Assembly (NCBI GenBank): GCA_001664505.1
Contig: CP011806.1
Span: 4,448,148 to 4,512,147, forward strand
DNA length: 64,000 bases
Direction: 5' to 3'
From: Acidobacteria bacterium Mor1
GTDB taxonomy: Bacteria > Acidobacteriota > Polarisedimenticolia > Polarisedimenticolales > Polarisedimenticolaceae
Part shown: in pieces, positions 1 to 64,000 of the stretch
Numbering within the stretch: position 1 is the stretch's first letter
Layout of the letters: every line of letters begins with the position of its first letter
Notes under the pieces: generated by a model
What the model saw: only the letters and a program-made list of their open reading frames with translations
What the model was told of the DNA's origin: nothing
Databases searched by the model: none
Translations under genes and position numbers: made by a program

Positions 1-63
1 GGATACGCCCGTTTTGGTGCCGGGTCGTTCGTTGTACCTTGGGAGCGAGCGCGGGAGGGTCCT

Positions 64-972
64 GTGGAGCGCGTCGAGAAACAACTCGAGAGAGTCCCCA
101 TCGATTCGGGGGGTACCCTCGCGCTACATCGGTTCTGTCTCGCTCCCGGCGGTCCCGCGGTCTTGGCGGTCCACGGGTCGATCAGCAACGGCCGGATGTT
201 CTACTCGAATTCCGGGCGGGGGCTGGCCCCCTTCCTCGCGCGAAGAGGCTTCGACGTCTACGTCCTCGACTACCGTGGCCGCGGTGAGAGCCGGCCGTCG
301 GTGCGCGAGTTTCACGACTTCGATCAGCGGGATCTGATCCTCGAAGACATCCCGCGGGCGCTGCAGCGAGTTCGAGATCTGAGCGGGAGACCGAAGGTTC
401 ACGCGTTGGCCCACTCCTGGGGCGGCGTGTTGCTGCTCAGCGCCCTCGGCCGTCAACCGGACATCTGCGACTCGATCGCCTCGGTAGGCCTTTTCGCGAC
501 CAAGCGGGTGGTCCACGTCCGAGGTGTCCGGCGGCTGTTCGCCCTCGACATGTTCTGGAAGGGTTGGGGGCTCTGGGTCAGCGGTGCGTTGGGCTACCTG
601 CCGGCCCGGGCGCTACGCGCGGGTTCCGACGACGAGTCCTTCGGGACCCACCGGGATTGCGTCACCTGGGTTCGCCCCGGCGCATGGGTCGATCCGACCG
701 ACGGATTCGACTACGCCGGAGCCTGGCGCGATGGGGACTCGAGGCCTCGGCTGCGAGCCTGGGCGGCGATCAACGACGCCTATCTCGGTCACCCGGAAGA
801 CTGCAGGGTGTTCCTGGAAGAAGCAGGCTACGATCCAGCCGGCCTGATCGTGCTGTCCCGGGCCAACGGGCAACGCCAGGACTACGATCACATCAATCTG
901 CTGACCCACCCGGACGCCGAATCGGACCTGTATCCGCAGGTGGAAGGGTGGATCGGCGAGTCGCCGGCCTGA
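64..972 (+). CDS. alpha/beta hydrolase
   Basis: A 302-aa cytoplasmic alpha/beta-hydrolase fold protein, starting at GTG 64; there is no signal peptide. The early VHGSI stretch (about residues 36-40) fits the oxyanion-hole HG motif. The VLDYRGRGES strand-turn (68-77) is typical of the fold. The nucleophile elbow reads AHSWGG, with Ser118 as the predicted nucleophile; the usual first Gly of GxSxG is Ala. A His near residue 276 (DYDHINLL) is the likely catalytic base. Substrate cannot be told from sequence; lipase or esterase-like activity is the general family expectation. It sits upstream of an amidase lipoprotein in the same direction with a 95-bp gap, so co-transcription is possible but not shown. 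Confidence 0.85.
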   Translation: MERVEKQLERVPIDSGGTLALHRFCLAPGGPAVLAVHGSISNGRMFYSNSGRGLAPFLARRGFDVYVLDYRGRGESRPSVREFHDFDQRDLILEDIPRALQRVRDLSGRPKVHALAHSWGGVLLLSALGRQPDICDSIASVGLFATKRVVHVRGVRRLFALDMFWKGWGLWVSGALGYLPARALRAGSDDESFGTHRDCVTWVRPGAWVDPTDGFDYAGAWRDGDSRPRLRAWAAINDAYLGHPEDCRVFLEEAGYDPAGLIVLSRANGQRQDYDHINLLTHPDAESDLYPQVEGWIGESPA

Positions 973-1067
973 ATGCCGCGGCCGGATCTCGCCGGCGGCC
1001 CTTGGCGTTGGTGGTCAACCAGGGTACGGTTCCGACTCTTGCTCGAAACGTTTCAGAAGAGGTTGTC

Positions 1068-2705
1068 ATGGTGTGTCTGCGATTCGGGGCGTCGATTCTC
1101 GTGTTGTTGCTTGCAGTCGGACTCGGGTGCGCCCCGCCGACGGGTGACGCAAGTCCCGCCGGCGAGGGGCCGAGCGAAGACTACCGTCCGGAGGGCTGGC
1201 CGGCCCGGACCTTGCCCGAGATTGCCGAGGCGCTGCGAGCGGGTGAGGTGAGCTCCGAGCAGGTGGTCCAGGCGTATCTCGACCGGATCGAGCGGATCGA
1301 CCGGTCGGGTCCCGAGCTGCGCAGCGTGCTGGCTCTCAACCCGCGAGCGTTGGAGGACGCCAGGGCTGCCGATGCCGCCCGGGAAGCGGGAGAAGAACTG
1401 GGTCTGCTTCACGGCGTGCCGGTTCTGCTCAAGGACAACATCGAATCCGCCGATCCGGTGGCGACCACTGCCGGCGCCCTGGCCCTCGAGGCCAACGTGA
1501 CCGAACGGGACTCTCCCCTGGTCGCCGGGCTGCGTGAGGCCGGCGCCATCATCCTGGGCAAGACCAACCTGAGCCAGTGGGCCAACTTCCGTTCCCGGGA
1601 TTCGATGAGTGGATGGTCCGCACTCGGCGGACAGGTGCGCAACCCTCACATGACCGACCGCAATCCTTGCGGCTCAAGTTCCGGCTCCGGCGCCGCGGTG
1701 GCGGCGTCGCTGGGTTCGGGCGCCGTGGGCACCGAGACCAACGGGTCGATCATCTGCCCGTCGACGGTCAACGGCATCGTCGGCTTCAAGCCGACGGTCG
1801 GGCTGGTTTCCCAGCAGTACATCGTGCCGATCTCTTCTTCCCAGGACACCGCAGGTCCGATGACCAAGACGGTCCGCGGCACCGCGATGATGTTGACCGC
1901 CATGGCCACGGGAGAGGGCAAGACCGACTACGTCGCGGCCCTGGACGAGAACGCCCTCGCGGGCAAGCGGGTCGGCGTGCTGCGCTTCGCCACCGGCTCC
2001 AACGCCGACACGATCGCCCTGTTCGACTCGGCCGTCGCCGCGATGGAGGAGGCCGGGGCGACCCTCGTGGAGATCGAGGACTTCGACGCCGGCGTGGACA
2101 ACTGGGGCGGAAAGAGCGCGATGCTGATGGAGACCGAGTTCAAGGCGACTCTCGACGCCTACCTGGCCGACGCGGCCGCGGCGGTCGAGGTGCGCAGCCT
2201 CGAGGAGTTGATCGCCTTCAACGAGCGCCACGCCGACGTCGAGCTGGCTCTGTTCGATCAGAGCCTGTTCGAACTGTCGGTGGAGCGCAAGGGGCTCGAC
2301 GATCCCGAGTACGTGGCCGCCCGGGACGAGGTGCAGCGGGCGGTGCGGCAAGACGGGATCGACCGGCTGTTGGCCGAACACGAGGTGGATGTCCTCGTTT
2401 CCCCGTCCGGCCCGGTCGCTCCCCGGATCGATCCGGTCAACGGCGACGTCTGGCCAAGCTGGGCCGGCGCCGGTTGGATGGCTGCGGTGGCAGGCTACCC
2501 GCACCTGTCGGTGCCGATGGGTGATGTTCACGGGCTCCCGGTGGGAGTCTCGTTCATGGCCGGCGCCGGTGACGATGCAGCGGTGATCGCCGTCGGCTAT
2601 GCCTACGAACAGCGCACCGGCCATCGGGTCGAGCCGGGCTACTTGCCCGGCGCGGAAGCGCGCACCGAGATCGGCGACGCCATGCGAGGAACCGTCGAGC
2701 GGTAG
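1068..2705 (+). CDS. amidase-signature family lipoprotein
   Basis: A 545-aa amidase-signature enzyme, which would hydrolyse a C-N amide bond. Start chosen at ATG 1068, which gives a hydrophobic leader ending in a cysteine at residue 21 (VGLGC), a slightly atypical lipobox; the reading frame extends upstream without a convincing start. The Ser-cisSer-Lys triad is visible: Lys122 in VLLKDNIES, the Gly/Ser-rich GSSSGSG run (202-208) providing the cis-Ser, and Ser227 in GTETNGSIICPS as nucleophile. The GTETxGSIxCPS form resembles peptide-amidase-like members rather than GatA, and there are no gatB/gatC neighbours. It is probably anchored in the periplasm, acting on peptides or amides. The next gene converges with only 4 bp between stops. 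Confidence 0.88.
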   Translation: MVCLRFGASILVLLLAVGLGCAPPTGDASPAGEGPSEDYRPEGWPARTLPEIAEALRAGEVSSEQVVQAYLDRIERIDRSGPELRSVLALNPRALEDARAADAAREAGEELGLLHGVPVLLKDNIESADPVATTAGALALEANVTERDSPLVAGLREAGAIILGKTNLSQWANFRSRDSMSGWSALGGQVRNPHMTDRNPCGSSSGSGAAVAASLGSGAVGTETNGSIICPSTVNGIVGFKPTVGLVSQQYIVPISSSQDTAGPMTKTVRGTAMMLTAMATGEGKTDYVAALDENALAGKRVGVLRFATGSNADTIALFDSAVAAMEEAGATLVEIEDFDAGVDNWGGKSAMLMETEFKATLDAYLADAAAAVEVRSLEELIAFNERHADVELALFDQSLFELSVERKGLDDPEYVAARDEVQRAVRQDGIDRLLAEHEVDVLVSPSGPVAPRIDPVNGDVWPSWAGAGWMAAVAGYPHLSVPMGDVHGLPVGVSFMAGAGDDAAVIAVGYAYEQRTGHRVEPGYLPGAEARTEIGDAMRGTVER

Positions 2706-2709
2706 AGGA

Positions 2710-3636
2710 CTAGCCGGCCGGGTTCCAGATCTCGAAGCGGTTCTCGCAGGGCCGGGTGCCCGGGTGCAGCACCGCTTCGAGGATCTCGGCGCTCTGTACC
2801 AGCCGCGGCCCGGGCCGGTTGAACCAGGCATTGCCGTCGACCAGGACCGTACGCCCGTTGCGAGTCGCTTTCAGCTTTGCCAACCGCTGCGCCGCCTCGC
2901 CGCCGGCATTCAGTTCCTGGCGAGTCTGGTCGATGGGAAACCCGCAGGGCATCACCACCACGACCTCCGGGTCGACCGTTTCGATCTCGTCCCAGGTGAC
3001 CTGCCGGAAGCGGACCGGTTCGTCAACGATCAACGGCGTTCCTCCGGCCGCTTCGACCAGTTCGGGCACCCAGCCGCCGCCGATCATGGGCGGATCGATC
3101 CACTCGACGCAGGCGACCCGGGGGCGGCTCGAGCCTCGAGTTCGTTGTCGCACCGCATCGAGGGTCGCCCGCATATCGCGAATCAACCCCTCGCCGGCCT
3201 CGGCGATGCCGGCGGCTTCGGCGATCTTGCGTACGTCGTCGTCGATGTCCGCCAGGCAGTGGGGCTCACAGGAGACCACCCGGCACTCCAGACCGGTCAA
3301 TAGCCGGCAGGCATTCTCGACATCCCGCAGGCTGACCGCGCAGACCGCGCACTGGTCCTGGGTCACGATCAGATCCGGCGCCAGCTGCTGCAGCCGGTCG
3401 ACGTCGATGCGGTAGATCGAGAGCCCCTCGGATACCAGGTCGCGGACCCTCTGGTCGATATCCGCCGACGGGGCGCGTGGATCGAGCTTCGGCTGCGACA
3501 GCCGGGGCAGTCCGGTGATTTTTGAGGGGTAGTCGCACTCGTGGGAGATGCCGACCAACCGGTCCTGCAGGCCGAGGGCGCAGACGATCTCGGTGGCGCT
3601 GGCGATCAGGCTGACGATACGGGCAGGTCCGGACAC
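2710..3636 (-). CDS. BtuF-like cobalamin/metal-chelate binding protein
   Basis: A 308-aa member of the periplasmic binding-protein-like family of ABC cobalamin/siderophore receptors (COG0614 type). The N-terminus RIVSLIASATEIVCALGLQ is characteristic, and VTQDQCAVCAVS (about residues 110-121) is typical of the cobalamin-binding branch. It has no signal peptide and no permease or ATPase partner nearby, so export is not supported; orphan cytoplasmic-looking members of this family are common in several phyla. It could serve in corrinoid handling, but substrate is inference. It is followed 26 bp upstream by the LAB_N membrane protein gene in the same direction. Confidence 0.8.
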   Translation of the reverse strand: MSGPARIVSLIASATEIVCALGLQDRLVGISHECDYPSKITGLPRLSQPKLDPRAPSADIDQRVRDLVSEGLSIYRIDVDRLQQLAPDLIVTQDQCAVCAVSLRDVENACRLLTGLECRVVSCEPHCLADIDDDVRKIAEAAGIAEAGEGLIRDMRATLDAVRQRTRGSSRPRVACVEWIDPPMIGGGWVPELVEAAGGTPLIVDEPVRFRQVTWDEIETVDPEVVVVMPCGFPIDQTRQELNAGGEAAQRLAKLKATRNGRTVLVDGNAWFNRPGPRLVQSAEILEAVLHPGTRPCENRFEIWNPAG

Positions 3637-3662
3637 GGCAGGGGACTCCGGCTTGGAGGCGT

Positions 3663-3977
3663 TCAGGGTTTTGCGCCGCCGGCGGTCGCGGTCCCGTCAA
3701 GGCCCATCGGTGGCTGTCCGCCGCGGCGGGAAACCCACCACAGGTTTCGCAGGTAGACGAACAGTCCGATGCTCTGACCGGCAATGAACACCGGGTCGCG
3801 CCGATAGATCGCGTAGGTCAGGAGCAGGGCGCCCCCTCCGATGCTGAGAAACCAGAACGCCCTGGGAACGACACTCTCTCCGCGAAGTTCCGAGACGATC
3901 CACTGCACGAGAAAGCGCGAGAAGAACAGGGCCTGTCCGGCGAATCCGATCAAGATCCATAGGCTGGCGGCACGCAT
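3663..3977 (-). CDS. LAB_N (lipid A biosynthesis N-terminal) domain membrane protein
   Basis: A 104-aa small membrane protein. ATG 3977 is chosen over an in-frame ATG at 4028 because it starts directly before the first membrane helix. Three hydrophobic segments are visible: LWILIGFAGQALFFSRFLVQW, FWFLSIGGGALLLTYAIY and VFIAGQSIGLFVYLRNLWWV. The QALFFSRFLVQW and GQxxGLxVYxRNL motifs are those of the LAB_N domain found alone or fused to lipid A glycosyltransferases. Here it stands alone. In other genomes this domain sits with dolichol-phosphate mannosyltransferase-like genes; none are present here, so its partner is unknown. Confidence 0.8.
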   Translation of the reverse strand: MRAASLWILIGFAGQALFFSRFLVQWIVSELRGESVVPRAFWFLSIGGGALLLTYAIYRRDPVFIAGQSIGLFVYLRNLWWVSRRGGQPPMGLDGTATAGGAKP

Positions 3978-4102
3978 CGAGTCCCCCGGAGGCGGTGGCC
4001 GCGACGGTCTGGAGCCGCCCGGCTTCACGGCGATGACTGGAGTGGAACGGGGCGACTATACACGACCCGCTGCGGGGGGCTGCGGTGTCCGAACCGCGTC
4101 GT

Positions 4103-4822
4103 TCAGGGCAGGGCGTAGGGGAATTCCCGTCCGGGATTGCGCCGCCGATGGATCGCTTCGACGGCGACCACGTCGTCGACGATGCCCTCGGCCTTGGCGT
4201 CCCAGGCGAAGGCGCCGCTATCGAAGGCCTCGGCCATGGTCGAGAGGAAGGTCGTCAGGTTGGTGGCCACCAGTCGGGGGTCTTCCTCGACGAACAGGTG
4301 GATGACCGGGCCGGCGTTTCGGCCCTCCTTGCCGCAGTAGACGGCGAACCACTCTCCCTGAAACTCGAAGATCGGCAGGTAGTCCGGATCCCAGCCGATC
4401 AGCGGATTGCGCCGCAGCCGCTTGTACTCCCGCGCCGATTCCTCGGCGGAGAGAAAGTCGTGGTACCAGATCAGGGGATGAACGCTCTCTTCCCCGTTGC
4501 GCCAGTTCCAGAGCAACTCGACCTCGCGGGTCGGCTGAAGCGGCAGGCGCGCCAGGGTGTCCCGGATCTCGGCGTCGGGGATGCCCGCCGCAAGCTGGGC
4601 GGTCACGCCGGTGGCGTGGGTCTCGTGCCAGCGGCCGATGCGCTCGAGGGCATCGCGTAGCTCGGCAGCATCGAAGTCCCGCTCCGAGCGTTCCAGGTCC
4701 GACTCCGATGCCGGGAAGCTGCTTGCACATCCGGTCGCGGCCAGCACGGCGCAGAGCAACAACATCCAGGCCAGAGGCCGATGGTTGATCGCGATGTGCT
4801 TCGAGGCCGTCGATGGGGACAT
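4103..4822 (-). CDS. SMI1/KNR4 (SUKH)-like lipoprotein
   Basis: A 239-aa protein. ATG 4822 is preferred over ATG 4855 because GGAG lies 5 nt upstream. The leader runs to a lipobox-like LAATGC, so it is a predicted lipoprotein. The middle and C-terminal parts (WYHDFLSAEES, GWDPDYLPIFEFQGEWFAVYCG, GPVIHLFVEEDP, LTTFLSTMAEAFDSGAF) match the SMI1/KNR4 fold: a conserved Gly-Trp turn, a central LPI strand, and the final helix with the FL/F positions. Members are commonly cytoplasmic immunity proteins to contact-dependent toxins; an exported, lipid-anchored copy is unusual. No toxin gene is adjacent. It is divergent from the next gene across 136 bp. Confidence 0.7.
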   Translation of the reverse strand: MSPSTASKHIAINHRPLAWMLLLCAVLAATGCASSFPASESDLERSERDFDAAELRDALERIGRWHETHATGVTAQLAAGIPDAEIRDTLARLPLQPTREVELLWNWRNGEESVHPLIWYHDFLSAEESAREYKRLRRNPLIGWDPDYLPIFEFQGEWFAVYCGKEGRNAGPVIHLFVEEDPRLVATNLTTFLSTMAEAFDSGAFAWDAKAEGIVDDVVAVEAIHRRRNPGREFPYALP

Positions 4823-4958
4823 CCGTTCTCCGGAGCGATTGGCCGCCGAGTGCACACCGGGCGGTCTCGGTCGAAGATGGGGTCCGCGGCCGGGCGGTGC
4901 AAATCGCGAACCCCGGCTACACTGGTGGGGTCGTCAGGCGCTGTTTTCCGGGGATCTC

Positions 4959-5837
4959 ATGGGTTTTCTCGCACCCTTGCTGCTGCTGCTCGGCCTCAAC
5001 ACGGTTCCCCAGGCCGACGCGGCCGGGGCGGGCGCCGTCGACGGGTCCAGGCCGGCGGGAGCCGAGCCTGCCGGTGCTTCCACGAGCTGTCCGCCGGCCG
5101 ATTCCCTGCTGGGGCAACTGGAGCGCTTCGGGTTGGAGCGGGCCAGCCGCACCCGGCGCTTCGAGGCCGCCGTCCCGGAGGGGCTCTACCGCAAGGCGCT
5201 CGAGCGTGCGGGCCGCCCGGCTGTCGACCGGATCGGCAAGCGGGGTTTCGCGGTTCTCTACAGCGACCTCCCGGTCGAAGCCTGGTGGCGGGCGATCAAC
5301 GCCGACGAACGGCACGTCGGCTATCTGCCGATCGATCATTCACAGCAGATCGATGGTGAGCCGGGCGCCGACGGGCGGCGGATTCTCCAGCGCGCCCAGC
5401 GTTTCGGGGTCGGCCGCTACTGGATCTCTCGCTACCAATCCAACGGCGAGTTGTTCCGCGCTTCCGAGGGCGCCCTGTGGGAACTCTGGTTCGAGCTGGA
5501 TCTCAGGGATGAGGACCTCGGCCGGGAAGAGGTGCTGGCCGCCTCCAACGGATTGCAGCCGATGCAACAGCTTCGCGGGGCCTGGTTGCTCAAGCCGCTC
5601 GGGGAATCCTGCCTGCTGGTGGAGCAGTTCAGCTGGTCGGAGGCCGGCGGCACCGTGGGTGCCTTCGAGGCCATGGCGCTGGAAGGGTCGATGCGCACCG
5701 CGATCACCGGCATGGAGCGACTGGCTCGGGAGATGAGCCTGGCCGAAGGCGCGGACGCTGAAGTTGTGGGGAACCTGAAAAGGCCGGACGGGAAGCCGCT
5801 GCAGGGCGCCGGAAAGCCGGCGGCGCCGGCACCCTGA
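4959..5837 (+). CDS. secreted protein with possible START/SRPBCC-like fold
   Basis: A 292-aa protein of unknown role. ATG 4959, preceded by GGGGATCTC, opens a signal peptide (MGFLAPLLLLLGLNTVPQA then ADAAGAG). A low-complexity Ala/Gly/Pro linker follows to about residue 50. The body from about residue 85 (GFAVLYSDLPVEAWWRAIN) to 265 alternates strands with a long C-terminal helix (EAMALEGSMRTAITGMERLAREM), a layout resembling START/SRPBCC lipid-binding domains. No catalytic motif is evident. The fold assignment is tentative. Confidence 0.6.
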   Translation: MGFLAPLLLLLGLNTVPQADAAGAGAVDGSRPAGAEPAGASTSCPPADSLLGQLERFGLERASRTRRFEAAVPEGLYRKALERAGRPAVDRIGKRGFAVLYSDLPVEAWWRAINADERHVGYLPIDHSQQIDGEPGADGRRILQRAQRFGVGRYWISRYQSNGELFRASEGALWELWFELDLRDEDLGREEVLAASNGLQPMQQLRGAWLLKPLGESCLLVEQFSWSEAGGTVGAFEAMALEGSMRTAITGMERLAREMSLAEGADAEVVGNLKRPDGKPLQGAGKPAAPAP

Positions 5838-5858
5838 ACCTGCCGCTGGGACGCGAGG

Positions 5859-6170
5859 CTATTCCTCTTCGTCTCCCGCGTCTTTTGCCGCAGCCTTCTT
5901 CTTGGCCACCTTTTTCTTGGTGGTCTTCTTCTTGGTCGTCGTCGTCTTCTTGGCCACCTTTTTCTTGGTGGTCTTCTTGCGGCGCACCTTGGCGGGGGCC
6001 TCGGTGTCGCTCGGCGCCAGCTTGACCATGCTCGTCAGGAACTTCTTCGAGCCGTGCTCGTCGAAGTCGATCATCGTGTAGCGATCGGTCACATCCGCGA
6101 TGGTGCCGGTCCCGTAGACCGAGTGCTCGATGCGATCCTTCGCGGAGAATCCCTTTGTGGATTTGGCCAT
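5859..6170 (-). CDS. Tudor-like domain protein with lysine-rich histone-H1-like tail
   Basis: A 103-aa protein in two parts. Residues 1-50 (KDRIEHSVYGTGTIADVTDRY then IDFDEHGSKKFL) match the small Tudor/SH3-like beta-barrel seen at the C-terminus of UvrD/PcrA helicases and in CarD-like proteins: a G-x-G turn followed by a FDEHGxKKFL strand. Residues 58-96 are almost entirely Lys, Thr and Ala in KKTTKKKVAKK-type repeats, like histone H1 and bacterial Hc1-type tails; the end is acidic (DAGDEEE). Start at ATG 6170. It is likely a nucleic-acid-associated architectural protein; function is inferred from composition only. Confidence 0.75.
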   Translation of the reverse strand: MAKSTKGFSAKDRIEHSVYGTGTIADVTDRYTMIDFDEHGSKKFLTSMVKLAPSDTEAPAKVRRKKTTKKKVAKKTTTTKKKTTKKKVAKKKAAAKDAGDEEE

Positions 6171-6344
6171 GAGTCTCCCGGGGGTCCGTCCGGCTACGCG
6201 TCGCTCGAGGGGAGCCACACGCACTTCTCAGGTGCCGGCATTGGAGTGAACAAGACGAGAAGGGTAGGTCGCCGCAGTCTCGATGTCAATCCAAGAATCA
6301 TGCCGGAACCTCGCGGAACGGCCGAGGAAAGGGCAACCGAACGG

Positions 6345-9300
6345 TCAGGGAGCGCCGACCGGGCCGGCGCCGCAGACGTTTCGGCCTCGAACCAGGTAGA
6401 AGGCGCCCTCTCCCCGGGCCGGAGTCGGCGAAGGGATGCTGGCGCCGAGGGACGCCAGGCCGTTCTCGATCACCGGGGCCTCGCCGGGACCCGCCGAGAG
6501 CGCACTCAGCGGCGCGGAAAGCACCTCGTAGGTCAGGGACGGGCCGGCGCCCAGCGTGTCGTGTTGCCAGTTCAATTGCAGCGGGTCGATTCCCGAGAGC
6601 CGCAGCGCGTCGACCGCAGCGGGCAAGCGCCAGGTCGAACCGTCCGACGGCGCGCAGTCGTCCCGGTTCAGGAAGTCGTCCTCGTCGCGGTCTCCTCCGA
6701 GGCGGGCTCCGGACCCGACGGTGCCGCAGGTGAAGGTCAACGGGCCGTCTGCCTGGGCCCGCAGCAGCGCGGTGGAGAGCACCGAGTCCGCGGCCCGGTC
6801 GGGAATCCATCCACCGCCCTCGAGTCGGAAGATCGCCGGTCCACCGCCGAAGCGCAGCGAAGCGGTCAGATCGCAGTGCCGGTCGGCGTCAGACAGATCG
6901 CCGAGGGCGATCAGTGTCTGCAGCAGCGCCTCTTCTTCGGCGCTGCCCGTCGGAGCCGCGCCTGCCGGAAGGGTCAGTTGCTTGCCGACGGCGGGGCGGG
7001 TCCCGGTGGGGAAATGGAACAGGAAGGTCGAGATGTCCCGCACCTGCTGGGCGTTGAGGTTGAAGACGTTGATGCTGAGGAACGAGGCGAGGTCCGGGAA
7101 GGATCCGTTGTGGGAGAACCCGAACCCGGAGCGCGCAGCGGGTGTCGCCCCGTCGCTCCCCAGGGGCGGCCCCGGTTTCTCGTACATGTTTCGCAGGTGG
7201 GCAACCTTCAGGTCCTGATGCAGCGAGTTGTCCAGGGTGCCGTCCAACAGCCCGGCCCATGCGGTGGTCGGATCCCCGGGTTGGATACCGCCGAGCTTGC
7301 CCCCTGCGGTGCCGAAGGGCAGTGCATGACAGCCGGTACAGGGGGAGGCGCCGACGATCGGTAGCGACGTGAACAGGGTTTCGCCGATGGTGGGGTTGCC
7401 CACGACCGGATGATCGGGGACCTGCACCGTCGAGTCGGGTAGGCCGTCTTCGAGGGTGCGGTAGGGGTTCGGTGGAAATGCGATGCCCAGCACGAAGCGG
7501 CGGAACAACTCCATGTCCGCCTCGGACAGTCCCGCGGTCCCGGCTCCCGGATCGATGTCGGCTGAACCGAGCAGCCCGACGAAGGCGGGGTTGAACGCGG
7601 CGAAGGTACCCCGGTCTCCGCGCCAGTGCAGCGGCTCGACCATGGCGCGGAAGGTCTGGGTGGTCATCGGTCCTTTCTGCGGATCGAAACCGTCCCGTTC
7701 GACGCAGTCTCCGATGCACTCTTCGGGACCGGCCGGCCGCGGCGCGACGAAGCGCACGTTGTCGCCGGGGGTGCCGTAGAGCTGCAGGTCCCCCTCGGGA
7801 TTGCCCAGGTCCCAGGCGAGTCCGTCCAGGTCCCCCGAGATGTGGCAGCTCGAACATGCCGCGTCGCCGTGACCCGACAGATCCACCGCGTCGTAAAGGA
7901 ACCGGCGGCCGTCGCGCACGTCGATGGAACTCGGATCGGTCAACGCAACGGCGCCGACCGTCGCCAGCGCCGCGGTATCGACGATCACGACCCGGTTGTC
8001 GAACCGGTCGAGCACGTAGGCCCGGCTTCGATCCTCGAAGAGCGCAACGCCGCTGGGTCCGCCGCCGACCTCGACGCTCTGGGGCGCCGCGCGGTCCGGC
8101 CCGAAGATGCACGCCGGGCTGAGGCAACTGCCGTCGAGGCGAAACAGCTTGCGCGAGCCGATCCCGGTCAGCCAGGCGTGGGAACCGTCGCTCTCCCAGA
8201 CCATCATGCCCGGCTGGGAGATGCTGGCCCGGCGTTCGGCGAGATTGTCCGGGGCCGTGGACTCGCGGTCGATGTGGCCGTTGAGGTCGATCTGGGTCAC
8301 CGCGTTGCCCTGGCTCGGATCGACGACGGCGATGCGATTGTCGACGACATGACCTTCCACGCCGAGAGGGTGTTCGAAGCGAACGAAGTTCCGCGCTTCG
8401 GTGTGGGGCACGTAGATCCGGCCGTTCTGCGGATGCACGCTGACCTCGAACAGAGAGGTTCCCAGCGTCGGAATCGAGTTCACGGCGAGAGTCGCCGCGT
8501 CGATGATGAACAGATCGTGATCGGGGAGCCGGTAGGGCAGGCAGTGGCTCCAGTCGCTTCCGGTTTCATCCTCCCAGGCCGATCTCGCCGGGTTCCAGCG
8601 CACGATCAGGCTGACCTTGGGGATGCCGTCGGCCGGCTCGGTCAGGGCGGGGTTGCGTTCGATCCCCGCGGGCAAGGGCGGGTAGGGCGGCGGCGGCCCG
8701 TCGCAGACCACCGGCGGAAGCCCCAGTTCTGCGAGGCGCACCGGATCCTGGTTGGCGCTGTTGAAGAAGGCGACGTTGCCGTTGACCACCGTGGTCTGGT
8801 TTCCCGAAAGCAAGCTCACGGCGTAGACCTTGCTGCCGTCGCCTGAGACCGCCAGGGCGCGGACATCCTCGCTGAACAGCGGAATCGAGGCCGGCTGGGC
8901 GTCGAGGTCGGCCAGGTTCCAGACCTCGATGCGGTCCTCCTGGGAGATCGCGACGAAGGCCTTTCCGGCAGCGAAGGCGACGTCGGTCGGTTCATCTCCG
9001 GTGGCGAGGGTGCGGATCACCGTGGCCTGGGAAAGATCGACGATGCTGATCGAATCGGACAGATGGTTGACCACCCAGGCTTCGTCGCTGGATCGCAGGG
9101 TGACGCTCACCGGTTCGAGGCCGACGGGGATGGTCTGCAGCGCCCCGAGGCTGCCGTCGGGAAGCACGTCGAACACGTCGAGGCTGGCGGAGGGGGTGTT
9201 GACCACCAGCAGCCGGTTTCCGGCCCGGGTGATCGGGTGGACCTGGGAGGCCTCGAAGTTGACGTAGCTGGCGTGGGCGGGAAGCCCGGCAAGGCCCAAC

Positions 9301-9398
9301 GCCAGAATCGCGACCCACCTGAAAAGGGTCCGCTTCAGGGCGGTTCTGGTCAACGGTTCCGGGTGAGCGGCGATGCCGTTCTTCCGCAATGCACGCAT
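6345..9398 (-). CDS. secreted YVTN-type beta-propeller/di-haem cytochrome c peroxidase-like protein
   Basis: A 1,017-aa exported protein. The ATG at 9398 follows GGGGGACGAACC and gives a signal peptide ending LPAHA. Residues about 45-500 form a YncE/YVTN-like beta-propeller (VVNTPSASLDVFD, WVVNHLSDSISIVDL, VLDRFDNRVVIVD). Two haem-binding CxxCH motifs follow, at Cys515-His519 (CSSCH) and Cys687-His691 (CTGCH), within a region resembling MauG/CcpA di-haem peroxidases (HWRGDRGTF, GxxLF). The tail looks like an Fn3-type beta-domain ending AFYLVRGRN. It is a paralogue of the product at 29,584-32,910. A periplasmic or surface redox role is likely; substrate unknown. Confidence 0.85.
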   Translation of the reverse strand: MRALRKNGIAAHPEPLTRTALKRTLFRWVAILALGLAGLPAHASYVNFEASQVHPITRAGNRLLVVNTPSASLDVFDVLPDGSLGALQTIPVGLEPVSVTLRSSDEAWVVNHLSDSISIVDLSQATVIRTLATGDEPTDVAFAAGKAFVAISQEDRIEVWNLADLDAQPASIPLFSEDVRALAVSGDGSKVYAVSLLSGNQTTVVNGNVAFFNSANQDPVRLAELGLPPVVCDGPPPPYPPLPAGIERNPALTEPADGIPKVSLIVRWNPARSAWEDETGSDWSHCLPYRLPDHDLFIIDAATLAVNSIPTLGTSLFEVSVHPQNGRIYVPHTEARNFVRFEHPLGVEGHVVDNRIAVVDPSQGNAVTQIDLNGHIDRESTAPDNLAERRASISQPGMMVWESDGSHAWLTGIGSRKLFRLDGSCLSPACIFGPDRAAPQSVEVGGGPSGVALFEDRSRAYVLDRFDNRVVIVDTAALATVGAVALTDPSSIDVRDGRRFLYDAVDLSGHGDAACSSCHISGDLDGLAWDLGNPEGDLQLYGTPGDNVRFVAPRPAGPEECIGDCVERDGFDPQKGPMTTQTFRAMVEPLHWRGDRGTFAAFNPAFVGLLGSADIDPGAGTAGLSEADMELFRRFVLGIAFPPNPYRTLEDGLPDSTVQVPDHPVVGNPTIGETLFTSLPIVGASPCTGCHALPFGTAGGKLGGIQPGDPTTAWAGLLDGTLDNSLHQDLKVAHLRNMYEKPGPPLGSDGATPAARSGFGFSHNGSFPDLASFLSINVFNLNAQQVRDISTFLFHFPTGTRPAVGKQLTLPAGAAPTGSAEEEALLQTLIALGDLSDADRHCDLTASLRFGGGPAIFRLEGGGWIPDRAADSVLSTALLRAQADGPLTFTCGTVGSGARLGGDRDEDDFLNRDDCAPSDGSTWRLPAAVDALRLSGIDPLQLNWQHDTLGAGPSLTYEVLSAPLSALSAGPGEAPVIENGLASLGASIPSPTPARGEGAFYLVRGRNVCGAGPVGAP

Positions 9399-9571
9399 GG
9401 TTCGTCCCCCGGGGTATATGCTTTTATGCCATTTATTCTTCTACGGCTCGAAGTCGCGCATTTCCAATCAATTACTTGTAAACAAAGACACTCTTGCTGC
9501 GTAGGCAGTGCGCTTTCAATGTGACGATGACAATATTCTGCCATCGATCGCCAACGGTGCGAGAATGCGGC
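9399..9571. promoter_or_regulatory. AT-rich divergent intergenic region
   Basis: A 173-bp spacer between the divergent di-haem protein and ATP-grasp genes. The stretch about 9,415-9,540 is visibly AT-richer than anything nearby (atttattcttc, caatcaattacttgtaaac), as expected of a promoter region. No clear consensus hexamer pair could be fixed for either direction. Confidence 0.45.
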
Positions 9572-10435
9572 ATGCCTCCCGGAGTGATCATCGCCAGTTG
9601 CGACGAGGAAGCCGGCCGGAACCGGGACGACCTGGCCCTGCGCTCGGCTCTCGAGGAACTGGGCGCCACCGTCGAGATACGGCCGTGGAACTCGCCCGGG
9701 TTCGACGAGGTTTCCGCCGAGGTGTGCGTCATTCGGACCGCCTGGGACTATCCCGCCGACGTGCAGGGGTTCAAGGCCTGGGGCGAGACCCAGAGCGCTC
9801 GCCGGGTCCTGGTCAATCCCTTCTCTCTCGTCTCCTGGAACCTGCTCAAGGACTACCTGCTCGAACTGGATCTCAGGGGTGTGCCGGTGCTCCCCACCCG
9901 CCTCCTGGAGCCGGGGACGGATTCCGGCAAGGCGCTGGAAGATGCCGCTGCCGCGTTCGGCACCCGGCAACTGGTGGTCAAACCCTCCGTCGGCAACAGC
10001 GGCCAGGGTGTTCGCCTGCTGGATCTGGACGCCGAGGCGCCGGCGGACCCCGGCGTCGAGTCCTTCTCCGGCCGCTCGCTGATTCAGCCGTTCGCCGAGG
10101 GTGTGCGGCGCGATGGAGAGATCGCCCTGGTCTGGATCGACGGCGAGGTGACCCACGCCATGCACAAGCGTCCGGCCGACGGCGAGTTTCTCGTCCATGA
10201 AGAACGTGGAGGCAGTCTCGAGCCGCTGGCCGTCGCCGCGCAACAACGCGAGCTGGCGGCGCAGGTCGTCGCGGCTCTTCCGCTACGTCCGCTCTACGCC
10301 CGCATCGACTGCATCGAGTACCAGGGGAAGCTCGTCGTCTCCGAAGTGGAACTGATCGAACCGGAGCTCTATCTCGATCGCTGCGCTGCAGGATGCCGGC
10401 GCATGGCGGTGGCGCTGCTCGAGCGGATGCCTTGA
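9572..10435 (+). CDS. ATP-grasp domain protein (RimK/glutathione-synthetase-like)
   Basis: A 287-aa protein starting at ATG 9572. The N-terminal part (GVIIASCDEE; WDYPADVQGFKAW) is the pre-ATP-grasp domain. The ATP-grasp core shows VVKPSVGNSGQGVRLL (phosphate-binding Lys and Gly loop), LIQPFAEGVRRDGEIALVWIDGEVTHAMHKRP, and the metal-binding strand ending ARIDCIEYQGKLVVSEVELIEPELYL with acidic ligands. The last block closely resembles cytoplasmic RimK/GshB-type carboxylate-amine ligases of the YheC/glutathione synthetase class. It probably ligates an amino acid or amine to a carboxylate; substrate unknown. Its stop overlaps the start of the sirtuin gene, so the two are translationally coupled. 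Confidence 0.85.
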   Translation: MPPGVIIASCDEEAGRNRDDLALRSALEELGATVEIRPWNSPGFDEVSAEVCVIRTAWDYPADVQGFKAWGETQSARRVLVNPFSLVSWNLLKDYLLELDLRGVPVLPTRLLEPGTDSGKALEDAAAAFGTRQLVVKPSVGNSGQGVRLLDLDAEAPADPGVESFSGRSLIQPFAEGVRRDGEIALVWIDGEVTHAMHKRPADGEFLVHEERGGSLEPLAVAAQQRELAAQVVAALPLRPLYARIDCIEYQGKLVVSEVELIEPELYLDRCAAGCRRMAVALLERMP

Positions 10436-11190
10436 GCGAACAGGCGCTGCGCGGGCTGGCCGGGGAACTTCGTGAAGTCGGTAGCGTCCTGTTCGTCACC
10501 GGTGCGGGCATCTCTGCCGATTCCGGGCTGCCGACCTATCGCGGAGTCGGGGGGCTCTACGACCAGGGGGAAACCGACGAGGGGCTGCCGATCGAAGCGT
10601 TGCTCTCCGGCGAGACCTTCCGTACCCGTCCCGAATGGACCTGGAAGTACCTGCTCGAGATCGAAGCCTCCGGCCGGGAAGCGCAACCGAACAGCGCACA
10701 TCGGGTGATCGCGTCCCTGGAGCAGCAGATCGACCGGGTCTGGACCCTGACCCAGAACGTCGACGGGCTTCACGCTGCCGCCGGCTCCGAAAACCTGATC
10801 GAGATCCACGGCAACCTCCACGGCTTGCGCTGCACCGGGTGCGCTCGCCGGCACAGGGTCGAAGACTATTCCGCGCTGTCCCTGCCGCCCCGCTGCGAGG
10901 AGTGCTCGGCGATCATCCGTCCCGAGGTGATCCTGTTCGGCGAGATGCTTCCCGCAGATGCCCTCGCGCGGCTGCAGGCCGAACTGCGCCGGGGTTTCGA
11001 CCTCGTGGTCAACGTCGGCACCAGCGCGCTCTTCCCCTACATCCTCGAGCCGCTCTACGAGGCCAAGGCGCGGCGCAAGGCGACCGCCGAGATCGATCCG
11101 GGGGAAACCGTGGTCTCCGCCATGGTCGACTACCGGATTCCCCTCGGAGCCGCCGAGGCCTTCGAGCGCCTCGAGGCGTTGCTCGGCTAG
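10432..11190 (+). CDS. SIR2-family NAD-dependent protein deacylase
   Basis: A 252-aa sirtuin. The chosen TTG start at 10432 overlaps the upstream TGA (TTGA); an ATG at 10393 in the same frame is an alternative that adds 13 residues. Family motifs are all present: GAGISADSGLPTYRG (NAD-binding), TQNVDGLH, EIHGNLHGLRC with the catalytic His, and VNVGTSAL. A Cys4 zinc module is visible (CTGC, then CEEC about 25 residues later). The Tyr-x2-Arg pair that marks CobB-type desuccinylases is not evident. It probably removes lysine acyl groups in the cytoplasm. Coupling to the ATP-grasp gene suggests a shared substrate or regulation. Confidence 0.9.
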   Translation: MSEQALRGLAGELREVGSVLFVTGAGISADSGLPTYRGVGGLYDQGETDEGLPIEALLSGETFRTRPEWTWKYLLEIEASGREAQPNSAHRVIASLEQQIDRVWTLTQNVDGLHAAAGSENLIEIHGNLHGLRCTGCARRHRVEDYSALSLPPRCEECSAIIRPEVILFGEMLPADALARLQAELRRGFDLVVNVGTSALFPYILEPLYEAKARRKATAEIDPGETVVSAMVDYRIPLGAAEAFERLEALLG

Positions 11191-11879
11191 AACGGAAGCC
11201 CCAGGGCTTCGGCCTGGAAGGCCATGTAACTCTTGGTTCGTCCGAAGCGTTCCAGCAGCAGGTCTACGAATCCGCTCGACGAGACGTCCTTCTTGCTCAG
11301 GTTGCTGACGGCGATGTGATCGGTGCGGCGCAGGTCCTCGATCATCGGATGGTCTGCGTCGTAACCCCGGGGGGGCCGCTTGAGGCTGTCCCCCGACAGA
11401 TCCCAGTGTTCTCGGAACCGTTTGCCGTCCCGGGCCTTCTTCCAGTTTTTGGCGTCCAGGTCGATGGCCTCGCGCATTCCGGCCAGCGCCTCCTTGGCTG
11501 GCCGCCACATCCCGGCGCCGAGGAACACGCCGCTGTCGGCAATGTGCACGTACAGCCCCGGGGCGTGTACGTCCTTGCCTGCCTCGTGGCGAAACTGGAT
11601 GCCGACGTTGGTCTTGTAGGGTGTTTTGTCCTTGCTGAAGCGCACGTCCCGATAGACCCGCATCAACGATCCACCGACCTTGCGATCCGCGGCGACGAGG
11701 TGGGGGGAGATCTTGCTCAGCCGCGCACCGATCAGGCGAATAAGCTGCAGCGCCGGCTCGCGGATCTCCGTTTCGTAGCGCTCCTTGTTGTCCTCGAACC
11801 AGGGCTTGTTGTTGTTGGCCTCGAGTTCGCGCAGGAAGCGGAGGGCTCCGGGCCCGAAGGGATTGGTGTCTCGCGCCAT
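11187..11879 (-). CDS. DUF2461 (TIGR02453) family protein
   Basis: A 230-aa conserved protein of unknown function; the ATG at 11879 (MARDTNPFGPGALRFLREL) matches the usual family N-terminus, so the longer in-frame extension to 11972 is not used. Diagnostic stretches are ELEANNNKPWFEDNKERYE, RVYRDVRFSKDKTPYKTNVG, and GLYVHIADSGVFLGAGMW with HP and DL motifs after. Members are cytoplasmic and widespread. The stop overlaps the convergent sirtuin stop within a shared CTAG. Confidence 0.88.
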   Translation of the reverse strand: MARDTNPFGPGALRFLRELEANNNKPWFEDNKERYETEIREPALQLIRLIGARLSKISPHLVAADRKVGGSLMRVYRDVRFSKDKTPYKTNVGIQFRHEAGKDVHAPGLYVHIADSGVFLGAGMWRPAKEALAGMREAIDLDAKNWKKARDGKRFREHWDLSGDSLKRPPRGYDADHPMIEDLRRTDHIAVSNLSKKDVSSSGFVDLLLERFGRTKSYMAFQAEALGLPF

Positions 11880-12043
11880 GTCGATCTCCGGCGGAGGCAG
11901 GAATCGCCCCGCCCGCTGCAGGGAAGTGCTCCGCGACATCGATATTGTCCTGTGAGAGCGAGGAGAATCCAAGTCGGGGAAACCTCCCGGCGCCGAATCT
12001 TCTCTACCGGGTATGGCCCTCTACGGCCCGGGAGGTACGCATC

Positions 12044-12211
12044 ATGATCCGAGTTCGAACCCTCAAGAAGATCATCCACCAGGCGGTCGATTCCGGGTTC
12101 AAGGATGCGCTGACCAGCGAAGCCCGCCCGGCTCCGGCCAAGCCGGCGCCCCGCACGGACGACAAGACGCCGGTGCCCGGCCCGCTGGACCTCGCTGGCG
12201 AGACGAGCTGA
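12044..12211 (+). CDS. small hypothetical protein
   Basis: A possible 55-aa protein starting at ATG 12044, with GGGAGG about 8 nt upstream. The N-terminal half (IRVRTLKKIIHQAVDSGFKD) could form an amphipathic helix; the rest is Pro/Ala-rich and probably disordered. No family recognised. Support is a good ribosome binding site and an otherwise empty spacer; it could still be non-coding. Confidence 0.4.
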   Translation: MIRVRTLKKIIHQAVDSGFKDALTSEARPAPAKPAPRTDDKTPVPGPLDLAGETS

Positions 12212-12241
12212 GGGGCAGACCGTTCCTTCCCGCCGCAGGTC

Positions 12242-14854
12242 CTAGTCTTCGAGAGATTGGATGCGAGCGGCGATGGCGTCGCGCTCGGCCGTGAACCCGG
12301 CATCGGCGAAGATCGTTTCCGCCTCCCGCAGTACCTCGACCGCCTCTTTCCGCCGACCGCCTTGTTCGAGCGCGTCGGCATAGCGCGACAACACGGGACC
12401 GATCAACCCGGCGGATCGGTCGAGCGCCGCCCGAGCCTCGATCACCTGCCGATGGAGTTCGAGTGCCCGAACCGTGTTCCCCGCTCGGTTCAAGGTCGCC
12501 GCATACATGCTTTGAGCGATGAGCGTGCGCGAGGAATCGGCCCCCTGGACCTCGACTCGCCCCTCATAGGCCTCCTTCAGGTAGGGCAGGGCTTCGCCGT
12601 AGCGCTTCAGCTCGTAGAGCACGCGGCCTGTGCTGTAGAAAGAGTTGAGTGTGGATCGGTGCCGATCGCCCAGCGCCGCAGTGCGGCGATCGAGCAATTG
12701 CAGGTGGATCTCGAGGGCTTCTTCTTTGCGGCCGACCCTTGCCTCGGCGACGGCCAGATTGTTCAGTGTGGTCCACGTGCGGGAGTGATTCTCTCCGAAC
12801 TTGCGCTCCATGGGCTCGCGCAATTCGAGGAAGCGCCGAGCCGCTTCCTCGTAGTCGCGGGCCTGAAAATAGGAGCGGGCGACCCCGGCTTTCAGGATCA
12901 GGGTGTTTGCGTGCTCTTCACCCATGACTTCGCCGTGAAGCCGGGCGGCTTCTTCTGCAACAGCCAGAGATTCGTCAATCTCTCCGATGCCGCCGAGCGC
13001 GATCGACAGGTCGCTGAGAATGATGATCGTCTCTGTGTGTTTCGGTCCCAGCTCTCGGCGAGCCGTCTCGAGTAGCGGCCTCAGAACTGCGGCGGACTCC
13101 TCGTAGCGCTGGTCCCGGCTGAGAGTCATGACCAATTGGCGTTCGCATGAGATGCGATCCACCGGCTCGATGTCGGTGCCTTCCATCTTCTCGAGCACGC
13201 TCTCCATGATCTCCCGCGCGGCGTCCAGGTCTCCGAGCATCATCCGCAAGGCTCCGGAATCGCACGCGGCCTTGAGCGTGCGCGGCGCATTCTCTCCGAG
13301 TTCGGTCGTGTAGATCTCCACCGCCTGGTCCAGGTGAGACAAGGCGCGGTCCGGTTGGGACAGCTTGGCATGGGCGAAGCCGACGGTGTGATGGATCGAA
13401 GCCCGGGTGAGGGGCGCGTCGGGGAAACGATCGTCGATCATGCCCTGAGCCCGGTCCAGCAGGTCGACCACCTTGACGTCCCGGCCCTCCATCTCGGGAG
13501 CCGTCGCGGTCAGCAGGTCGTCGTTGAGGAAGTCGGCGGTCGCCTGGGCGATCTCCGCCTGTTGACGGGCTTCCTTTTCCGCCGCCCGGGCCTTGACGAA
13601 ACCGACGGCGACTCCGGCGAAGGCGACCACACCGGCGGCGGCGAGCAGCGAGGCCATCGCAACGGCCAGCCGGTGGCGGCGCACCCACTTGCTCACCCGG
13701 TAGGCGGTACTGGGCGGGCCCGCCAGGATCGGTTCGTCGTCCAGGTAGCGCCGCAGCTCTTCGGCCAGATCGCCGGGGGAGCCGTAGCGGCGGTCCTTGT
13801 CCTTCTCCAGCGCACGCATCACGATCCAGTCCAACTCGCCCCGGATCTCCTTGGTCAGCGCGGTCTGATTGGTGCTGCGGTTGGCGGCGGTGATCGCCCG
13901 GGCGTCACCGAGACTGTCCAGGCGTGAACTGGGAGTCGGGAAGGAGGCTTCGCGCACCGTCTTCAACAGCGCCTCGAGCCCGGCCTGGCGCAGATCCGAC
14001 GAGCGCAGCGGGGTGTCACCAACGAGCAGCTCGTAGAGCACCACGCCCAGGGAGTAGACGTCGGTGCGGGTATCCACTGCCTGCTCCGAGTCTCCGGCTT
14101 GCTCCGGGCTCATGTACTCGGGGGTGCCGACCAGCCGGCCGATCTCGGTGAACACGCTCCATTCCAGGAAGCGTTGCTGCGTCGCCTTGGCCACGCCGAA
14201 GTCGATGACCCGGGGCTCGGGGCCGTTGTCGGTTTCGATCACGAGGATGTTCGAGGGCTTGAGGTCCCGGTGGATCACCCCGCGTTGATGGGCGTGTTGA
14301 ACCGCCTGGCAGACCTTCATGTAGAGCCGCACCCGGTCGTCGTTGGGCAGCTTGCGCCGGTCGCAGAACTCGACGATCGGTTCGCCGTCGATGAACTCCA
14401 TGGCGAAGTACGGCTGGCCGTCGTCGGCGATACCGGCGTCGAAGATCCGGGCGATGTAGGGGTGGTCCATCAGCGCCAGGGACTGCTGCTCCATGCGGAA
14501 GCGCGCCAGCACCTGTTTGGAGTCGACCCCCAGCTTGACCAGCTTGATCGCCACCTGGCGCTGCAGCTCACCGGTCTGCTCCGCCAGATAGACGACCCCC
14601 ATGCCTCCTTCGCCGAGGCGGCGGAGCAGGCGGTAGGGACCGATCGCTTCCGGGTCGGCGCCCTTGGCGACATCCGGCACCGGGATCGAGCCTGAGCCCG
14701 GACCCGAGACCGACGTTCCGATCAAGGTCGGGATCGAGTCGGGGTCCTGGGGATCTTCCAGTCCGTGGAGCAGCAAACAGGCGGGGCAAAAAGCCTCGTC
14801 CCCTTCGCCGGATAACGGCCCACCACAATCGGGACAGGTTTTCGGTTCGCTCAT
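12242..14854 (-). CDS. Ser/Thr protein kinase with N-terminal zinc ribbon, TM helix and TPR domain
   Basis: An 870-aa membrane-anchored kinase. Residues 7-26 carry two CxxC pairs (Cys7/10, Cys23/26), a zinc ribbon. The Pkn2-type kinase domain spans about 72-372, with GEGGMGVVYLAE (P-loop), Lys104 (VAIK), HRDLKPSNIL with Asp197, DFG at 218-220 and GTPEYMSPEQ. A hydrophobic helix at about 396-420 crosses the membrane, and the remaining 440 residues form extracytoplasmic TPR-like repeats (for example AEEAARLHGEVMGEEHANTL and MERKFGENHSRTWTTLNNLAVAE). It lies 9 bp downstream of a sigma-factor gene in one operon. This sigma-plus-kinase pairing is common in Acidobacteriota and Planctomycetota; the TPRs probably sense or assemble partners. 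Confidence 0.93.
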   Translation of the reverse strand: MSEPKTCPDCGGPLSGEGDEAFCPACLLLHGLEDPQDPDSIPTLIGTSVSGPGSGSIPVPDVAKGADPEAIGPYRLLRRLGEGGMGVVYLAEQTGELQRQVAIKLVKLGVDSKQVLARFRMEQQSLALMDHPYIARIFDAGIADDGQPYFAMEFIDGEPIVEFCDRRKLPNDDRVRLYMKVCQAVQHAHQRGVIHRDLKPSNILVIETDNGPEPRVIDFGVAKATQQRFLEWSVFTEIGRLVGTPEYMSPEQAGDSEQAVDTRTDVYSLGVVLYELLVGDTPLRSSDLRQAGLEALLKTVREASFPTPSSRLDSLGDARAITAANRSTNQTALTKEIRGELDWIVMRALEKDKDRRYGSPGDLAEELRRYLDDEPILAGPPSTAYRVSKWVRRHRLAVAMASLLAAAGVVAFAGVAVGFVKARAAEKEARQQAEIAQATADFLNDDLLTATAPEMEGRDVKVVDLLDRAQGMIDDRFPDAPLTRASIHHTVGFAHAKLSQPDRALSHLDQAVEIYTTELGENAPRTLKAACDSGALRMMLGDLDAAREIMESVLEKMEGTDIEPVDRISCERQLVMTLSRDQRYEESAAVLRPLLETARRELGPKHTETIIILSDLSIALGGIGEIDESLAVAEEAARLHGEVMGEEHANTLILKAGVARSYFQARDYEEAARRFLELREPMERKFGENHSRTWTTLNNLAVAEARVGRKEEALEIHLQLLDRRTAALGDRHRSTLNSFYSTGRVLYELKRYGEALPYLKEAYEGRVEVQGADSSRTLIAQSMYAATLNRAGNTVRALELHRQVIEARAALDRSAGLIGPVLSRYADALEQGGRRKEAVEVLREAETIFADAGFTAERDAIAARIQSLED

Positions 14855-14863
14855 CCAGATTTC

Positions 14864-15574
14864 CTAGTTTCCCGCCAGCACGCGCAGCAGGTAGCGGATC
14901 TCATCCTCGACGTCACCGGGCTTGCCCACGGTCTGCAGCACTTCACCCCGCAGCACGACGCCGAAGCGCTTGCGCATGCGGTGGACCACCGACTTGACCC
15001 CCGCCTCGCTCATTTGCATCCGCTCGGACAGCTCCCGGTAGGGCAGGGTCGGCTCGTCGCCGGTCAGCAGACCGCGCAACAGCTTGAAGCGGTCGGCCTG
15101 TCCCGCCGCCTCGAACTCCGAGGCCAACGATTCGATGGCGCGCTGCACCACCGTCGAGGCCCAGCGCCGTTCGAAGGTCTTCTCGGCGTCGGCCGCCTCC
15201 GCCGGTTCGTCGGACAACCGCGCCTCGGCGGCCAGGGTATCCAGGGATTCGATCACCTGGTTGCCGCCCCGCTTGGCCGCCCGGCGCCAGTCCCGCTCGT
15301 TGTGCAGGAAGTTCCGCACCGATACCAGCAGGAACGAGCGGAAGCGGCCGGCCTCGGGGCGCAGGGTACCGAGGGTGCCCTTCTCCATCATGGTGGCGAA
15401 GTAGGACTGCACGAGGTCGTTGGCGTCCTCCTGGTTGAATCCCTGGCTGCGCACGAATCCGTAGACCGGATACCAGTAGCCCTCGATCAGATCCGAGAGC
15501 GCCTGGCGGGTCTTCTCGCTCTCTCCGCCGGCGGCGAGCACCATGCTCCAACGAGTGGTCTGAAACTGTGGCAC
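14864..15574 (-). CDS. ECF-like RNA polymerase sigma factor paired with Ser/Thr kinase
   Basis: A 236-aa sigma-70 family protein. The GTG start at 15574 is preferred because GGAGG lies about 6 nt upstream and MPQFQTTRWSMVLAAG is a typical opening. Region 2 is seen in LIEGYWYPVYGFVRSQGFNQEDANDLVQ and FRSFLLVSVRNFLHNE. The C-terminal region-4-like helix-turn-helix (LPYRELSERMQMSEAGVKSVVHRMRKRF) precedes a short tail. It is followed after 9 bp by the membrane kinase gene and is divergent from a secreted subtilase gene, which it may transcribe. It probably belongs to the kinase-linked ECF classes. Confidence 0.85.
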   Translation of the reverse strand: MPQFQTTRWSMVLAAGGESEKTRQALSDLIEGYWYPVYGFVRSQGFNQEDANDLVQSYFATMMEKGTLGTLRPEAGRFRSFLLVSVRNFLHNERDWRRAAKRGGNQVIESLDTLAAEARLSDEPAEAADAEKTFERRWASTVVQRAIESLASEFEAAGQADRFKLLRGLLTGDEPTLPYRELSERMQMSEAGVKSVVHRMRKRFGVVLRGEVLQTVGKPGDVEDEIRYLLRVLAGN

Positions 15575-15749
15575 TGGGGACCTCCGAGCGGATTGTAGGC
15601 GAGGGTTCGCCGAAGCTTGCTCCCCCTGAAGAGAAGCAACCGGTTGCCCGGGTTTCGGCCGAATCGGACGCTGTCGAACGGGATCGGGACAACCGATCGA
15701 ACTTGTCGTATATCCTTCGATGTCATTTCCACATGAACCGGGGGGATCC

Positions 15750-18700
15750 ATGCCCAGAATCGGGTCGCTTTTGATTGTTATTGCCCTGATTTGTTCGATT
15801 GTGTCCGCCGCCGAGCTGGCCCCGAACCGGCCTCAGCCGGTCGCGCCAGAAACGGCTCAGGCTGCCGATTCGATTCAAAGATCGGCTCTGGCCCTCGAGC
15901 GGGACGGCGCGGTGACCCGCATCGAGATCCGGATTCCGGGCTCGGACGGTCAAACCCGGGTCCGTGAACTGCGTCGCACCCGGGCCGATGTCTCCGCCCA
16001 GATCAGCGGCGCCGGCCCGGCCGGCCGGGCGATCTTCGCCGCCTGGGACGAGACGGTCGGCGGCGACCGCACCCGCTGGTTCAGCTATAGCCGCGACGCG
16101 GGAGACAACTGGATCGAGGCGCGCCCGCTGGCCACCGACCTTCGCCTGCGCGGCGGCGCCATCGCTCCCCGGCAGGCCATGCCCGCCGCGCCCCGCTCCT
16201 TCGCGCTGCCTTCCGACGGCGGGCTCTACATCGTGCAGTTCCGCACCATCGGCCTACCCGAGTGGCGGGACGCTCTGGAATCCTTCGGCGGCGAGGTCCT
16301 GAACTATCTGCCGCACAACGCGCACATCGTGCGCTTCCCGGCCGGGCGTCTCGCCGGCGTGCAGGGTCTCGACTTCGTCGAGCGCATCGAGCCCTACGAG
16401 CCCTGGTACCGGCTCGCCGCCGACCTGCGGGATTGGGTCCAGGAAGATCCCGAGACCGCCACGACCGAACCGACCCTGCGGCTCAACGTGATGGTCTTCG
16501 GCTGGGGCGCCGACGCCAAGGCTCCGGTTGCCGACGAGGCGGCCCGTCTCGGCGCCCGTGTCGTCGAGAACTGGCCCAACGGCCAGATCCTGCAGCTCGA
16601 GCTGAGCCGCGGCCAGCTCCAGCAGCTGGTGGCCCGGGACGACGTGATGTGGGTCGACCGCTGGACGCCGCGCTCCGACGACATGGATCTCGTCCGTGAG
16701 GATGGCGGCACCAACTTCATCGAGACCAACTTCGGCCGCTGCGGCCAGGGCGTGCGCGCCGAAGTGCTCGATTCCGGCTTCCAGGCCAACCATCCGGACT
16801 TCGACGGCATCCTGTTCCACGGAAGCAACTCCGAGTCGAGCCACGGCACCAGCACCTACGGCATCGTGTTCGGCAACGGCGCCCGTGACGGCGACGGCGA
16901 CGCGGCCGCGACCGGCCACATGCCCTGCGCCGAGCAGGGCATCGCCTCGGACTACGACTTCCTGGGCGACCGCTTCGCCCACACCCAGGAACTGAAGCAG
17001 GCGCCCTACTTCGCCTCGTTCCAGACCAACTCCTGGGGCAACACCCGCACCACCGCCTACAACAGCATCACCTCCGAGCTGGACGACATCGTCTTCCGGC
17101 TGGACATGGCGATCCTGCAGTCCCAGTCCAACGCCGGGAACCAGGACAGCCGGCCTCAGGCCTGGGGCAAGAACGTGATCTCGGTCGGTGGGATCAACCA
17201 CGAGAACAACCTCGATCCCGCCGACGACAACTGGAGCAACAGCGCGTCGATCGGCCCCGCTGAGGACGGCCGGATCAAGCCCGACGTGAACTGGTGGTAC
17301 GACACGATCTACACCACCACCACCGGCAGCGGGTACACCAACTTCTGCTGCACCTCGGCGGCCACGCCGCAGACCGCGGGCATCACCGGACTGATGATCC
17401 AGATGTTCTCGGAGAACGTCTGGGGCACCGACCCGGTCGGGGCCTCGGTGTTTGAGCGTCAGCCTCGTTTCTCGACGATCAAGGCGCTGCTGATCAACAA
17501 CGCCAAGCAGCTTCCGTTCAGCGGACTCAACGACGACCTGACCCGGGTGCACCAGGGTTGGGGGCGTCCCAGCGTCCAGATCGCTCAGGAGCGCGCGGCC
17601 AACAGCTTCATCATCGATGAGGAGGTCAACCTCGAACTCGGCGACTTCGGCCGCTACGACCTCGAAGTGCCGGCCGGCGAGACCGAACTCAAGATCACCA
17701 TGGTCTATCCCGATCCGGCGGGAACCACGTCGGCGTCGCTGCATCGGATCAACGACGTCAACCTGCAGGTGACCTCCCCTTCGGGCACGATCTACCACGG
17801 AAACGTCGGCCTCGACGTCGGCACGGTTTCTCAGCCCGGCGGTTCTCCCAACAGCGTCGATACCGTCGAGAACGTGTTCATCGTCAACCCCGAGCAGGGC
17901 ACCTGGGAGATCGAGATCACCGCGGTCGAGGTCAACCAGGACGGTGATCTGGATACCGCCGAGACCGATGTGACCTTCGCCCTGGTCGCCACCGGTGGCA
18001 CCGGTGTCCTGACCCAGCCTTCCGAGGGCCGGGTCAACCTCGATCAATCCGACTACAGCTGTGCGGTGCCCGTGGGCATCCGCGTCATCGACGGCAACGT
18101 CGGTTCTCCGACGGTCAACATCTCCATCTGGTCCGATACCGAGTCGACTCCCGAAGTGCTGACCCTGACCGAGACCCAGCCGGGTTCCGGCAAGTACGCC
18201 GGCGAGTTGATGACGACCACGGCGGCGCCCTCGGCCGACGGCAGTCTGTCGGTCAGCCAGGGCGATCAGATCAACGTCGAGTACATCGACGGTGACGACG
18301 GCATGGGAGGCATCGACCTGCCGCGCATCGATCTGGCGGTGACCGACTGCTACGACCTGGTGCGGGACTCGCTGACCCTCGACGACACGGTCGGCGGCAA
18401 CGGCGACGGCTTGCTCGATCCCGGTGAGTGGATCGACCTGCCGATCGTGCTGTCCAGCGTCGGCGACGGACCTGCCGAGAACGTCCGGGTCGAGGTCGAG
18501 AGCCTGTCCCCCGGCGTCGAGGTGCGCCAGCTGCAGGCCCTGCTGCCCGACATTCCGGCCGGAACCTCGGCCGCCAGTGCCGGCGACCAGATGCGGATTC
18601 GCATCCGGCTCGACCAGACCTGTACCGACCCGGTCTCCGTGCGTTTCCGTTACCTGGCCGACGGCTACGAGTCGATCCAGGACGACATCCTGCCCACGGG

Positions 18701-19550
18701 TACCCAGGTGAACTTCGACGTCGACACCTTCGAGTCGGGCACCGCCTGGCAGCACGTGGCGGCGGAGAGCACGGCGACCACCGGCGACTGGACCACCGGC
18801 GATCCCGACGGCACCGACTTCCAGCCGGAAGACGACGTGACGCCGGACCCGGGCAGCCTGTGCCTGTTCACCGCCCCCAACGCCGGAGGCCTCGGCACCG
18901 ACGACATCGACAACGGTGTGGTGGTGGCCCGCTCGGGCAGCATCGACCTGACCGGTCATCCGGACGTCCGGGTTTCGCTCTACCGCTGGTTCGCCAACCG
19001 GGATCTCGGCGAGGACGCCGGTGATTTCTGGCGCCTCGAAGTGCGCAACGGCGCCGGCCAGCCCGACGTGTTGCTCGAGGAGCTGGACTTCAACCAGTCC
19101 GAGCCGCGTTGGACCGAGGTTTCCTTCCGTCTGGCCGACTTCATCACGTTGACCAACGACGTCTCGCTCAAGGTCTCGGCCGCCGACGGTGCGGCGACCG
19201 GCAACCTGGTCGAGGCCGCCGTCGACGAGGTGCGTTTCTGGGATCCGGTCTGCAACGACTACGACCCGATTCCCAACGCCGTCGACAGCCTGCGGGCCAA
19301 CCGGTCCGGTAGCGACGTGGTGCTCGACTGGCAGCAGCCGGTGCTCGATCCCGATCACGGGGTGACCACCGACTACCGGGTCTACCGTTCCGAGCTCAAG
19401 TCGGGCGGCTTCAGCGAGCAGCAGCTCGTCCCGGATACCGGTGGCGCGGCCAACTACACCGACACCGGCGCCGCGGCGCCGGCTCCGACGGCCTACTTCT
19501 ACCTGGTCATTTCGGAGAACGCGGCGGGTGCATCGGACACGGCGCCCTAG
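15750..19550 (+). CDS. secreted subtilisin-family (S8) serine protease with C-terminal beta-domains
   Basis: A 1,266-aa secreted protease. ATG 15750 follows GGGGGATCC and opens a signal peptide ending about VSAAE. A propeptide-like region runs to about residue 310. The S8 catalytic triad is Asp341 (EVLDSGFQANHPDF), His365 (SHGTSTYG) and Ser536 (CTSAATPQTAG), with an oxyanion Asn in QSQSNAGN. The residue two before Ser536, normally Gly in GTS, is Cys. After the protease come a P-domain-like region (ITMVYPDPAGTTSASLHRIND; GTWEIEITAVEV), further beta-domains and an Fn3 module ending AYFYLVISENAAG. It is a close paralogue of the subtilase at 43,544 and lies beside a sigma-factor/kinase operon. 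Confidence 0.92.
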   Translation: MPRIGSLLIVIALICSIVSAAELAPNRPQPVAPETAQAADSIQRSALALERDGAVTRIEIRIPGSDGQTRVRELRRTRADVSAQISGAGPAGRAIFAAWDETVGGDRTRWFSYSRDAGDNWIEARPLATDLRLRGGAIAPRQAMPAAPRSFALPSDGGLYIVQFRTIGLPEWRDALESFGGEVLNYLPHNAHIVRFPAGRLAGVQGLDFVERIEPYEPWYRLAADLRDWVQEDPETATTEPTLRLNVMVFGWGADAKAPVADEAARLGARVVENWPNGQILQLELSRGQLQQLVARDDVMWVDRWTPRSDDMDLVREDGGTNFIETNFGRCGQGVRAEVLDSGFQANHPDFDGILFHGSNSESSHGTSTYGIVFGNGARDGDGDAAATGHMPCAEQGIASDYDFLGDRFAHTQELKQAPYFASFQTNSWGNTRTTAYNSITSELDDIVFRLDMAILQSQSNAGNQDSRPQAWGKNVISVGGINHENNLDPADDNWSNSASIGPAEDGRIKPDVNWWYDTIYTTTTGSGYTNFCCTSAATPQTAGITGLMIQMFSENVWGTDPVGASVFERQPRFSTIKALLINNAKQLPFSGLNDDLTRVHQGWGRPSVQIAQERAANSFIIDEEVNLELGDFGRYDLEVPAGETELKITMVYPDPAGTTSASLHRINDVNLQVTSPSGTIYHGNVGLDVGTVSQPGGSPNSVDTVENVFIVNPEQGTWEIEITAVEVNQDGDLDTAETDVTFALVATGGTGVLTQPSEGRVNLDQSDYSCAVPVGIRVIDGNVGSPTVNISIWSDTESTPEVLTLTETQPGSGKYAGELMTTTAAPSADGSLSVSQGDQINVEYIDGDDGMGGIDLPRIDLAVTDCYDLVRDSLTLDDTVGGNGDGLLDPGEWIDLPIVLSSVGDGPAENVRVEVESLSPGVEVRQLQALLPDIPAGTSAASAGDQMRIRIRLDQTCTDPVSVRFRYLADGYESIQDDILPTGTQVNFDVDTFESGTAWQHVAAESTATTGDWTTGDPDGTDFQPEDDVTPDPGSLCLFTAPNAGGLGTDDIDNGVVVARSGSIDLTGHPDVRVSLYRWFANRDLGEDAGDFWRLEVRNGAGQPDVLLEELDFNQSEPRWTEVSFRLADFITLTNDVSLKVSAADGAATGNLVEAAVDEVRFWDPVCNDYDPIPNAVDSLRANRSGSDVVLDWQQPVLDPDHGVTTDYRVYRSELKSGGFSEQQLVPDTGGAANYTDTGAAAPAPTAYFYLVISENAAGASDTAP

Positions 19551-19570
19551 CCTTTGGGTCTGAACTCGAT

Positions 19571-19600
19571 CGACGGGTCCCGCTTCGGCGGGGCCCGTCG
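19571..19600. terminator. strong GC hairpin between convergent genes
   Basis: CGACGGGTCCCGC and GCGGGGCCCGTCG pair over 13 bp with one G-U and a TTCG tetraloop. It lies between the convergent subtilase and DUF3817 stops. No U-run follows, so it may be a rho-assisted or weak bidirectional terminator. Confidence 0.65.
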
Positions 19601-19602
19601 CT

Positions 19603-19908
19603 TCAGCCTTCCTGTCCCACCCGGCCGAGCCAGCGGTCGACGATGAACGGCCCGCCGGGGAACACCGCCCCGATGATCCCGGCCGCAGCCAGCCCCTTAG
19701 AGATCGGCACCTTGTCCACCGCCAGGGCGAACATCAACACCAGGGCCACGAACAGGAAGCCGTGGAGCGAGCCCACCACCGTCACGGCCATGGGCATGCC
19801 CGCCATGTACTTGAGCGGCATCGCGACGAAGAACAGGATCAGCGTCGAGATCCCCTCGACGACGCCGAGGGTGCGCAGGGCCTTGAGGAACCGGAAGTCG
19901 ATCTGCAT
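19603..19908 (-). CDS. DUF3817 family integral membrane protein
   Basis: A 101-aa membrane protein starting at ATG 19908 (MQIDFRFLKALRTLGVVEG). Family hallmarks are LxxLRxxGxxEGISTLILFFVAMPLKY, the GSLHGFLFVALVLMF segment and the closing FPGGPFIVDRWL. Three transmembrane helices are expected. Function unknown. It is divergent from the ECF sigma gene at 20,034 across 125 bp. Confidence 0.85.
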   Translation of the reverse strand: MQIDFRFLKALRTLGVVEGISTLILFFVAMPLKYMAGMPMAVTVVGSLHGFLFVALVLMFALAVDKVPISKGLAAAGIIGAVFPGGPFIVDRWLGRVGQEG

Positions 19909-20033
19909 CGCGTGGATCTCCTGGATAGAAACGCAGGGTATTTCGCGGCGCAGGCCCTCGCCAGCGCTACGGGAAAATTGACGCCACGGGCCGCCGCCCC
20001 GATAATCCAGATCTCGAAGCACCTGAGGGAACC

Positions 20034-20594
20034 TTGTCCGGCGACTTCACCCGTTTGCTCCAGGCCGTGGCCGGCGGCGACCGCGGCGCCGCCGACGATC
20101 TGTACGGCCTGGCCTACGAAGAGCTCAAGCAGATCGCCCGGCGCCAGCTCCGGCGCGGCCGCCCGGGCGAGACCCTGCAGACCACGGCGCTGGTCCACGA
20201 GGCCTGGCTCAAGCTGTTCGAGCACGCGAAGACCGATCCGACCGACCGGGCCCACTTCTACGCCCTGGCGGCCCGGGCCATGCGCCAGATCCTGGTCGAT
20301 ACCTTCCGCGCCGGCCGCGCCGAGAAGCGGGGCGGCGACCGCTATCGGCTCGAGTTTCTCGAGGGGGATGTCCCGGTCGAGCAGCGCGGCGAGGTCTTGC
20401 TGGCGGTCGACGACGCCTTGACCCGGCTCGCCGAGCTCGAGCCCCGGCTTTCCCGGGTCGTGGAGTGCCGCTTCTTCGGAGGTATGACCCAGGAGGAGAC
20501 CGCGGTCGCACTCGGCGTCAGCGAGCGCACGGTTCGTGGAGACTGGCGCAAGGCCAAGGCTTTCCTGACCCGCGAACTTTCGGAGCAGGAGTGA
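20034..20594 (+). CDS. ECF-type RNA polymerase sigma factor (TIGR02999-like)
   Basis: A 186-aa sigma factor starting at TTG 20034 with GAGGGA a few bases upstream. It matches the ECF_sigma70/TIGR02999 group: LLQAVAGGDRGAADDLYGLAYEELKQIARRQLRRGRPGETLQTTALVHEAWLKL in region 2, HFYALAARAMRQILVD, then region 4 as VVECRFFGGMTQEETAVALGVSERTVRGDWRKAKAFL. No anti-sigma gene is next to it; instead the downstream oxidoreductase start overlaps its stop. Members of this group often lack a cognate anti-sigma and may be controlled by expression. Confidence 0.9.
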   Translation: MSGDFTRLLQAVAGGDRGAADDLYGLAYEELKQIARRQLRRGRPGETLQTTALVHEAWLKLFEHAKTDPTDRAHFYALAARAMRQILVDTFRAGRAEKRGGDRYRLEFLEGDVPVEQRGEVLLAVDDALTRLAELEPRLSRVVECRFFGGMTQEETAVALGVSERTVRGDWRKAKAFLTRELSEQE

Positions 20595-21607
20595 ACCCTC
20601 CCGGTTCGTCCACGATGAAGGCCGTCGTGCTCGAGCGTTTCGGCCCGCCGCGCCAGGTGCTGCAGCTTGAAGATGTTCCGCTGCCCGAGCCCGCTCCCGG
20701 CCAGGTCCGCGTGCGGGTTCGCGCGACGGCGATCAACGACTGGGACTGGACCTTTGCCCGGGGCCGGCCCATGGCCTACCGCCCGTTTCTCGGTTGGTCC
20801 CGGCCGCGGGTCTCGATTCTCGGCGCGGAGTTGGCCGGGGACGTGGACGCGCTGGGCGACGGAACCGGCGGTCTCGCCCTCGGCGACGCGGTCTACGGCG
20901 ATGTCTCCGAGTGCGGCTTCGGCGGTTTTGCCGAGTACGCCTGTGTTCCAGCCGCGGCGCTGACTCCCATCCCTTCCGGCATGAGCTACCTGGAGGCCGC
21001 GTCCATTCCCCATGCGGCGACCCTGGCCATGCAGGGACTGTTGGATGAGGGTGGGATGCAGGCAGGCGAGCGGGTCCTGATCAACGGCGCCGGGGGCGGC
21101 GTCGGGGTGTTCGCCATTCAGCTTGCCCGGGACTGCGGCGTTGCCGAGGTCACCGGCGTGGACAGCCGGCGCAAGCTCGGGCAACTGCGGGAGCTCGGCT
21201 ACGACCACGCGGTGGCCTACGAGACCACCGACTTCACCCGCACCGGGGAACGCTACGACCTGATTCTCGATACCAAGACCAACCGGCCGCCGCGGGCCTA
21301 CCGTCGCGCGCTGACCCCGGCCGGTCGTTACGTCACGGTGGGAGGCAGCACCGCGCGGCTGCTCCAGGTGGCGGCCGCCGGGCGCTGGCTGGCGCGCTTC
21401 GGCCGGCGCCGCATGTCGGTGGTCGCCCTACGCACCAACCACGAGCTGGGCCGCATCGACGCGCTGTACCAGCGCCGGGGTCTGACTTTTCGGCTCGACG
21501 GTCCTCATGCCCTCGAGTCTGTGCCCGAACGGGTCGAGTACTTCGGCGGCGCACTCCACGGCGGCAAGGTGGTGATCGACGTGGCCGCCGGTGCAGCGAG
21601 GCGCTGA
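20591..21607 (+). CDS. zinc-independent NAD(P)-dependent alcohol dehydrogenase/quinone oxidoreductase (MDR family)
   Basis: A 338-aa medium-chain dehydrogenase/reductase. GTG 20591 overlaps the upstream TGA and has GGAG 5 nt before it; ATG 20615 (MKAVVLERFG) is the alternative that gives the usual family N-terminus. The fold shows the GroES-like domain (PLPEPAPGQVRVRVRATAIND; GAELAGDV) and a Rossmann motif GAGGGVGVFAIQLAR. Ligand residues for structural zinc are absent. The end, HGGKVVID, is typical of quinone-oxidoreductase-like members. It is translationally coupled to an ECF sigma factor. Confidence 0.88.
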   Translation: MNPPGSSTMKAVVLERFGPPRQVLQLEDVPLPEPAPGQVRVRVRATAINDWDWTFARGRPMAYRPFLGWSRPRVSILGAELAGDVDALGDGTGGLALGDAVYGDVSECGFGGFAEYACVPAAALTPIPSGMSYLEAASIPHAATLAMQGLLDEGGMQAGERVLINGAGGGVGVFAIQLARDCGVAEVTGVDSRRKLGQLRELGYDHAVAYETTDFTRTGERYDLILDTKTNRPPRAYRRALTPAGRYVTVGGSTARLLQVAAAGRWLARFGRRRMSVVALRTNHELGRIDALYQRRGLTFRLDGPHALESVPERVEYFGGALHGGKVVIDVAAGAARR

Positions 21608-21608
21608 C

Positions 21609-23036
21609 TCAGCTTCCGGCGGTCAGTTCGGCGCCGCCTCCCAGGGCCTTGTAGAGCGCGACCCACGCGGTGCCGACGCCGGTTTCGCTCGCCGCCAGCC
21701 GGTCTTCGATCTCGGTCAATGAACGTTCCGCCTCGAGGACATCGAGGTAGTTGATCAATCCGTTGTCGTAAAGCGTCCGCGCCTGGCGCAGCGCCTCGCG
21801 GGATGCCTCGGTGGCTTCGTTCAGCCGCATCCGCTCTTGCTGCAGTTCGCCGAAGCGAACGATCGAGGTCTCGACCTCCTCGAGCGCCAGCAGTACCGAT
21901 TGCTCGTAGCGGATGAGGGTCGCTTCGTGGCGCGCCTTGACCGCCTCGATGTTGGCCCGAAGCCGCCCGCCCTGGAACCAGGGGAAGCGCACCAGTCCGC
22001 CGAGGGACCAGACCCGGCTGGCCGACCGGGTCAGCGATCCGGTGGAGACGCTCTGGTACCCGCCGCCGCCGGTCAGTGAAAACCTGGGGAACAACTCGGC
22101 GGTGGCGACCCCGATCTCGGCAGTGGCCGCATGAAGTTCGGCTTCGGCGCGGCGCAGGTCCGGTCGCCGGGTCAACAGCTGAGAGGGGAGCCCCACCGGT
22201 ACGTCTGCGGGGATCGACAGCACCGGCCGTTGCGCGTCCAGTTCGTCGAGCAACTCACCGGGCAGCCTGCCGGTCAGCACGGCAAGGCGGAAACCGGCGG
22301 CGCGTTCCGCAACGCGCAAGCCGGGGAGCCTGGAGCGGCTGGACTCGAGCAACGCCCGGGCTCGGGACGCGTCGAGGCTGGCGGCCAGTCCGTGGCGCAC
22401 CCGGGCCTCGACAAGTGTCAGCGAGTCCTGCTGAATCCGTACGTTGCGCCGGACCGCCTCACGACGCTGCTGAAGGCCGCGCAGTTCGACGTAGTTGCGC
22501 ACGACCTCGGCAATCACGGCAACCTGGACATCCCGGCGCTGTTCGATCGACGCTGCGACGCGAGCCGAGGCGCTTTCGATACCGCGGCGGCGTCCACCCC
22601 AGAGATCGATTTCCCAGGCGGCATCGAAGCCGGCCTCGTAGAGGGTGTTGGTCAGATCCAGCACTCCCGCCTGGCTCAGCTGGCCGTTGCCCGGAGCGTT
22701 GCCGCTGAGCCGCCCCCGTCCGCCCTGAACCGAGGTGCCGACGTCGGGCAACAGCCTTCCGGCCGCGGCGGAACGCAACGCCCGCGCCTCGCGCACCCGG
22801 CTCGCGGCGATCTTGAGGTCGTGGTTGGCCCGGAGCGCGTCGGTGACCAGCCGGTCGAGCAGCGGATCGCCGAGGCCGGCGAACCAGTCGGGAGACGCCT
22901 CGCCCTGGATCTCGAGGGCGGCGGTCTTCTCCGAGGTGAAGCTCTCGGGTGTGGTCACCACCGGCTTCTTGAAGTCGGGCCCGACGGTGCAGCCGGTGAT
23001 CAGGATCAACGAGGGGATCAGTAGCCGCCGGGTCAT
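21609..23036 (-). CDS. RND efflux outer-membrane lipoprotein (NodT/OprM family)
   Basis: A 475-aa TolC-like channel subunit. The leader MTRRLLIPSLILITGC ends in a good lipobox (Cys16), followed by TVGPDFKKP, the standard NodT-family opening. Two internally duplicated OEP repeats are visible (WWD-type helices such as DLKIAASRVREARALRSAAAGRLLPDV and ATAEIGVATAELFPRFSLTGGGGYQS). It forms the exit duct for the RND pump encoded next to it; the pump stop overlaps this start (ATGA, 23033-23036). No frameshift seen. Confidence 0.93.
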   Translation of the reverse strand: MTRRLLIPSLILITGCTVGPDFKKPVVTTPESFTSEKTAALEIQGEASPDWFAGLGDPLLDRLVTDALRANHDLKIAASRVREARALRSAAAGRLLPDVGTSVQGGRGRLSGNAPGNGQLSQAGVLDLTNTLYEAGFDAAWEIDLWGGRRRGIESASARVAASIEQRRDVQVAVIAEVVRNYVELRGLQQRREAVRRNVRIQQDSLTLVEARVRHGLAASLDASRARALLESSRSRLPGLRVAERAAGFRLAVLTGRLPGELLDELDAQRPVLSIPADVPVGLPSQLLTRRPDLRRAEAELHAATAEIGVATAELFPRFSLTGGGGYQSVSTGSLTRSASRVWSLGGLVRFPWFQGGRLRANIEAVKARHEATLIRYEQSVLLALEEVETSIVRFGELQQERMRLNEATEASREALRQARTLYDNGLINYLDVLEAERSLTEIEDRLAASETGVGTAWVALYKALGGGAELTAGS

Positions 23037-26000
23037 GACAGGGCCTCCTGAAGGGAAGGGGTCGGGGAAGGAGCGGGAGCGGCGGCCCGTTTGCCGCCGA
23101 AGAACAGCATGTAGGCCGCGGGCACCATCAAGAGCGCCATGATCATGGCGCCGAACACGCCGCCGACCATCACGATGGCGAGGCCCGGCCAGAAGTCGCC
23201 GCCGACGAAGATCAACAGCGGAAGGAAGCCACCGACGGTGGTGAGCGTCGTCGAGACGATGTGCCGGGAGACGCCGAGCACCTCCTCGACCACCGCGTCC
23301 AGCTCCGCCCGTTTGCCGGCGGGGTTGGCCCGGATCGCCGCCAGCACCACGATGCTGTCGTTGAAGGCGACGCCGATCAGGCCGAGGATGCCGAGGAAGG
23401 TGTTGAAGCTGATCGGAAAGTCGATGGTCCAGGTGGCCAGCAGGCCAAGGCCCGCCGATAGGATCGCCACGACGCCCAGGAGGCCGGCGAGGCGCAGGCT
23501 GCGGAAGGTCAGGATCAGGATGCTGACCATCAACGTCGCCAGCACAGGCACGTAGATCAGCAGGTTGCCGGTGGCGCTGGAGTCCGCCTCGGCAAAACCG
23601 CCGAGTTCGAGGCTGTAGCCGTCGGGGAGAACGAAGCCCTCGGCCTCGAGGTCTTCGAGGACCTGCCGGGTCACGTCGATCGGAAGCGACCCGGCGGCGG
23701 TGAAGGCCTTGATGGTGTTGGTGCGGCGGCCGTTGTAGCGGCTGATCCCGCCGAGCTCGGGGCGGAGCTCCAGCGTGCCGATGCTGGGTAGGGGCACCCA
23801 GTCCCCACCCCGCACCAGATTCGTCGACGCGATGCGCGCCAGTTCGGCCCGGGTGCCGTCGTCGTAGCGCACGCGGACGGGCACCTCCTCGAGCTGTTCG
23901 AGGATCGAGCCGCCGACTCCGCCCTCCAGGTTGACCTGAAGTTGGCCGGCGACCTGCTGCAGGTCGAGGCCCGCCAGGCGCAGCGCGTCCTCGTCGGCAT
24001 CGAGCCAGAGCTTCGGTTCGTCCCGGGCGATGGTCGCCTGGGTGTGCAGCACGTCAGGGTGCTGTTGCAGGCGTAGACGGTAGGTCTCCCCCAGTTCCCG
24101 CAGCCGGTCCAGGTCGGGGCCGAACAACCGGTACTCGATGTCTGCCTCGACCGGAGGGCCCTGGCCGAAGGAACGGGTCACGGTCTGAACCGCGGGGAAA
24201 CGCCGGTCGAGGATGCGCTGAAGTTCGGGGACCAGCGCGGCGGTGCGCTCGGCGCTGTCGGTCACCAGGATCGCCTGGGCGTAGCCGGCGACGTTGTCCT
24301 GGTTCATCAACTGGTTGTAGTAGACCGAGGGGAACGAGCCACCGACCAGCCAGAAGACCCGCTCGACCCCGGCCTGTTCGCGCAGCACCTCTTCGATGCG
24401 CCGCGTCTCCTCGAGGGTGTGCTCGATGGATGACTCCGACGGCATCCAGACCTTGAGTTCGAACATGTTGCGGTCGACCGGGGGGAAGAACTCGTTGCCC
24501 AGGCTGCCTGCGATGATGAAGCCCGCCAGGGGCAGCAGCATCGCCAGCAGGATGGCGGCTCCCGGTGCCTGCAGGGCGCTTCTCAGCCCCTTGCGGTAGG
24601 CGGCGGTCAGCCGCGGCGTGCGCAGGCCGCGGCGCAAGAACCCGCCCCGCTCCGTCGGCGTCGTGTCTCCGGTCAATCCGGCCAGCGCCGCGATGATGGT
24701 CATCGCGACGAGGAACGAGAAGGCGAGGGCCAGGATCACGCTGCGCCCGATGTCGCCGACGAAGTCGCCGACCGATCCGGGCAACAACACGATCGGCGCG
24801 AAGGCCAGGATCGTGGTGACCGTCGAGGCACCGAGAGGCAGGAACAAGTGCCCCACCGCTTCGCGCACGGCGTCGAGGCGCGAGCGGCCCGCCCGCAACA
24901 GTTTGGAAGTGTCGTCGACGGCGACGATGGCGTTGTCGATCAGGAGTCCCAGCGCGACGATGATCCCGTAGATCGAGATCTGGTGGATCGCGCCCCCCAT
25001 CACCTGCATGGCGAACAGGGTCAACGAGACCGTCAGCGGCAGGGCCAGGCCGACGGTCAGCGCGGCGCGCCAGCCCATCATCAGGAAGACGATGACCACC
25101 ACCACCGCGGCGCCGGCGACCAGGTTGGACGCAAGCTCCAGCAGCCGTGCGCTGGTGTAGTCCTGCTGGTCGAAAACGATATCGACCCGCACGCCGTCGC
25201 CGAGTTCCGCCTCGAAGCGATCGACCCGGGCCATCGCCTCGGCGTGCCAGCGGTCGATGCGCAGGCCGCTGTCCATCCGCGCGGCGACGAACACCGCACG
25301 AGCGCCGTCGACCAGGCCGATCTCTCGATGGGGTTGCTGCCAGCCGCGGGTGACCTCGGCGATGTCGCCGACCCGGACGAGGCCTCCGTCGCTTCCGCTT
25401 CGGAGCGGCACCTCGGCGACTCGCCGGATCGAGTCCAGCTCACCTTCGATCTCGAGCTGCAGATCGGCACTGCGGCCGCGCAGGGTCCCCGCCGGCAGCT
25501 TGGCGTCGGCGGCGGCAATCGCCCGGGAGACGGCGAAGGCATCGAGGCCCAGGGCGGCCAGTTCGTCGGCGTCGACGGTGACGGCGATCTCCTCGTCGGG
25601 CGCGCCGTAGAGCCGCACGAGCTCGGTGCCGTCGACGTTGCGCAGCCGGTCGGCAAGTTCTTCGGCCAGCCGGCGCTGCAGTCCGACTTCGGCGTCCCCC
25701 GGCCCATCCCAGGTCAGGCCGACGATCAGGGTGAAGGCGGCAGGGTCGCGGCGGTCGTCGACCTCCGGTTCCCGGGCCTCGGGCGGCAGCAGCGGGATCG
25801 CGTCGCGGATCTTGTCCCGCACCTTGGAGAAGGCCTGGTCGTTGTTCTCATGCCCGATCGAATCCTGGAACTCGACGTTGATCAGCGAGATGCCGGCCCG
25901 TGAGAACGATTGCAGCCGTTTGACCTCGGCCAGCTCTTCCAGCTTGTTCTCGATCTTCTCGGTGACCAGGGTCTCGACCCGTTCCGCCGAGGCGCCGGGG

Positions 26001-26158
26001 ACCTGGGTGATCACCAGCGGATTGCGGTTGGCGATACGTGGATCTTCCTGGCGGGGGAGCGACGTGAGCGCCGAGGCTCCGGCGACCAGGATCACCCCGA
26101 TGGAGAGAAACAGCAGGTACTTGTTGCGCAGGAACAGCGCCGAAAGCCGGGCGCTCAT
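23033..26158 (-). CDS. RND-family efflux permease
   Basis: A 1,041-aa inner-membrane transporter starting at ATG 26158 (MSARLSALFLRNKYLLFLS). It has the duplicated RND layout: a first helix, a large periplasmic loop (EDPRIANRNPLVITQVPGASAERVETLVT), five helices including LGLLIDNAIVAVDD and ASTVTTILAFAPIVLLPG, then a second periplasmic loop and six helices ending FGAMIMALLMVPAAYMLFFG. The Asp of LLIDNAIVAVDD is in the position expected for proton relay. The periplasmic and EDP motif types fit the AcrB/MexF-like superfamily rather than metal pumps. Overlaps of 4 bp at both ends show tight coupling with its partners. Confidence 0.95.
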   Translation of the reverse strand: MSARLSALFLRNKYLLFLSIGVILVAGASALTSLPRQEDPRIANRNPLVITQVPGASAERVETLVTEKIENKLEELAEVKRLQSFSRAGISLINVEFQDSIGHENNDQAFSKVRDKIRDAIPLLPPEAREPEVDDRRDPAAFTLIVGLTWDGPGDAEVGLQRRLAEELADRLRNVDGTELVRLYGAPDEEIAVTVDADELAALGLDAFAVSRAIAAADAKLPAGTLRGRSADLQLEIEGELDSIRRVAEVPLRSGSDGGLVRVGDIAEVTRGWQQPHREIGLVDGARAVFVAARMDSGLRIDRWHAEAMARVDRFEAELGDGVRVDIVFDQQDYTSARLLELASNLVAGAAVVVVIVFLMMGWRAALTVGLALPLTVSLTLFAMQVMGGAIHQISIYGIIVALGLLIDNAIVAVDDTSKLLRAGRSRLDAVREAVGHLFLPLGASTVTTILAFAPIVLLPGSVGDFVGDIGRSVILALAFSFLVAMTIIAALAGLTGDTTPTERGGFLRRGLRTPRLTAAYRKGLRSALQAPGAAILLAMLLPLAGFIIAGSLGNEFFPPVDRNMFELKVWMPSESSIEHTLEETRRIEEVLREQAGVERVFWLVGGSFPSVYYNQLMNQDNVAGYAQAILVTDSAERTAALVPELQRILDRRFPAVQTVTRSFGQGPPVEADIEYRLFGPDLDRLRELGETYRLRLQQHPDVLHTQATIARDEPKLWLDADEDALRLAGLDLQQVAGQLQVNLEGGVGGSILEQLEEVPVRVRYDDGTRAELARIASTNLVRGGDWVPLPSIGTLELRPELGGISRYNGRRTNTIKAFTAAGSLPIDVTRQVLEDLEAEGFVLPDGYSLELGGFAEADSSATGNLLIYVPVLATLMVSILILTFRSLRLAGLLGVVAILSAGLGLLATWTIDFPISFNTFLGILGLIGVAFNDSIVVLAAIRANPAGKRAELDAVVEEVLGVSRHIVSTTLTTVGGFLPLLIFVGGDFWPGLAIVMVGGVFGAMIMALLMVPAAYMLFFGGKRAAAPAPSPTPSLQEALS

Positions 26159-27303
26159 GACGCCGCCTCGACGCGCACCGGCAGGCCCGGCGCCAAGCGC
26201 TGCAACCCTTCGCCCACGACCAGGTCGCCTGTCTCGAGGGTGCCGCGCACGTAGACCCGGTCCTGTTCCTGATGCAGCAGCACCAGTTCCCGACGTGCCA
26301 GCTGATGGGTTGCGCCGTTGTCGTCCGCGACCGGCACGGCGACGAAACAACTCCACAGTCCGCGGGAACTCTCGGTGAGTGCCGAGAGCGGAAGCCAGAA
26401 GCCGCGCTGGGCTTCCATCCTTGTCCGCTCCAACGCCGCCAGGTCTCCGCGCCGCACCTGCTCGAGGGGAACGTCCAGGCTGAAGCGTACCTCGACGCTG
26501 CGAGTGCCTGCGTCTCGCTGGGGCAGCACCGAAACGACGACTCCTTCGACGGTTCGGCCGTCGATGTCGAGTGGGTGGGGTTGGCCGGGGGCCAGACCGT
26601 CGACGGCCGCCGGCGCGATGCCGATCCTCGCTTCGGGGTTGCGGCGGTCGAGCAGGGTCACGATCGGTTGTCCGCCGGGGACCACCTGTCCCTCGTCGAC
26701 GAAACGCTCGGAGACGATGGCGTCGAAGGGGGCACGTAGCACCGCCTTGTCCAGATCGACGTCCAGGGCGGCGAGAGCCGCTTCTGCGCGACCTTCGGCG
26801 GCGCGCCGTGCCTGGTATTCGCGTTCCGCCTCGTCGAGGCGTTGTGCCGAGACGGCGTTCTCGGCCCGGGCGGCCCGCACTCTCTCCCGGGTCGAGTCGG
26901 CCAGGGCGGTGCCGGCCCGGGCCTCCTCGAGGATCGCCTGCAACTCCCGGCGCCGGGCGTCGAGCCGCCGGGTGTCGAGCCGCGCGAGGATCTGGTTGCG
27001 GGTCACCCGCTCTCCCTCGTCGACACGGACCTCCAGGACCATCCCGCCCAGTTCGAAGCCGACGGCGGATTCCCGGGCGGCCTCGACCCGGCCCACGAAG
27101 CGGCGGGTGACCGGGTAGGCGTCCTCGGCCTCGGCAGTCAGGGTCCGGACCGTGAGCGGTGGGACCGGCCGGGTGTCTTCGTTGCCCGAGAGTCGGGTCA
27201 GGGCGGCGGCGCCGCCCAGCAGGATCAGGGTCAGGGTCAAGGTGGCGGCATAGATCCGGCGCCGGCCCCGAGGGGTGAGCGGCGCGTCCGCTGGGTGTTG
27301 CAT
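26155..27303 (-). CDS. RND efflux periplasmic adaptor (membrane fusion protein)
   Basis: A 382-aa HlyD/AcrA-type adaptor starting at ATG 27303, first in the operon. A single N-terminal helix (IYAATLTLTLILLGGAAAL) anchors it. GRVEAARESAVGFELGGMVLEVRVDEGERVTRNQILARLD is the split biotinyl-lipoyl half. A coiled-coil hairpin (RRRELQAILEEARAG to DEAEREYQARRAA) and a barrel with the second lipoyl half (LRAPFDAIVSERFVDEGQVV) follow. It would link the pump to the outer-membrane channel. Its promoter lies in the repeat-rich divergent region shared with the TetR gene. Confidence 0.93.
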   Translation of the reverse strand: MQHPADAPLTPRGRRRIYAATLTLTLILLGGAAALTRLSGNEDTRPVPPLTVRTLTAEAEDAYPVTRRFVGRVEAARESAVGFELGGMVLEVRVDEGERVTRNQILARLDTRRLDARRRELQAILEEARAGTALADSTRERVRAARAENAVSAQRLDEAEREYQARRAAEGRAEAALAALDVDLDKAVLRAPFDAIVSERFVDEGQVVPGGQPIVTLLDRRNPEARIGIAPAAVDGLAPGQPHPLDIDGRTVEGVVVSVLPQRDAGTRSVEVRFSLDVPLEQVRRGDLAALERTRMEAQRGFWLPLSALTESSRGLWSCFVAVPVADDNGATHQLARRELVLLHQEQDRVYVRGTLETGDLVVGEGLQRLAPGLPVRVEAAS

Positions 27304-27387
27304 GGTCTCGACTCCGAGTGATGTTAACGGTGATAAGTTAACGGTGCTAATATTGACATCGGAAGTGAGCGGTGTCAACATCAGGGC
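27304..27387. promoter_or_regulatory. divergent promoter/operator between RND operon and tetR
   Basis: The spacer holds two direct GTTAACGGTG copies (27323-27332, 27337-27346; 14-nt period) and an inverted pair TTGACATC (27353-27360) and GGTGTCAA (27371-27378) with one mismatch. On the minus strand TTGACA-17 bp-CAATAT could be a -35/-10 for the efflux operon, lying inside the inverted repeat. On the plus strand TGCTAATAT could be an extended -10 for tetR. Overlap of repeats with both promoters is what a TetR autorepressor site would look like; binding is inferred. Confidence 0.65.
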
Positions 27388-28080
27388 GTGGGCTCGTCGA
27401 AGAAACCTGAAAAACCGCTAGAAAACGCCCAAAACCAGGGCGTGGACAAGGCGGGCGGCAAGGATCGCTACCACCATGGCGACCTGCGCAGAGCCCTGAT
27501 CGACGCCGCCGTCGACCTGATCCGAACCGGCGGCGTGGGCCAGTGGACCCTCCGGGAGGCCGCCCGCAGGGCGGGCGTCTCGGTGGCCGCGCCCTATCGG
27601 CACTTCGAGTCGAAGCAGGATCTGCTGGCGGCGGTGGCCCTCGAGGGGTTTCAGCGCTTCGGGGCGGCTCTCGGCGAGGCGATCGCCCGTACCGAGGGGG
27701 ATGCCTTCGACCAGCTGACCAACATCGGCCGCGGCTACATTCGATTCGCCACCGAGAACCCGTCGTTCATCGAGGTGATGTTCGGCAGGGAGTTCTCGAG
27801 TCTCGACGACTATCCGGAGCTGGCGGCCGCGGCGGATTCCGCCCACGACCATTTGCTGCGGACCGTCGAGGGCTGTCTCGAATTACTCGGTACCGAACCC
27901 AGCGTCGACGCCGACGTGCTGGCGGTGATGGCCTGGTCCATGGTGCACGGCCTGTCGTCCCTGCTCTCATCGAACAAGCTGCGGGACCACCAGACACCGG
28001 AACAGGCGGCCCAACTGACCGAAGCGGTGCTGCAGCACTTCGAGCGGGGATTGCGCGCCCTGGGTGGCGGCTCAGGCTAA
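27388..28080 (+). CDS. TetR-family transcriptional regulator of the adjacent efflux operon
   Basis: A 230-aa regulator with a GTG start at 27388. The N-terminal helix-turn-helix is classic TetR: RYHHGDLRRALIDAAVDLIRTGG, then WTLREAARRAGVSVAAPYRHFESKQDLLAAV. The C-terminal part (ITENPSFIEVMFG-type helix; VMAWSMVHGLSSLL) is the WHG/TetR_C_33-like ligand-binding domain. The first 25 residues are a Lys/Asn-rich extension. It is divergent from the RND operon over 84 bp of repeats, so it probably represses that operon and itself, with release by an unknown drug or metabolite. Confidence 0.9.
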   Translation: MGSSKKPEKPLENAQNQGVDKAGGKDRYHHGDLRRALIDAAVDLIRTGGVGQWTLREAARRAGVSVAAPYRHFESKQDLLAAVALEGFQRFGAALGEAIARTEGDAFDQLTNIGRGYIRFATENPSFIEVMFGREFSSLDDYPELAAAADSAHDHLLRTVEGCLELLGTEPSVDADVLAVMAWSMVHGLSSLLSSNKLRDHQTPEQAAQLTEAVLQHFERGLRALGGGSG

Positions 28081-28101
28081 GAGCGGCCGGGCCGGTGCGG
28101 C

Positions 28102-28776
28102 CTACCTGGCCTGTTGCTTCCTGGCGGTGAGGGCTCTCGCCGCGGAGTGCCCTGCGATGCCGAAGGCGACGGCCACGTTGAACGACTCCTTCCCGCCGTA
28201 CATCGGAATCGCCACCCGCCTCAGGTCACGAGACAGGAGTTCGGTGCCGACTCCCGCGACCTCGTTGCCCACGATCAGGCAGACCCGTTCAGGCCAGCGG
28301 AAGGCGTCGAGTTCGACGGCGCCGCCGCCCCGCTCCAGCACCACCGGGACGAAGCCCTCGGCAGCCAGGGCATCGCACGCCGAGGCGGGCTCGGCTACGT
28401 AGCGCCAGCGCACCATTTCCTCGGCGCCCAGGGCGGTCTTGGCGATCTCGGGCCGGGGCGGGCAGCCGGTGATCCCGGTCAGGATCAGCTCCTCTACGCC
28501 GCAGGCATCGGCGCTGCGGAAGATCGAACCCACGTTCCACAGGCTGCGCACGTTGTCGACGATCACCCGCAGCGGCAGCCGGGACTGCGGCGCGCCGGCA
28601 CCGCCGGCGATGCGTTGCTCCCGCTCACTCAGCTCCGCCTCGATCCGGGCCGGCCGGGCGGTCATGCGCTTGCCGCAGTACAGGCAGAAGACGTTGCGCC
28701 CGAGATCCCGCGAGGTCACATGGAACGACCGCCGGCAGGCGGCATCGCGGCAGCGGACGGAGACGAACTCGGCCAT
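28102..28776 (-). CDS. SpoU/TrmH-family RNA 2'-O-methyltransferase with N-terminal zinc ribbon
   Basis: A 224-aa protein. The C-terminal 155 residues hold the three SpoU motifs: NVRSLWNVGSIFRSAD, LIVGNEVAGV, and IPMYGGKESFNVAVAFGI (usually SLNVAVA). These form the knotted SAM-binding fold that methylates ribose 2'-OH in tRNA or rRNA. Before it, residues 1-40 carry CRDAAC and CLYC, a small zinc-finger-like module that many SpoU proteins lack. Start at ATG 28776; no obvious ribosome binding site. It is downstream of a zinc-ribbon gene, 34 bp away, in a likely operon, and converges with tetR. Confidence 0.85.
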   Translation of the reverse strand: MAEFVSVRCRDAACRRSFHVTSRDLGRNVFCLYCGKRMTARPARIEAELSEREQRIAGGAGAPQSRLPLRVIVDNVRSLWNVGSIFRSADACGVEELILTGITGCPPRPEIAKTALGAEEMVRWRYVAEPASACDALAAEGFVPVVLERGGGAVELDAFRWPERVCLIVGNEVAGVGTELLSRDLRRVAIPMYGGKESFNVAVAFGIAGHSAARALTARKQQAR

Positions 28777-28810
28777 GCCGCCATCGTAGCAGCGGCGCGG
28801 GGGGGCTGGG

Positions 28811-29398
28811 TCAGGCGCTGCGGCCGCTGGTGGAACTCATGGCCAGTTCGGCCAGATGCTTGCCGCTCATCGACAGGGTGAAGGACTGGTTGTCCCGGGC
28901 GGTCAGGTAGCCCGAGTCCTGCAGCAGGCCGACCGCCTGGACCGCCTTGTCCCCCTCGAAGGTCAGATCGTAGACGGTGACCTTGGCGTCGTCGTTGAAC
29001 ACGGTGCAGACCGACTCTGCCTCCCGCACCTGGGACAGCCCGACGAGGATCTGCACCTGGAGCGGCGTCAGTGCCGACAGTTCGCGGTAGCCGCCGCCGT
29101 TACCGACCGGAGCGCTTCCGGCTTTCTCTCCGGCGGTCTGCATCACCGCGCCGCAGCGCATACAGCGCCGGGAGCCCTTGGAGACCGAGGCCTTGCACTT
29201 GGGACACTTCGAGGCGGGTTCCGGCTTGGCGGCAGCGGTCGCCGCCTGCTTGCGGTTCTTGCTCTCGGCTTCGAGGCGTGCCTGGGCCTTGGTCTTGATC
29301 TTGGGCCGGGCGGACGGCTGTTCCTTGGTGTCTTTCTTCTTGCCGCCGAGGGCCGAGGCCAGCCGGCTCAAGAGAGACGAACCACCAGACTTGCTCAT
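28811..29398 (-). CDS. zinc-ribbon protein with basic linker and possible winged-helix C-terminus
   Basis: A 195-aa protein starting at ATG 29398 with GGGAG about 9 nt upstream. The first 60 residues are Lys-rich and disordered-looking (ALGGKKKDTKE). A zinc ribbon follows: CPKC then CMRC about 11 residues later. The C-terminal part (LSALTPLQVQILVGLSQVREAE; AVGLLQDSGYLTARDN) has the alternating helices and small turn of a winged helix-like domain, but I cannot assign a family. It is probably a cytoplasmic nucleic-acid or ribosome-associated protein. Likely operon with the SpoU gene. Confidence 0.65.
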   Translation of the reverse strand: MSKSGGSSLLSRLASALGGKKKDTKEQPSARPKIKTKAQARLEAESKNRKQAATAAAKPEPASKCPKCKASVSKGSRRCMRCGAVMQTAGEKAGSAPVGNGGGYRELSALTPLQVQILVGLSQVREAESVCTVFNDDAKVTVYDLTFEGDKAVQAVGLLQDSGYLTARDNQSFTLSMSGKHLAELAMSSTSGRSA

Positions 29399-29513
29399 CG
29401 AACTCACTCCCTGGGGGGTGGTGGTGGACACGTATCGTCTCCGGGCGTGCCCTTCTTTAAAAAGAATGAGTCTTTCGGGCATTGGCGGCCATTTCAATTC
29501 TGTACTCCCCACG

Positions 29514-29558
29514 AAAAAGGCCCCGTCTCCGGCCGCGGGGGGCGGCGGAGGCGGGGCC
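29514..29558 (-). terminator. rho-independent terminator
   Basis: On the minus strand GGCCCCGCCTCC pairs with GGAGACGGGGCC around a GC-rich loop, followed by five T residues (29518-29514). It is 26 bp past the stop of the beta-propeller gene at 29584. Confidence 0.85.
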
Positions 29559-29583
29559 TCGTGGGATCGCGCCGTGGCGTCGG

Positions 29584-32500
29584 TCAGGGGCAGGCGGTGC
29601 CCGGCTCGATGCGCAGCGCAGCCCAACCCTGGTCGGCCTTGGAGCCGTCAGGGTTGACCACCCGCACGTAGTGCGCGTTCCAACTGTCCGGGTCGAACAG
29701 GCCCGTCTGGTTTTCGGTCGTCACGTTCTGCAGGAAGTCCAGTTCGGTGATTCCGACCATGGTTCCCGGGAACTGGTTCTGGTCGATGCGCCCGGCCATC
29801 AGCCGCAGGAACAGCAACGCCTCCATTTCGGCCGCGGTCTCCCAGATGATATGGCCGTCGGCGTCCTCCTCGACGGTCGGGTGGATCGGAAGCTCCAGCA
29901 GCCGCATCTGCACCTGGCCGACATCCTCGGGGCCGAGGGTGGTGATCGGCGGGCCGTTGTTCGGGTCGTCCTGCACCCAGAGGTGCAATTGAGCGCCGTG
30001 CTGGATGTTCTTGCCCGAGACGCGGAAACGCCGGGCCGGTTCGTGGCGCAGCTCGCACAGCCCGTAGTCTTCGTTCGAGGGGTTGTTGAGCAGGCCGTGC
30101 TGGTACAGCCGCACCGTGTGGCCGTGGGTGCCGTTGAAGCCGGGCGCCCCGTTGTTGTCCACCAGGTTGGTCAGGCTCGGAACGTCCCGGTAGGCGGTGT
30201 TGGTCACCATCGGCAGTAGCTCGATGGCGGCCGGATCGCCGACCAGGCGTGGTGCGTCCCCCTTGGGCACCGCGACCCTGCGCTCACTTCCCAGCGGGAC
30301 CGCGAGCAGCACCAGCCGTTCCCGGGGAGAGGTGAGCAGGCCGAGCAGCTGAGTCTCGGTGAACGCGGCTCCGCTGGGCTCCTCGCGGAAGACGCCGGGA
30401 TGGACCGAGAGGTCGTACCAGAAGCCCCGGGCGCCGGCGCCGAGGAACGCCTGGACGGCGTAGCCGGCGTTGGCCAGTTCCGCCTGCTCCCGCATGTCCT
30501 GGAGCGCGTCCATGGTCTCGGTGGATCCGGAGTTGCCGGTGGTCACCGTGTGGGTCCGGCCGACCATCGGGCCGGTGCCGGTATCGAACTCCTGAACGAA
30601 CTGGTTCAGCCGCAGGACGTTGTCGCAGTCTCCAGGCTGGCCGCCGCCGCAGAGCGGGCCGAAGAAGTTCAGGTTGAAGGCGTTCATCGATGCGGTGCCG
30701 TTGAAGTCCGCCGAACGGGAGATGTCGAGCCCGGTGTGCAGCACTCCTTCGTAGCCGGTGATCGCCGACTCCCAGGGACGGGAATCGCCGTCGCGGTCGA
30801 GGCGCGCCTCCTTCTGGAACAGCAGCCGCAGTGCGGCGGTCTCGATCGGCTGCGACGGCGCGCGTACCAGCGGCGGCTGGGGCAACGGGTTGTGCGGATC
30901 GACGCCGGGGAAGTCCTCGGTCATCACGTTGTCGCTGCCTTCGGGGAAGGCGTGGCAGCCGACACAGGCCCGGCCGATGTCCGCGGCTGCGGTGGTGTAG
31001 ATCTTGAGGCCGGCGAGGGCGCCGGTGCCCGAGACCGACTGGGTCGTGTCGTTGTCGTCCGGGTCGCCGAGGGTGCCGCTGTGCACCCGTTCACGCGGTT
31101 GTTTCGGGTTCGGCGGGTAATGCACCGAGTTGATGAACTCCTCGAACTGTTCCATCTCCGGCGTGGGCAGCGGTTCATCGGCGCCGAGTAGCGATTCGAA
31201 GGCCCCCTGGAAGGCAACGAAGGTCTCACGGTCGCCACGCCAGTGATACGGCGCGTTGGTGAACAGGTCCTGGTCGTCGGGACCGACCTCCCAGTTGAGC
31301 AGGCCCTGGAGCGACTGGGTCACCATGAACGACTTGTCCGCCGGGAACACGCCGTTGGCGAAACCGTCGTTGGGCATCAGTTCGCGGGGAATCGGCAGAT
31401 CGCCGGTGCTGGGGTCTCCGAGGTCCCAGGCGAGGCCGTCGGTGCGGCCGTCGGTGTGGCAGCTCTCGCAGGTCACCTTGCCGTTGCCCGAGAGTTTGGC
31501 GTCGTAGAGGAAACGCCGCCCGTCGGTGATGTAGTCCGGCGTCGGGTCGGCACTGAGATCGAAGCTGTCGACCACCGTCTCGGCAACCGGGTCGATGATC
31601 GTGATCGAGTTGTCGACGCGGTTGAGCACGTAGAGCCGTTCGCCCGGATCCCCGGCAGAACCACTGGCGTCCTTGAGCGCCAGGCCGCGGGGGCCGGCGA
31701 TCGGCGCGTCGACCGGCGAGACGTTGATGCGCCGGATCTTCCAGTTGATCGGGGCCTGGGCCGTGGGCACGATCACGCCGATGCGGTCACTGCTCATGGC
31801 GGTGAAGAACACCTTGCTCACCGAACCCCCGTTCTCGTAGGGCACCACCGAGGTCAGTCGCGCCAGGGACTTGTTCTTGCCGAAGGGCCCGGTAGTCGGT
31901 AGCGGTTCTGCTTCGGCGTCGAGGGGGGCCGAGGTCGCGTTGCGCTCGATCGGTTGCGCGAGTTTGCGCAGGTTGACGTCCCGGCCGCGGATGGTCGGGT
32001 TGCCGGAGCAGAGGTTCTTGACCTCCCAGATCATGTGTTTGAAGAACCCTGTGTTGGCCGCGGCGACGTTGGCCTCGTCGAACAGCTCGGTGTTCCGGGC
32101 CATTCCGCCGACGACGTAGAGCGTATCGTCGGAGGCGAAGGTCATCTCGGCATTGGTCGATCCGAGGCCGCCCAGGGTGCCGAGCACGCCGGTCGTCAGG
32201 TGCTCGCTGTACAGGTCGAAGTCGTAGCGCACCGTGTTGCCCCCCTTGTGGCCCAGAACCCACAGGGTGTCGCAGGCGATGGCGGGGGTGCGCGGCTCCT
32301 TGATCGCGATGTCGTCGAGCTGGGTATCGAAGTCGAGGTCCGCGCCTGACGGTACCGCCAGGTCGATCAAGTCCGAGTCCATGGCGATCGGTTGCAGCGT
32401 CCGGGCGTGATACTTGCCCAGGGCGTCCAGGGTCATGTGGGTCACGAACAGCACGGGCGTCAGGGTGCCCTCGACGTCGATCTCGGCGAACGCCATGTGC

Positions 32501-32910
32501 AGCGGCTCGTCGGTCACCTGGGCGGTGCGGTCGAGGGTCACGCTCAGCCGGCCGGAATCGCCGGGTGCCAGATGCACCGACGTGATCGAATCGCCGAGGA
32601 AGTTGGCCACGTAGGCCCGATCCATTTCGGGGACCCACGTCACCGACACCGGCTCCAGACCGGTACGCACCCGGCTGACGAGCCGGCTCGAAACCGGAAT
32701 CGTCTCGTCGGTGTCCCAGATCTCGAGCGAGTTGTCCGGCGTGTTGACCGCCAGGATGTAGTCGTGGCCTCCGATCCGTGCGACCTCGATCGGGTGGACC
32801 TGTGGGCTCTCGACGTTGTAGTAGTCCCCGCGTCCCTGGGCGAAAACCAGCCCCGGCATCGCGGTGAACAGCAGCAATAGAACCAGCGCGAACGCGCGAC
32901 GAAGTCTCAT
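29584..32910 (-). CDS. secreted YVTN-type beta-propeller/di-haem cytochrome-like protein (paralogue)
   Basis: A 1,108-aa exported protein. ATG 32910 follows GGGGGAATCTGTCG and gives a signal peptide ending PGLVFAQ. A beta-propeller (residues about 40-460) shows VNTPDNSLEIWDTD, VANFLGDSIT and VLNRVDNSITIIDP. The haem motifs are CESCH (Cys481-His485) and CVGCH (Cys649-His653). Between and after them the HWRGDRETFVAF and GLAWDLGDPSTGDL stretches match the paralogue at 6,345-9,398. A long C-terminal region of beta-strands follows. It is predicted to be a periplasmic or extracellular redox protein of the MauG/CcpA-like class. The two paralogues are 20 kb apart, so this is an old duplication. Confidence 0.85.
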   Translation of the reverse strand: MRLRRAFALVLLLLFTAMPGLVFAQGRGDYYNVESPQVHPIEVARIGGHDYILAVNTPDNSLEIWDTDETIPVSSRLVSRVRTGLEPVSVTWVPEMDRAYVANFLGDSITSVHLAPGDSGRLSVTLDRTAQVTDEPLHMAFAEIDVEGTLTPVLFVTHMTLDALGKYHARTLQPIAMDSDLIDLAVPSGADLDFDTQLDDIAIKEPRTPAIACDTLWVLGHKGGNTVRYDFDLYSEHLTTGVLGTLGGLGSTNAEMTFASDDTLYVVGGMARNTELFDEANVAAANTGFFKHMIWEVKNLCSGNPTIRGRDVNLRKLAQPIERNATSAPLDAEAEPLPTTGPFGKNKSLARLTSVVPYENGGSVSKVFFTAMSSDRIGVIVPTAQAPINWKIRRINVSPVDAPIAGPRGLALKDASGSAGDPGERLYVLNRVDNSITIIDPVAETVVDSFDLSADPTPDYITDGRRFLYDAKLSGNGKVTCESCHTDGRTDGLAWDLGDPSTGDLPIPRELMPNDGFANGVFPADKSFMVTQSLQGLLNWEVGPDDQDLFTNAPYHWRGDRETFVAFQGAFESLLGADEPLPTPEMEQFEEFINSVHYPPNPKQPRERVHSGTLGDPDDNDTTQSVSGTGALAGLKIYTTAAADIGRACVGCHAFPEGSDNVMTEDFPGVDPHNPLPQPPLVRAPSQPIETAALRLLFQKEARLDRDGDSRPWESAITGYEGVLHTGLDISRSADFNGTASMNAFNLNFFGPLCGGGQPGDCDNVLRLNQFVQEFDTGTGPMVGRTHTVTTGNSGSTETMDALQDMREQAELANAGYAVQAFLGAGARGFWYDLSVHPGVFREEPSGAAFTETQLLGLLTSPRERLVLLAVPLGSERRVAVPKGDAPRLVGDPAAIELLPMVTNTAYRDVPSLTNLVDNNGAPGFNGTHGHTVRLYQHGLLNNPSNEDYGLCELRHEPARRFRVSGKNIQHGAQLHLWVQDDPNNGPPITTLGPEDVGQVQMRLLELPIHPTVEEDADGHIIWETAAEMEALLFLRLMAGRIDQNQFPGTMVGITELDFLQNVTTENQTGLFDPDSWNAHYVRVVNPDGSKADQGWAALRIEPGTACP

Positions 32911-33040
32911 CGACAGATTCCCCCATGGACTGCGGCGCAACGGGCGCCGTACCGGTGCCGACCGCGGAGCGCTCTCGGGCTCCGATGTCTTTCGGGGAGT
33001 CCGCTGACGAGGGGATTGCCCCGGGCGGGGCGGATGGATG

Positions 33041-33087
33041 AAAAAAGTGAGGGATGGAGGCGCGCCGCCGGGCGGACGGCGCGCCTC
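33041..33087 (-). terminator. probable terminator of the CHAT/subtilase operon
   Basis: GAGGCGCGCCG (33057-33067) and CGGCGCGCCTC (33077-33087) form an 11-bp hairpin just past the subtilase stop. On the minus strand it is followed, after about 10 nt, by a T-run (AAAAAA at 33041-33046 on +). Confidence 0.7.
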
Positions 33088-33098
33088 GCGGGTTCAGG

Positions 33099-34730
33099 TC
33101 AGGGTGCAGGAATCGTGATCGGCGTCGAGCTCCAGAAGCAGGCCCACGGACTCAATGCGCAGTCGACCTGGGGGTCGGTCTTGACCTGATACCAGAACGA
33201 AGGCTGGGTGCCGACCTTGAGCAAGGGGCCCCATCCGGGCAGGACCAGTTCGTTGATCGCGGCGTCGCGGATGTCCTGGAGGACTTGCGGAGGCAGCGCC
33301 AGCGGGTAGAACTGCTGATCGACGCGCAGCATCACCGAGTCGAGGATCTGCCCTTGGGGCAGGGGAGCCGACTGGGACAGGTTGAGGCTCATGTCGTTGC
33401 CGCTGCCTGCGCCGCCCCCTTGACCGGAGCCGTTGCCCGATGCCTCGCAGGGCACGCAGGGGTCCGACTCGGGGGTGGGGTGGGTCTCGCTGCTGTAGGT
33501 GACCAGGCTGGGGGTTTCCGGCTGTTCCTCCGGGTCCGGCGGAGGAGTGCCCTGGCTCGAGCCGCTGCGGCCCGAGGCCCAGCAGCCGGTGCTGTTGCCT
33601 CCGGACAGACCGTCGAACAGCCGGTCGATCTCCGCGTTGCAGAGCTTGTACGGACGGCGTCCCTCGGAGAGTACGGTGCACTGCAGCGCCTCGTGCTCCC
33701 AGGGCACCCAGGTGTCCCGGGAGATCGGGTCGATGCGGGGATCGTGCTCCTGAAGGAATGCCATCCAGCCGGTCAGCATCGCCGCCGAGTAGGAGGACCC
33801 TGCCGGCGCGGGCCAGTCGCCGATGCAGAGGCCGTTGCCGGGGATCAGGGCGTTGGGACCCGCCGGTGTTTCCCAGGCGCCCCCGAGCTGCTTCTCGCTG
33901 AAGTACCGGTTGTTGTTCAGCATTCCGGCCGAGGCGACGTTTTCCAGCGCCGCCGGGAACAGCGTGATCTGGTGATTGCCCGCCGCGGCGATGAAGTCCA
34001 CGCCCATGCCGCGCAGGTACTGGATGACCTTCGCCACCTGGCACGCCGCCTGATTCACGTCGCAGGCGGTCGGGGTGCCCGGGTCACGGGTCTCGTAGGT
34101 CCGGCCGAAGCTCATGTTGACCACGGTCGGCAGCAGCTGGCCGTCGGCATCCACGCTCTCGGCCACGCTGCAAAGCCGGGCCAGCAGGTGGAAGTCGTTG
34201 ACCTCCGTACCGAGGGGATCCAGCTCCTCATCGTCCATGGCCGCGAGCAAGACCTCGGTTTGAGAGCCGACGATGTCGCCGATCAGCTTGACCACGCTGG
34301 CGCCGTGGCCGTCGTCGTAGTCGATGGCCACCACGCGCCGGGTGATCCGGGGTGCCGGTCCGGGCTCCGGTTCCGGCTCGGCGCCGTCATCGCCGTCGTC
34401 GCCGAAGGGGTGCTGGGTCGGCGTCATGCTGTAGACCTTCATGTCGAGCCGTTTCGGAACGACAGGGAAGGGTTGACGTCCGCGCAGGGGCTTCGGATAG
34501 GAACTCGGGTTCTCCTGGCCGGCCGCCGCTGCGTCGCAGGCTCCCGGCGGTACCGTCGTTCCGAAGGTGAACGTCCCGTAGTCACCGCAGGGGATGGTGA
34601 AGTCGGTGGCTTCCGCGGCGCAGGTCGGGTCGACCAGCGACCATTCGATCTCGGCGTTTGCCGCCGAGCCCGCCAACAGCGCCGGCACCAATGCCAGCGC
34701 CGGCAAGAGCCGATGGTTGAGCTTACTCAT
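33099..34730 (-). CDS. secreted subtilisin-like (S8) protease with compressed Asp-His spacing
   Basis: A 543-aa exported protein; the signal peptide ends about SAANA. It keeps the subtilase signatures VVNMSFG (203-209), the oxyanion Asn252 in IAAAGNH, and GSSYSAAM with Ser313 as nucleophile. The Asp and His fall together in VVAIDYDDGHGASVV: Asp137 and His142, only 5 residues apart, where a typical S8 enzyme has 30 or more. The C-terminal half is a Pro/Gly/Glu-rich linker and a small beta-rich domain. It is last of the four-gene sigma/CHAT operon and overlaps the anti-sigma-like stop by 8 bp. Whether it is active or a pseudo-protease cannot be told from the sequence. Confidence 0.75.
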   Translation of the reverse strand: MSKLNHRLLPALALVPALLAGSAANAEIEWSLVDPTCAAEATDFTIPCGDYGTFTFGTTVPPGACDAAAAGQENPSSYPKPLRGRQPFPVVPKRLDMKVYSMTPTQHPFGDDGDDGAEPEPEPGPAPRITRRVVAIDYDDGHGASVVKLIGDIVGSQTEVLLAAMDDEELDPLGTEVNDFHLLARLCSVAESVDADGQLLPTVVNMSFGRTYETRDPGTPTACDVNQAACQVAKVIQYLRGMGVDFIAAAGNHQITLFPAALENVASAGMLNNNRYFSEKQLGGAWETPAGPNALIPGNGLCIGDWPAPAGSSYSAAMLTGWMAFLQEHDPRIDPISRDTWVPWEHEALQCTVLSEGRRPYKLCNAEIDRLFDGLSGGNSTGCWASGRSGSSQGTPPPDPEEQPETPSLVTYSSETHPTPESDPCVPCEASGNGSGQGGGAGSGNDMSLNLSQSAPLPQGQILDSVMLRVDQQFYPLALPPQVLQDIRDAAINELVLPGWGPLLKVGTQPSFWYQVKTDPQVDCALSPWACFWSSTPITIPAP

Positions 34731-35541
34731 GGGTCACCTCGCGTCGCTCGCTCCCGTTGCCCGCGGGAAGAATGGTGAGCGTCTTGGGGATGGTTGTGCC
34801 GTTGGAATCGGGGAAAAGAGCCCGCTGGGGGGATCGGTTCGCCGGAAGATCGACGGCGGCGGGAAGTTCGCCGTCGTAGGTCGCCGCGACGATCAACTCG
34901 TGGGTGCCCTTTTCGCCTCCGGCGAAGCGATGGGCCGGCCCGCTGAAGATCGCGGTGCCGCGGCCGAGTTCGACGTCGAGCCCCGGGTCGATCCGCATCA
35001 GGCGCCCGGGGTCGACCCGGTAGAGCGCGAAGAGCATGCCGGCCCGGGGAGCCTGCATCGGCTCGACGGTGACCTCGACCGACGTATCCGGATACGCTGC
35101 CGCCATGCGTTCCCCCGCCCTCTCGGCGGCCATCCCCTGAACCTGAACCGCGAAACTCAGGTCTGCGGGGAACGGCTGGCTCCGTTGGCTCCAGGCAAAC
35201 AGGCCCAGCGGCAGGGCGAGCAGCAGCATGGCCGCGGCGGCCAGCGGAATGCGGCTGCCCGAGCGTCCCGTCGACGCCTGTTCCGCCGGATAGGGTTGCC
35301 CTTCGATGGCGGCTCTGCGCGCCGCCGGTGAGGGCTTCTCGTCGATCACGCCGCCGAGATCCGCCAGACGGCGCCGGGCGTCGGCGTTGCGGCACAGCAG
35401 CGCTTCGATCTGCCGAGTGCTCTCGTCGTCGAGCTGTCCCGCGCGATAGGCCGCGAGGATCTCGTCGTCGAGATCACCGCGTCGCACGTCGGTGTCGAGC
35501 CGTGAGGGCTGCCACAACAGATCGTCATCGGATCGGGTCAT
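34723..35541 (-). CDS. single-pass membrane anti-sigma-like protein
   Basis: A 272-aa membrane protein between the CHAT gene and the subtilase gene. Residues about 25-62 (DDEILAAYRAGQLDDESTRQIEALLCRNADARRRLADL) resemble the anti-sigma zinc-finger helix, with one Cys50 but without the paired Hx3Cx2C. A single membrane helix lies at about 98-117. The extracytoplasmic part has mostly beta-strand character (VEVTVEPMQAPRAGMLFALYRVDP; GTHELIVAATYDG). It overlaps the CHAT stop (ATGA, 35538-35541). Its position corresponds to the zinc-binding anti-sigma gene of the divergent operon, so it is probably the cognate anti-sigma of the 38,312 sigma factor. Confidence 0.65.
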   Translation of the reverse strand: MTRSDDDLLWQPSRLDTDVRRGDLDDEILAAYRAGQLDDESTRQIEALLCRNADARRRLADLGGVIDEKPSPAARRAAIEGQPYPAEQASTGRSGSRIPLAAAAMLLLALPLGLFAWSQRSQPFPADLSFAVQVQGMAAERAGERMAAAYPDTSVEVTVEPMQAPRAGMLFALYRVDPGRLMRIDPGLDVELGRGTAIFSGPAHRFAGGEKGTHELIVAATYDGELPAAVDLPANRSPQRALFPDSNGTTIPKTLTILPAGNGSERREVTHE

Positions 35542-38315
35542 CGCCTGTCTCCTGCCATCGGAACGGCCGCCACGTTGTAGGCCAGCCGGCCGCTCCCGGT
35601 TTCGGGCGCTTCCGAGGGCTCGCTGCCGCGCAGCAGCAGCAGCGCTCCCCAGGAACTGGGTGCATGTCGTTTCATCACGTCGTGTAGGGCCGCGGTGTGG
35701 GCCGCGGGGATGTCTCCGGAGAGCGCGAGCTCCCGGTAGAACGCCCCGTTGAACTCCGAGGCCAGGGTTTCGTCGAGGTCCGCCCGGGCGCCGATCACCC
35801 AGCTCGCGCCTCCCTTGATCAGCGAACCGGCCAGGCCGTAGTGGCCGCTGTCTGCCGTGGCCGGGTAGCGGCCGGAGCCGCAGGCACTGAGGTTGGCGAA
35901 TTCGAGAGAGGGGCGCAGCCCCGCCAGCCCGGCGGCGGTCAGCCAGCCGTCGGCCAGCACCAGCCGGGTCAGGTCGGGGAAGGAGGGTTCGTAGGTTGCG
36001 TGGGCATCGATATGAACCCAGCGTGCGCCGGTCAGCGCCAGGCGCACCGTCTCGGCCGAAGCGCGAGCTCCCTCGAGCACATCCGCATCGGGGAACAGCG
36101 TGCGGTATTCGCCGGCCAGCCGGGAGGCCTGGGCGAGATCGCCGGTGGGGTTGACCACGAACAGCGTGCGGTCGGTTTCGCCCGTGGGTTGCGCGGCACT
36201 GCCGGTGTGAGCCGGCACGTTGGCCACCGTCGTGCGGGTCGCGAGCCACTCTCCGGAGTCGGTTTCGAGGGCGGCCAGCGGGACCTGCTGAAGCGCTCCG
36301 TGCAGCGCGAAGCGGGTCACGTCGCCCAGGTCGTCGGTACGGGGAGCCAGGGCCCGGGCCAGGGGCTCGGTCAACCGGCGCCATTCGGTGGCGTCGACGT
36401 CGCGGCGGTCGAGGGCCTTCTCGATCTCGGCAACTCGTTGCGCGAGAGCGTTCCGTTCGAGAGGAGTACGCCGGTAGAGCGTGGTGCGCTCGCCATCGCG
36501 GCGCAGCAGGATCACCTCGTTCTCCACCGGGAATGCGCGATAGTCGGCGATCTCGCCGCCGGTGCCGAGGGCACCGCAGCCGCTGCGGGATGCGATGGTC
36601 GCCTCGAGCCGACTCATCAACGACTGTCGCGCACCCGCTCGCTGACGCTTACGCGCCGGAGAGGCGGGGACGCTGAGCCGGCTCAGCTCGTCGAGCAGCG
36701 CCTGTTCTTCGTCGCTGTCGGTGGCCGAGTCGCAGACCGAGCCGTCCCGGTCCCGCAGGGTCAGGGCGTCGAGCTGTTCGAGGATCTGCCAGGCCCGGCC
36801 GGGGTGGCCCAGCTCCGTGGCGTTCCGGGCGGCACGGTAGAAGTCTTCCGCCCGGCGTCCCGGTCCGAGTTTCATGTTCCGGTCGGTCGGCCGGGCTGCG
36901 TCTCGTTCGTGGTTGGCCAGAGCCGTTTCGAGGGCGCTGCCGGCTGCCTCGAGATCTCCCTGGCGGCGGAGCAGGGCCGCGGCGCAACTCGCACCCCATG
37001 CCGCCAGGCGGGGTTCGCCGGAATCGGCCACGGCGCGGCACTCGTCGAGGGCCTGCTCCGGTTTGCCTGCCGCGGACAGGTGATCCGAGCGCACCAGCCG
37101 GGACCAGAGCGCAAGCCGCCGGGCCTTGAGGCCGTCCTCGCCCGCCTCGGCGAGGCTCCGCTCGAGCAACGGGCCGGGGTCGCGGCCGAGACGCGCTTCG
37201 ATGTACGCGAGGTTCATCAAGATGTTGGCCCGCTCCGCAGCGCCCAGCGCATTCGAGTTCGCATCGAGGGCGCTCCGCAACAGGCCCTCTGCCTCGTCCA
37301 GAGCAAGGTGGTCGGTCGACGGATCCTGGGCGATCAACCAGCTCAGGGTGATCTGGGCGGCCGGGAGATGCCGGTTGTCGAAGCCGGCTTCGCGGCTGCG
37401 ATCCAGCATGCGGCCTAGCCGTTCCCGGGCCGGCTGCTCGGCACCGATCCGAAACAGCATGCCCGCCTGGCGGTTGGCCACCGCCAGGATTCCCGAGTCG
37501 GCGATCCGTGAGTAGTGCGCTTCGGCGTGTCCCAGGTGTTCCCAGGCTTCGCCGGGGCCGGCGTCCCGCTCCATGGCCAGGTTGGCTCGCTCGAGGGCGA
37601 CGATGGCGGCGGACTCGCTGGCCGCAGGATGGTTGATCCAGTCGGGTAGCGTGGCGAGCAGAGAGCCGGCTTCGCCCAGAGCCGCTTCGGTGCCTTGCTG
37701 GCGCAGGAAGTAGACCGCCATCAGGTCGAAGCGCACGCCGAGCAGCGGATAACCCGCGTCCTCGGCGCGATCGCCGAGGTCGCGTAGCTGCGCCGCCATC
37801 TCGAGGTGGTCCACGCCGCTCCGCAATGCGGGCAAGCGTTGCTGCCACAGTTCGGAGAAGGTCGTCGTATCCGGCTCGAACATGATCGGCCGGCAGGGAA
37901 GGTCCTGACGGCGCCCGTCGTAGACATCCTCGATGGAGCCGCAGACCTCCTGGATGCCGGCGGTCTTGATGCTGCCCAGCGGTACGCCGTAGCAAACGGT
38001 GCTGCCGAAGCGGACCGCAGGAGGCTTCGATTCCGCCGGGGCTGCGTCGCCGCCGATATGTAGCCGGGCTTGCCACTGGCTGGTGTCGACCGAGGGGCGG
38101 GTTTCGATGCAGAGGTCCAGCATGTTCTCGTTGCCGATCACCTTGGGCATCAGGGATCCGTCGGCGGTGAACGATGCATCGCGGTGGCCGCGGAAGGTCC
38201 AGGTCGCATCCTCGAGCAGATCGTTTCCCGGCGCAGGCGCACAGGCCTGCATCAGCAGCAGGAGCGCTGCCCACATCCCCGCCTGTCGACAGGTTCGATG
38301 GGGAGCATGGCTCAC
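35538..38315 (-). CDS. exported TPR-CHAT caspase-like protease
   Basis: A 925-aa protein with a GTG start at 38315 that overlaps the sigma-factor stop (GTGA). The leader MSHAPHRTCRQAGMWAALL runs to Cys25 and resembles a lipoprotein or signal peptide (atypical lipobox). An N-terminal beta-rich region to about residue 190 is followed by TPR-like helices from about 190 to 580. The CHAT domain covers about 600-910, with catalytic His772 (WVHIDAHATY) and Cys812 (FANLSACGSG) in the expected places. CHAT proteins are C14-type cysteine proteases. The export signal implies periplasmic action, unlike the cytoplasmic CHAT of type III-E CRISPR. Second gene of a four-gene operon. Confidence 0.88.
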   Translation of the reverse strand: MSHAPHRTCRQAGMWAALLLLMQACAPAPGNDLLEDATWTFRGHRDASFTADGSLMPKVIGNENMLDLCIETRPSVDTSQWQARLHIGGDAAPAESKPPAVRFGSTVCYGVPLGSIKTAGIQEVCGSIEDVYDGRRQDLPCRPIMFEPDTTTFSELWQQRLPALRSGVDHLEMAAQLRDLGDRAEDAGYPLLGVRFDLMAVYFLRQQGTEAALGEAGSLLATLPDWINHPAASESAAIVALERANLAMERDAGPGEAWEHLGHAEAHYSRIADSGILAVANRQAGMLFRIGAEQPARERLGRMLDRSREAGFDNRHLPAAQITLSWLIAQDPSTDHLALDEAEGLLRSALDANSNALGAAERANILMNLAYIEARLGRDPGPLLERSLAEAGEDGLKARRLALWSRLVRSDHLSAAGKPEQALDECRAVADSGEPRLAAWGASCAAALLRRQGDLEAAGSALETALANHERDAARPTDRNMKLGPGRRAEDFYRAARNATELGHPGRAWQILEQLDALTLRDRDGSVCDSATDSDEEQALLDELSRLSVPASPARKRQRAGARQSLMSRLEATIASRSGCGALGTGGEIADYRAFPVENEVILLRRDGERTTLYRRTPLERNALAQRVAEIEKALDRRDVDATEWRRLTEPLARALAPRTDDLGDVTRFALHGALQQVPLAALETDSGEWLATRTTVANVPAHTGSAAQPTGETDRTLFVVNPTGDLAQASRLAGEYRTLFPDADVLEGARASAETVRLALTGARWVHIDAHATYEPSFPDLTRLVLADGWLTAAGLAGLRPSLEFANLSACGSGRYPATADSGHYGLAGSLIKGGASWVIGARADLDETLASEFNGAFYRELALSGDIPAAHTAALHDVMKRHAPSSWGALLLLRGSEPSEAPETGSGRLAYNVAAVPMAGDRR

Positions 38316-38977
38316 AGGCCGAGCTTCCTCGCGCAACTCTCGATCGTCTGGTTGAGCGACAGCTTCAGCTTGTAGGTCGCCTTGCGGGACCAGCCGGTCG
38401 CCTGGGAGATCTCTTCGGGGGTCAGCCCGTCGACGAAGCGCATCTTGTAGTAGAGGTAGACCCGTGCGTTGCCGCGACGCAGGCAGGCGTCGAGGCGCAC
38501 CAGGGTGTCCTTGTCCAGGTTGCGCTGTTCGGCGTCTTCGACACCGGGGCGTTGATCCGCGCCGAGGAGCGGAAGCGGACGGAAGCGGCGCCGTGAGCGG
38601 CGCCGGTTGCTCGCGATGCCGCAGGCGAGGTTCCAGAAGAAGCACTCCAGCTTGCTGTCGGTTTGCGAGGCGGGGGGAGTGCGCGTCACGAAACTGCGCA
38701 GGACACGCGCGTCGTCCTGGAAGAACAAAACGAAGGCATCGTGCAGCAGTTCTTCCGCATCGAGTCCGGCGGACTGGTAGCGGCTTCGCAGTCTGCGCAA
38801 CAGCTTCGGCGCGAAGCGGTCGTAGAGCCAACCCTTGGAGGCCGTGCAGCCGTCGAGGACCTGCTCCAACATCTCGGGAAGTTCGGAGCGCAAGCCCGGC
38901 CGGCGCAGAGCGTCGTGCAGGTTCCCGCCGATCCCGCCCTCGGCCGCGTGCTGCCTCGCGTCGTCCTTTTCTCGCAT
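38312..38977 (-). CDS. ECF-like sigma factor of the minus-strand CHAT operon
   Basis: A 221-aa sigma-70-like protein, first of its operon. Region 2 is seen in WLYDRFAPKLLRRLRSRYQSAGLDAEELLHDAFVLFFQD and FFWNLACGIASNRRRSRRRF; region 4 in YLYYKMRFVDGLTPEEISQATGWSRKATYKLKLSLNQ. The ~45 residues before region 2 look like an extra N-terminal extension. The start ATG 38977 lies at the edge of the 324-bp region shared with the other operon. Its stop overlaps the CHAT start, so dosage of the two is linked. Confidence 0.85.
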   Translation of the reverse strand: MREKDDARQHAAEGGIGGNLHDALRRPGLRSELPEMLEQVLDGCTASKGWLYDRFAPKLLRRLRSRYQSAGLDAEELLHDAFVLFFQDDARVLRSFVTRTPPASQTDSKLECFFWNLACGIASNRRRSRRRFRPLPLLGADQRPGVEDAEQRNLDKDTLVRLDACLRRGNARVYLYYKMRFVDGLTPEEISQATGWSRKATYKLKLSLNQTIESCARKLGL

Positions 38978-39301
38978 TGTCTATTCACCCGCCGTTGAGT
39001 CGCTGAGACAGAAAGTGTACGTCGCTGTTCTTTTCGGGGGGGAAGTTTTCCGGCCTCCGGACTCCAGAAAAAGTGAGGGAAAAGCGGGTCTTTGACGCGC
39101 CGATTTCGTGCGCCCAAAAGTGGGCGTGACAGGGGGCCGGTTTGTCCCGCGTGCGGGAAGTCGACCCCTGATCGCATCGCCGGCGGCTCTCGGAGGCCGG
39201 CTTTACTTTCCCGACCAACCACCGAAGAATGGCGCGGTGGCTCCTTCCATCAGTATCCGTAGGTTGAGTGACCGGCCCGGCCCGCGGGGCCCGGTGCGGC
39301 G
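38978..39301. promoter_or_regulatory. shared divergent control region of two sigma/CHAT operons
   Basis: This 324-bp stretch carries no gene. It holds two short perfect inverted repeats, CGCCCA-AAAG-TGGGCG (39111-39126) and TCCCGC-GT-GCGGGA (39144-39157), candidate operators. A GC-rich stem (ACCGG and CCGGT arms, about 39271-39294) ends just before the plus-strand sigma GTG and could mask it, as no good ribosome binding site is visible there. I could not fix an ECF -35/-10 pair in either direction. Confidence 0.5.
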
Positions 39302-39898
39302 GTGAACGACGCGCAACGCATCGAAGCGGTCCTGGCCGGCGACCGCGCCGCTGCCGAAGCGTTGATCGAAGACGTCGAGCGACGGGTGCTCGCGATTGCT
39401 CGCGGCCAGTTCCGGCTTTCTCCCGAAGAGAGTGAAGACGTGTTGCTGTCCCTCTGCGAGAAATTGTGGCGGGATGACGCCGCAGCATTGCGACAGTGGC
39501 AAGGCCGCGGTCCCTTCGCGGCCTATGTCTCGGTGATCGCCAGCCGTGCGTGCCTGATGTACCTGCGTGAGAAGAAGCGACGCACCCCGGAGGTTGCGGG
39601 ACTCGAGCTCGATCAAATCGCCGGCGAGCAGGCAGCCACCAGCGACGTGGAACGGAACGAAGAACGCGAGCTGTTGGCTCGCGGATTGGAGCGCCTGTCG
39701 GAACGGGACCGGCACCTGATCCGCCTGCGGTTTCTCGAGGAGCGGGACTACGAGGACTTGACCCGGGAACTGGGGATTTCTTACGGCGCGGCGCGCAAGG
39801 GAGTGCACAGCGCAGTGACCCGGCTGCGCCGCGCTCTGGCCGATCTCGAGCCTTCCTGGTTCAAGGCGGTAACAGGCCGCCGGGGAGAGCATCAGTAG
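39302..39898 (+). CDS. ECF-like sigma factor of the plus-strand CHAT operon
   Basis: A 198-aa ECF sigma factor starting at GTG 39302. Region 2 appears as AAEALIEDVERRVLAIARGQFRLSPEESEDVLLSLCEKLWRDD with FAAYVSVIASRACLMYLREKKRR; region 4 as LSERDRHLIRLRFLEERDYEDLTRELGISYGAARKGVHSAVTRLRR. No strong ribosome binding site precedes it, and a GC stem lies over the start. It is followed after 31 bp by its membrane zinc-finger anti-sigma partner. It diverges strongly in sequence from the 38,312 sigma, so the two probably read different promoters. Confidence 0.88.
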   Translation: MNDAQRIEAVLAGDRAAAEALIEDVERRVLAIARGQFRLSPEESEDVLLSLCEKLWRDDAAALRQWQGRGPFAAYVSVIASRACLMYLREKKRRTPEVAGLELDQIAGEQAATSDVERNEERELLARGLERLSERDRHLIRLRFLEERDYEDLTRELGISYGAARKGVHSAVTRLRRALADLEPSWFKAVTGRRGEHQ

Positions 39899-39929
39899 CC
39901 ATGGACGGCAGAAGTACGAGGAAAGGGCG

Positions 39930-41030
39930 ATGAGTCGCGAGTGCATCCGATTTGCAGAATGGGTCGGCCGGGAGACGGTCGCCGATGCCGGGGAGCGCTA
40001 CGGGTATCTGCGCCATGCGGTCGGCTGCGAGACCTGCCGTCGGGAGTTGACCGAGGCGGTCGCCCTCGGATCTCTCCTGTCCGGGCCTGCTTCCGGACCC
40101 CGGGGAGAGGTCGACCCGGCCGTCCTTGCCGAGAGTCTTTCGTCGGGCCGGGTGCCGGCGGAATCGCTCCACAGTGTCGAGAGCCTGGAATGGACCCTGG
40201 CGTCCATCGAGTCCCTCGGCCCCGAGGTGGAGCAGACGGCAGCAGAGGGGACCTACGAAGCATCGGCGACTACGCGCCGCCGTCTTCGACGTCTGGCGGT
40301 CGATGACCGATCCCGGGGCGGCGGGAGCCGCTGGGTCCCGGCACTCGCGGCGGCCGCCGCAATGATCCTCGCCGTGCTCTTCCTCTGGAATGCACGTCAG
40401 TCCGGCGGGGCCCGGCTGGCCGGCCTCGAAGACTGGCGCGAACCCTACGCGGCCGCCCTGGACGGTCGCGGCTTCGCAGGCGAGTCCCTGTTCGAGATCC
40501 CGGCAGGGGATGGCTCGGTGGTGCGGAGCGGCCCTGCCGGCGAGCTTTCGCTGGAGCCGCTGGAGCCTCGATGGGAGGCGGTCGCAGCCACCCCGGCCGC
40601 CCTGGTCGTCGAAGTCCGGGGGCAGGGGAGCCCACGGCGGCTCGAGGTGCTGCTGGTCGACGCCGCGAGAGAGCTGGTCTGGAGCGGAGAGCAGGAGGTC
40701 GCCGGGGGACCGCTGCGGGTTTCCACCGGGGATCTGCAGCTGGTGCCCGGAGAACGTTATTTCTGGCGGGTCCAGGCCGATCTCGGTGGAGATTTGATCG
40801 CCTCTCCCTTCGTCGGATTCGAGCTTCTTGCAGAGGATCGAGCACGGGAGTATGAAAGGTTGCGGGAGCTAAGCCGCGAGGAGCCGTTGATGGCCGCGGT
40901 GATCAGCGATCGATTCGGCCTGTACGGCGAGGCGGTCCGCTTCCTCGAGGCGTCCAGTGCATCTCCGGAGGTGGTCGAAGCGGGCCTGGCCGCGCTGGCG
41001 AAGAAGCGGGGAGTCGTCCCTGCGCCCTAG
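39930..41030 (+). CDS. membrane anti-sigma factor with zinc-binding (ZAS) motif
   Basis: A 366-aa single-pass protein. The N-terminal cytoplasmic domain has His29-x3-Cys33-x2-Cys36 (HAVGCETC), the zinc-binding anti-sigma signature of RsrA/ChrR-type proteins. A membrane helix lies at about 136-154. The extracytoplasmic half (155-366) has an Fn3-like stretch ending PGERYFWRVQADL. ATG 39930. It sits between the sigma gene and the CHAT gene, the usual place for an anti-sigma. In known ECF systems the outer part is cut by a protease to free sigma; the adjacent exported CHAT is the obvious candidate, which is inference. Confidence 0.8.
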   Translation: MSRECIRFAEWVGRETVADAGERYGYLRHAVGCETCRRELTEAVALGSLLSGPASGPRGEVDPAVLAESLSSGRVPAESLHSVESLEWTLASIESLGPEVEQTAAEGTYEASATTRRRLRRLAVDDRSRGGGSRWVPALAAAAAMILAVLFLWNARQSGGARLAGLEDWREPYAAALDGRGFAGESLFEIPAGDGSVVRSGPAGELSLEPLEPRWEAVAATPAALVVEVRGQGSPRRLEVLLVDAARELVWSGEQEVAGGPLRVSTGDLQLVPGERYFWRVQADLGGDLIASPFVGFELLAEDRAREYERLRELSREEPLMAAVISDRFGLYGEAVRFLEASSASPEVVEAGLAALAKKRGVVPAP

Positions 41031-43440
41031 CATCGCGCTTCGGGCGGGGCTGCTGATCGGTCTGATCCTTTGCTGCGGCGCGCTGCCGGCGGCAGCCGAA
41101 GGGACGGAGTCCGATGAGGAGCGGCGCAAGGCCGCACGGGCCCTGGCCAAACTCGCCTCGGGCTACAGCAGGGCCGGGGATCACCAACTCGCCTTCCAGA
41201 CCTACGCGAAGGCCCTCGCCGCTGCCCGCGAGCTGGGCGACGGCGTGCTCGAAGGGCGGCTCCTGCGAGACAGGGCCCAGACCTTCCGCCGCCAGCAGGC
41301 CTGGGACGACGCCAACCGCGACCTGCTCGCCGCCGTGGAGGCTTTCGAACGCGCCGGCGAGCCTGCACGCGCCGCCGAGGCCCGCCTTCAAACGGCAACC
41401 CGGCTCGCCTCGGAACAGGGGTTGGACGCGGCGCTGGACTTCGTCGACGGCCAGATGGCGATTCTGCGTGAGCTGGACGCGAGGAAGTACCTGGCTCGCG
41501 CGGTGAACCTGCGGGCGCGGCTCCTGGTCAATGCCGGGCGGATGAAAGATGCCCTTGCGGTCTTCGACGCATCCGACCTCGACATGACCGGCCTCGAAGG
41601 CGAGGAGTTGACCGGCCTCGGCCTGCGCGCCTACGCGGAACAACAGAGCGGCCGGTTGGAAGCCGCCCGCGGTTCCTATCTCAAGGTGCTGGAGCGCTCC
41701 TTCCGCAGAGGCGATCACCATGGTGTGGCCTACGCCTTTTGCAACCTGGGCGACGTGGAGGACGAGCTCGGGCTCACCGGCCTCGCCGAGGAGCGGCTCG
41801 ATGCCGCCATCGACCTGCTCGACGAGTTGCGCACCCGGGTCGCCGGCGGCGCGATGGAGCGCACGCGATTTCTCGACGTCCAGATCAGCGCCTACCACGG
41901 CAAGTTGATCAAGTTGATCGACTCCCGTTCTCCCGACCTCGCCTTCGAGCTGGCCGAGGGCTTCCATGCCCGCTCTTTCCTCGAGGTGGTCGAGGGAGCA
42001 GACCGGTCCGGCGGTTCCTCCGGTGCCAGGGAGCAAGCGGTCGGCTCCGAGGAGCAGGCGGCGTTCCGCGAGTTGATGGCGCTCCAGGAGCTGGAGCTGC
42101 GGGAGGGGCTCGACGCCGCCGGCCAGGAGCGCTTGCGGGTCGCCGAGCGGCGTTGGAGCACCCTTGTCCGCGAGGCGCGCCGGTTGAATCAGGATCCGGT
42201 GCCGACGGTGGTGCCCCAATCGATCCCGGAGATTCGCGCCGCGCTTCCCGAGGGCACCGGCTTTCTCAAGTACTGGGTTCATCCCAAGCGCACGGTGTAC
42301 TGGCTGGTCACCCGCGACGGCATCAAGCTGACCCAGGTGCCGATTGCGTCATCGGAACTGGAGGCCCGGCTCGAACGCTATCTGGCGCCGCTGCGCAGCC
42401 TCTCCCGGGCGGAAGACGTCGCGCTGCGGGGAAAGGTGCAGGAGCACCTGGAAGCCGGGCACGAGCTCTACCGGCTGTTGATGGAGCCGCTCTCCCGCGA
42501 CCTGTCCGAGCTGGACCACCTGATCGTCAACCCTCACGACATGCTGTGGCACCTGCCCTTCGGTGCGCTGGTTCGGGAATTGCCGGGCGAGGCCGAAGAG
42601 GGGCAGCCCCGTCCGCTGTTTCACGAGTACGCCGCGGCGGGCTACATGGCCGACGCAGTGGACTTCAGCTACGTCCACTCCGCGACGGTGTGGGCCACGC
42701 TCCGCGCTCGTTCATCGCCGGCAGCCGGCCTGTTGGCCATCGCGCCGTCCCTCGAGCAATCGGAAGAGGCATTCCGAGCCGGCTGGGCACTCGACCCCTT
42801 GCCCTCGGCGCAGCCCGAGGCCACCGCACTGGCCGAGCGCTGGCCCGGGGGGCGTGCGTTGGTCGGGGCCGCGGCGACCGAGTCGGCGGTCAAGGAGCTC
42901 CTGGCCGGCCGCCGGTTGGTTCATTTCGCCACCCACGGCCGGCTGAGCCTGGAGCATCCGGAGCTGTCGGCGGTGATGCTGAGGCCGGGGGCCGGCGAGG
43001 ACGGCCTGTTGCAGGCACACGAGCTGGCGGGATTGGGCTGCGCTGCGGAACTGGTCAGCCTGGCTGCCTGCGACACCGCCATGGGGCAGCTCAGCCGCGG
43101 AGAGGGCCTGGTCGGCCTCGGCCGCTCCTTCCTGCTGGCGGGGGCGCGCAACGTGCTGGTGTCGCTGTGGCGCATCGACGATGAGGCGACTTCGAGGGTG
43201 ATGGACGCGTTCTACGGAAATGTGGCCGGCGGGTTGCCGCTGGACACCGCCCTGGGACGTGCTCAGAAGGGGCTTCAGGAGGGGGTGAGCCGGCGAACGG
43301 TGGTCCTCGACGGCGAGGAGGTCAGCTACGCCCACCCCTATTTCTGGGCGTCGTTCGTCTTGCTCGGCGGAAGTGCCACCGATGTGAACCGGCCCGTCGG
43401 CATCGCGGCGGCGGCGCGAACCCCTCCCGCGCAACGCTGA
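40957..43440 (+). CDS. exported TPR-CHAT caspase-like protease (paralogue)
   Basis: An 827-aa protein; a GTG start at 40957 with GAGG upstream is used. An in-frame CTG at 41020 with GGGGAG upstream would give a classical short signal peptide (SIALRAGLLIGLILCCGALPAAA) and is a fair alternative. TPR-like helices run about 50-400 (RALAKLASGYSRAGDHQLAFQTYAKALAAAREL; VLEGRLLRDRAQTFRRQQ). The CHAT domain covers about 440-810 with His660 (HFATHG) and Cys705 (SLAACDT), both canonical, so it is predicted catalytically competent. It overlaps the end of the anti-sigma gene. The exported location sets it apart from cytoplasmic CHATs. Confidence 0.92.
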   Translation: MHLRRWSKRAWPRWRRSGESSLRPSIALRAGLLIGLILCCGALPAAAEGTESDEERRKAARALAKLASGYSRAGDHQLAFQTYAKALAAARELGDGVLEGRLLRDRAQTFRRQQAWDDANRDLLAAVEAFERAGEPARAAEARLQTATRLASEQGLDAALDFVDGQMAILRELDARKYLARAVNLRARLLVNAGRMKDALAVFDASDLDMTGLEGEELTGLGLRAYAEQQSGRLEAARGSYLKVLERSFRRGDHHGVAYAFCNLGDVEDELGLTGLAEERLDAAIDLLDELRTRVAGGAMERTRFLDVQISAYHGKLIKLIDSRSPDLAFELAEGFHARSFLEVVEGADRSGGSSGAREQAVGSEEQAAFRELMALQELELREGLDAAGQERLRVAERRWSTLVREARRLNQDPVPTVVPQSIPEIRAALPEGTGFLKYWVHPKRTVYWLVTRDGIKLTQVPIASSELEARLERYLAPLRSLSRAEDVALRGKVQEHLEAGHELYRLLMEPLSRDLSELDHLIVNPHDMLWHLPFGALVRELPGEAEEGQPRPLFHEYAAAGYMADAVDFSYVHSATVWATLRARSSPAAGLLAIAPSLEQSEEAFRAGWALDPLPSAQPEATALAERWPGGRALVGAAATESAVKELLAGRRLVHFATHGRLSLEHPELSAVMLRPGAGEDGLLQAHELAGLGCAAELVSLAACDTAMGQLSRGEGLVGLGRSFLLAGARNVLVSLWRIDDEATSRVMDAFYGNVAGGLPLDTALGRAQKGLQEGVSRRTVVLDGEEVSYAHPYFWASFVLLGGSATDVNRPVGIAAAARTPPAQR

Positions 43441-43503
43441 GTTCGGTCGTGCCGCCGGAATCGGCGTACACTCCACACGAAATCTATGCGACAAGAGCAA
43501 GAA

Positions 43504-43524
43504 CCGGCGGGCTCGTGCCGCCGG
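43504..43524 (+). promoter_or_regulatory. 5' hairpin before the subtilase ribosome binding site
   Basis: CCGGCGG and CCGCCGG form a 7-bp perfect stem with a 7-nt loop, ending 8 bp before the GGGGGGGA ribosome binding site. No U-run follows. It could control translation or mRNA stability of the subtilase. Confidence 0.4.
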
Positions 43525-43543
43525 CTCCTTGCGGGGGGGATCC

Positions 43544-46129
43544 TTGAAAATGTTCACGCGTTGGGGTCTGGCCTGCCTGATGGGCCTCCTGGTGGCGGCG
43601 GGAGCCGTCGCTCAGCCGGTCGACGACGGCCGGATCAATGTCTCGGTCGTGGAACAGGGCGGCCGCTACGAGATATGGGTGACCTCCCGGGACCTGGATG
43701 GTGCGGCGCAACGGAAGCGGCTTCACGTCACGCCCCGAGCGGTCGTGGCCCTGGAAAGCGGGGGCGCCGCGACCGAAGCGCCCTTCGTCAACTGGAGCGA
43801 GGCGGGCGAGCGGTTTTCGACCTTCAGCCGCGACGCCGGGGCGACCTGGACCGAGCCGCGGCCTCTGGATAACCGGCTGCGATTGCTGAGCGGGGCCGTT
43901 GCCCCCGGCGAGCCGCTGCCGGCTCCAGTGCAGACGCTTTCGGCCGCCGAGGATCACCGGCTGTTCATCGTGCAGTTCCGCGGCGTGAGTTTGCCCGAGT
44001 GGCGGGCGGTGCTCGAGTCGTCGGGTGTCGAGGTGCTGCGCTTCTTCCCGATGCAGGCGCATCTCGTGCGGATGGATCCTGCCCGGACCGGCTCGGTGCG
44101 CGCCCTCGATTTCGTCCAGCGGGTCGAGCCCTACCATCCCTCCTACCGCTTGGAGCCGTTTCTGATCGACTGGCTGGCTCAGGAGGCGGCGGTCGAGCCG
44201 CAGCGCGTCCGTGTGCGCGCCATGGCCTTCGATTGGGGCCCGGCAGGCAAGGGGCGGATCGCAAGCGACGCCCGGGCCCTCGGCGCCACCGTCGACAGCG
44301 AGTACCCCAACGGCCATGTCGTCGAGCTGACCGTCGATCGAGACCAGCTCCGCCGGCTGGCGGGTCACGACGACACCCTGTGGATCGATCGCTGGGTCCC
44401 GCGTGAAACCGATATGGATCTGATTCGCGAGGACTCCGGCGCCGACTACGTCGAGTCGATCGAGGGCTACTGCGGCCAGGGCGTGCGCGGCGAGGTGTTG
44501 GACAACGGCTTCGATCTGGATCACCAGGACTTCGACGGCGTGGTCCTGCACGGTAGCGGCAACAACCTCGACTTCTTCGCCCAGAGCCACGGCAGCAGCT
44601 CCTACGGCGTCGTCTTCGGCAACGGAAATCGGGACGGCGACGGTGACGGCTCGGCGACGGGCCACATGCCCTGCAATGAGCAGGGGATCGCGTCGGACTA
44701 CAGCTTCCTCGGGGATCGGTTCGCCCACACCCAGGAACTGAAAGAGGCGCCGTTCTTCGCCTCGTTCCAGACCAACTCCTGGGGCGGCAGCCGCACCACC
44801 GAGTACACCAGCATCTCGTCGGAGATGGACGACATCATCTTCCGGCTGGACATCGCGATTCTGCAGTCCCAGTCCAACGCCGGCAGCCGGGATTCCCGCC
44901 CCCAGGCCTGGGCCAAGAACATCATCTCGGTGGGCGCGGTGGATCACGAGAACACGCTGGATACTGCCGACGATTCCTGGGGTGCCGCGTCGATCGGGCC
45001 TGCCGCCGACGGCCGGATCAAGCCCGACGTGCACTACTTCTACGACTTCATCCGCACCACCGCGATCAACGACGGCTACACCACCTTCGGCGGGACCTCC
45101 GGCGCCACGCCGACCGCTGCCGGCGTGCTCGGCCTGATGCTGCAGATGTGGTCGGAGAACCTCTGGGGCACCAACCCCGTCGGTAGCTCGGTCTTCGAAC
45201 GGCAGCCGCACTTCTCGACCCTCAAGGCGCTGCTGATCAACAACTCCTGGCAGTACACCTTCAGCGGCGTCGGCGACAACCTCACCCGGGTGCATCAAGG
45301 CTGGGGGCGTCCCTCGGCACGGCTGGCCTACGACCGGGCGGTCAACAGTTTCATCGTCGATCAGGGCCAGGCACTCGAGGTGAGCGACCAGGTCAACTAC
45401 CTGGTCGAAGTGCCGGTGGGTGAGAGTGAGCTCAAGATCACCATGGTCTACCCGGATCCCCCGGGCACGACCTCGGCGAGCCTGCATCGGATCAACGATC
45501 TGAGTGTGCGGGTGGTCTCCCCCTCGGGCACCGTGTACCACGGCAACGTCGGCCTCGACATCGGCAACTACTCCCAGTCGGGCGGTAGCGCCAACGTCAT
45601 CGACACCGTCGAGAACGTGTTCGTGCAGAACCCCGAGGCGGGCACCTGGACCGTCGAGGTCAGCGCCCAGGAGATCAACCAGGACGGCTACCTCGACACT
45701 CCGGAGAACGACGCGGTCTTCTCGCTGGTGGTCACCGGTGCCTCCGCAACCTCCGGTGTGCCGACTCCCGGCGAGGCGGCCGGCAGCAACCAGCTGTTGG
45801 TCAGCGGCTACGACCGCACCACCGGCGTGTTGTCCCTGACCTACGGCGCCTCCTGCTCGGCCACCGATCACGTTATCGAGTACGGCCCGCTGGATCCGGC
45901 GTCGATCGGCTCCTACGCATGGAGCGGCCAGGAGTGCGGCGTGGGGACTTCGGGAAGCTACGCCTGGGACACCACCACGGCGCCGGGTTCGCTGTTCTTC
46001 GTCATCGTCGGACAGTCCCTCGATGCCGAGGGATCCTACGGGCTGGACAGCGCCGGCCAGGAGCGTCCCGAGGACAGCCTCTCGACCACCTGTCCGCTGG
46101 TCCAGGACCTGAGCCGCCGCTGTGACTGA
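43544..46129 (+). CDS. secreted subtilisin-family (S8) serine protease, CHAT operon
   Basis: An 861-aa secreted protease. TTG 43544 is used because GGGGGATCC precedes it as in the paralogue at 15,750; ATG 43550 is the alternative. The signal peptide ends AGAVAQ. The catalytic triad is Asp320 (VLDNGFDLDH), His349 (SHGSSSYG) and Ser519 (GTSGATPTAAG). Segments such as GIASDYSFLGDRFAHTQELK and FFASFQTNSWG are shared nearly word for word with the 15,750 protease. The P-domain-like part follows, then a C-terminal module ending EGSYGLDSAGQERPEDS, also seen in the 55,287 protein. It lies 103 bp after the CHAT gene, with a hairpin between, so an own promoter or processing is possible. Confidence 0.9.
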   Translation: MKMFTRWGLACLMGLLVAAGAVAQPVDDGRINVSVVEQGGRYEIWVTSRDLDGAAQRKRLHVTPRAVVALESGGAATEAPFVNWSEAGERFSTFSRDAGATWTEPRPLDNRLRLLSGAVAPGEPLPAPVQTLSAAEDHRLFIVQFRGVSLPEWRAVLESSGVEVLRFFPMQAHLVRMDPARTGSVRALDFVQRVEPYHPSYRLEPFLIDWLAQEAAVEPQRVRVRAMAFDWGPAGKGRIASDARALGATVDSEYPNGHVVELTVDRDQLRRLAGHDDTLWIDRWVPRETDMDLIREDSGADYVESIEGYCGQGVRGEVLDNGFDLDHQDFDGVVLHGSGNNLDFFAQSHGSSSYGVVFGNGNRDGDGDGSATGHMPCNEQGIASDYSFLGDRFAHTQELKEAPFFASFQTNSWGGSRTTEYTSISSEMDDIIFRLDIAILQSQSNAGSRDSRPQAWAKNIISVGAVDHENTLDTADDSWGAASIGPAADGRIKPDVHYFYDFIRTTAINDGYTTFGGTSGATPTAAGVLGLMLQMWSENLWGTNPVGSSVFERQPHFSTLKALLINNSWQYTFSGVGDNLTRVHQGWGRPSARLAYDRAVNSFIVDQGQALEVSDQVNYLVEVPVGESELKITMVYPDPPGTTSASLHRINDLSVRVVSPSGTVYHGNVGLDIGNYSQSGGSANVIDTVENVFVQNPEAGTWTVEVSAQEINQDGYLDTPENDAVFSLVVTGASATSGVPTPGEAAGSNQLLVSGYDRTTGVLSLTYGASCSATDHVIEYGPLDPASIGSYAWSGQECGVGTSGSYAWDTTTAPGSLFFVIVGQSLDAEGSYGLDSAGQERPEDSLSTTCPLVQDLSRRCD

Positions 46130-46218
46130 TTCCGAACGGTCTTCCGGGGGCCGGTGGGTTCGCCGTCAGGTGTAACCCTCCGGCCCCCGGGCTACAATAG
46201 ACATTCGGAGGACTCGCC

Positions 46219-46590
46219 GTGGCAGCACTCGGATTCCGCACCGAAGATCACCCGATTCGCACCCAGGAGGTCAAGGCCTTCACCCTGCGCGTCGCGGGCC
46301 GTGTTTCCGCCGAAGAGGTGCCGGAACTTCGTTCTCGCATCCTGAACGTGCTGGACCGCCAGAGCGAGGACCGGATCGTGCTCGCCCTGGGGCAGGTGGA
46401 ATCGATGGACACCGCCGGTGCCGCCGTCATGGTCGAGGCGATTCTCAGGGGGCGGAGCGCGGGCAAGAAGGTTCTGATCTGTTCTCCCAGCCCGTCGGTC
46501 ATGCGCATGTTCGAGATGGCCGGTCTCGAGGTCGCGTTCGAGGCCTGCTGTCCCACCCCCGACGTGACCTGGCAACGACTCCAACACTGA
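46219..46590 (+). CDS. STAS-domain protein (MlaB-like)
   Basis: A 123-aa protein starting at GTG 46219 with GGAGGA upstream. The STAS fold is clear: FTLRVAGRVSAEEVPELRSRILNVLDRQ, IVLALGQVESMDTAGAAVMVEAILRGRSAGKKVLICSPSPSVMRMFEMAGL. The usual phosphorylated Ser in DxxG/SxD is replaced by a Thr in MDTAGAAV. STAS proteins are either anti-sigma antagonists or MlaB subunits of lipid transporters. Gene order, directly before mlaE (4 bp), favours the MlaB role. Confidence 0.8.
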   Translation: MAALGFRTEDHPIRTQEVKAFTLRVAGRVSAEEVPELRSRILNVLDRQSEDRIVLALGQVESMDTAGAAVMVEAILRGRSAGKKVLICSPSPSVMRMFEMAGLEVAFEACCPTPDVTWQRLQH

Positions 46591-46594
46591 GCCG

Positions 46595-47395
46595 GTGTTG
46601 TTCGGCAAGGCGCTGCAGGCAGTCGGCTCGGCGACCCGCGAGTCGCTGATCCAGACCGGAGAGACCTGGAGGCTTTTTGCCGGCGTTTGCTCCCGGCTGC
46701 TCCTGGGTCCGTTTCGCGGGGAGCGCCTGCGCCTGCGCCAGGCGATCGGCTACGCGGTCGAGGCGGGCAACCGTTCGCTGCCGCTGGTGGCGCTGCTCTG
46801 TTTTCTGGTCGGCGTCATTGTCTCTCTCCAGTCCGCTCATCAGCTCCGGACCTTCGGCGCCGCCGATCTGGTTGCCGACCTGGTCGCCGTCTCGATGTCC
46901 CGTGAACTGGGACCCCTGCTGACGGCGATCATCGTCGCCGGCCGTTTCGGCTCGGCCATCGCGGCCCAGCTCGGAACGATGCGGGTCACCCAGGAGATCG
47001 ATGCCCTCGACGTGATGGGCTTCGACGTGGTGTCCTACCTGGTGGCGCCCCGGTTGCTGGCCCTGGTGGTGGTGATGCCCTGCCTGGCGGTGTTCGCCGA
47101 CATCGTCGGTATCCTCGGCGGGTGGGCGGTGGGTACCACCGCTCTCGGGATCGGCAGTCCCGCCTATCTCCAGCGCACAGCCGAGGCATTGGAGCTTCAG
47201 GATGTCTGGGCCGGGCTGGCCAAGGCGATGGCCTTCGGTCTCGTGATCGGACTGGTCGGTTGTCAGCAGGGCCTGGCGACCCGCGGGGGGCCCGAGCAGG
47301 TCGGCCGGGCCACGACCCGGACCGTCGTACGTTCCATCCTGCTGATCGTCGTCGTCGACCTGTTCGTCACGGCGCTCTTCTACGTGGGGGGCTAG
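46595..47395 (+). CDS. mlaE: MlaE-family lipid ABC transporter permease
   Basis: A 266-aa inner-membrane permease with five to six helices. The family core is plain: LVALLCFLVGVIVSLQSA, SMSRELGPLLTAIIVAGRFGSAIAAQLGTMRVTQEIDALDVMGF, and the ending SILLIVVVDLFVTALFYV. The start (GTG 46595 or the following TTG) is not certain by a few codons. In an operon of STAS, permease, ATPase, MCE protein and lipoprotein, it forms the retrograde phospholipid transporter. Confidence 0.95.
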   Translation: MLFGKALQAVGSATRESLIQTGETWRLFAGVCSRLLLGPFRGERLRLRQAIGYAVEAGNRSLPLVALLCFLVGVIVSLQSAHQLRTFGAADLVADLVAVSMSRELGPLLTAIIVAGRFGSAIAAQLGTMRVTQEIDALDVMGFDVVSYLVAPRLLALVVVMPCLAVFADIVGILGGWAVGTTALGIGSPAYLQRTAEALELQDVWAGLAKAMAFGLVIGLVGCQQGLATRGGPEQVGRATTRTVVRSILLIVVVDLFVTALFYVGG

Positions 47396-47398
47396 AGG

Positions 47399-48190
47399 TT
47401 GTCCGGCGAGATCGCCATTTCGGTGCGTGGCCTGCGCAAGTCCTTCGGGCCGAAGGAGGTGCTTCGGGGTGTCGACCTCGACATCCGCCACGGCGAGACC
47501 ACGGTGATCCTCGGAGGCAGCGGCAGCGGCAAGAGCACGCTGCTGCGGTGCCTGGTCGGGCTCGAGCGCCCCGATGCCGGTGAGGTCCGTGTCCTGGGCA
47601 CCGACATTTTTTCGGCGGACAAGAAGACCATGGCCGCGCTGCGCCGCCGGATGGGCATGGCGTTTCAGGCCGGGGCACTCTTCGGCGGGATGACGCTCTC
47701 CGAGAACGTCGAGCTGCCGCTGCTGGAATTTACCGATCTCCCTCCGACCACGCGCCGGATCGTGGCGCGGATCAAACTGGGTCTGGTCGGCCTGGAAGAT
47801 GCCATCCACCGCCTGCCGTCGCAGATCAGCGGGGGCATGGCCAAGCGCGCGGCGCTGGCCCGGGCCTTGGCGCTGGATCCGGAGCTCCTGTTCTTCGATG
47901 AGCCGTCGGCCGGACTCGATCCGATCACGTCGGCGGAGCTGGACCGCCTGATCCTGGAGCTGCAGAAGGTCTTCTCCGTCACCACCGTGGTGGTCACCCA
48001 CGAGCTGGAGAGCGCGTTTTCGATCGCCGACAGGGTGGCGCTGATGCACCAGGGGCAGTTTCGCGTCGTCGACCTGCCCGAGGTGGTCAAGGAACACCGG
48101 GACCCGGTCGTGCGAGACTTTCTCGATCGACGGCCGCCGTCGCAAGAACGAGATGCAGAGAGCCTGCTCCGGTTCATTGAGGATCTGTAG
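47399..48190 (+). CDS. mlaF: MlaF-family lipid ABC transporter ATPase
   Basis: A 263-aa ATP-binding subunit; start at TTG 47399, 3 bp past the permease stop. It has Walker A GGSGSGKSTL, ISGGMAKRAALARALAL (the signature sequence with ISGGM of the Mla class), Walker B LLFFDEPSAGLDPI and the H-loop in VVVTHELESAF. The tail after the nucleotide-binding domain (HRDPVVRDFLDRR) is usual for the family. Confidence 0.96.
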   Translation: MSGEIAISVRGLRKSFGPKEVLRGVDLDIRHGETTVILGGSGSGKSTLLRCLVGLERPDAGEVRVLGTDIFSADKKTMAALRRRMGMAFQAGALFGGMTLSENVELPLLEFTDLPPTTRRIVARIKLGLVGLEDAIHRLPSQISGGMAKRAALARALALDPELLFFDEPSAGLDPITSAELDRLILELQKVFSVTTVVVTHELESAFSIADRVALMHQGQFRVVDLPEVVKEHRDPVVRDFLDRRPPSQERDAESLLRFIEDL

Positions 48191-48195
48191 ACGTC

Positions 48196-49170
48196 ATGAG
48201 AAAAGAAACCCGACTGGACGATCTGCAACTCGGCATCCTGGTCTTGACCGCCCTCGTGCTGTTGGGCCTGGGAACCCTGTGGTTGGCGGGGATGCGCCCG
48301 GGCACCGGAGGGCGGGTCGCCTATCAGGTTCAGCTCGACGGCTCCGGCGGGCTCCAGCCCGGGGCTGCGGTGCGGGTCGCCGGGGTGCGGGTCGGCCGCG
48401 TCCGCAACGTCACCCTGGATGCCGCCGCCGAGTGGCCGGTGACCTTCGCCATCGGAGTCGATCCGGAGATCGCGCTCCACGAGGGTGCCTCGGCCACCAT
48501 CGCCAGCCCGGGCATCTTCGGCGATCCCTTTCTCGCCATCGAACCCGGCGGGGATCCGGCACCGCGGTTGGCCGAGGGCGCGATGATCTACGGCCGCACC
48601 AGCCCCGGCATGCAGGAGGGGTTGGCCAAACTCGACGAGCTGGGCACCCAGGCCGGCGAGCTGCTGGTCAAGACCGGGATGCTGATGGATCAGATCTCCG
48701 CCGAGGTCACACCGCTGGTCTCCCGGGTCGAACGACTGCTCTCCGACGAGAACCTCGATTCCCTCGAGGGCCTGCTGGCCGACCTGCGCGGGACGATGGA
48801 TGAGACCCAGCCGCGGATCGGCCCGCTGCTCGATCAACTGCAGACCTTGACCGCCGAAGCGGGCCAGGCCCTGGACGGGGTGCCGGAACTGTCGGCGCAG
48901 CTCCAGTCCCTGACCTCCGATCTGCAGAACGCCCTCGGCCCCGACGGCGAGCGGTTGATCGCGGTGATGGACACGGCGCGCACGACCCTGGACGAGGCCG
49001 GCGGTTCGATGGCGCTGTTGTCGGACAATCGCGCGGCCATCGAACGTAGCCTCGCCGACCTGCAGACTTCGTTGCGCAACATGGTCGAGTTGTCCCAGAC
49101 CCTGAAAGAGAAGCCCTACAGCCTGATCCGGGTCAAGCCCGAGCCGGATCGGCGTCCCGGAGATCGTTGA
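48196..49170 (+). CDS. mlaD: MlaD-like MCE domain protein
   Basis: A 324-aa protein with an N-terminal anchor helix (LQLGILVLTALVLLGLGTLWLAGM) followed by an MCE domain: YQVQLDGSGGLQPGAAVRVAGVRVGRVRNVTL and VTFAIGVDPEIALHEGASATIASPGIFGDPFLAIEPG. The C-terminal third is a long coiled-coil of heptads (LDQLQTLTAEAGQAL). It binds phospholipid in the periplasm and contacts MlaE and MlaF. It is 4 bp after mlaF, and its TGA overlaps the following ATG. Confidence 0.93.
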   Translation: MRKETRLDDLQLGILVLTALVLLGLGTLWLAGMRPGTGGRVAYQVQLDGSGGLQPGAAVRVAGVRVGRVRNVTLDAAAEWPVTFAIGVDPEIALHEGASATIASPGIFGDPFLAIEPGGDPAPRLAEGAMIYGRTSPGMQEGLAKLDELGTQAGELLVKTGMLMDQISAEVTPLVSRVERLLSDENLDSLEGLLADLRGTMDETQPRIGPLLDQLQTLTAEAGQALDGVPELSAQLQSLTSDLQNALGPDGERLIAVMDTARTTLDEAGGSMALLSDNRAAIERSLADLQTSLRNMVELSQTLKEKPYSLIRVKPEPDRRPGDR

Positions 49171-49727
49171 TGCGCGCCGCCATCCTCATTGCCGTCCTGT
49201 CGTCGTTGCTCCTGGCCGGCTGTGCCAAGGTGCCGCCGACCCACTACTACCACCTGGCGCCGGGCGAGGCGGCGGCCGCCGCCGAGGCGCCCTCGGTGGG
49301 GGTGCGTCCGTTCTCCGTTGACGCGCCCTACGATCGGGATCGCCTGGTCTATCGCAAGGGACGCCGGGATGCCGAGGTCGGGTTCTACGCCTACCACCGC
49401 TGGGCTGCGCCGCTGGCCACGATGTTGCCGGCGCTGGTGGCGCGGGAACTGGGAGCGGAGCCGGTTCAGCCGGGCGGCCGCTACGAACGCTACCTGGAGG
49501 GGCGGGTCGTGACCTTCGAGGAACTGGATGTGGACGGCCTGCCCCACGCCGTGTGCGAGCTGGAACTACGGCTGGTCAGCGCCGACGGCGAGACGCTCTG
49601 GCGCGGGACCGTCCGCGGCGAACGGGCGGTGCGCACGACGGAGGTCTCCGAGGTGGTCGAGGGCATGCGCGCACTGCTGATCGAAGAGCTGCGCAAGCAG
49701 CGGCCGCAACTGGGGAGCGCGGGTTAG
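49170..49727 (+). CDS. ABC-type transport auxiliary lipoprotein
   Basis: A 185-aa lipoprotein of the MCE-system auxiliary family (PqiC/DUF330 type). Start at ATG 49170; signal peptide MRAAILIAVLSSLLLAGC with a good lipobox. The body has HYYHLAPG near the N-terminus and the paired VRPFSVDAPYDRDRLVYRKG and VVTFEELDVDG strands that mark the family. It probably tethers the MCE assembly to the outer membrane. The stop overlaps the convergent rho stop. Confidence 0.88.
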   Translation: MRAAILIAVLSSLLLAGCAKVPPTHYYHLAPGEAAAAAEAPSVGVRPFSVDAPYDRDRLVYRKGRRDAEVGFYAYHRWAAPLATMLPALVARELGAEPVQPGGRYERYLEGRVVTFEELDVDGLPHAVCELELRLVSADGETLWRGTVRGERAVRTTEVSEVVEGMRALLIEELRKQRPQLGSAG

Positions 49728-51040
49728 GAGTCGAGTTCCGAGAGGAACGACTCGTTCCCGTCGGTCTTCTCCAGCTTGCCCACCAGCAGCTGCATCGCTT
49801 CCACCGGCCGCAGCCGGGCCAGCGCGCGGCGCATCAGGTTGATCTTGAAGATCTGCGCTTCGCCGTAGAGCAACTCTTCCCGCCGGGTCCCGCTCTGGGA
49901 GATGTCGATGGCGGGGAAGATCCGCCGCTCGAACAGCTTGCGGTCCATCACGATCTCGGTGTTCCCGGTTCCCTTGAACTCCTGGAAGATGACCTCGTCC
50001 ATTCGGGAGCCGGTGTCCACCAGAGCCGTTCCGATCACCGTCAGGGAGCCGCCCCCCTCGGCGTTGCGGGCCGCGCCGAAGAAACGCCGCGGTTTCTCCA
50101 TCGTGCGGGAGTCGATGCCGCCGGACATGACCCGGCCGCCACCCTTCTGCTGGTTGTTGTAGGCCCGGGCCAGCCGGGTGATCGAGTCGAGCAGGACGAC
50201 CACGTCCTTGCCGCACTCGACCAGGCGTTTGGCCCGCTCCATCACGATCTCGGCGACCTGCACGTGGTTCGACGACATCTCGTCCGAAGAGGAGGCGACC
50301 ACCTCTCCCTGGACGCTGCGCCGCATGTCGGTGACCTCTTCCGGGCGCTCATCGACCAGCAGGACGATCAGGTGGATCTCCGGGTGATTGGTCGAGATCG
50401 CCCCGGCGATCTTCTGCAGCAGGACGGTCTTGCCCGCCTTGGGCGGTGCAACCACCAGGCAGCGCTGCCCCTTGCCGATCGGGGCGATCAGATCGACCAC
50501 CCGGGTCGAGATCTCGGTGGCCTCGGTCTCCAGGCGAATCCGCTCACGGGGTGAATCGGCGACCAGGTCGTTGAACTTGGTGCGGTCGGCCCAGACCTGG
50601 GGGTCCTCGCCGTTGATCGTCTCGATCGACTCGAACCAGGGAGCGTTCCGCCCCTCGCCGGGAATGGCCATGCCGTTCAGGGCCAGCCCGGTCTCCAGGC
50701 CGTGCTGCTGCACGATTTCTTTCGAAACGAAGGGGTCGCCGCTTTCAGGATTGTAATCGGCGTCGCTGGAGCGCAGGAAGCCGTGGCCCTCGTCGGCCAC
50801 CTGGAGCCAGCCCTCGACCTGCAGGGTGGCTTCGCCCTCGGGCTTGCGGCGGCGTCCGCCGCCTCCACCACCACCACCGCCACCGCCGCGTCTCCGCGAG
50901 CGGGAGCGCCGCCGGGGGCGTCTGCCGCCTCCTCCGCCGCCTCCGCGGTTCGAACCCCCGGAACCCGAACGTCCGCCTCCACGGCGGCGTCCGCCTCCGT
51001 CGCCGCCGCCTTCGCGACCGCCCGCTCCTCTTAGCGCCAT
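49724..51040 (-). CDS. rho: transcription termination factor Rho with Arg/Gly-rich N-terminus
   Basis: A 438-aa hexameric RNA helicase that ends transcription. The usual N-terminal helix bundle is replaced by about 66 residues of GGGRR-type low-complexity sequence. The RNA-binding cold-shock-like domain follows (VEGWLQVADEGHGFLRSS). The ATPase core is intact: Walker A APPKAGKT (198-205), DERPEEVTDM, VLLDSITRLARAYN and FFGAARNAEGGGSLTVI. The end RRALARLRPVEAMQLL is conserved. Some phyla do carry long Arg/Gly-rich Rho extensions that may phase-separate or bind RNA, so this is a variant and not damage. Confidence 0.97.
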   Translation of the reverse strand: MALRGAGGREGGGDGGGRRRGGGRSGSGGSNRGGGGGGGRRPRRRSRSRRRGGGGGGGGGGGRRRKPEGEATLQVEGWLQVADEGHGFLRSSDADYNPESGDPFVSKEIVQQHGLETGLALNGMAIPGEGRNAPWFESIETINGEDPQVWADRTKFNDLVADSPRERIRLETEATEISTRVVDLIAPIGKGQRCLVVAPPKAGKTVLLQKIAGAISTNHPEIHLIVLLVDERPEEVTDMRRSVQGEVVASSSDEMSSNHVQVAEIVMERAKRLVECGKDVVVLLDSITRLARAYNNQQKGGGRVMSGGIDSRTMEKPRRFFGAARNAEGGGSLTVIGTALVDTGSRMDEVIFQEFKGTGNTEIVMDRKLFERRIFPAIDISQSGTRREELLYGEAQIFKINLMRRALARLRPVEAMQLLVGKLEKTDGNESFLSELDS

Positions 51041-51189
51041 CTGTCAGTACCGCCTGGGGCAGAGGGCCCCGGCCTCGGTCGGGTGGATCAACACTTCATC
51101 TCGTCCAACGGGGCGCCCCGAGCGCCCGGTGCGATGGAACGGGGCTGAGTCAGCCACAAAACGCGGAAAGATGCAAGTTTTCCGTGTTT

Positions 51190-51218
51190 TTGACACCGGC
51201 TGGCCCCTGCGTTAACTT
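51190..51218 (+). promoter_or_regulatory. candidate sigma-70 promoter for the desaturase
   Basis: TTGACA (51190-51195), a 17-bp spacer, and TAACTT (51213-51218) form a fair sigma-70-like promoter, about 45 bp before the desaturase start. The -10 is a 3/6 match, so this is a candidate only. Confidence 0.45.
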
Positions 51219-51263
51219 GAGCAGTGTCAGCTATTTGAAGTTTCCAGAGGGTCGATCATCAGC

Positions 51264-52343
51264 ATGAGCAAGACCGAACCGACCGCCGCCGCCGCCGTGG
51301 CCAACGCCGCGAAACGGAAACTCGCCGACATCGCCAAGTCCGATCTGTCTTGGAAGTCGGTTCTGGCAAAGTACCAGATTCCGAAGCTTCGTCTCGGGAT
51401 CGGCCAGATCTTCACCGGGCCGCTGCCCTATGTGACCTTCTGGTTCCTCACGTACTTCGCGATGCAGTTCCACTGGCTGCTGGCCGTTCCGTGCATCGTG
51501 CTCGCCGCCGGATTCTACGTGCGGCTGTTCATCGTGTTCCACGACTGCACCCACGGATCCTACTTCAAGAGCCGCAAGGCCAACGAGATTCTCGGTTTCT
51601 GGACCGGGGTGCTGGCCTTCACGCCGTTTCATCAGTGGCGCCAGCAACACGCGATTCACCACGCCACCACCGGTGACCTGGATCGTCGCGGCTTCGGCGA
51701 CATCTGGACCATGACCATCGACGAGTACAACGCCTCGTCCCGCTGGAAGAAGCTGGCCTACCGGGTCTCGCGCAACCCTGCGGTCTTCCTGCTGTTCGGG
51801 CCGCTGCTGGTCTTCGGGATCCAGCACCGCATCCCCGATCGCCGCCTGCACAAGCGGGAGCGGCGCAGCGTGCACCAGACCAATCTGGCGATTCTCGGCA
51901 TCCTGGTGCTGGCCCACTTCACCATCGGCCTCAAGGCCTACCTGATGGTGCAGCTCCCGATCTTCCTGCTCGGTGGGGCCGCCGGCGTCTGGCTGTTCTA
52001 CGTGCAGCATCAGTTCGAGGACACCGCCTGGGCTCGTCGCGAACAGTGGGACTACCTCGAGGGTGCCCTGCAGGGCAGCTCCTTCTATAAGCTGCCCCGC
52101 ATTCTGCAGTGGTTCAGCGGCAACATCGGCTTCCACCACATCCACCACCTGAACCCGCGGATCCCGAACTACTATCTGGAGAAGTGCCACAAGGAGCATC
52201 CGCTGTTCCAGCAGGCACCCAAGATCACGCTGTTCTCCAGCCTGAAGTCGGCTTTCCTGCATCTGTGGGACGAGCGGGAAGGCAAGCTGGTCAGCTTCCG
52301 CCGGGCCCGCCGGCTGACCCGCGAACGCAAGGCAGCGGCCTAG
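51264..52343 (+). CDS. membrane fatty acid desaturase
   Basis: A 359-aa integral membrane di-iron enzyme that inserts a double bond in acyl chains. All three histidine boxes are present: HDCTHG (HxxxH), HQWRQQHAIHHATT (HxxHH type), and HHIHHLNPRIPNY (HxxHH). Transmembrane pairs are visible (PYVTFWFLTYFAMQFHWLLAVPCIVLAAGFYVRLFIVF; FTIGLKAYLMVQLPIFLLGG). The first ~40 residues are Ala/Lys-rich. Regiospecificity cannot be told from sequence. Monocistronic, with a promoter candidate upstream; it would adjust membrane fluidity. Confidence 0.93.
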   Translation: MSKTEPTAAAAVANAAKRKLADIAKSDLSWKSVLAKYQIPKLRLGIGQIFTGPLPYVTFWFLTYFAMQFHWLLAVPCIVLAAGFYVRLFIVFHDCTHGSYFKSRKANEILGFWTGVLAFTPFHQWRQQHAIHHATTGDLDRRGFGDIWTMTIDEYNASSRWKKLAYRVSRNPAVFLLFGPLLVFGIQHRIPDRRLHKRERRSVHQTNLAILGILVLAHFTIGLKAYLMVQLPIFLLGGAAGVWLFYVQHQFEDTAWARREQWDYLEGALQGSSFYKLPRILQWFSGNIGFHHIHHLNPRIPNYYLEKCHKEHPLFQQAPKITLFSSLKSAFLHLWDEREGKLVSFRRARRLTRERKAAA

Positions 52344-52495
52344 ATCCTCCCGGCTTCACGAGATCCGGAGCTCCGGGGCGCAACGGCGCTCCCGGGCCGG
52401 GTTCCGTCTATTTGCCGGGGTTCGTTTGACGATCCGCCGAACCGGGCACTACGATCGATAGGTACGGGTGACCCCGCCCCCCCGGAGGAAAGCCG

Positions 52496-53200
52496 ATGAA
52501 GAAGATCGCCGTGATGTGGTTCGTTCTGTGCCTGGCCCTGGTCGGCGCGAACGCGGACGAACCTGCCGGAAACCAAGGGAACGCGTTGGTCGACGAAATG
52601 CGCCGGTCGATGGTCATCATGGAACCGGAAGACGGGACCCTGGTCCGGCCCGGAGAGAAGACGACGATCGTGGTTCGCCTCAAGGATCATCCGAACCTGG
52701 AGTACATCCGGGCTGTCGATTTGACCGGGGCTGCGGACTACGACCGCAACCGCGCGACCGAGCCGGCCGAGGATGGTCTGTGGCAGGTGCCGGTGCGGAT
52801 TCCGCGGGACGCCATCGGCGAACGGCAGTTCCGGATCGTCGCCGGGCTGCGCACAGGCGACGGCCTGCTCGAGGTGGAGGGGAGTTCGCTCGAACTGGCC
52901 ATCGATCTCGAGGGGATCGAGGTCAAGCTGTTCGCGATGAAGCCGGCCAAGATCTTCTGCGACCCGCAGAAAGAGTCCGAGGCTCAGCTGATTGTGCGTG
53001 CGCGCTTCTCCGACGGTGAAGCCCGGGACATGACCAAGGGCAAGGTCGGCACCCGCTACCGCTCCTCCAATCGTGAAGTGGCCGAGGTCGACGCCGACGG
53101 CAAGGTGACCTGTCTCGCGCCGGGGCGCGCCCTGGTGTTCGCCGAGCTCGACGAGAACTCGGCCCAGGCGACGATCGTGGTCGAGGAGCCGCAGCCCTAG
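52496..53200 (+). CDS. secreted BIG2-type Ig-like domain protein
   Basis: A 234-aa exported protein with GGAGG 9 nt before ATG 52496 and a signal peptide ending about VGANA. The C-terminal ~85 residues (FCDPQKESEAQLIVRARFSDGEARDMTKG; RYRSSNREVAEVDADGKVTCLAPGRALVFAELD) show the BIG2 pattern: a polar strand, the SSNxxVAxVDxDGxV motif and the closing G-x-A strand. The first 130 residues are a beta-rich region of unknown type. It may be a cell-surface adhesive module. Confidence 0.75.
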   Translation: MKKIAVMWFVLCLALVGANADEPAGNQGNALVDEMRRSMVIMEPEDGTLVRPGEKTTIVVRLKDHPNLEYIRAVDLTGAADYDRNRATEPAEDGLWQVPVRIPRDAIGERQFRIVAGLRTGDGLLEVEGSSLELAIDLEGIEVKLFAMKPAKIFCDPQKESEAQLIVRARFSDGEARDMTKGKVGTRYRSSNREVAEVDADGKVTCLAPGRALVFAELDENSAQATIVVEEPQP

Positions 53201-53230
53201 CGCCGGTTCTCCGCAATCATCGAGGAGTCG

Positions 53231-53255
53231 AAAAAGGGCGGCCGCGAGGCCGCCC
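53231..53255 (-). terminator. hairpin terminator serving both flanking genes
   Basis: GGGCGGCC (53236-53243), GCGA loop, GGCCGCCC (53248-53255): a perfect 8-bp stem. Five A residues precede it on +, giving a T-run on the minus strand, so it is a good terminator for the DUF4003 gene. It may also stop the BIG2 gene. Confidence 0.85.
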
Positions 53256-53285
53256 CTTCGCTTTGCGCAGCAAGTCGGGCGCGTG

Positions 53286-54305
53286 TCAGGAGGCCGCTGA
53301 GGCCGCAGCCGACGATGCGGCGGTTGCGGCGATGACGGCGGTGACCGCCGCCTGCTGGGCGTCCAGCACCGCCTGGATGCTGCGCAAGGCCGCCACGTCG
53401 GCGGCATCGGCGGCGTTCTGCTGCTTCTCCAGATCGCCGGCCAGGACCAGGCTCGAGGCCAGGGTGAAGGCGATGTCCGCCGAGGGCCGGGGTTTGGCCT
53501 CCCGCAGCCTGTCCCGCAGCTTCAGCACCCGGGTGGCTGCCTGGCGGGGCGCCAGGGAGGTCAGCGCCAGGATCGAGATCTCGTCGTAGCTGCGGCTGCT
53601 GACCCGGTATCCCAGGGAGCGGAGCGCACCGGCGATGGTGATGAACCGGTTGGCCGCGCGGAAGGCGCGGCGGGGGGAGAGCGCCAGCAGATGGCTGGCC
53701 AGCTGCAGCGGATTCCCCCGGGAGAAACGGGCGGCCCTGAGCTGCTCGTAGGCCTTCTCGACCTCCACGGCGACCTCATGGACGGGCGTTTCCCGGGTCG
53801 CGTGCATGGCGGCCATCGGGTAGTCGTCGCTGCCGGTCAGGAAGCGGTGATCCCGCTTCCAGTGGTCGAGGATGTCCCGGGTGCGGTCGATGGTCCGATC
53901 CGGGACCTGTTCGCCTCGCTGGTGAATCGCCAGTACCACCCCGGCCAGGACCTCGTAGATGCCCCCGCGCCGCATCTTGCGGGCGCGGAATCCTTCCCGG
54001 ACCTGTTCCACCGACCGATGCACCGCGGCAGGCTCCAGCCCGTTGCGCAGGATCATCGCCGCCACGGCGTAGCGGATCGACGAACGTAGCGGGCTGAACC
54101 AGCCGGCATGGTCCCGGAGGGCATCGGCGACCCGTTCCAGATCGACGTGAGGGCGTTCGAGAGGGGACGCGATCAGCGACATCGCGGCGAACCGGAGCAC
54201 GGTGACGTCGGTGCTCCAGCGCTTGTGGCTGCGCAGTTCTTCGAAGCGTTCCAGGTAGCTCGCCAGATCGTTCAAGGCCGTGTCCTCCAGGCGACATTGT
54301 CGCAT
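53286..54305 (-). CDS. DUF4003 family protein
   Basis: A 339-aa, mostly helical protein starting at ATG 54305. It fits DUF4003: HKRWSTDVTVLRFAAMSLI, SPLRSSIRYAVAAMILRNGLEP, FLTGSDDYPMAAMHA and GNPLQLASHLLALSP. The C-terminal 40 residues are Ala-rich (AVTAVIAATAASSAAASAAS). No membrane helix or catalytic motif is certain. Function is unknown; it is mostly known from Firmicutes, so its presence here is worth noting. Confidence 0.75.
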   Translation of the reverse strand: MRQCRLEDTALNDLASYLERFEELRSHKRWSTDVTVLRFAAMSLIASPLERPHVDLERVADALRDHAGWFSPLRSSIRYAVAAMILRNGLEPAAVHRSVEQVREGFRARKMRRGGIYEVLAGVVLAIHQRGEQVPDRTIDRTRDILDHWKRDHRFLTGSDDYPMAAMHATRETPVHEVAVEVEKAYEQLRAARFSRGNPLQLASHLLALSPRRAFRAANRFITIAGALRSLGYRVSSRSYDEISILALTSLAPRQAATRVLKLRDRLREAKPRPSADIAFTLASSLVLAGDLEKQQNAADAADVAALRSIQAVLDAQQAAVTAVIAATAASSAAASAAS

Positions 54306-54336
54306 GGAGCTCGACGCCCCTCGCTCTTCCCGGCCC

Positions 54337-54365
54337 AAAAAAGAACCGGCCCAGAGGGCCGGTTC
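54337..54365 (-). terminator. rho-independent terminator
   Basis: GAACCGGCCC (54343-54352) and GGGCCGGTTC (54356-54365) form a perfect 10-bp stem with an AGA loop; on the minus strand it is followed by six T residues (54342-54337). It ends the Arg/Asp-repeat gene. Confidence 0.92.
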
Positions 54366-54395
54366 GTGGAACTCGTCTGTGGTTGCCGCCTGGGG

Positions 54396-55091
54396 CTAGC
54401 CGCCTTGGCGGCGGTCTTCCCGGGTCTCCCGGCGATCTTCGCGAAGTTCGCGGCGATCCTCCCGGGCCTCCAGCTTGTTCCGGCGGTTTTCGATCTCCGC
54501 GAGGCGCACCAGTTCGGTCATCACCGCTCGGCGCTGTTCCAGGCTGACCTCGTCGTACTTGCCCTGGAGTCCGCGAAAGGTGTGGGCGGCATCGAGGCGC
54601 GCGTTGATCAGGTAGGCCTCCTGCTCGACATCGCGGCGGTCGTCATGGAGATCGCGGCGATCGTCCCGCAGGTCCCGCCGATCGTCCCGGCGCACGTGGC
54701 CGGCGGCGCCGTCCCGGCGGTTGGCCCGGACTTCGCGGCGGCTGGAACGAACCTCCCGCTCGCTTTGGCGGACCTCGCGACGGGCCTGGTTCACCTCGCG
54801 GCGCCCTTCGCTGAGTTCGGCGTTGAGCAGCCGGGCCAGTTCGTTGTCGATTGCCCGCAGCATCTCGCGGTTATTGGCCTCACGAGCCTCGTCGAAGCGC
54901 TGGACCAACGCCGTCAGGCGTCCGTGGTCGCGAACGTCGTCGCGGGCGTGGACGCGGTCGTAGCGCAGCTGCCGGTGGTCTCCGGCCCGTTCGGTGGCGT
55001 TGCGGCGCTCCTGGCCGAAGGCGGCCGGGGCGAGCAGGGCCGCGATTACGAGAATGAAACCGAGTCTTTGGATCACGTTGTGCTCCGACAT
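54396..55091 (-). CDS. secreted Arg/Asp-repeat helical protein
   Basis: A 231-aa exported protein, ATG 55091, signal peptide ending PAAFGQ. The mature part is nearly all helix, with repeats of DRRDLRDDRRD and REVRQSEREVRSS type. The regular Arg-Arg-Asp heptads suggest a long charged coiled coil or single alpha-helix. A central helical piece (AEIENRRNKLEARED) resembles helical bundle proteins. Family unknown. Highly charged, so it may be a periplasmic spacer, a chaperone-like protein or a metal-binding protein. Confidence 0.7.
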   Translation of the reverse strand: MSEHNVIQRLGFILVIAALLAPAAFGQERRNATERAGDHRQLRYDRVHARDDVRDHGRLTALVQRFDEAREANNREMLRAIDNELARLLNAELSEGRREVNQARREVRQSEREVRSSRREVRANRRDGAAGHVRRDDRRDLRDDRRDLHDDRRDVEQEAYLINARLDAAHTFRGLQGKYDEVSLEQRRAVMTELVRLAEIENRRNKLEAREDRRELREDRRETREDRRQGG

Positions 55092-55228
55092 GTCCCAGGT
55101 TGAGGTGCGGGGCGCAAGACCGGCGAGGCCCCGCAATCCAAAGGTAGGTCCGCCGGGGATCAAGTCCAGGTAGGCCCGGCCGATACCGGGCCGGGGCAAA
55201 GACGCCCGGCCGGGGGCCGAATACACGA

Positions 55229-55254
55229 ACGCCCCGGCGCTCGGGCCGGGGCGT
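55229..55254 (-). terminator. GC hairpin past the sialidase-like gene
   Basis: ACGCCCCGGC (55229-55238) and GCCGGGGCGT (55245-55254) form a perfect 10-bp stem 33 bp past the gene at 55,287-57,479. There is no U-run after it. Confidence 0.6.
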
Positions 55255-55286
55255 CGTGGTCGATCGCTCGATTCAGGGTGCCCCGA

Positions 55287-57479
55287 TCAGGGGCAGGTTC
55301 CGACCGACTGGGGTGCGCAGGCCGAGGCGCTGACGGCACGCTCGGCGCCGTCGCTGTCCAGTCCGTAGGAGCCTTCGTTGCCGGAGGCCGTGGGGACGAC
55401 CAGGAAGAACCGGTTGCCGGCACCGGGAGTGAAGGTCAGGGAGGTCAGGCCGGCGGTGCTGCACTGGACCGGGACCTGGCTGTTGAAGGAGCCGACGATG
55501 CCCTCGTAAACGGCGAAGTCGTCGCCGCCGCCGCAGGAGGTATCCCAGCTCAGCACCACGTCGCCGCCGCTGCGGTTGACCAGCAGCGGCGTGCCGGGCA
55601 CGCCGGAGCCGCCGGGGACCCGTCCGGGGCCGCCGCAGGCCAGACAGCCCGAGGTGTCGACGCCGTTGCAGTCGCTGGCGCAGGCCAGGGTGCCGCCGCC
55701 GCAGCCGAAGTCGGTGCAGGTCTGGCCGCCCAGGTCGGTGCCGTCGCAGACCTCGCCGGCATCGGTGTTGCCGTTGCCGCAGAAGGCGCCGCCGCCGGGA
55801 GTGATGCCGGCGGCGTAGACATCGACCGAATCTCCCGAGCCGCCGCCTTCGCTGCGGTTGTCGGTGAAGATCGCGATCAGGTCGTCCATCACGATGTCCA
55901 TGCCGTTGTAGTCACCCCACTCGAAGCCGTCGTTGATGTGGGGGGACTGCACGCTGGTGACCCGCTCCGGGGTCGACCAGGTGACGGCGCCGTCGGTGGA
56001 GAAGCTGTAGTAGATGTCCACGGCGCGGCGGGTCGCGTCCCGGCGGGTGTCGTAGTAGATCACGTGAACGGTGCCGTCGGGGCCGACCGAGAGCCACTGG
56101 TGGAAGCGGTCGACCTCCAGGGCGTCAGCAGTCTCGTGGGGCGTGCTGGTGTTCCAGGTGTCGCCGCCGTCCCGGGAGTAACCCACCGTGATCCGCGAGT
56201 GGTTGGTCGCGGCGCTGCCGGTTTCGGGTCCGACGGTGTCGCTCCAGGCGGCGTAGACGCTGCCGCCGAAGGGCCCGTCGCTGAGGTCGGAGTCCGCCGA
56301 GGCGTAGATGAAGACCAGCCGGGAGTCCATCGCCGGGATCGGGTAGTCGAAGACCCCCTGGGTATCGGCGACCTGGATCGGCGACTCGTAGGTCACGCCG
56401 CCGTTGGTCGAGCGCAGCAGCTGAATCGTTCCCGCCGAGGTGCTGGCGTAGATGTGGTACACGGTGCCGTTCTTGTCGGTGGTGACGTCACTGCCGATAC
56501 CCCGGGGCGCCGAGCCGAAGGACTGGGTCGTCCAGGTGTTGCCGAAGTCGGTGGAGCGGGCGATCTGCATCACGTTGCCGTTGTGCCAGGTGATGTAGAT
56601 GTTGTCCTGGTGCGGCGAGCCGGAGTACTGGTCGACGTGCATGAACTCCTTGTCGCCGCCGCCGGTGGCGACTTCGCGGCGGGGATCGCCGGGAGTGATG
56701 TCCTGCAGGTCGGTCCAGGTCTGGCCGCCGTCGTCGCTGCGATAGAACCACACGCCGCAGCCGCCGAAGAAGCTGCAGCTGCCGAGGGTCACGGCATAGG
56801 CGAAGTTTCCGTCGGAGGACCAGTCCACCGCCGGGTCGCAGCAGGTGCTGCCCAGAGGTAGGGCCACCTGGGTCCAGGTTTCGCCGCCGTCGGTGGAGTA
56901 GTGCATCGCCTGGCCGCCACCGGGGCCGTTGGAGCCGGCGATCACCTGGTCGGTGTTGACCGGGTTGATCTTGATCGCCGATTCGGCCGCGCCGTTGGGG
57001 CTGGTGACCCGGGACTCGCCCGAGAGGAACTCGGTGTAGAACTCCTCCTCGCCGATGCCCTCGTCAAGGATCAGCTTGTAGCCGTTGTCCTCGTACTTGA
57101 CCTTGCGGTAGAACTTGCCGCCGACCAGGCAGCCGCCGAACTTCTGGCGGAAGATCTGGTAGGCGCTGCGAGGATACTGAGCCGGGCCGGTGCGCGGCAG
57201 GTCGCTCCAGCCCCGGCGCATCATGACCCGGAAGAACACCGGGATCGGCGCTCGCAGCTCGAGCTCGTTGTCGGCGAGAAGGTCGAGATCTTCCAGCGTC
57301 ACCATGTAGTTGCGGTCGTCCCACGGTCCGTACTGGGTCAGCGACTCGTAATCGACCCGATCGTCGGCGCCCCGGCGGGGGTCCACCGCGACCCGCCCCT
57401 CGACGTCGATGAAGGTCTGGGCCGCGGCGCTCGTGGCGAGCAGGCAGACCAGCAGGATTCCGAACCCGAATCTAGACAT
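55287..57479 (-). CDS. secreted sialidase-like beta-propeller protein
   Basis: A 730-aa exported protein. ATG 57479 has GGAGGGG upstream; signal peptide ends TSAAAQ. Repeated Asp-box motifs SxDxGxTW are visible (STDGGETW, SDDGGQTW, STDFGNTW, STNGGVTY, SRDGGDTW, STDGAVTW), which mark a sialidase/BNR-type beta-propeller. No nucleophile or Arg triad of a true sialidase is evident, so it is more likely a binding or structural propeller. A cysteine-rich stretch (FCGNGNTDAGEVCDGTD, a DUF4215-like turn) leads to an Fn3-like C-terminus with EGSYGLDSDGAER. It shares that end with the 43,544 protease. Confidence 0.8.
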   Translation of the reverse strand: MSRFGFGILLVCLLATSAAAQTFIDVEGRVAVDPRRGADDRVDYESLTQYGPWDDRNYMVTLEDLDLLADNELELRAPIPVFFRVMMRRGWSDLPRTGPAQYPRSAYQIFRQKFGGCLVGGKFYRKVKYEDNGYKLILDEGIGEEEFYTEFLSGESRVTSPNGAAESAIKINPVNTDQVIAGSNGPGGGQAMHYSTDGGETWTQVALPLGSTCCDPAVDWSSDGNFAYAVTLGSCSFFGGCGVWFYRSDDGGQTWTDLQDITPGDPRREVATGGGDKEFMHVDQYSGSPHQDNIYITWHNGNVMQIARSTDFGNTWTTQSFGSAPRGIGSDVTTDKNGTVYHIYASTSAGTIQLLRSTNGGVTYESPIQVADTQGVFDYPIPAMDSRLVFIYASADSDLSDGPFGGSVYAAWSDTVGPETGSAATNHSRITVGYSRDGGDTWNTSTPHETADALEVDRFHQWLSVGPDGTVHVIYYDTRRDATRRAVDIYYSFSTDGAVTWSTPERVTSVQSPHINDGFEWGDYNGMDIVMDDLIAIFTDNRSEGGGSGDSVDVYAAGITPGGGAFCGNGNTDAGEVCDGTDLGGQTCTDFGCGGGTLACASDCNGVDTSGCLACGGPGRVPGGSGVPGTPLLVNRSGGDVVLSWDTSCGGGDDFAVYEGIVGSFNSQVPVQCSTAGLTSLTFTPGAGNRFFLVVPTASGNEGSYGLDSDGAERAVSASACAPQSVGTCP

Positions 57480-57807
57480 CAAGCCCCTCCAAATCGCCGG
57501 AATTTCGGCGAAACCAATAGGATGGTTTACGCCCAAATACGGCCGATAGCCACATTCACGTCCCGGGAGTCCATCCCGTCCCCGGAAAGGGGACGAGCGG
57601 ATCTCTCCGGTGGTGTCTTCCATGGCGATCGGGCGCACCCGGGCCCAGACCGAAACCCCCTCCGGCGGGGGGTGTATTCCACCGATTTGTTTCCGAATTG
57701 CATCCTGGGGCAGGTCAGGTTGACGGCTTCGGTGCGCCGCACCAGAATGCCGGATCGGCCCGGCCCGGATCCCGGCCCGGGGCCCGACACCTGAGGGAGT
57801 TCGCCAG
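57480..57807. other. gene-free divergent spacer with three short hairpins
   Basis: A 328-bp spacer between the sialidase-like gene and proS. It holds three perfect stems: CGCCG-6 nt-CGGCG (57495-57510), CGTCCCC-GGAAA-GGGGACG (57577-57595) and ACCCCC-7 nt-GGGGGT (57655-57673). No T-box specifier/antiterminator pair is recognisable ahead of proS, and no coding signal is convincing. Confidence 0.5.
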
Positions 57808-59565
57808 ATGAGAATGGGACAGATGTTCGGCCGCACCCTGCGGGAGGCGCCGGCCGATGCCGAGACCGCCAGCCATGGCCTTCTGGTCCGGGCGGGCTTC
57901 ATCCAGCAGCTCGGTGCCGGGGTCTACTCCCTTCTGCCCCTGGGCAAGCGTTCGATCGACAAGATCGAAGCGATCCTGCGGGAAGAGATGGTCAAGATCG
58001 GCGGCCAGGAAGTCCTGATGCCGGTGGTCAATCCGGCAGACGTCTGGAAGGAAACCCGCCGCTTCTACGAGATCGGCGACGAGATGAGCCGCTTCCACGA
58101 CCGGGTTGGCCGGGACATGGTGCTGGCGATGACCCACGAGGAAGTGGTCGCGGATCTCACGCGAAAGGTCATCCATTCTTACAAGCAGCTGCCCCTGCTC
58201 GTCTTCCACATCCAGACCAAGTGGCGGGACGACGCCCGGCCGCGGGCCGGCCTGATCCGGGTCCGCGAGTTCACCATGAAGGACAGCTACAGCCTGGACA
58301 GCAGCGAGGAAGGGCTCGATACCCAGTACCGCGCCCACTACCAGGCCTACTTCGACATCTTCAATCGCTGCGGCCTGCCCACGGTGGCGGTGCTCTCCGA
58401 CGTCGGGATGATGGGCGGCAAGATGGCCCACGAATACATGTACCTGACGCCGATCGGCGAGGACACCATCATCATCTGCGACTCCTGCGGCTATCACGCA
58501 AACCGGCAGATCGCGCAGTTCCGCAAGCCCGAACCCGAGGGCGGCGACCCGGCGGAACTGCGCAAGATCGAGACTCCCGGCACCACCACCATCGAGGAGC
58601 TCTGTGAATTCCTGAAGATCGATGCCTCACGCACCCTCAAGGCGGTGTTCATGACCGCCACCCTGGTCGACGGTGAGGAGGAGGTCCAGAAACTGGTCGT
58701 GGCGATGATCCGCGGCGACATGGAGCTCAACGAGACCAAGCTGGCCAACCTGGTCAAGGCCAAGGAGCTGCGGCCGGCACACGAGGAAGAGATCAAGGCG
58801 GCGGGAGCGTACCCGGGCTACGGTTCACCGATCGGCGTCGAGGGGGCGCTGATCGCCGTCGACGATCTGGTGCCGGATCTGCGCAACCTGGTGACCGGGG
58901 CCAACGAGGAAGGCTTCCACGTGGAGAACGCCAACTACGGGCGGGACTTCGAGGCGGACTTCGTCGGCGATCTGATCGCCGCGGGTGAGGGGAGCCTCTG
59001 CGCCAACTGCGACGGTACCCTGCGGGCGACCCGCGCCGTGGAAGTGGGCAACATCTTCAAGCTGGGCACCCGCTACACCGGGTCGCTGGGAGCCACCTTC
59101 CTCGACGATAACGGCAAGGCCCAGCAGGTGATCATGGGCTCCTACGGCATCGGCGTGGGGCGGCTCCTGGCCTGTGCCGTCGAGGAGTACCACGACGACA
59201 AGGGCGTGATCTGGCCGATCTCGATCGCCCCCTACGAAGTGCACCTGGTGGCTCTGCCCGGCGGCGAGGAAGAGGCGGACCGGATCTACGAGAACCTCAG
59301 CGCCAAGGGGGTCGAGGTGCTCTACGACGATCGCAAGGAGCAGGCGGGGGTCAAGTTCAACGACGCCGACCTGATCGGCGTGCCGATCCGGGTCACCGCC
59401 TCCAAGCGTTCGCTCAAGAACGGCGGCCTGGAGATGAAGCTGCGCCGGGGAGACGACCTCGGCGTGGTTCCGGTGGACGATGCGGTCGACAAGGTGCTCG
59501 AACTCAAGAGCACCCTGGAGCAGGAGTTGGCCGACCGGGTCAAGCCGGTCGAGTTCAGCGACTAG
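57808..59565 (+). CDS. proS: prolyl-tRNA synthetase (bacterial type, with editing insertion)
   Basis: A 585-aa class II synthetase that charges tRNA-Pro. Start ATG 57808. Motif 1 (GVYSLLPLGKRSIDKIEAILREEM), motif 2 (FHIQTKWRDDARPRAGLIRVREFTMKDSYS) and motif 3 (GSYGIGVGRLLACAVEEYHDDKGVIWP) are all clear. The editing insertion (LKIDASRTLKAVF; VVAMIRGDMELNETKLANL; GYGSPIGVEG) lies between motifs 2 and 3. The C-terminal anticodon domain starts at VHLVALPGGE and includes the usual DADLIGVPIRV. Length is normal for bacterial ProS. Confidence 0.98.
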   Translation: MRMGQMFGRTLREAPADAETASHGLLVRAGFIQQLGAGVYSLLPLGKRSIDKIEAILREEMVKIGGQEVLMPVVNPADVWKETRRFYEIGDEMSRFHDRVGRDMVLAMTHEEVVADLTRKVIHSYKQLPLLVFHIQTKWRDDARPRAGLIRVREFTMKDSYSLDSSEEGLDTQYRAHYQAYFDIFNRCGLPTVAVLSDVGMMGGKMAHEYMYLTPIGEDTIIICDSCGYHANRQIAQFRKPEPEGGDPAELRKIETPGTTTIEELCEFLKIDASRTLKAVFMTATLVDGEEEVQKLVVAMIRGDMELNETKLANLVKAKELRPAHEEEIKAAGAYPGYGSPIGVEGALIAVDDLVPDLRNLVTGANEEGFHVENANYGRDFEADFVGDLIAAGEGSLCANCDGTLRATRAVEVGNIFKLGTRYTGSLGATFLDDNGKAQQVIMGSYGIGVGRLLACAVEEYHDDKGVIWPISIAPYEVHLVALPGGEEEADRIYENLSAKGVEVLYDDRKEQAGVKFNDADLIGVPIRVTASKRSLKNGGLEMKLRRGDDLGVVPVDDAVDKVLELKSTLEQELADRVKPVEFSD

Positions 59566-59839
59566 TGCCCGCGCGGACCGGGATTCCGGTCGCGAACGCC
59601 GCAGCGAATTACATATCCGTAGCGCGATTACGTCGTCGTAGCCTTCGTCTGCGCAGGGCGGGTCTGTCGGCGCGTTCGTCGATCTCCGCGCGCCCTTCTT
59701 GAAGCTTCGACGTTTGTCCCCGTTGACCGCCGGAAAAAAATCCTCGCGGCTCTGGCGGACCTCCTCACCTCCCGTACCTCACCCCTCACGGAAGTAAACA
59801 CCCCATCCCCCCCGATGGGAATTCGGAGGTTCGATTCTC
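59566..59839 (+). other. leader region of the first cysteine-rich gene
   Basis: A 274-bp gap after proS. It contains an inverted CGCGGACCGGGATTCCGGTCGCG near its start (59573-59595), a possible terminator of proS without a U-run, and a C-rich tract (59,765-59,815) ending in GGGG-AATTCGGAGG before the next ATG. No riboswitch recognised. Confidence 0.4.
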
Positions 59840-61228
59840 ATGAAGAAGCTTTGTATGTCGGTGCTGATGCTGCTCATCGCGGTTTCCGGCACCACCATGG
59901 CCCAGGTGCCGGATTGTGCGGTCCGCGTCGACCGTGTTGCGTTCTGCGAGGATGGCGTCAGCACCGATTTCGGCTACGAGAAAGAAGACGAGCAGGTCAC
60001 CGAGACCTGCGAGGCTGATTGCGATGCGCCGGTCAAGTTCCGGTTCCGCATCAACAACGGCGGCACCCAGCCGCTGACCAACTGCACCCTGGTCGATTCC
60101 AACGCCCTGGTCAGCGGTCCGCTGAGCATCGGCGATATCAACCCGGGGCAGTCAATCCAGAACATCTTCATCGACCGCACCTGCAGCGCCGACCTGGACG
60201 ATGCCGAGCCCGGCACCCTGGTCGCGATGTGTGAGTGCGTCGATAGCGAAGGCTTCGACCAAACCGTGATGGCCGAGGACAGCGTCCAGCTGTCCTGCGT
60301 CGGCGGAACCTGCGACAACGTCGACCCGTTCTGCGGCGACGGCAACGTCGATGCCGGTGAACAGTGTGACGACGGCAACAACGTCGACGGCGACGGCTGC
60401 TCCGCCGAGTGCACCGTCGAGCCCTTCTGTGGCGACGGTGAGATCGATCCCGGCGAAGAGTGCGACGACGGTAACAACGATGACGGCGACGGCTGCTCGG
60501 CCCAGTGCACCATCGAGCCCTTCTGCGGCGACGGTGAACTCGACGCCGGCGAGGAGTGCGACGACGGCAACAACAACGGTGGCGACGGCTGCTCCGCCGA
60601 CTGCAAGATCGAAGAGCCCGGCGACCAGGGTTGCCCTACCGGATACTGGAAGAACAACCAGGATATCTGGGTCAACTACGATCCGACCGACAAGATCGGT
60701 TCGGTGTTCACCGCGACCAACGGCCACTTCCCGAAGTTGGCCCACATGAAGCTGCGGGACGCCCTGCACTTCCGCGGGTCTCACGGTCAAGATGCGTCGA
60801 TCAAGTGGCTGCTGCGCCACGCGACCGCCGCGCTGCTCAACGCCTCGAACCCGGACGTGATGTACGCCTTCAGCGTGGCCCAGGTGATCGAGTGGACCAA
60901 CGCCGCGATTATCTCCTGCGATCCGCATCAGATTCGCGAGCTGAAGCACAAGTTCGACGACGAGAACAACGCGGGCTGCCCGCTGCGTGATTGCGCCGAC
61001 GCCAAGCCGAAGAAGGATCGCTGCGACCGCGACCGGGGCGACCGCGACTGCAAGAAGAAGCGGGATCGCTGCGATCGTGACCGGGACGACCGCGACTGCA
61101 AGAAGCGCGGCCGCTGCGACCGTGACCGGGACGACGATGACGATGATGACGACGACGACGATGACGACGATGACGACGACCGCAAGCGCGGCAAGCGCGG
61201 CAAGCGGGGCAAGGGCGGCTACCGCTAG
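59840..61228 (+). CDS. secreted DUF4215 cysteine-rich protein with Asp-run tail
   Basis: A 462-aa exported protein, first of three tandem paralogues. The signal peptide ends TTMAQ. Residues about 25-160 form a Cys-paired beta-domain (RFRINNGGTQPLTNCTL). Three DUF4215 repeats of the CDDGNxxDGDGCSxxC type start at residue 164. A C-terminal helical domain (GYWKNNQDIWVNY; LLRHATAALLNAS; NNAGCPL) occurs in many uncharacterised secreted proteins. The tail holds repeated DRCDRDRxDRDCKK units, then 17 Asp in a row and a KRGKRGKRGKG end. The Asp run and DUF4215 loops suggest calcium binding. Surface or secreted; function unknown. Confidence 0.85.
   Translation: MKKLCMSVLMLLIAVSGTTMAQVPDCAVRVDRVAFCEDGVSTDFGYEKEDEQVTETCEADCDAPVKFRFRINNGGTQPLTNCTLVDSNALVSGPLSIGDINPGQSIQNIFIDRTCSADLDDAEPGTLVAMCECVDSEGFDQTVMAEDSVQLSCVGGTCDNVDPFCGDGNVDAGEQCDDGNNVDGDGCSAECTVEPFCGDGEIDPGEECDDGNNDDGDGCSAQCTIEPFCGDGELDAGEECDDGNNNGGDGCSADCKIEEPGDQGCPTGYWKNNQDIWVNYDPTDKIGSVFTATNGHFPKLAHMKLRDALHFRGSHGQDASIKWLLRHATAALLNASNPDVMYAFSVAQVIEWTNAAIISCDPHQIRELKHKFDDENNAGCPLRDCADAKPKKDRCDRDRGDRDCKKKRDRCDRDRDDRDCKKRGRCDRDRDDDDDDDDDDDDDDDDDRKRGKRGKRGKGGYR
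60329..60615 (+). repeat. three DUF4215 repeats
   Basis: Three copies of a roughly 32-residue unit, FCGDGxxDxGExCDDGNxxxGDGCSxxC, in frame within the first cysteine-rich gene. Each unit has four cysteines and an Asp/Gly-rich loop. Confidence 0.85.
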
Positions 61229-61257
61229 ACCCCGAACCGAACCCTGAACACCTCGAA

Positions 61258-61282
61258 CCCCCGGCCCCTGGCCGGGGGTTTT
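61258..61282 (+). terminator. rho-independent terminator
   Basis: CCCCCGGCC (61258-61266), CCT loop, GGCCGGGGG (61270-61278) then TTTT. A perfect 9-bp stem 30 bp past the first cysteine-rich gene. Confidence 0.93.
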
Positions 61283-61477
61283 CTTTGTTGGCCACGTTTC
61301 TGTGCGCGTTCGTGCTTTCCGCATCGGCGGTTTTGGGCGTTTCTAGCTGTCCGGGTTTTCCGGCTCCGAGGGCTGGCTTTCGCGGTTGTACCCCGCCGGG
61401 CAGTTCGTAGCTTGGTCTGAGCCGCACGACCAGGTATGCGTCTGCGGGTTTCTAGACCACTTTGGGAGGATGGAAAG

Positions 61478-62839
61478 ATGGCCCGGATGAAGCTCTGTAT
61501 TCCGGTGCTGGTGCTGCTGATCGCTAGCATCGCCGGCACCTCGATCGTGGCCCAGGTGCCCGACTGCGCCGTGCGCGTCGACCGCGTCGTGTTCTGCAAC
61601 GACGTGGACACCGACTTCGGCTACGAAAAAGAAGATGAGATGGTTACCGGCGTCTGTGAGGCGACCTGTGGCGATCCGATCAAGTACCGCTTCCGCATCA
61701 ACAACGGCGGCACCATGCCGCTGTCGTCCTGCACCCTGACCGACTCCAACGGCCTGGTCAGCGGGCCGATCGACGTCGGTGATATCGCCGTCGGCCAGTC
61801 GGTGCAGAACATCTTCATCGACCGGGTCTGCACCCCCGAGCATGACGATCTGGAGCCCGGGACGCTGGTCGCCGAGTGCCTCTGCACCGACAGCGAAGGC
61901 TTCCTGCAGACGGTGATGGCCGAGGATACCGCCGGCATCCAGTGCACCGGCGGCAGCTGCGACGGTGGTCCGGTCTGCGGCGACGGCATCCTCGAAGGTG
62001 ACGAAGAGTGTGACGACGGCAACCTGGCCGATGGCGACGGTTGCTCCGCCACCTGCACCCTCGAGCCGGTTTGCGGCGACGGCGTGCTCGACGACGGCGA
62101 AGAGTGCGACGACGGCAACACCGACGACGGTGACGGCTGCTCCGCCGACTGCATGCTCGAGAACATCTGCGGCGACGGCACCGTGGCCGGCGACGAAGAG
62201 TGTGACGACGGCAACACCCTGGACGGTGACGGCTGCGATGCCGACTGCATGATCGAGCCCTTCTGTGGGGACGGCGAGATCGATCCCGGTGAAGACTGCG
62301 ACGACGGCAACAACATGGACGGCGACGGCTGCTCCGCCGATTGCTTGATCGAGCCCTTCTGCGGCGACGGCATGCTCGATCCCGGCGAAGAGTGCGACGA
62401 CGGCAACAACGGCGGTGGCGACGGTTGCTCCGCGGACTGCAAGATCGAGTCCCATGGCGACCAGGGCTGCACGCCCGGCTTCTGGAAGAACCACCGTTGC
62501 TTCTGGGAAGGCTACAGCCCGTACGAGAAGCTGGGCTCGGTCTTCGATACGCTGAACACCCACTATCCCTGCCTGGCCTGGGACCGCATGAAGGACGCTC
62601 TGCACTACCGTGGCGGTAAGGGCCATTGGGGTGCGGCGCGGGTGCTCCTGCGGCACGCCACGGCCGCCGTGCTGAACGCGTCCAACGGAGACGTGCTCTA
62701 CGCCTGGACCGAGCAGCAGATCATCGACGAGGTGAATGCGGCTCTGGCCACCAAGGATCGCCACACCATGCTCGAGCTGAAGAACGAGCTGGACGCCCTC
62801 AACAACGCGGGCTGTCCGATCGGCGGTCGTCGCGACTGA
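61478..62839 (+). CDS. secreted DUF4215 cysteine-rich protein (second paralogue)
   Basis: A 453-aa exported protein starting at ATG 61478 with GGGAGGA upstream; signal peptide ends SIVAQ. It has the same layout as its neighbour: the beta-domain RFRINNGGTMPLSSCTL, five DUF4215 repeats, and the GxxGFWKNHRCFW to LLRHATAAVLNAS to NNAGCPI C-terminal domain. It lacks the Arg/Asp tail of the first copy. It has its own leader and terminator, so it is a separate transcription unit. Likely extracellular; partner or ligand unknown. Confidence 0.88.
   Translation: MARMKLCIPVLVLLIASIAGTSIVAQVPDCAVRVDRVVFCNDVDTDFGYEKEDEMVTGVCEATCGDPIKYRFRINNGGTMPLSSCTLTDSNGLVSGPIDVGDIAVGQSVQNIFIDRVCTPEHDDLEPGTLVAECLCTDSEGFLQTVMAEDTAGIQCTGGSCDGGPVCGDGILEGDEECDDGNLADGDGCSATCTLEPVCGDGVLDDGEECDDGNTDDGDGCSADCMLENICGDGTVAGDEECDDGNTLDGDGCDADCMIEPFCGDGEIDPGEDCDDGNNMDGDGCSADCLIEPFCGDGMLDPGEECDDGNNGGGDGCSADCKIESHGDQGCTPGFWKNHRCFWEGYSPYEKLGSVFDTLNTHYPCLAWDRMKDALHYRGGKGHWGAARVLLRHATAAVLNASNGDVLYAWTEQQIIDEVNAALATKDRHTMLELKNELDALNNAGCPIGGRRD
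61973..62449 (+). repeat. five DUF4215 repeats
   Basis: Five in-frame copies of the CGDGxxxxxEECDDGNxxDGDGC unit in the second paralogue. The third copy has GCDADC instead of GCSADC. Confidence 0.88.
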
Positions 62840-62875
62840 CGTCTAGACGACCCGCGACATCTGTTCGCTAGAAAG

Positions 62876-62908
62876 CCCCCATCCGGGTCTACCCGGGTGG
62901 GGGTTTTT
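62876..62908 (+). terminator. rho-independent terminator
   Basis: CCCCCATCCGGG and CCCGGGTGGGGG pair around a TCTA loop (A-T and T-G inner pairs), followed by TTTTT (62904-62908). It lies 36 bp past the second cysteine-rich gene. Confidence 0.92.
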
Positions 62909-63103
62909 GTCGTTATGGGAATTAGTAGGGGTATTAAGGGTAAAAATTGCCCGCCCTGGATGGGCAAAAGGCAAGATGGGTCAGGACTTTCCGGGTTAAT
63001 GGTCGTAATTTCCCGATCCCCCAGAAAAAATCTATCGCCTGTCGGCCGGAGGGATAGTCCGGCCGGGGCACTGATCTGGAAGATCACTTGGAGGATGGGA
63101 GAG

Positions 63104-64000
63104 ATGGCTTCTAGAACTTGGAAATGTGCGGTCGCGGTCGCCCTGTTCGCGGTAGCGGCGGTGATTCCGGTAGCTGCCCAGGCACCGGATTGCGCCGTTC
63201 GTGTCGACCGCGAGGTGCGCTGTGGCGGGATTGACTACGACCAGGGCTACGAGCCGGCGAACGCGATGGTCACCGAAGTGTGCCAGGCGACCTGCCTGTC
63301 GGACATCCGCGTCCGGTTCCGCATCAACAACGGCGGCCAGCAGCCGCTGACCAACTGCACCCTGGTCGACACCAACGACCTGGTCAGCCCCCCGATCAAC
63401 ATCGGTGATCTCGCCGTGGGGCAGTCGGTGCAGAACCTGTTCTTCGACACGACCTGCACTCCGGAGCAGGACGACAAGGAGCCCGGCCGGCTCACCGCGA
63501 CCTGCGACTGCATCGACAGCGAAGGTTTCGAGATGACCGTGAGCGCCGAGGACACCGCCGGCATCCAGTGCACCGGCGGAAGCTGCGAAGGCGGCCCGGT
63601 CTGCGGTGACGGCATCCTCGAGACCGTCGAGGAGTGCGACGACGGCAACCTGGTCGACGGCGACGGCTGCTCCGCCATCTGCGAGTTCGAGCCGGTCTGC
63701 GGCGACGGTGTCGCCGAAGGCAGCGAGGAGTGCGACGACGGCAACCTGGTCGACGGCGACGGTTGTGCCGCCGACTGCACCAACGAGGTCATCTGCGGCG
63801 ACGGCGAACTCGAAACCGGCGAAGAGTGCGATGACGGCAACAACATCGACGGTGACGGCTGCGACGCCAACTGCATGAACGAGCCCTTCTGCGGCGACGG
63901 CATGATCGATCCGGGCGAGCAGTGCGATGACGGCAACAACGCCGACGGCGACGGTTGCTCCTTCGATTGCGTCATCGAGCCCTTCTGCGGCGACGGCATG
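63104..64000 (+). CDS. secreted DUF4215 cysteine-rich protein (third paralogue, cut by window end)
   Basis: At least 299 residues of a third tandem paralogue, open at the window end. ATG 63104 has GGAGGATGGGAG upstream; the signal peptide ends IPVAAQ. The beta-domain (RFRINNGGQQPLTNCTL; SEGFEMTVSAEDTAGIQC) is close to those of the two upstream copies. Four full DUF4215 repeats and the start of a fifth are visible; the C-terminal domain is out of view. Its leader has a GGCCGGA-7 nt-TCCGGCC hairpin (63044-63064). Confidence 0.88.
   Translation, partial: MASRTWKCAVAVALFAVAAVIPVAAQAPDCAVRVDREVRCGGIDYDQGYEPANAMVTEVCQATCLSDIRVRFRINNGGQQPLTNCTLVDTNDLVSPPINIGDLAVGQSVQNLFFDTTCTPEQDDKEPGRLTATCDCIDSEGFEMTVSAEDTAGIQCTGGSCEGGPVCGDGILETVEECDDGNLVDGDGCSAICEFEPVCGDGVAEGSEECDDGNLVDGDGCAADCTNEVICGDGELETGEECDDGNNIDGDGCDANCMNEPFCGDGMIDPGEQCDDGNNADGDGCSFDCVIEPFCGDGM
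63599..64000 (+). repeat. DUF4215 repeats (partial array)
   Basis: Four complete CGDGxxxxxEECDDGN-type units and the first residues of a fifth at the window edge, in the third paralogue. The array starts at the same residue position (166) as in the second copy. Confidence 0.85.

Follow-up and report, generated by a model that had tools for sequence, protein, structure and literature searches.

Proteolysis of a sigma-factor inhibitor has been proposed to free the sigma factor in type III-E CRISPR systems (PMC10028731). There, in Craspase, the TPR-CHAT protease Csx29, the ECF-type sigma inhibitor Csx30 and the sigma factor CASP-sigma are encoded together, as are their counterparts described here, and the TPR-CHAT architecture of Csx29, with its His-Cys dyad, is found here as well. 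Other features differ markedly. Csx29 works in complex with the RNA-guided Cas7-11, which activates it, whereas the genome that carries our locus has no Cas1; both of our CHAT proteins are predicted to be exported, giving a different compartment, and they are accompanied by a subtilase. Csx30 has no membrane anchor, whereas each anti-sigma candidate at our locus has one predicted transmembrane (TM) segment; the small protein of the type D operons described below has none.

In another CRISPR-associated case, the CalpL/CalpT/CalpS triad of type III systems, a protease cuts the anti-sigma factor of an ECF sigma factor (PMC11417357); unlike our operons, it uses a Lon-type protease activated by cA4, has neither CHAT nor subtilase, and is not an envelope system. 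The RpoE pathway (RseA/DegS/RseP) is similar in having a single-pass membrane anti-sigma factor and an envelope protease in the position of the first cutter that we propose, and an RseP-type M50 protease is encoded in our genome. Our operons have no DegS-type gene, however, and the proposed site-1 enzyme would be the CHAT protein. DdvS and DdvA of Myxococcus xanthus are an ECF sigma factor and its cognate anti-sigma factor, whose trigger is unknown (PMC4374960). The DdvA fold aligns with the solenoid and CHAT regions of one of our protein models, but DdvA combines anti-sigma factor and TPR-CHAT-like fold in one polypeptide, whereas our operons have separate genes and a subtilase; no clear fusion of anti-sigma, TM and CHAT regions of the DdvA type was seen among the CHAT proteins examined. 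Our literature search found no CHAT protein associated with an ECF sigma factor outside CRISPR, although an earlier description is possible, the 2021 ECF re-classification paper lying outside that search.

The locus lies in a window of 64,000 nucleotides, the whole stretch analysed, from Acidobacteria bacterium Mor1. A first-pass annotation had described two operons on opposite strands around a 324-bp divergent intergenic region, and the open reading frames and sequence, from which our coordinates are taken, place all eight genes as it proposed (Table 1). We call the minus-strand set type A and the plus-strand set type B; the gene order is sigma-CHAT-anti-S8 in type A, compared with sigma-anti-CHAT-S8 in type B. 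The junctions on the minus strand all overlap as described, by 4 bp (GTGA), 4 bp (ATGA) and 8 bp. On the plus strand the reported 74-bp overlap between anti-sigma and CHAT genes depends on an uncertain CHAT start: it stands for GTG 40957 but shrinks to 11 bp for CTG 41020, which gives the cleaner signal peptide. For the type B subtilase, ATG 43550 is the more likely start, itself with some uncertainty, and since this lies 109 bp past the end of the CHAT gene, co-transcription of the two is only putative. No sigma-70-type promoter was found in the intergenic region (38978..39301).

Table 1. Genes and divergent control region of the type A and type B operons (window coordinates).
Feature	Position	Strand	Size and features	Basis
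Type A exported subtilase (S8)	33099..34730	-	543 aa	PF00082 E 2.5e-5
Type A single-pass anti-sigma (candidate)	34723..35541	-	272 aa, TM about residues 98-116	TM prediction
Type A TPR-CHAT protease	35538..38315	-	925 aa, GTG start, probable lipoprotein	PF12770 E 2.2e-25
Type A ECF-like sigma factor	38312..38977	-	221 aa	TIGR02937 E 2.3e-5
Divergent intergenic region	38978..39301		324 bp	common to both operons
Type B ECF sigma factor	39302..39898	+	198 aa	TIGR02937 E 1.1e-22, PF04545 1.1e-8
Type B single-pass anti-sigma (candidate)	39930..41030	+	366 aa	one predicted TM 135-153, HxxxCxxC zinc-finger-like motif
Type B TPR-CHAT protease	40957..43440	+	827 aa, N-terminal signal sequence	PF12770 E 1e-62, TPR_12 7e-13
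Type B exported subtilase (S8)	43550..46129	+	859 aa, 109 bp 3' of CHAT	PF00082 E 1.4e-12

Pfam and NCBIfam profiles bear out the families that had been assigned to the CHAT and S8 proteins of both sets and to the type B sigma factor, and are weaker for the type A sigma factor and for both anti-sigma candidates, neither of which has a match in a Pfam scan. The type A sigma match (E 2.3e-5) falls below the cut-off when taken alone, and the assignment is backed by paralogues that are 41-44% identical. For the type A anti-sigma candidate there is a weak NCBIfam antisigma match (E 0.0047), the gene is conserved in six operons, and its profile has a sole, non-significant match in the PDB, 3hug_B (E 0.44), which we take to be the mycobacterial anti-sigma factor RslA; these weak profile matches, with the genomic context, hint at an anti-sigma identity. 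A PADLOC search with the eight proteins gave no family match except to a generic subtilase model, and no CRISPR match.

Type A is a conserved four-gene operon. Its order is kept in three paralogous operons of the same genome (L027, L028 and L029), making four copies, with identities to the window copy of 32-35% for CHAT, 41-44% for sigma, 31-36% for anti-sigma and 36-39% for S8, and also in two related genomes, at L031 (a Thermoanaerobaculia MAG) and L046 (G007, from the host's taxonomic order). In most of these operons the gene junctions overlap or are close. The expectation that the four-gene set would recur in relatives is thus borne out for type A, across genera, but not for type B: among 60 relatives we found no good relative of the type B anti-sigma candidate and no close relative of the four-gene unit. 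Type A is rare, since its CHAT protein was found, at a strict cut-off, in just 4 of 297 genomes of the phylum. In G195, of the same phylum, the sigma and CHAT genes overlap and the contig ends before the remaining genes. Matches to the type A S8 profile in G030, G034 and G087 proved not to be CHAT-linked within the stretches annotated, and L144 6066-8600 (G253) encodes a type A-like protein that has no CHAT domain and no sigma gene nearby.

The type A CHAT and S8 proteins retain their catalytic residues. In the CHAT protein His772 and Cys812, the CHAT dyad, are invariant in six homologues, as is a lipobox-like Cys25 that closes an N-terminal hydrophobic stretch (6/6), consistent with these proteins being lipoproteins. 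The S8 protein, predicted to be exported and with many conserved cysteines, has Asp137, His142, Asn252 and Ser313, the D, H, N and S being invariant in six homologues; the catalytic Asp and His are just five residues apart. Its model is of low confidence (pLDDT 55.7), and Foldseek returned nothing for it at E < 1e-3; the VIA matches are subtilases and their relatives (best Z 13.9). In subtilisin the catalytic Asp lies at a strand end and the His and Ser at helix starts, and the model places Asp137 at a strand end and His142 and Ser313 at helix starts. In type A the catalytic residues and the fold matches are those of a subtilase; for type B the assignment is by Pfam (1.4e-12).

An AF2 model of the type A CHAT protein (pLDDT 77.8) comprises an N-terminal Ig-like beta-sandwich domain, an alpha-solenoid and the CHAT domain. 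Its best fold match is Csx29 (E 1.6e-13, Z 26.8, rmsd 5.1, 425 aligned), and it also matches separase and DdvA (E 1.1e-11); the DdvA structures, which bear the title transmembrane anti-sigma factor, align to the solenoid plus CHAT part (8rot_A, Z 20.2, rmsd 10.2, 485 aligned; 8rw5, Z 19.7). Sequence searches of the PDB with the type A CHAT profile and the type B CHAT protein gave TPR or helical matches only, and no Csx29. The match of the model to Csx29 is to be read as likeness of fold, not of function. The first-pass suggestion that these operons follow the logic of Csx29 holds as regards fold, but the compartment differs, and DdvA is a closer analogue for an envelope CHAT protein tied to an anti-sigma factor; on the strength of the model comparison, it gives a precedent for a TPR-CHAT-like fold linked to a membrane anti-sigma factor.

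How general is this association? The host genome is a single contig of 5,985,000 bases, 99.98% complete, in which profiles match 21 CHAT, 101 sigma-70-type and 33 S8 proteins. No Cas1 was found in it, and by that measure the circuit is CRISPR-free, as had been claimed. A sigma gene lies within 5.5 kb of 17 of the 21 CHAT genes (3.6 expected; rotation P 3e-4), and an S8 gene within 4 kb of six (0.9 expected; rotation P 1e-3). Across the 17 operons of this genome, sigma and anti-sigma distances are closely correlated (r 0.90, or 0.95 without type A), compared with 0.51 for sigma and CHAT (0.28 without type A), all of these values being inflated to some degree by kinship of the operons; such tight sigma/anti divergence supports a relationship like that of cognate sigma/anti-sigma pairs.

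The survey took in 80 sampled loci of the class besides this genome, 99 CHAT genes in all. The host is taken to belong to Thermoanaerobaculia, phylum Acidobacteriota, from the type A CHAT homologue in a MAG of that class and from the grading of the relatives by kinship to the host. An ECF sigma gene lies within three genes of CHAT in 67 of the 99, most commonly two genes upstream on the same strand, and is absent from that interval in 32. A zf-HC2 match is present in 29 of 44 anti-sigma candidates from CHAT loci, 103 of 104 CHAT domains retain the His-Cys dyad (which the type B protein has too), and many of the surveyed CHAT proteins carry a signal-like stretch at the N-terminus, a TM segment at the C-terminus, or both. 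By a catalytic-domain profile, 11 of the 99 CHAT genes have an S8 gene no more than two genes away. Within-locus shuffling gives a null mean of 6.4 (maximum 11) for these 11, a weaker result than the genome-wide test. The general unit is sigma/anti/CHAT, with the subtilase an optional add-on, and it is CHAT that stays with the sigma/anti pair although the other neighbours vary greatly. The type B core (ECF sigma, zinc-finger anti-sigma candidate and CHAT) belongs to this class-wide family.

A different arrangement, which we call type D, bears on the role of the subtilase. CHAT is followed by S8 in G004, G018, G021, G029 and G031, and in the four loci that include the upstream part, CHAT is preceded by a sigma gene and one for a protein of ~175 aa with no TM segment. 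The S8 proteins of G018, G029 and G031 have a signal-like N-terminus as called; it is absent at the called start in G004 and G021. Directly after S8, G018 has SBP_bac_5 and two BPD_transp_1 permeases; in G021 SBP_bac_5 follows, and G029 and G031 have similar-sized genes there, judged by position only. At the type D loci L054 1879-11210, L049 3543-11938 and L129 2048-11350 the CHAT protein has no signal, and a peptide-type ABC transporter lies 3' of S8, with SBP_bac_5 and permeases confirmed in L054, SBP_bac_5 confirmed in L049, and the transporter of L129 assigned by position. These neighbours favour a subtilase that would be an exported output linked to peptide uptake.

The explanation that best accommodates the whole, to which we give a probability of about one half, is that CHAT is an envelope regulator controlling the anti-sigma factor and the subtilase is an exported output. 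Each operon would be an envelope-stress-type signalling unit, in which the membrane-spanning anti-sigma factor would keep the ECF sigma factor bound in the cytoplasm and the exported TPR-CHAT protein (a lipoprotein in type A, a signal-sequence protein in type B) would be located at the outer face of that membrane. Through its N-terminal domain and solenoid CHAT could sense a cue, on which it would inactivate the anti-sigma factor, either cleaving the periplasmic domain of that protein or affecting it in some other way; what is left would be degraded by housekeeping site-2 and cytosolic proteases, freeing the sigma factor. The subtilase, made when sigma is active, may be an exoprotease or a processing enzyme. 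The predicted export of both CHAT proteins would place them in the compartment that holds the outer portion of the anti-sigma factor; this, with the constant linkage, the conserved catalytic residues and the parallels with Csx29 and DdvA, is what points to CHAT as the regulator, while the subtilase is read as output because its presence is optional and because of the type D transporters. Cleavage by CHAT, two specificities, the cue, autoregulation and the subtilase's output role are features that we infer for this circuit, of which autoregulation is unsupported, since the upstream regions of the six type A operons share no bipartite promoter motif above shuffled controls.

Could the subtilase instead be the site-1 protease that cuts the anti-sigma factor, with CHAT as its sensor, inhibitor or activator? 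Cleavage of anti-sigma factors usually starts with a site-1 protease, the exported S8 and the anti-sigma periplasmic domain of type A would be in one compartment, and S8 genes lie near CHAT above chance in this genome (6/21, P about 1e-3). Such a two-protease cascade is nonetheless unlikely, given that S8 is absent from most sigma/anti/CHAT loci and that the small regulator of type D lacks a TM segment, so that an exported S8 would be unable to cut it directly, while S8 there adjoins a peptide-type transporter.

It is similarly improbable that CHAT and S8 are mere outputs, whether defence or cell-death effectors or secreted enzymes, of a sigma factor under another signal. CHAT proteases do act as effectors in known defence systems, and some of the CHAT genes have other orientations relative to sigma; PADLOC, however, gave nothing beyond the generic subtilase model, the match to DdvA connects a TPR-CHAT-like fold with an anti-sigma factor itself, and the constancy of CHAT beside the sigma/anti pair is not what such a reading would suggest. 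That CHAT acts without proteolysis, retaining or letting go of the anti-sigma factor as a ligand-binding TPR scaffold, we consider very unlikely: the near-complete retention of the catalytic His and Cys would be hard to explain without catalysis, even though the model has a large solenoid and an Ig-like domain and, for DdvA, an anti-sigma factor with a matching fold, the inactivating signal is not known (PMC4374960).

If CHAT does regulate the anti-sigma factor, the logic of Csx29, release of a sigma factor by a caspase-like protease, is not peculiar to CRISPR; genes for ECF sigma, anti-sigma and CHAT cluster at the majority of CHAT loci in a single class of bacteria, and these operons, which offer a concrete place to test the target and trigger of CHAT proteases, suggest a route by which recruitment may have given rise to Csx29 systems. 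A bolder generalisation seems to us rather doubtful, namely that widespread CRISPR-free envelope systems rely on an exported TPR-CHAT protease dedicated to making the first cut in a membrane anti-sigma factor, and that in some lineages an exported subtilase is chained to it in a cascade of two proteases.

Several loci show variations on these arrangements. A Hydrogenedentota MAG (L032 9545-12016) has genes for CHAT, an ECF sigma factor and one zinc-finger-motif protein side by side, and the CHAT/sigma association is thus not confined to Acidobacteriota. At L026 7952-13783 a 1943-aa CHAT protein has no sigma neighbour, and the 966-aa gene downstream in L023, considered as a possible S8, is not one. 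At sigma/anti loci CHAT repeatedly has as its neighbour an exported protein of roughly 515-545 aa (L024 6147-7712, L022 11625-13259 and L019 12233-13780); by sequence it looks like a beta-propeller, and Pfam gave nothing for the L024 and L022 proteins. L013 5333-11654 has a tandem pair of CHAT genes after a single sigma/anti pair, and L025 3294-9867, in the same genome as the window, is a divergent version with anti-sigma and sigma genes on one strand and S8 and CHAT on the other. Finally, the window itself has a region with no CHAT gene (12242-20594), where a TPR-containing protein kinase is encoded at 12242-14776, sigma factors at 14864-15544 and 20034-20594, and between these two, at 15912-19550, an S8 protease that belongs to the same family as the type B subtilase.
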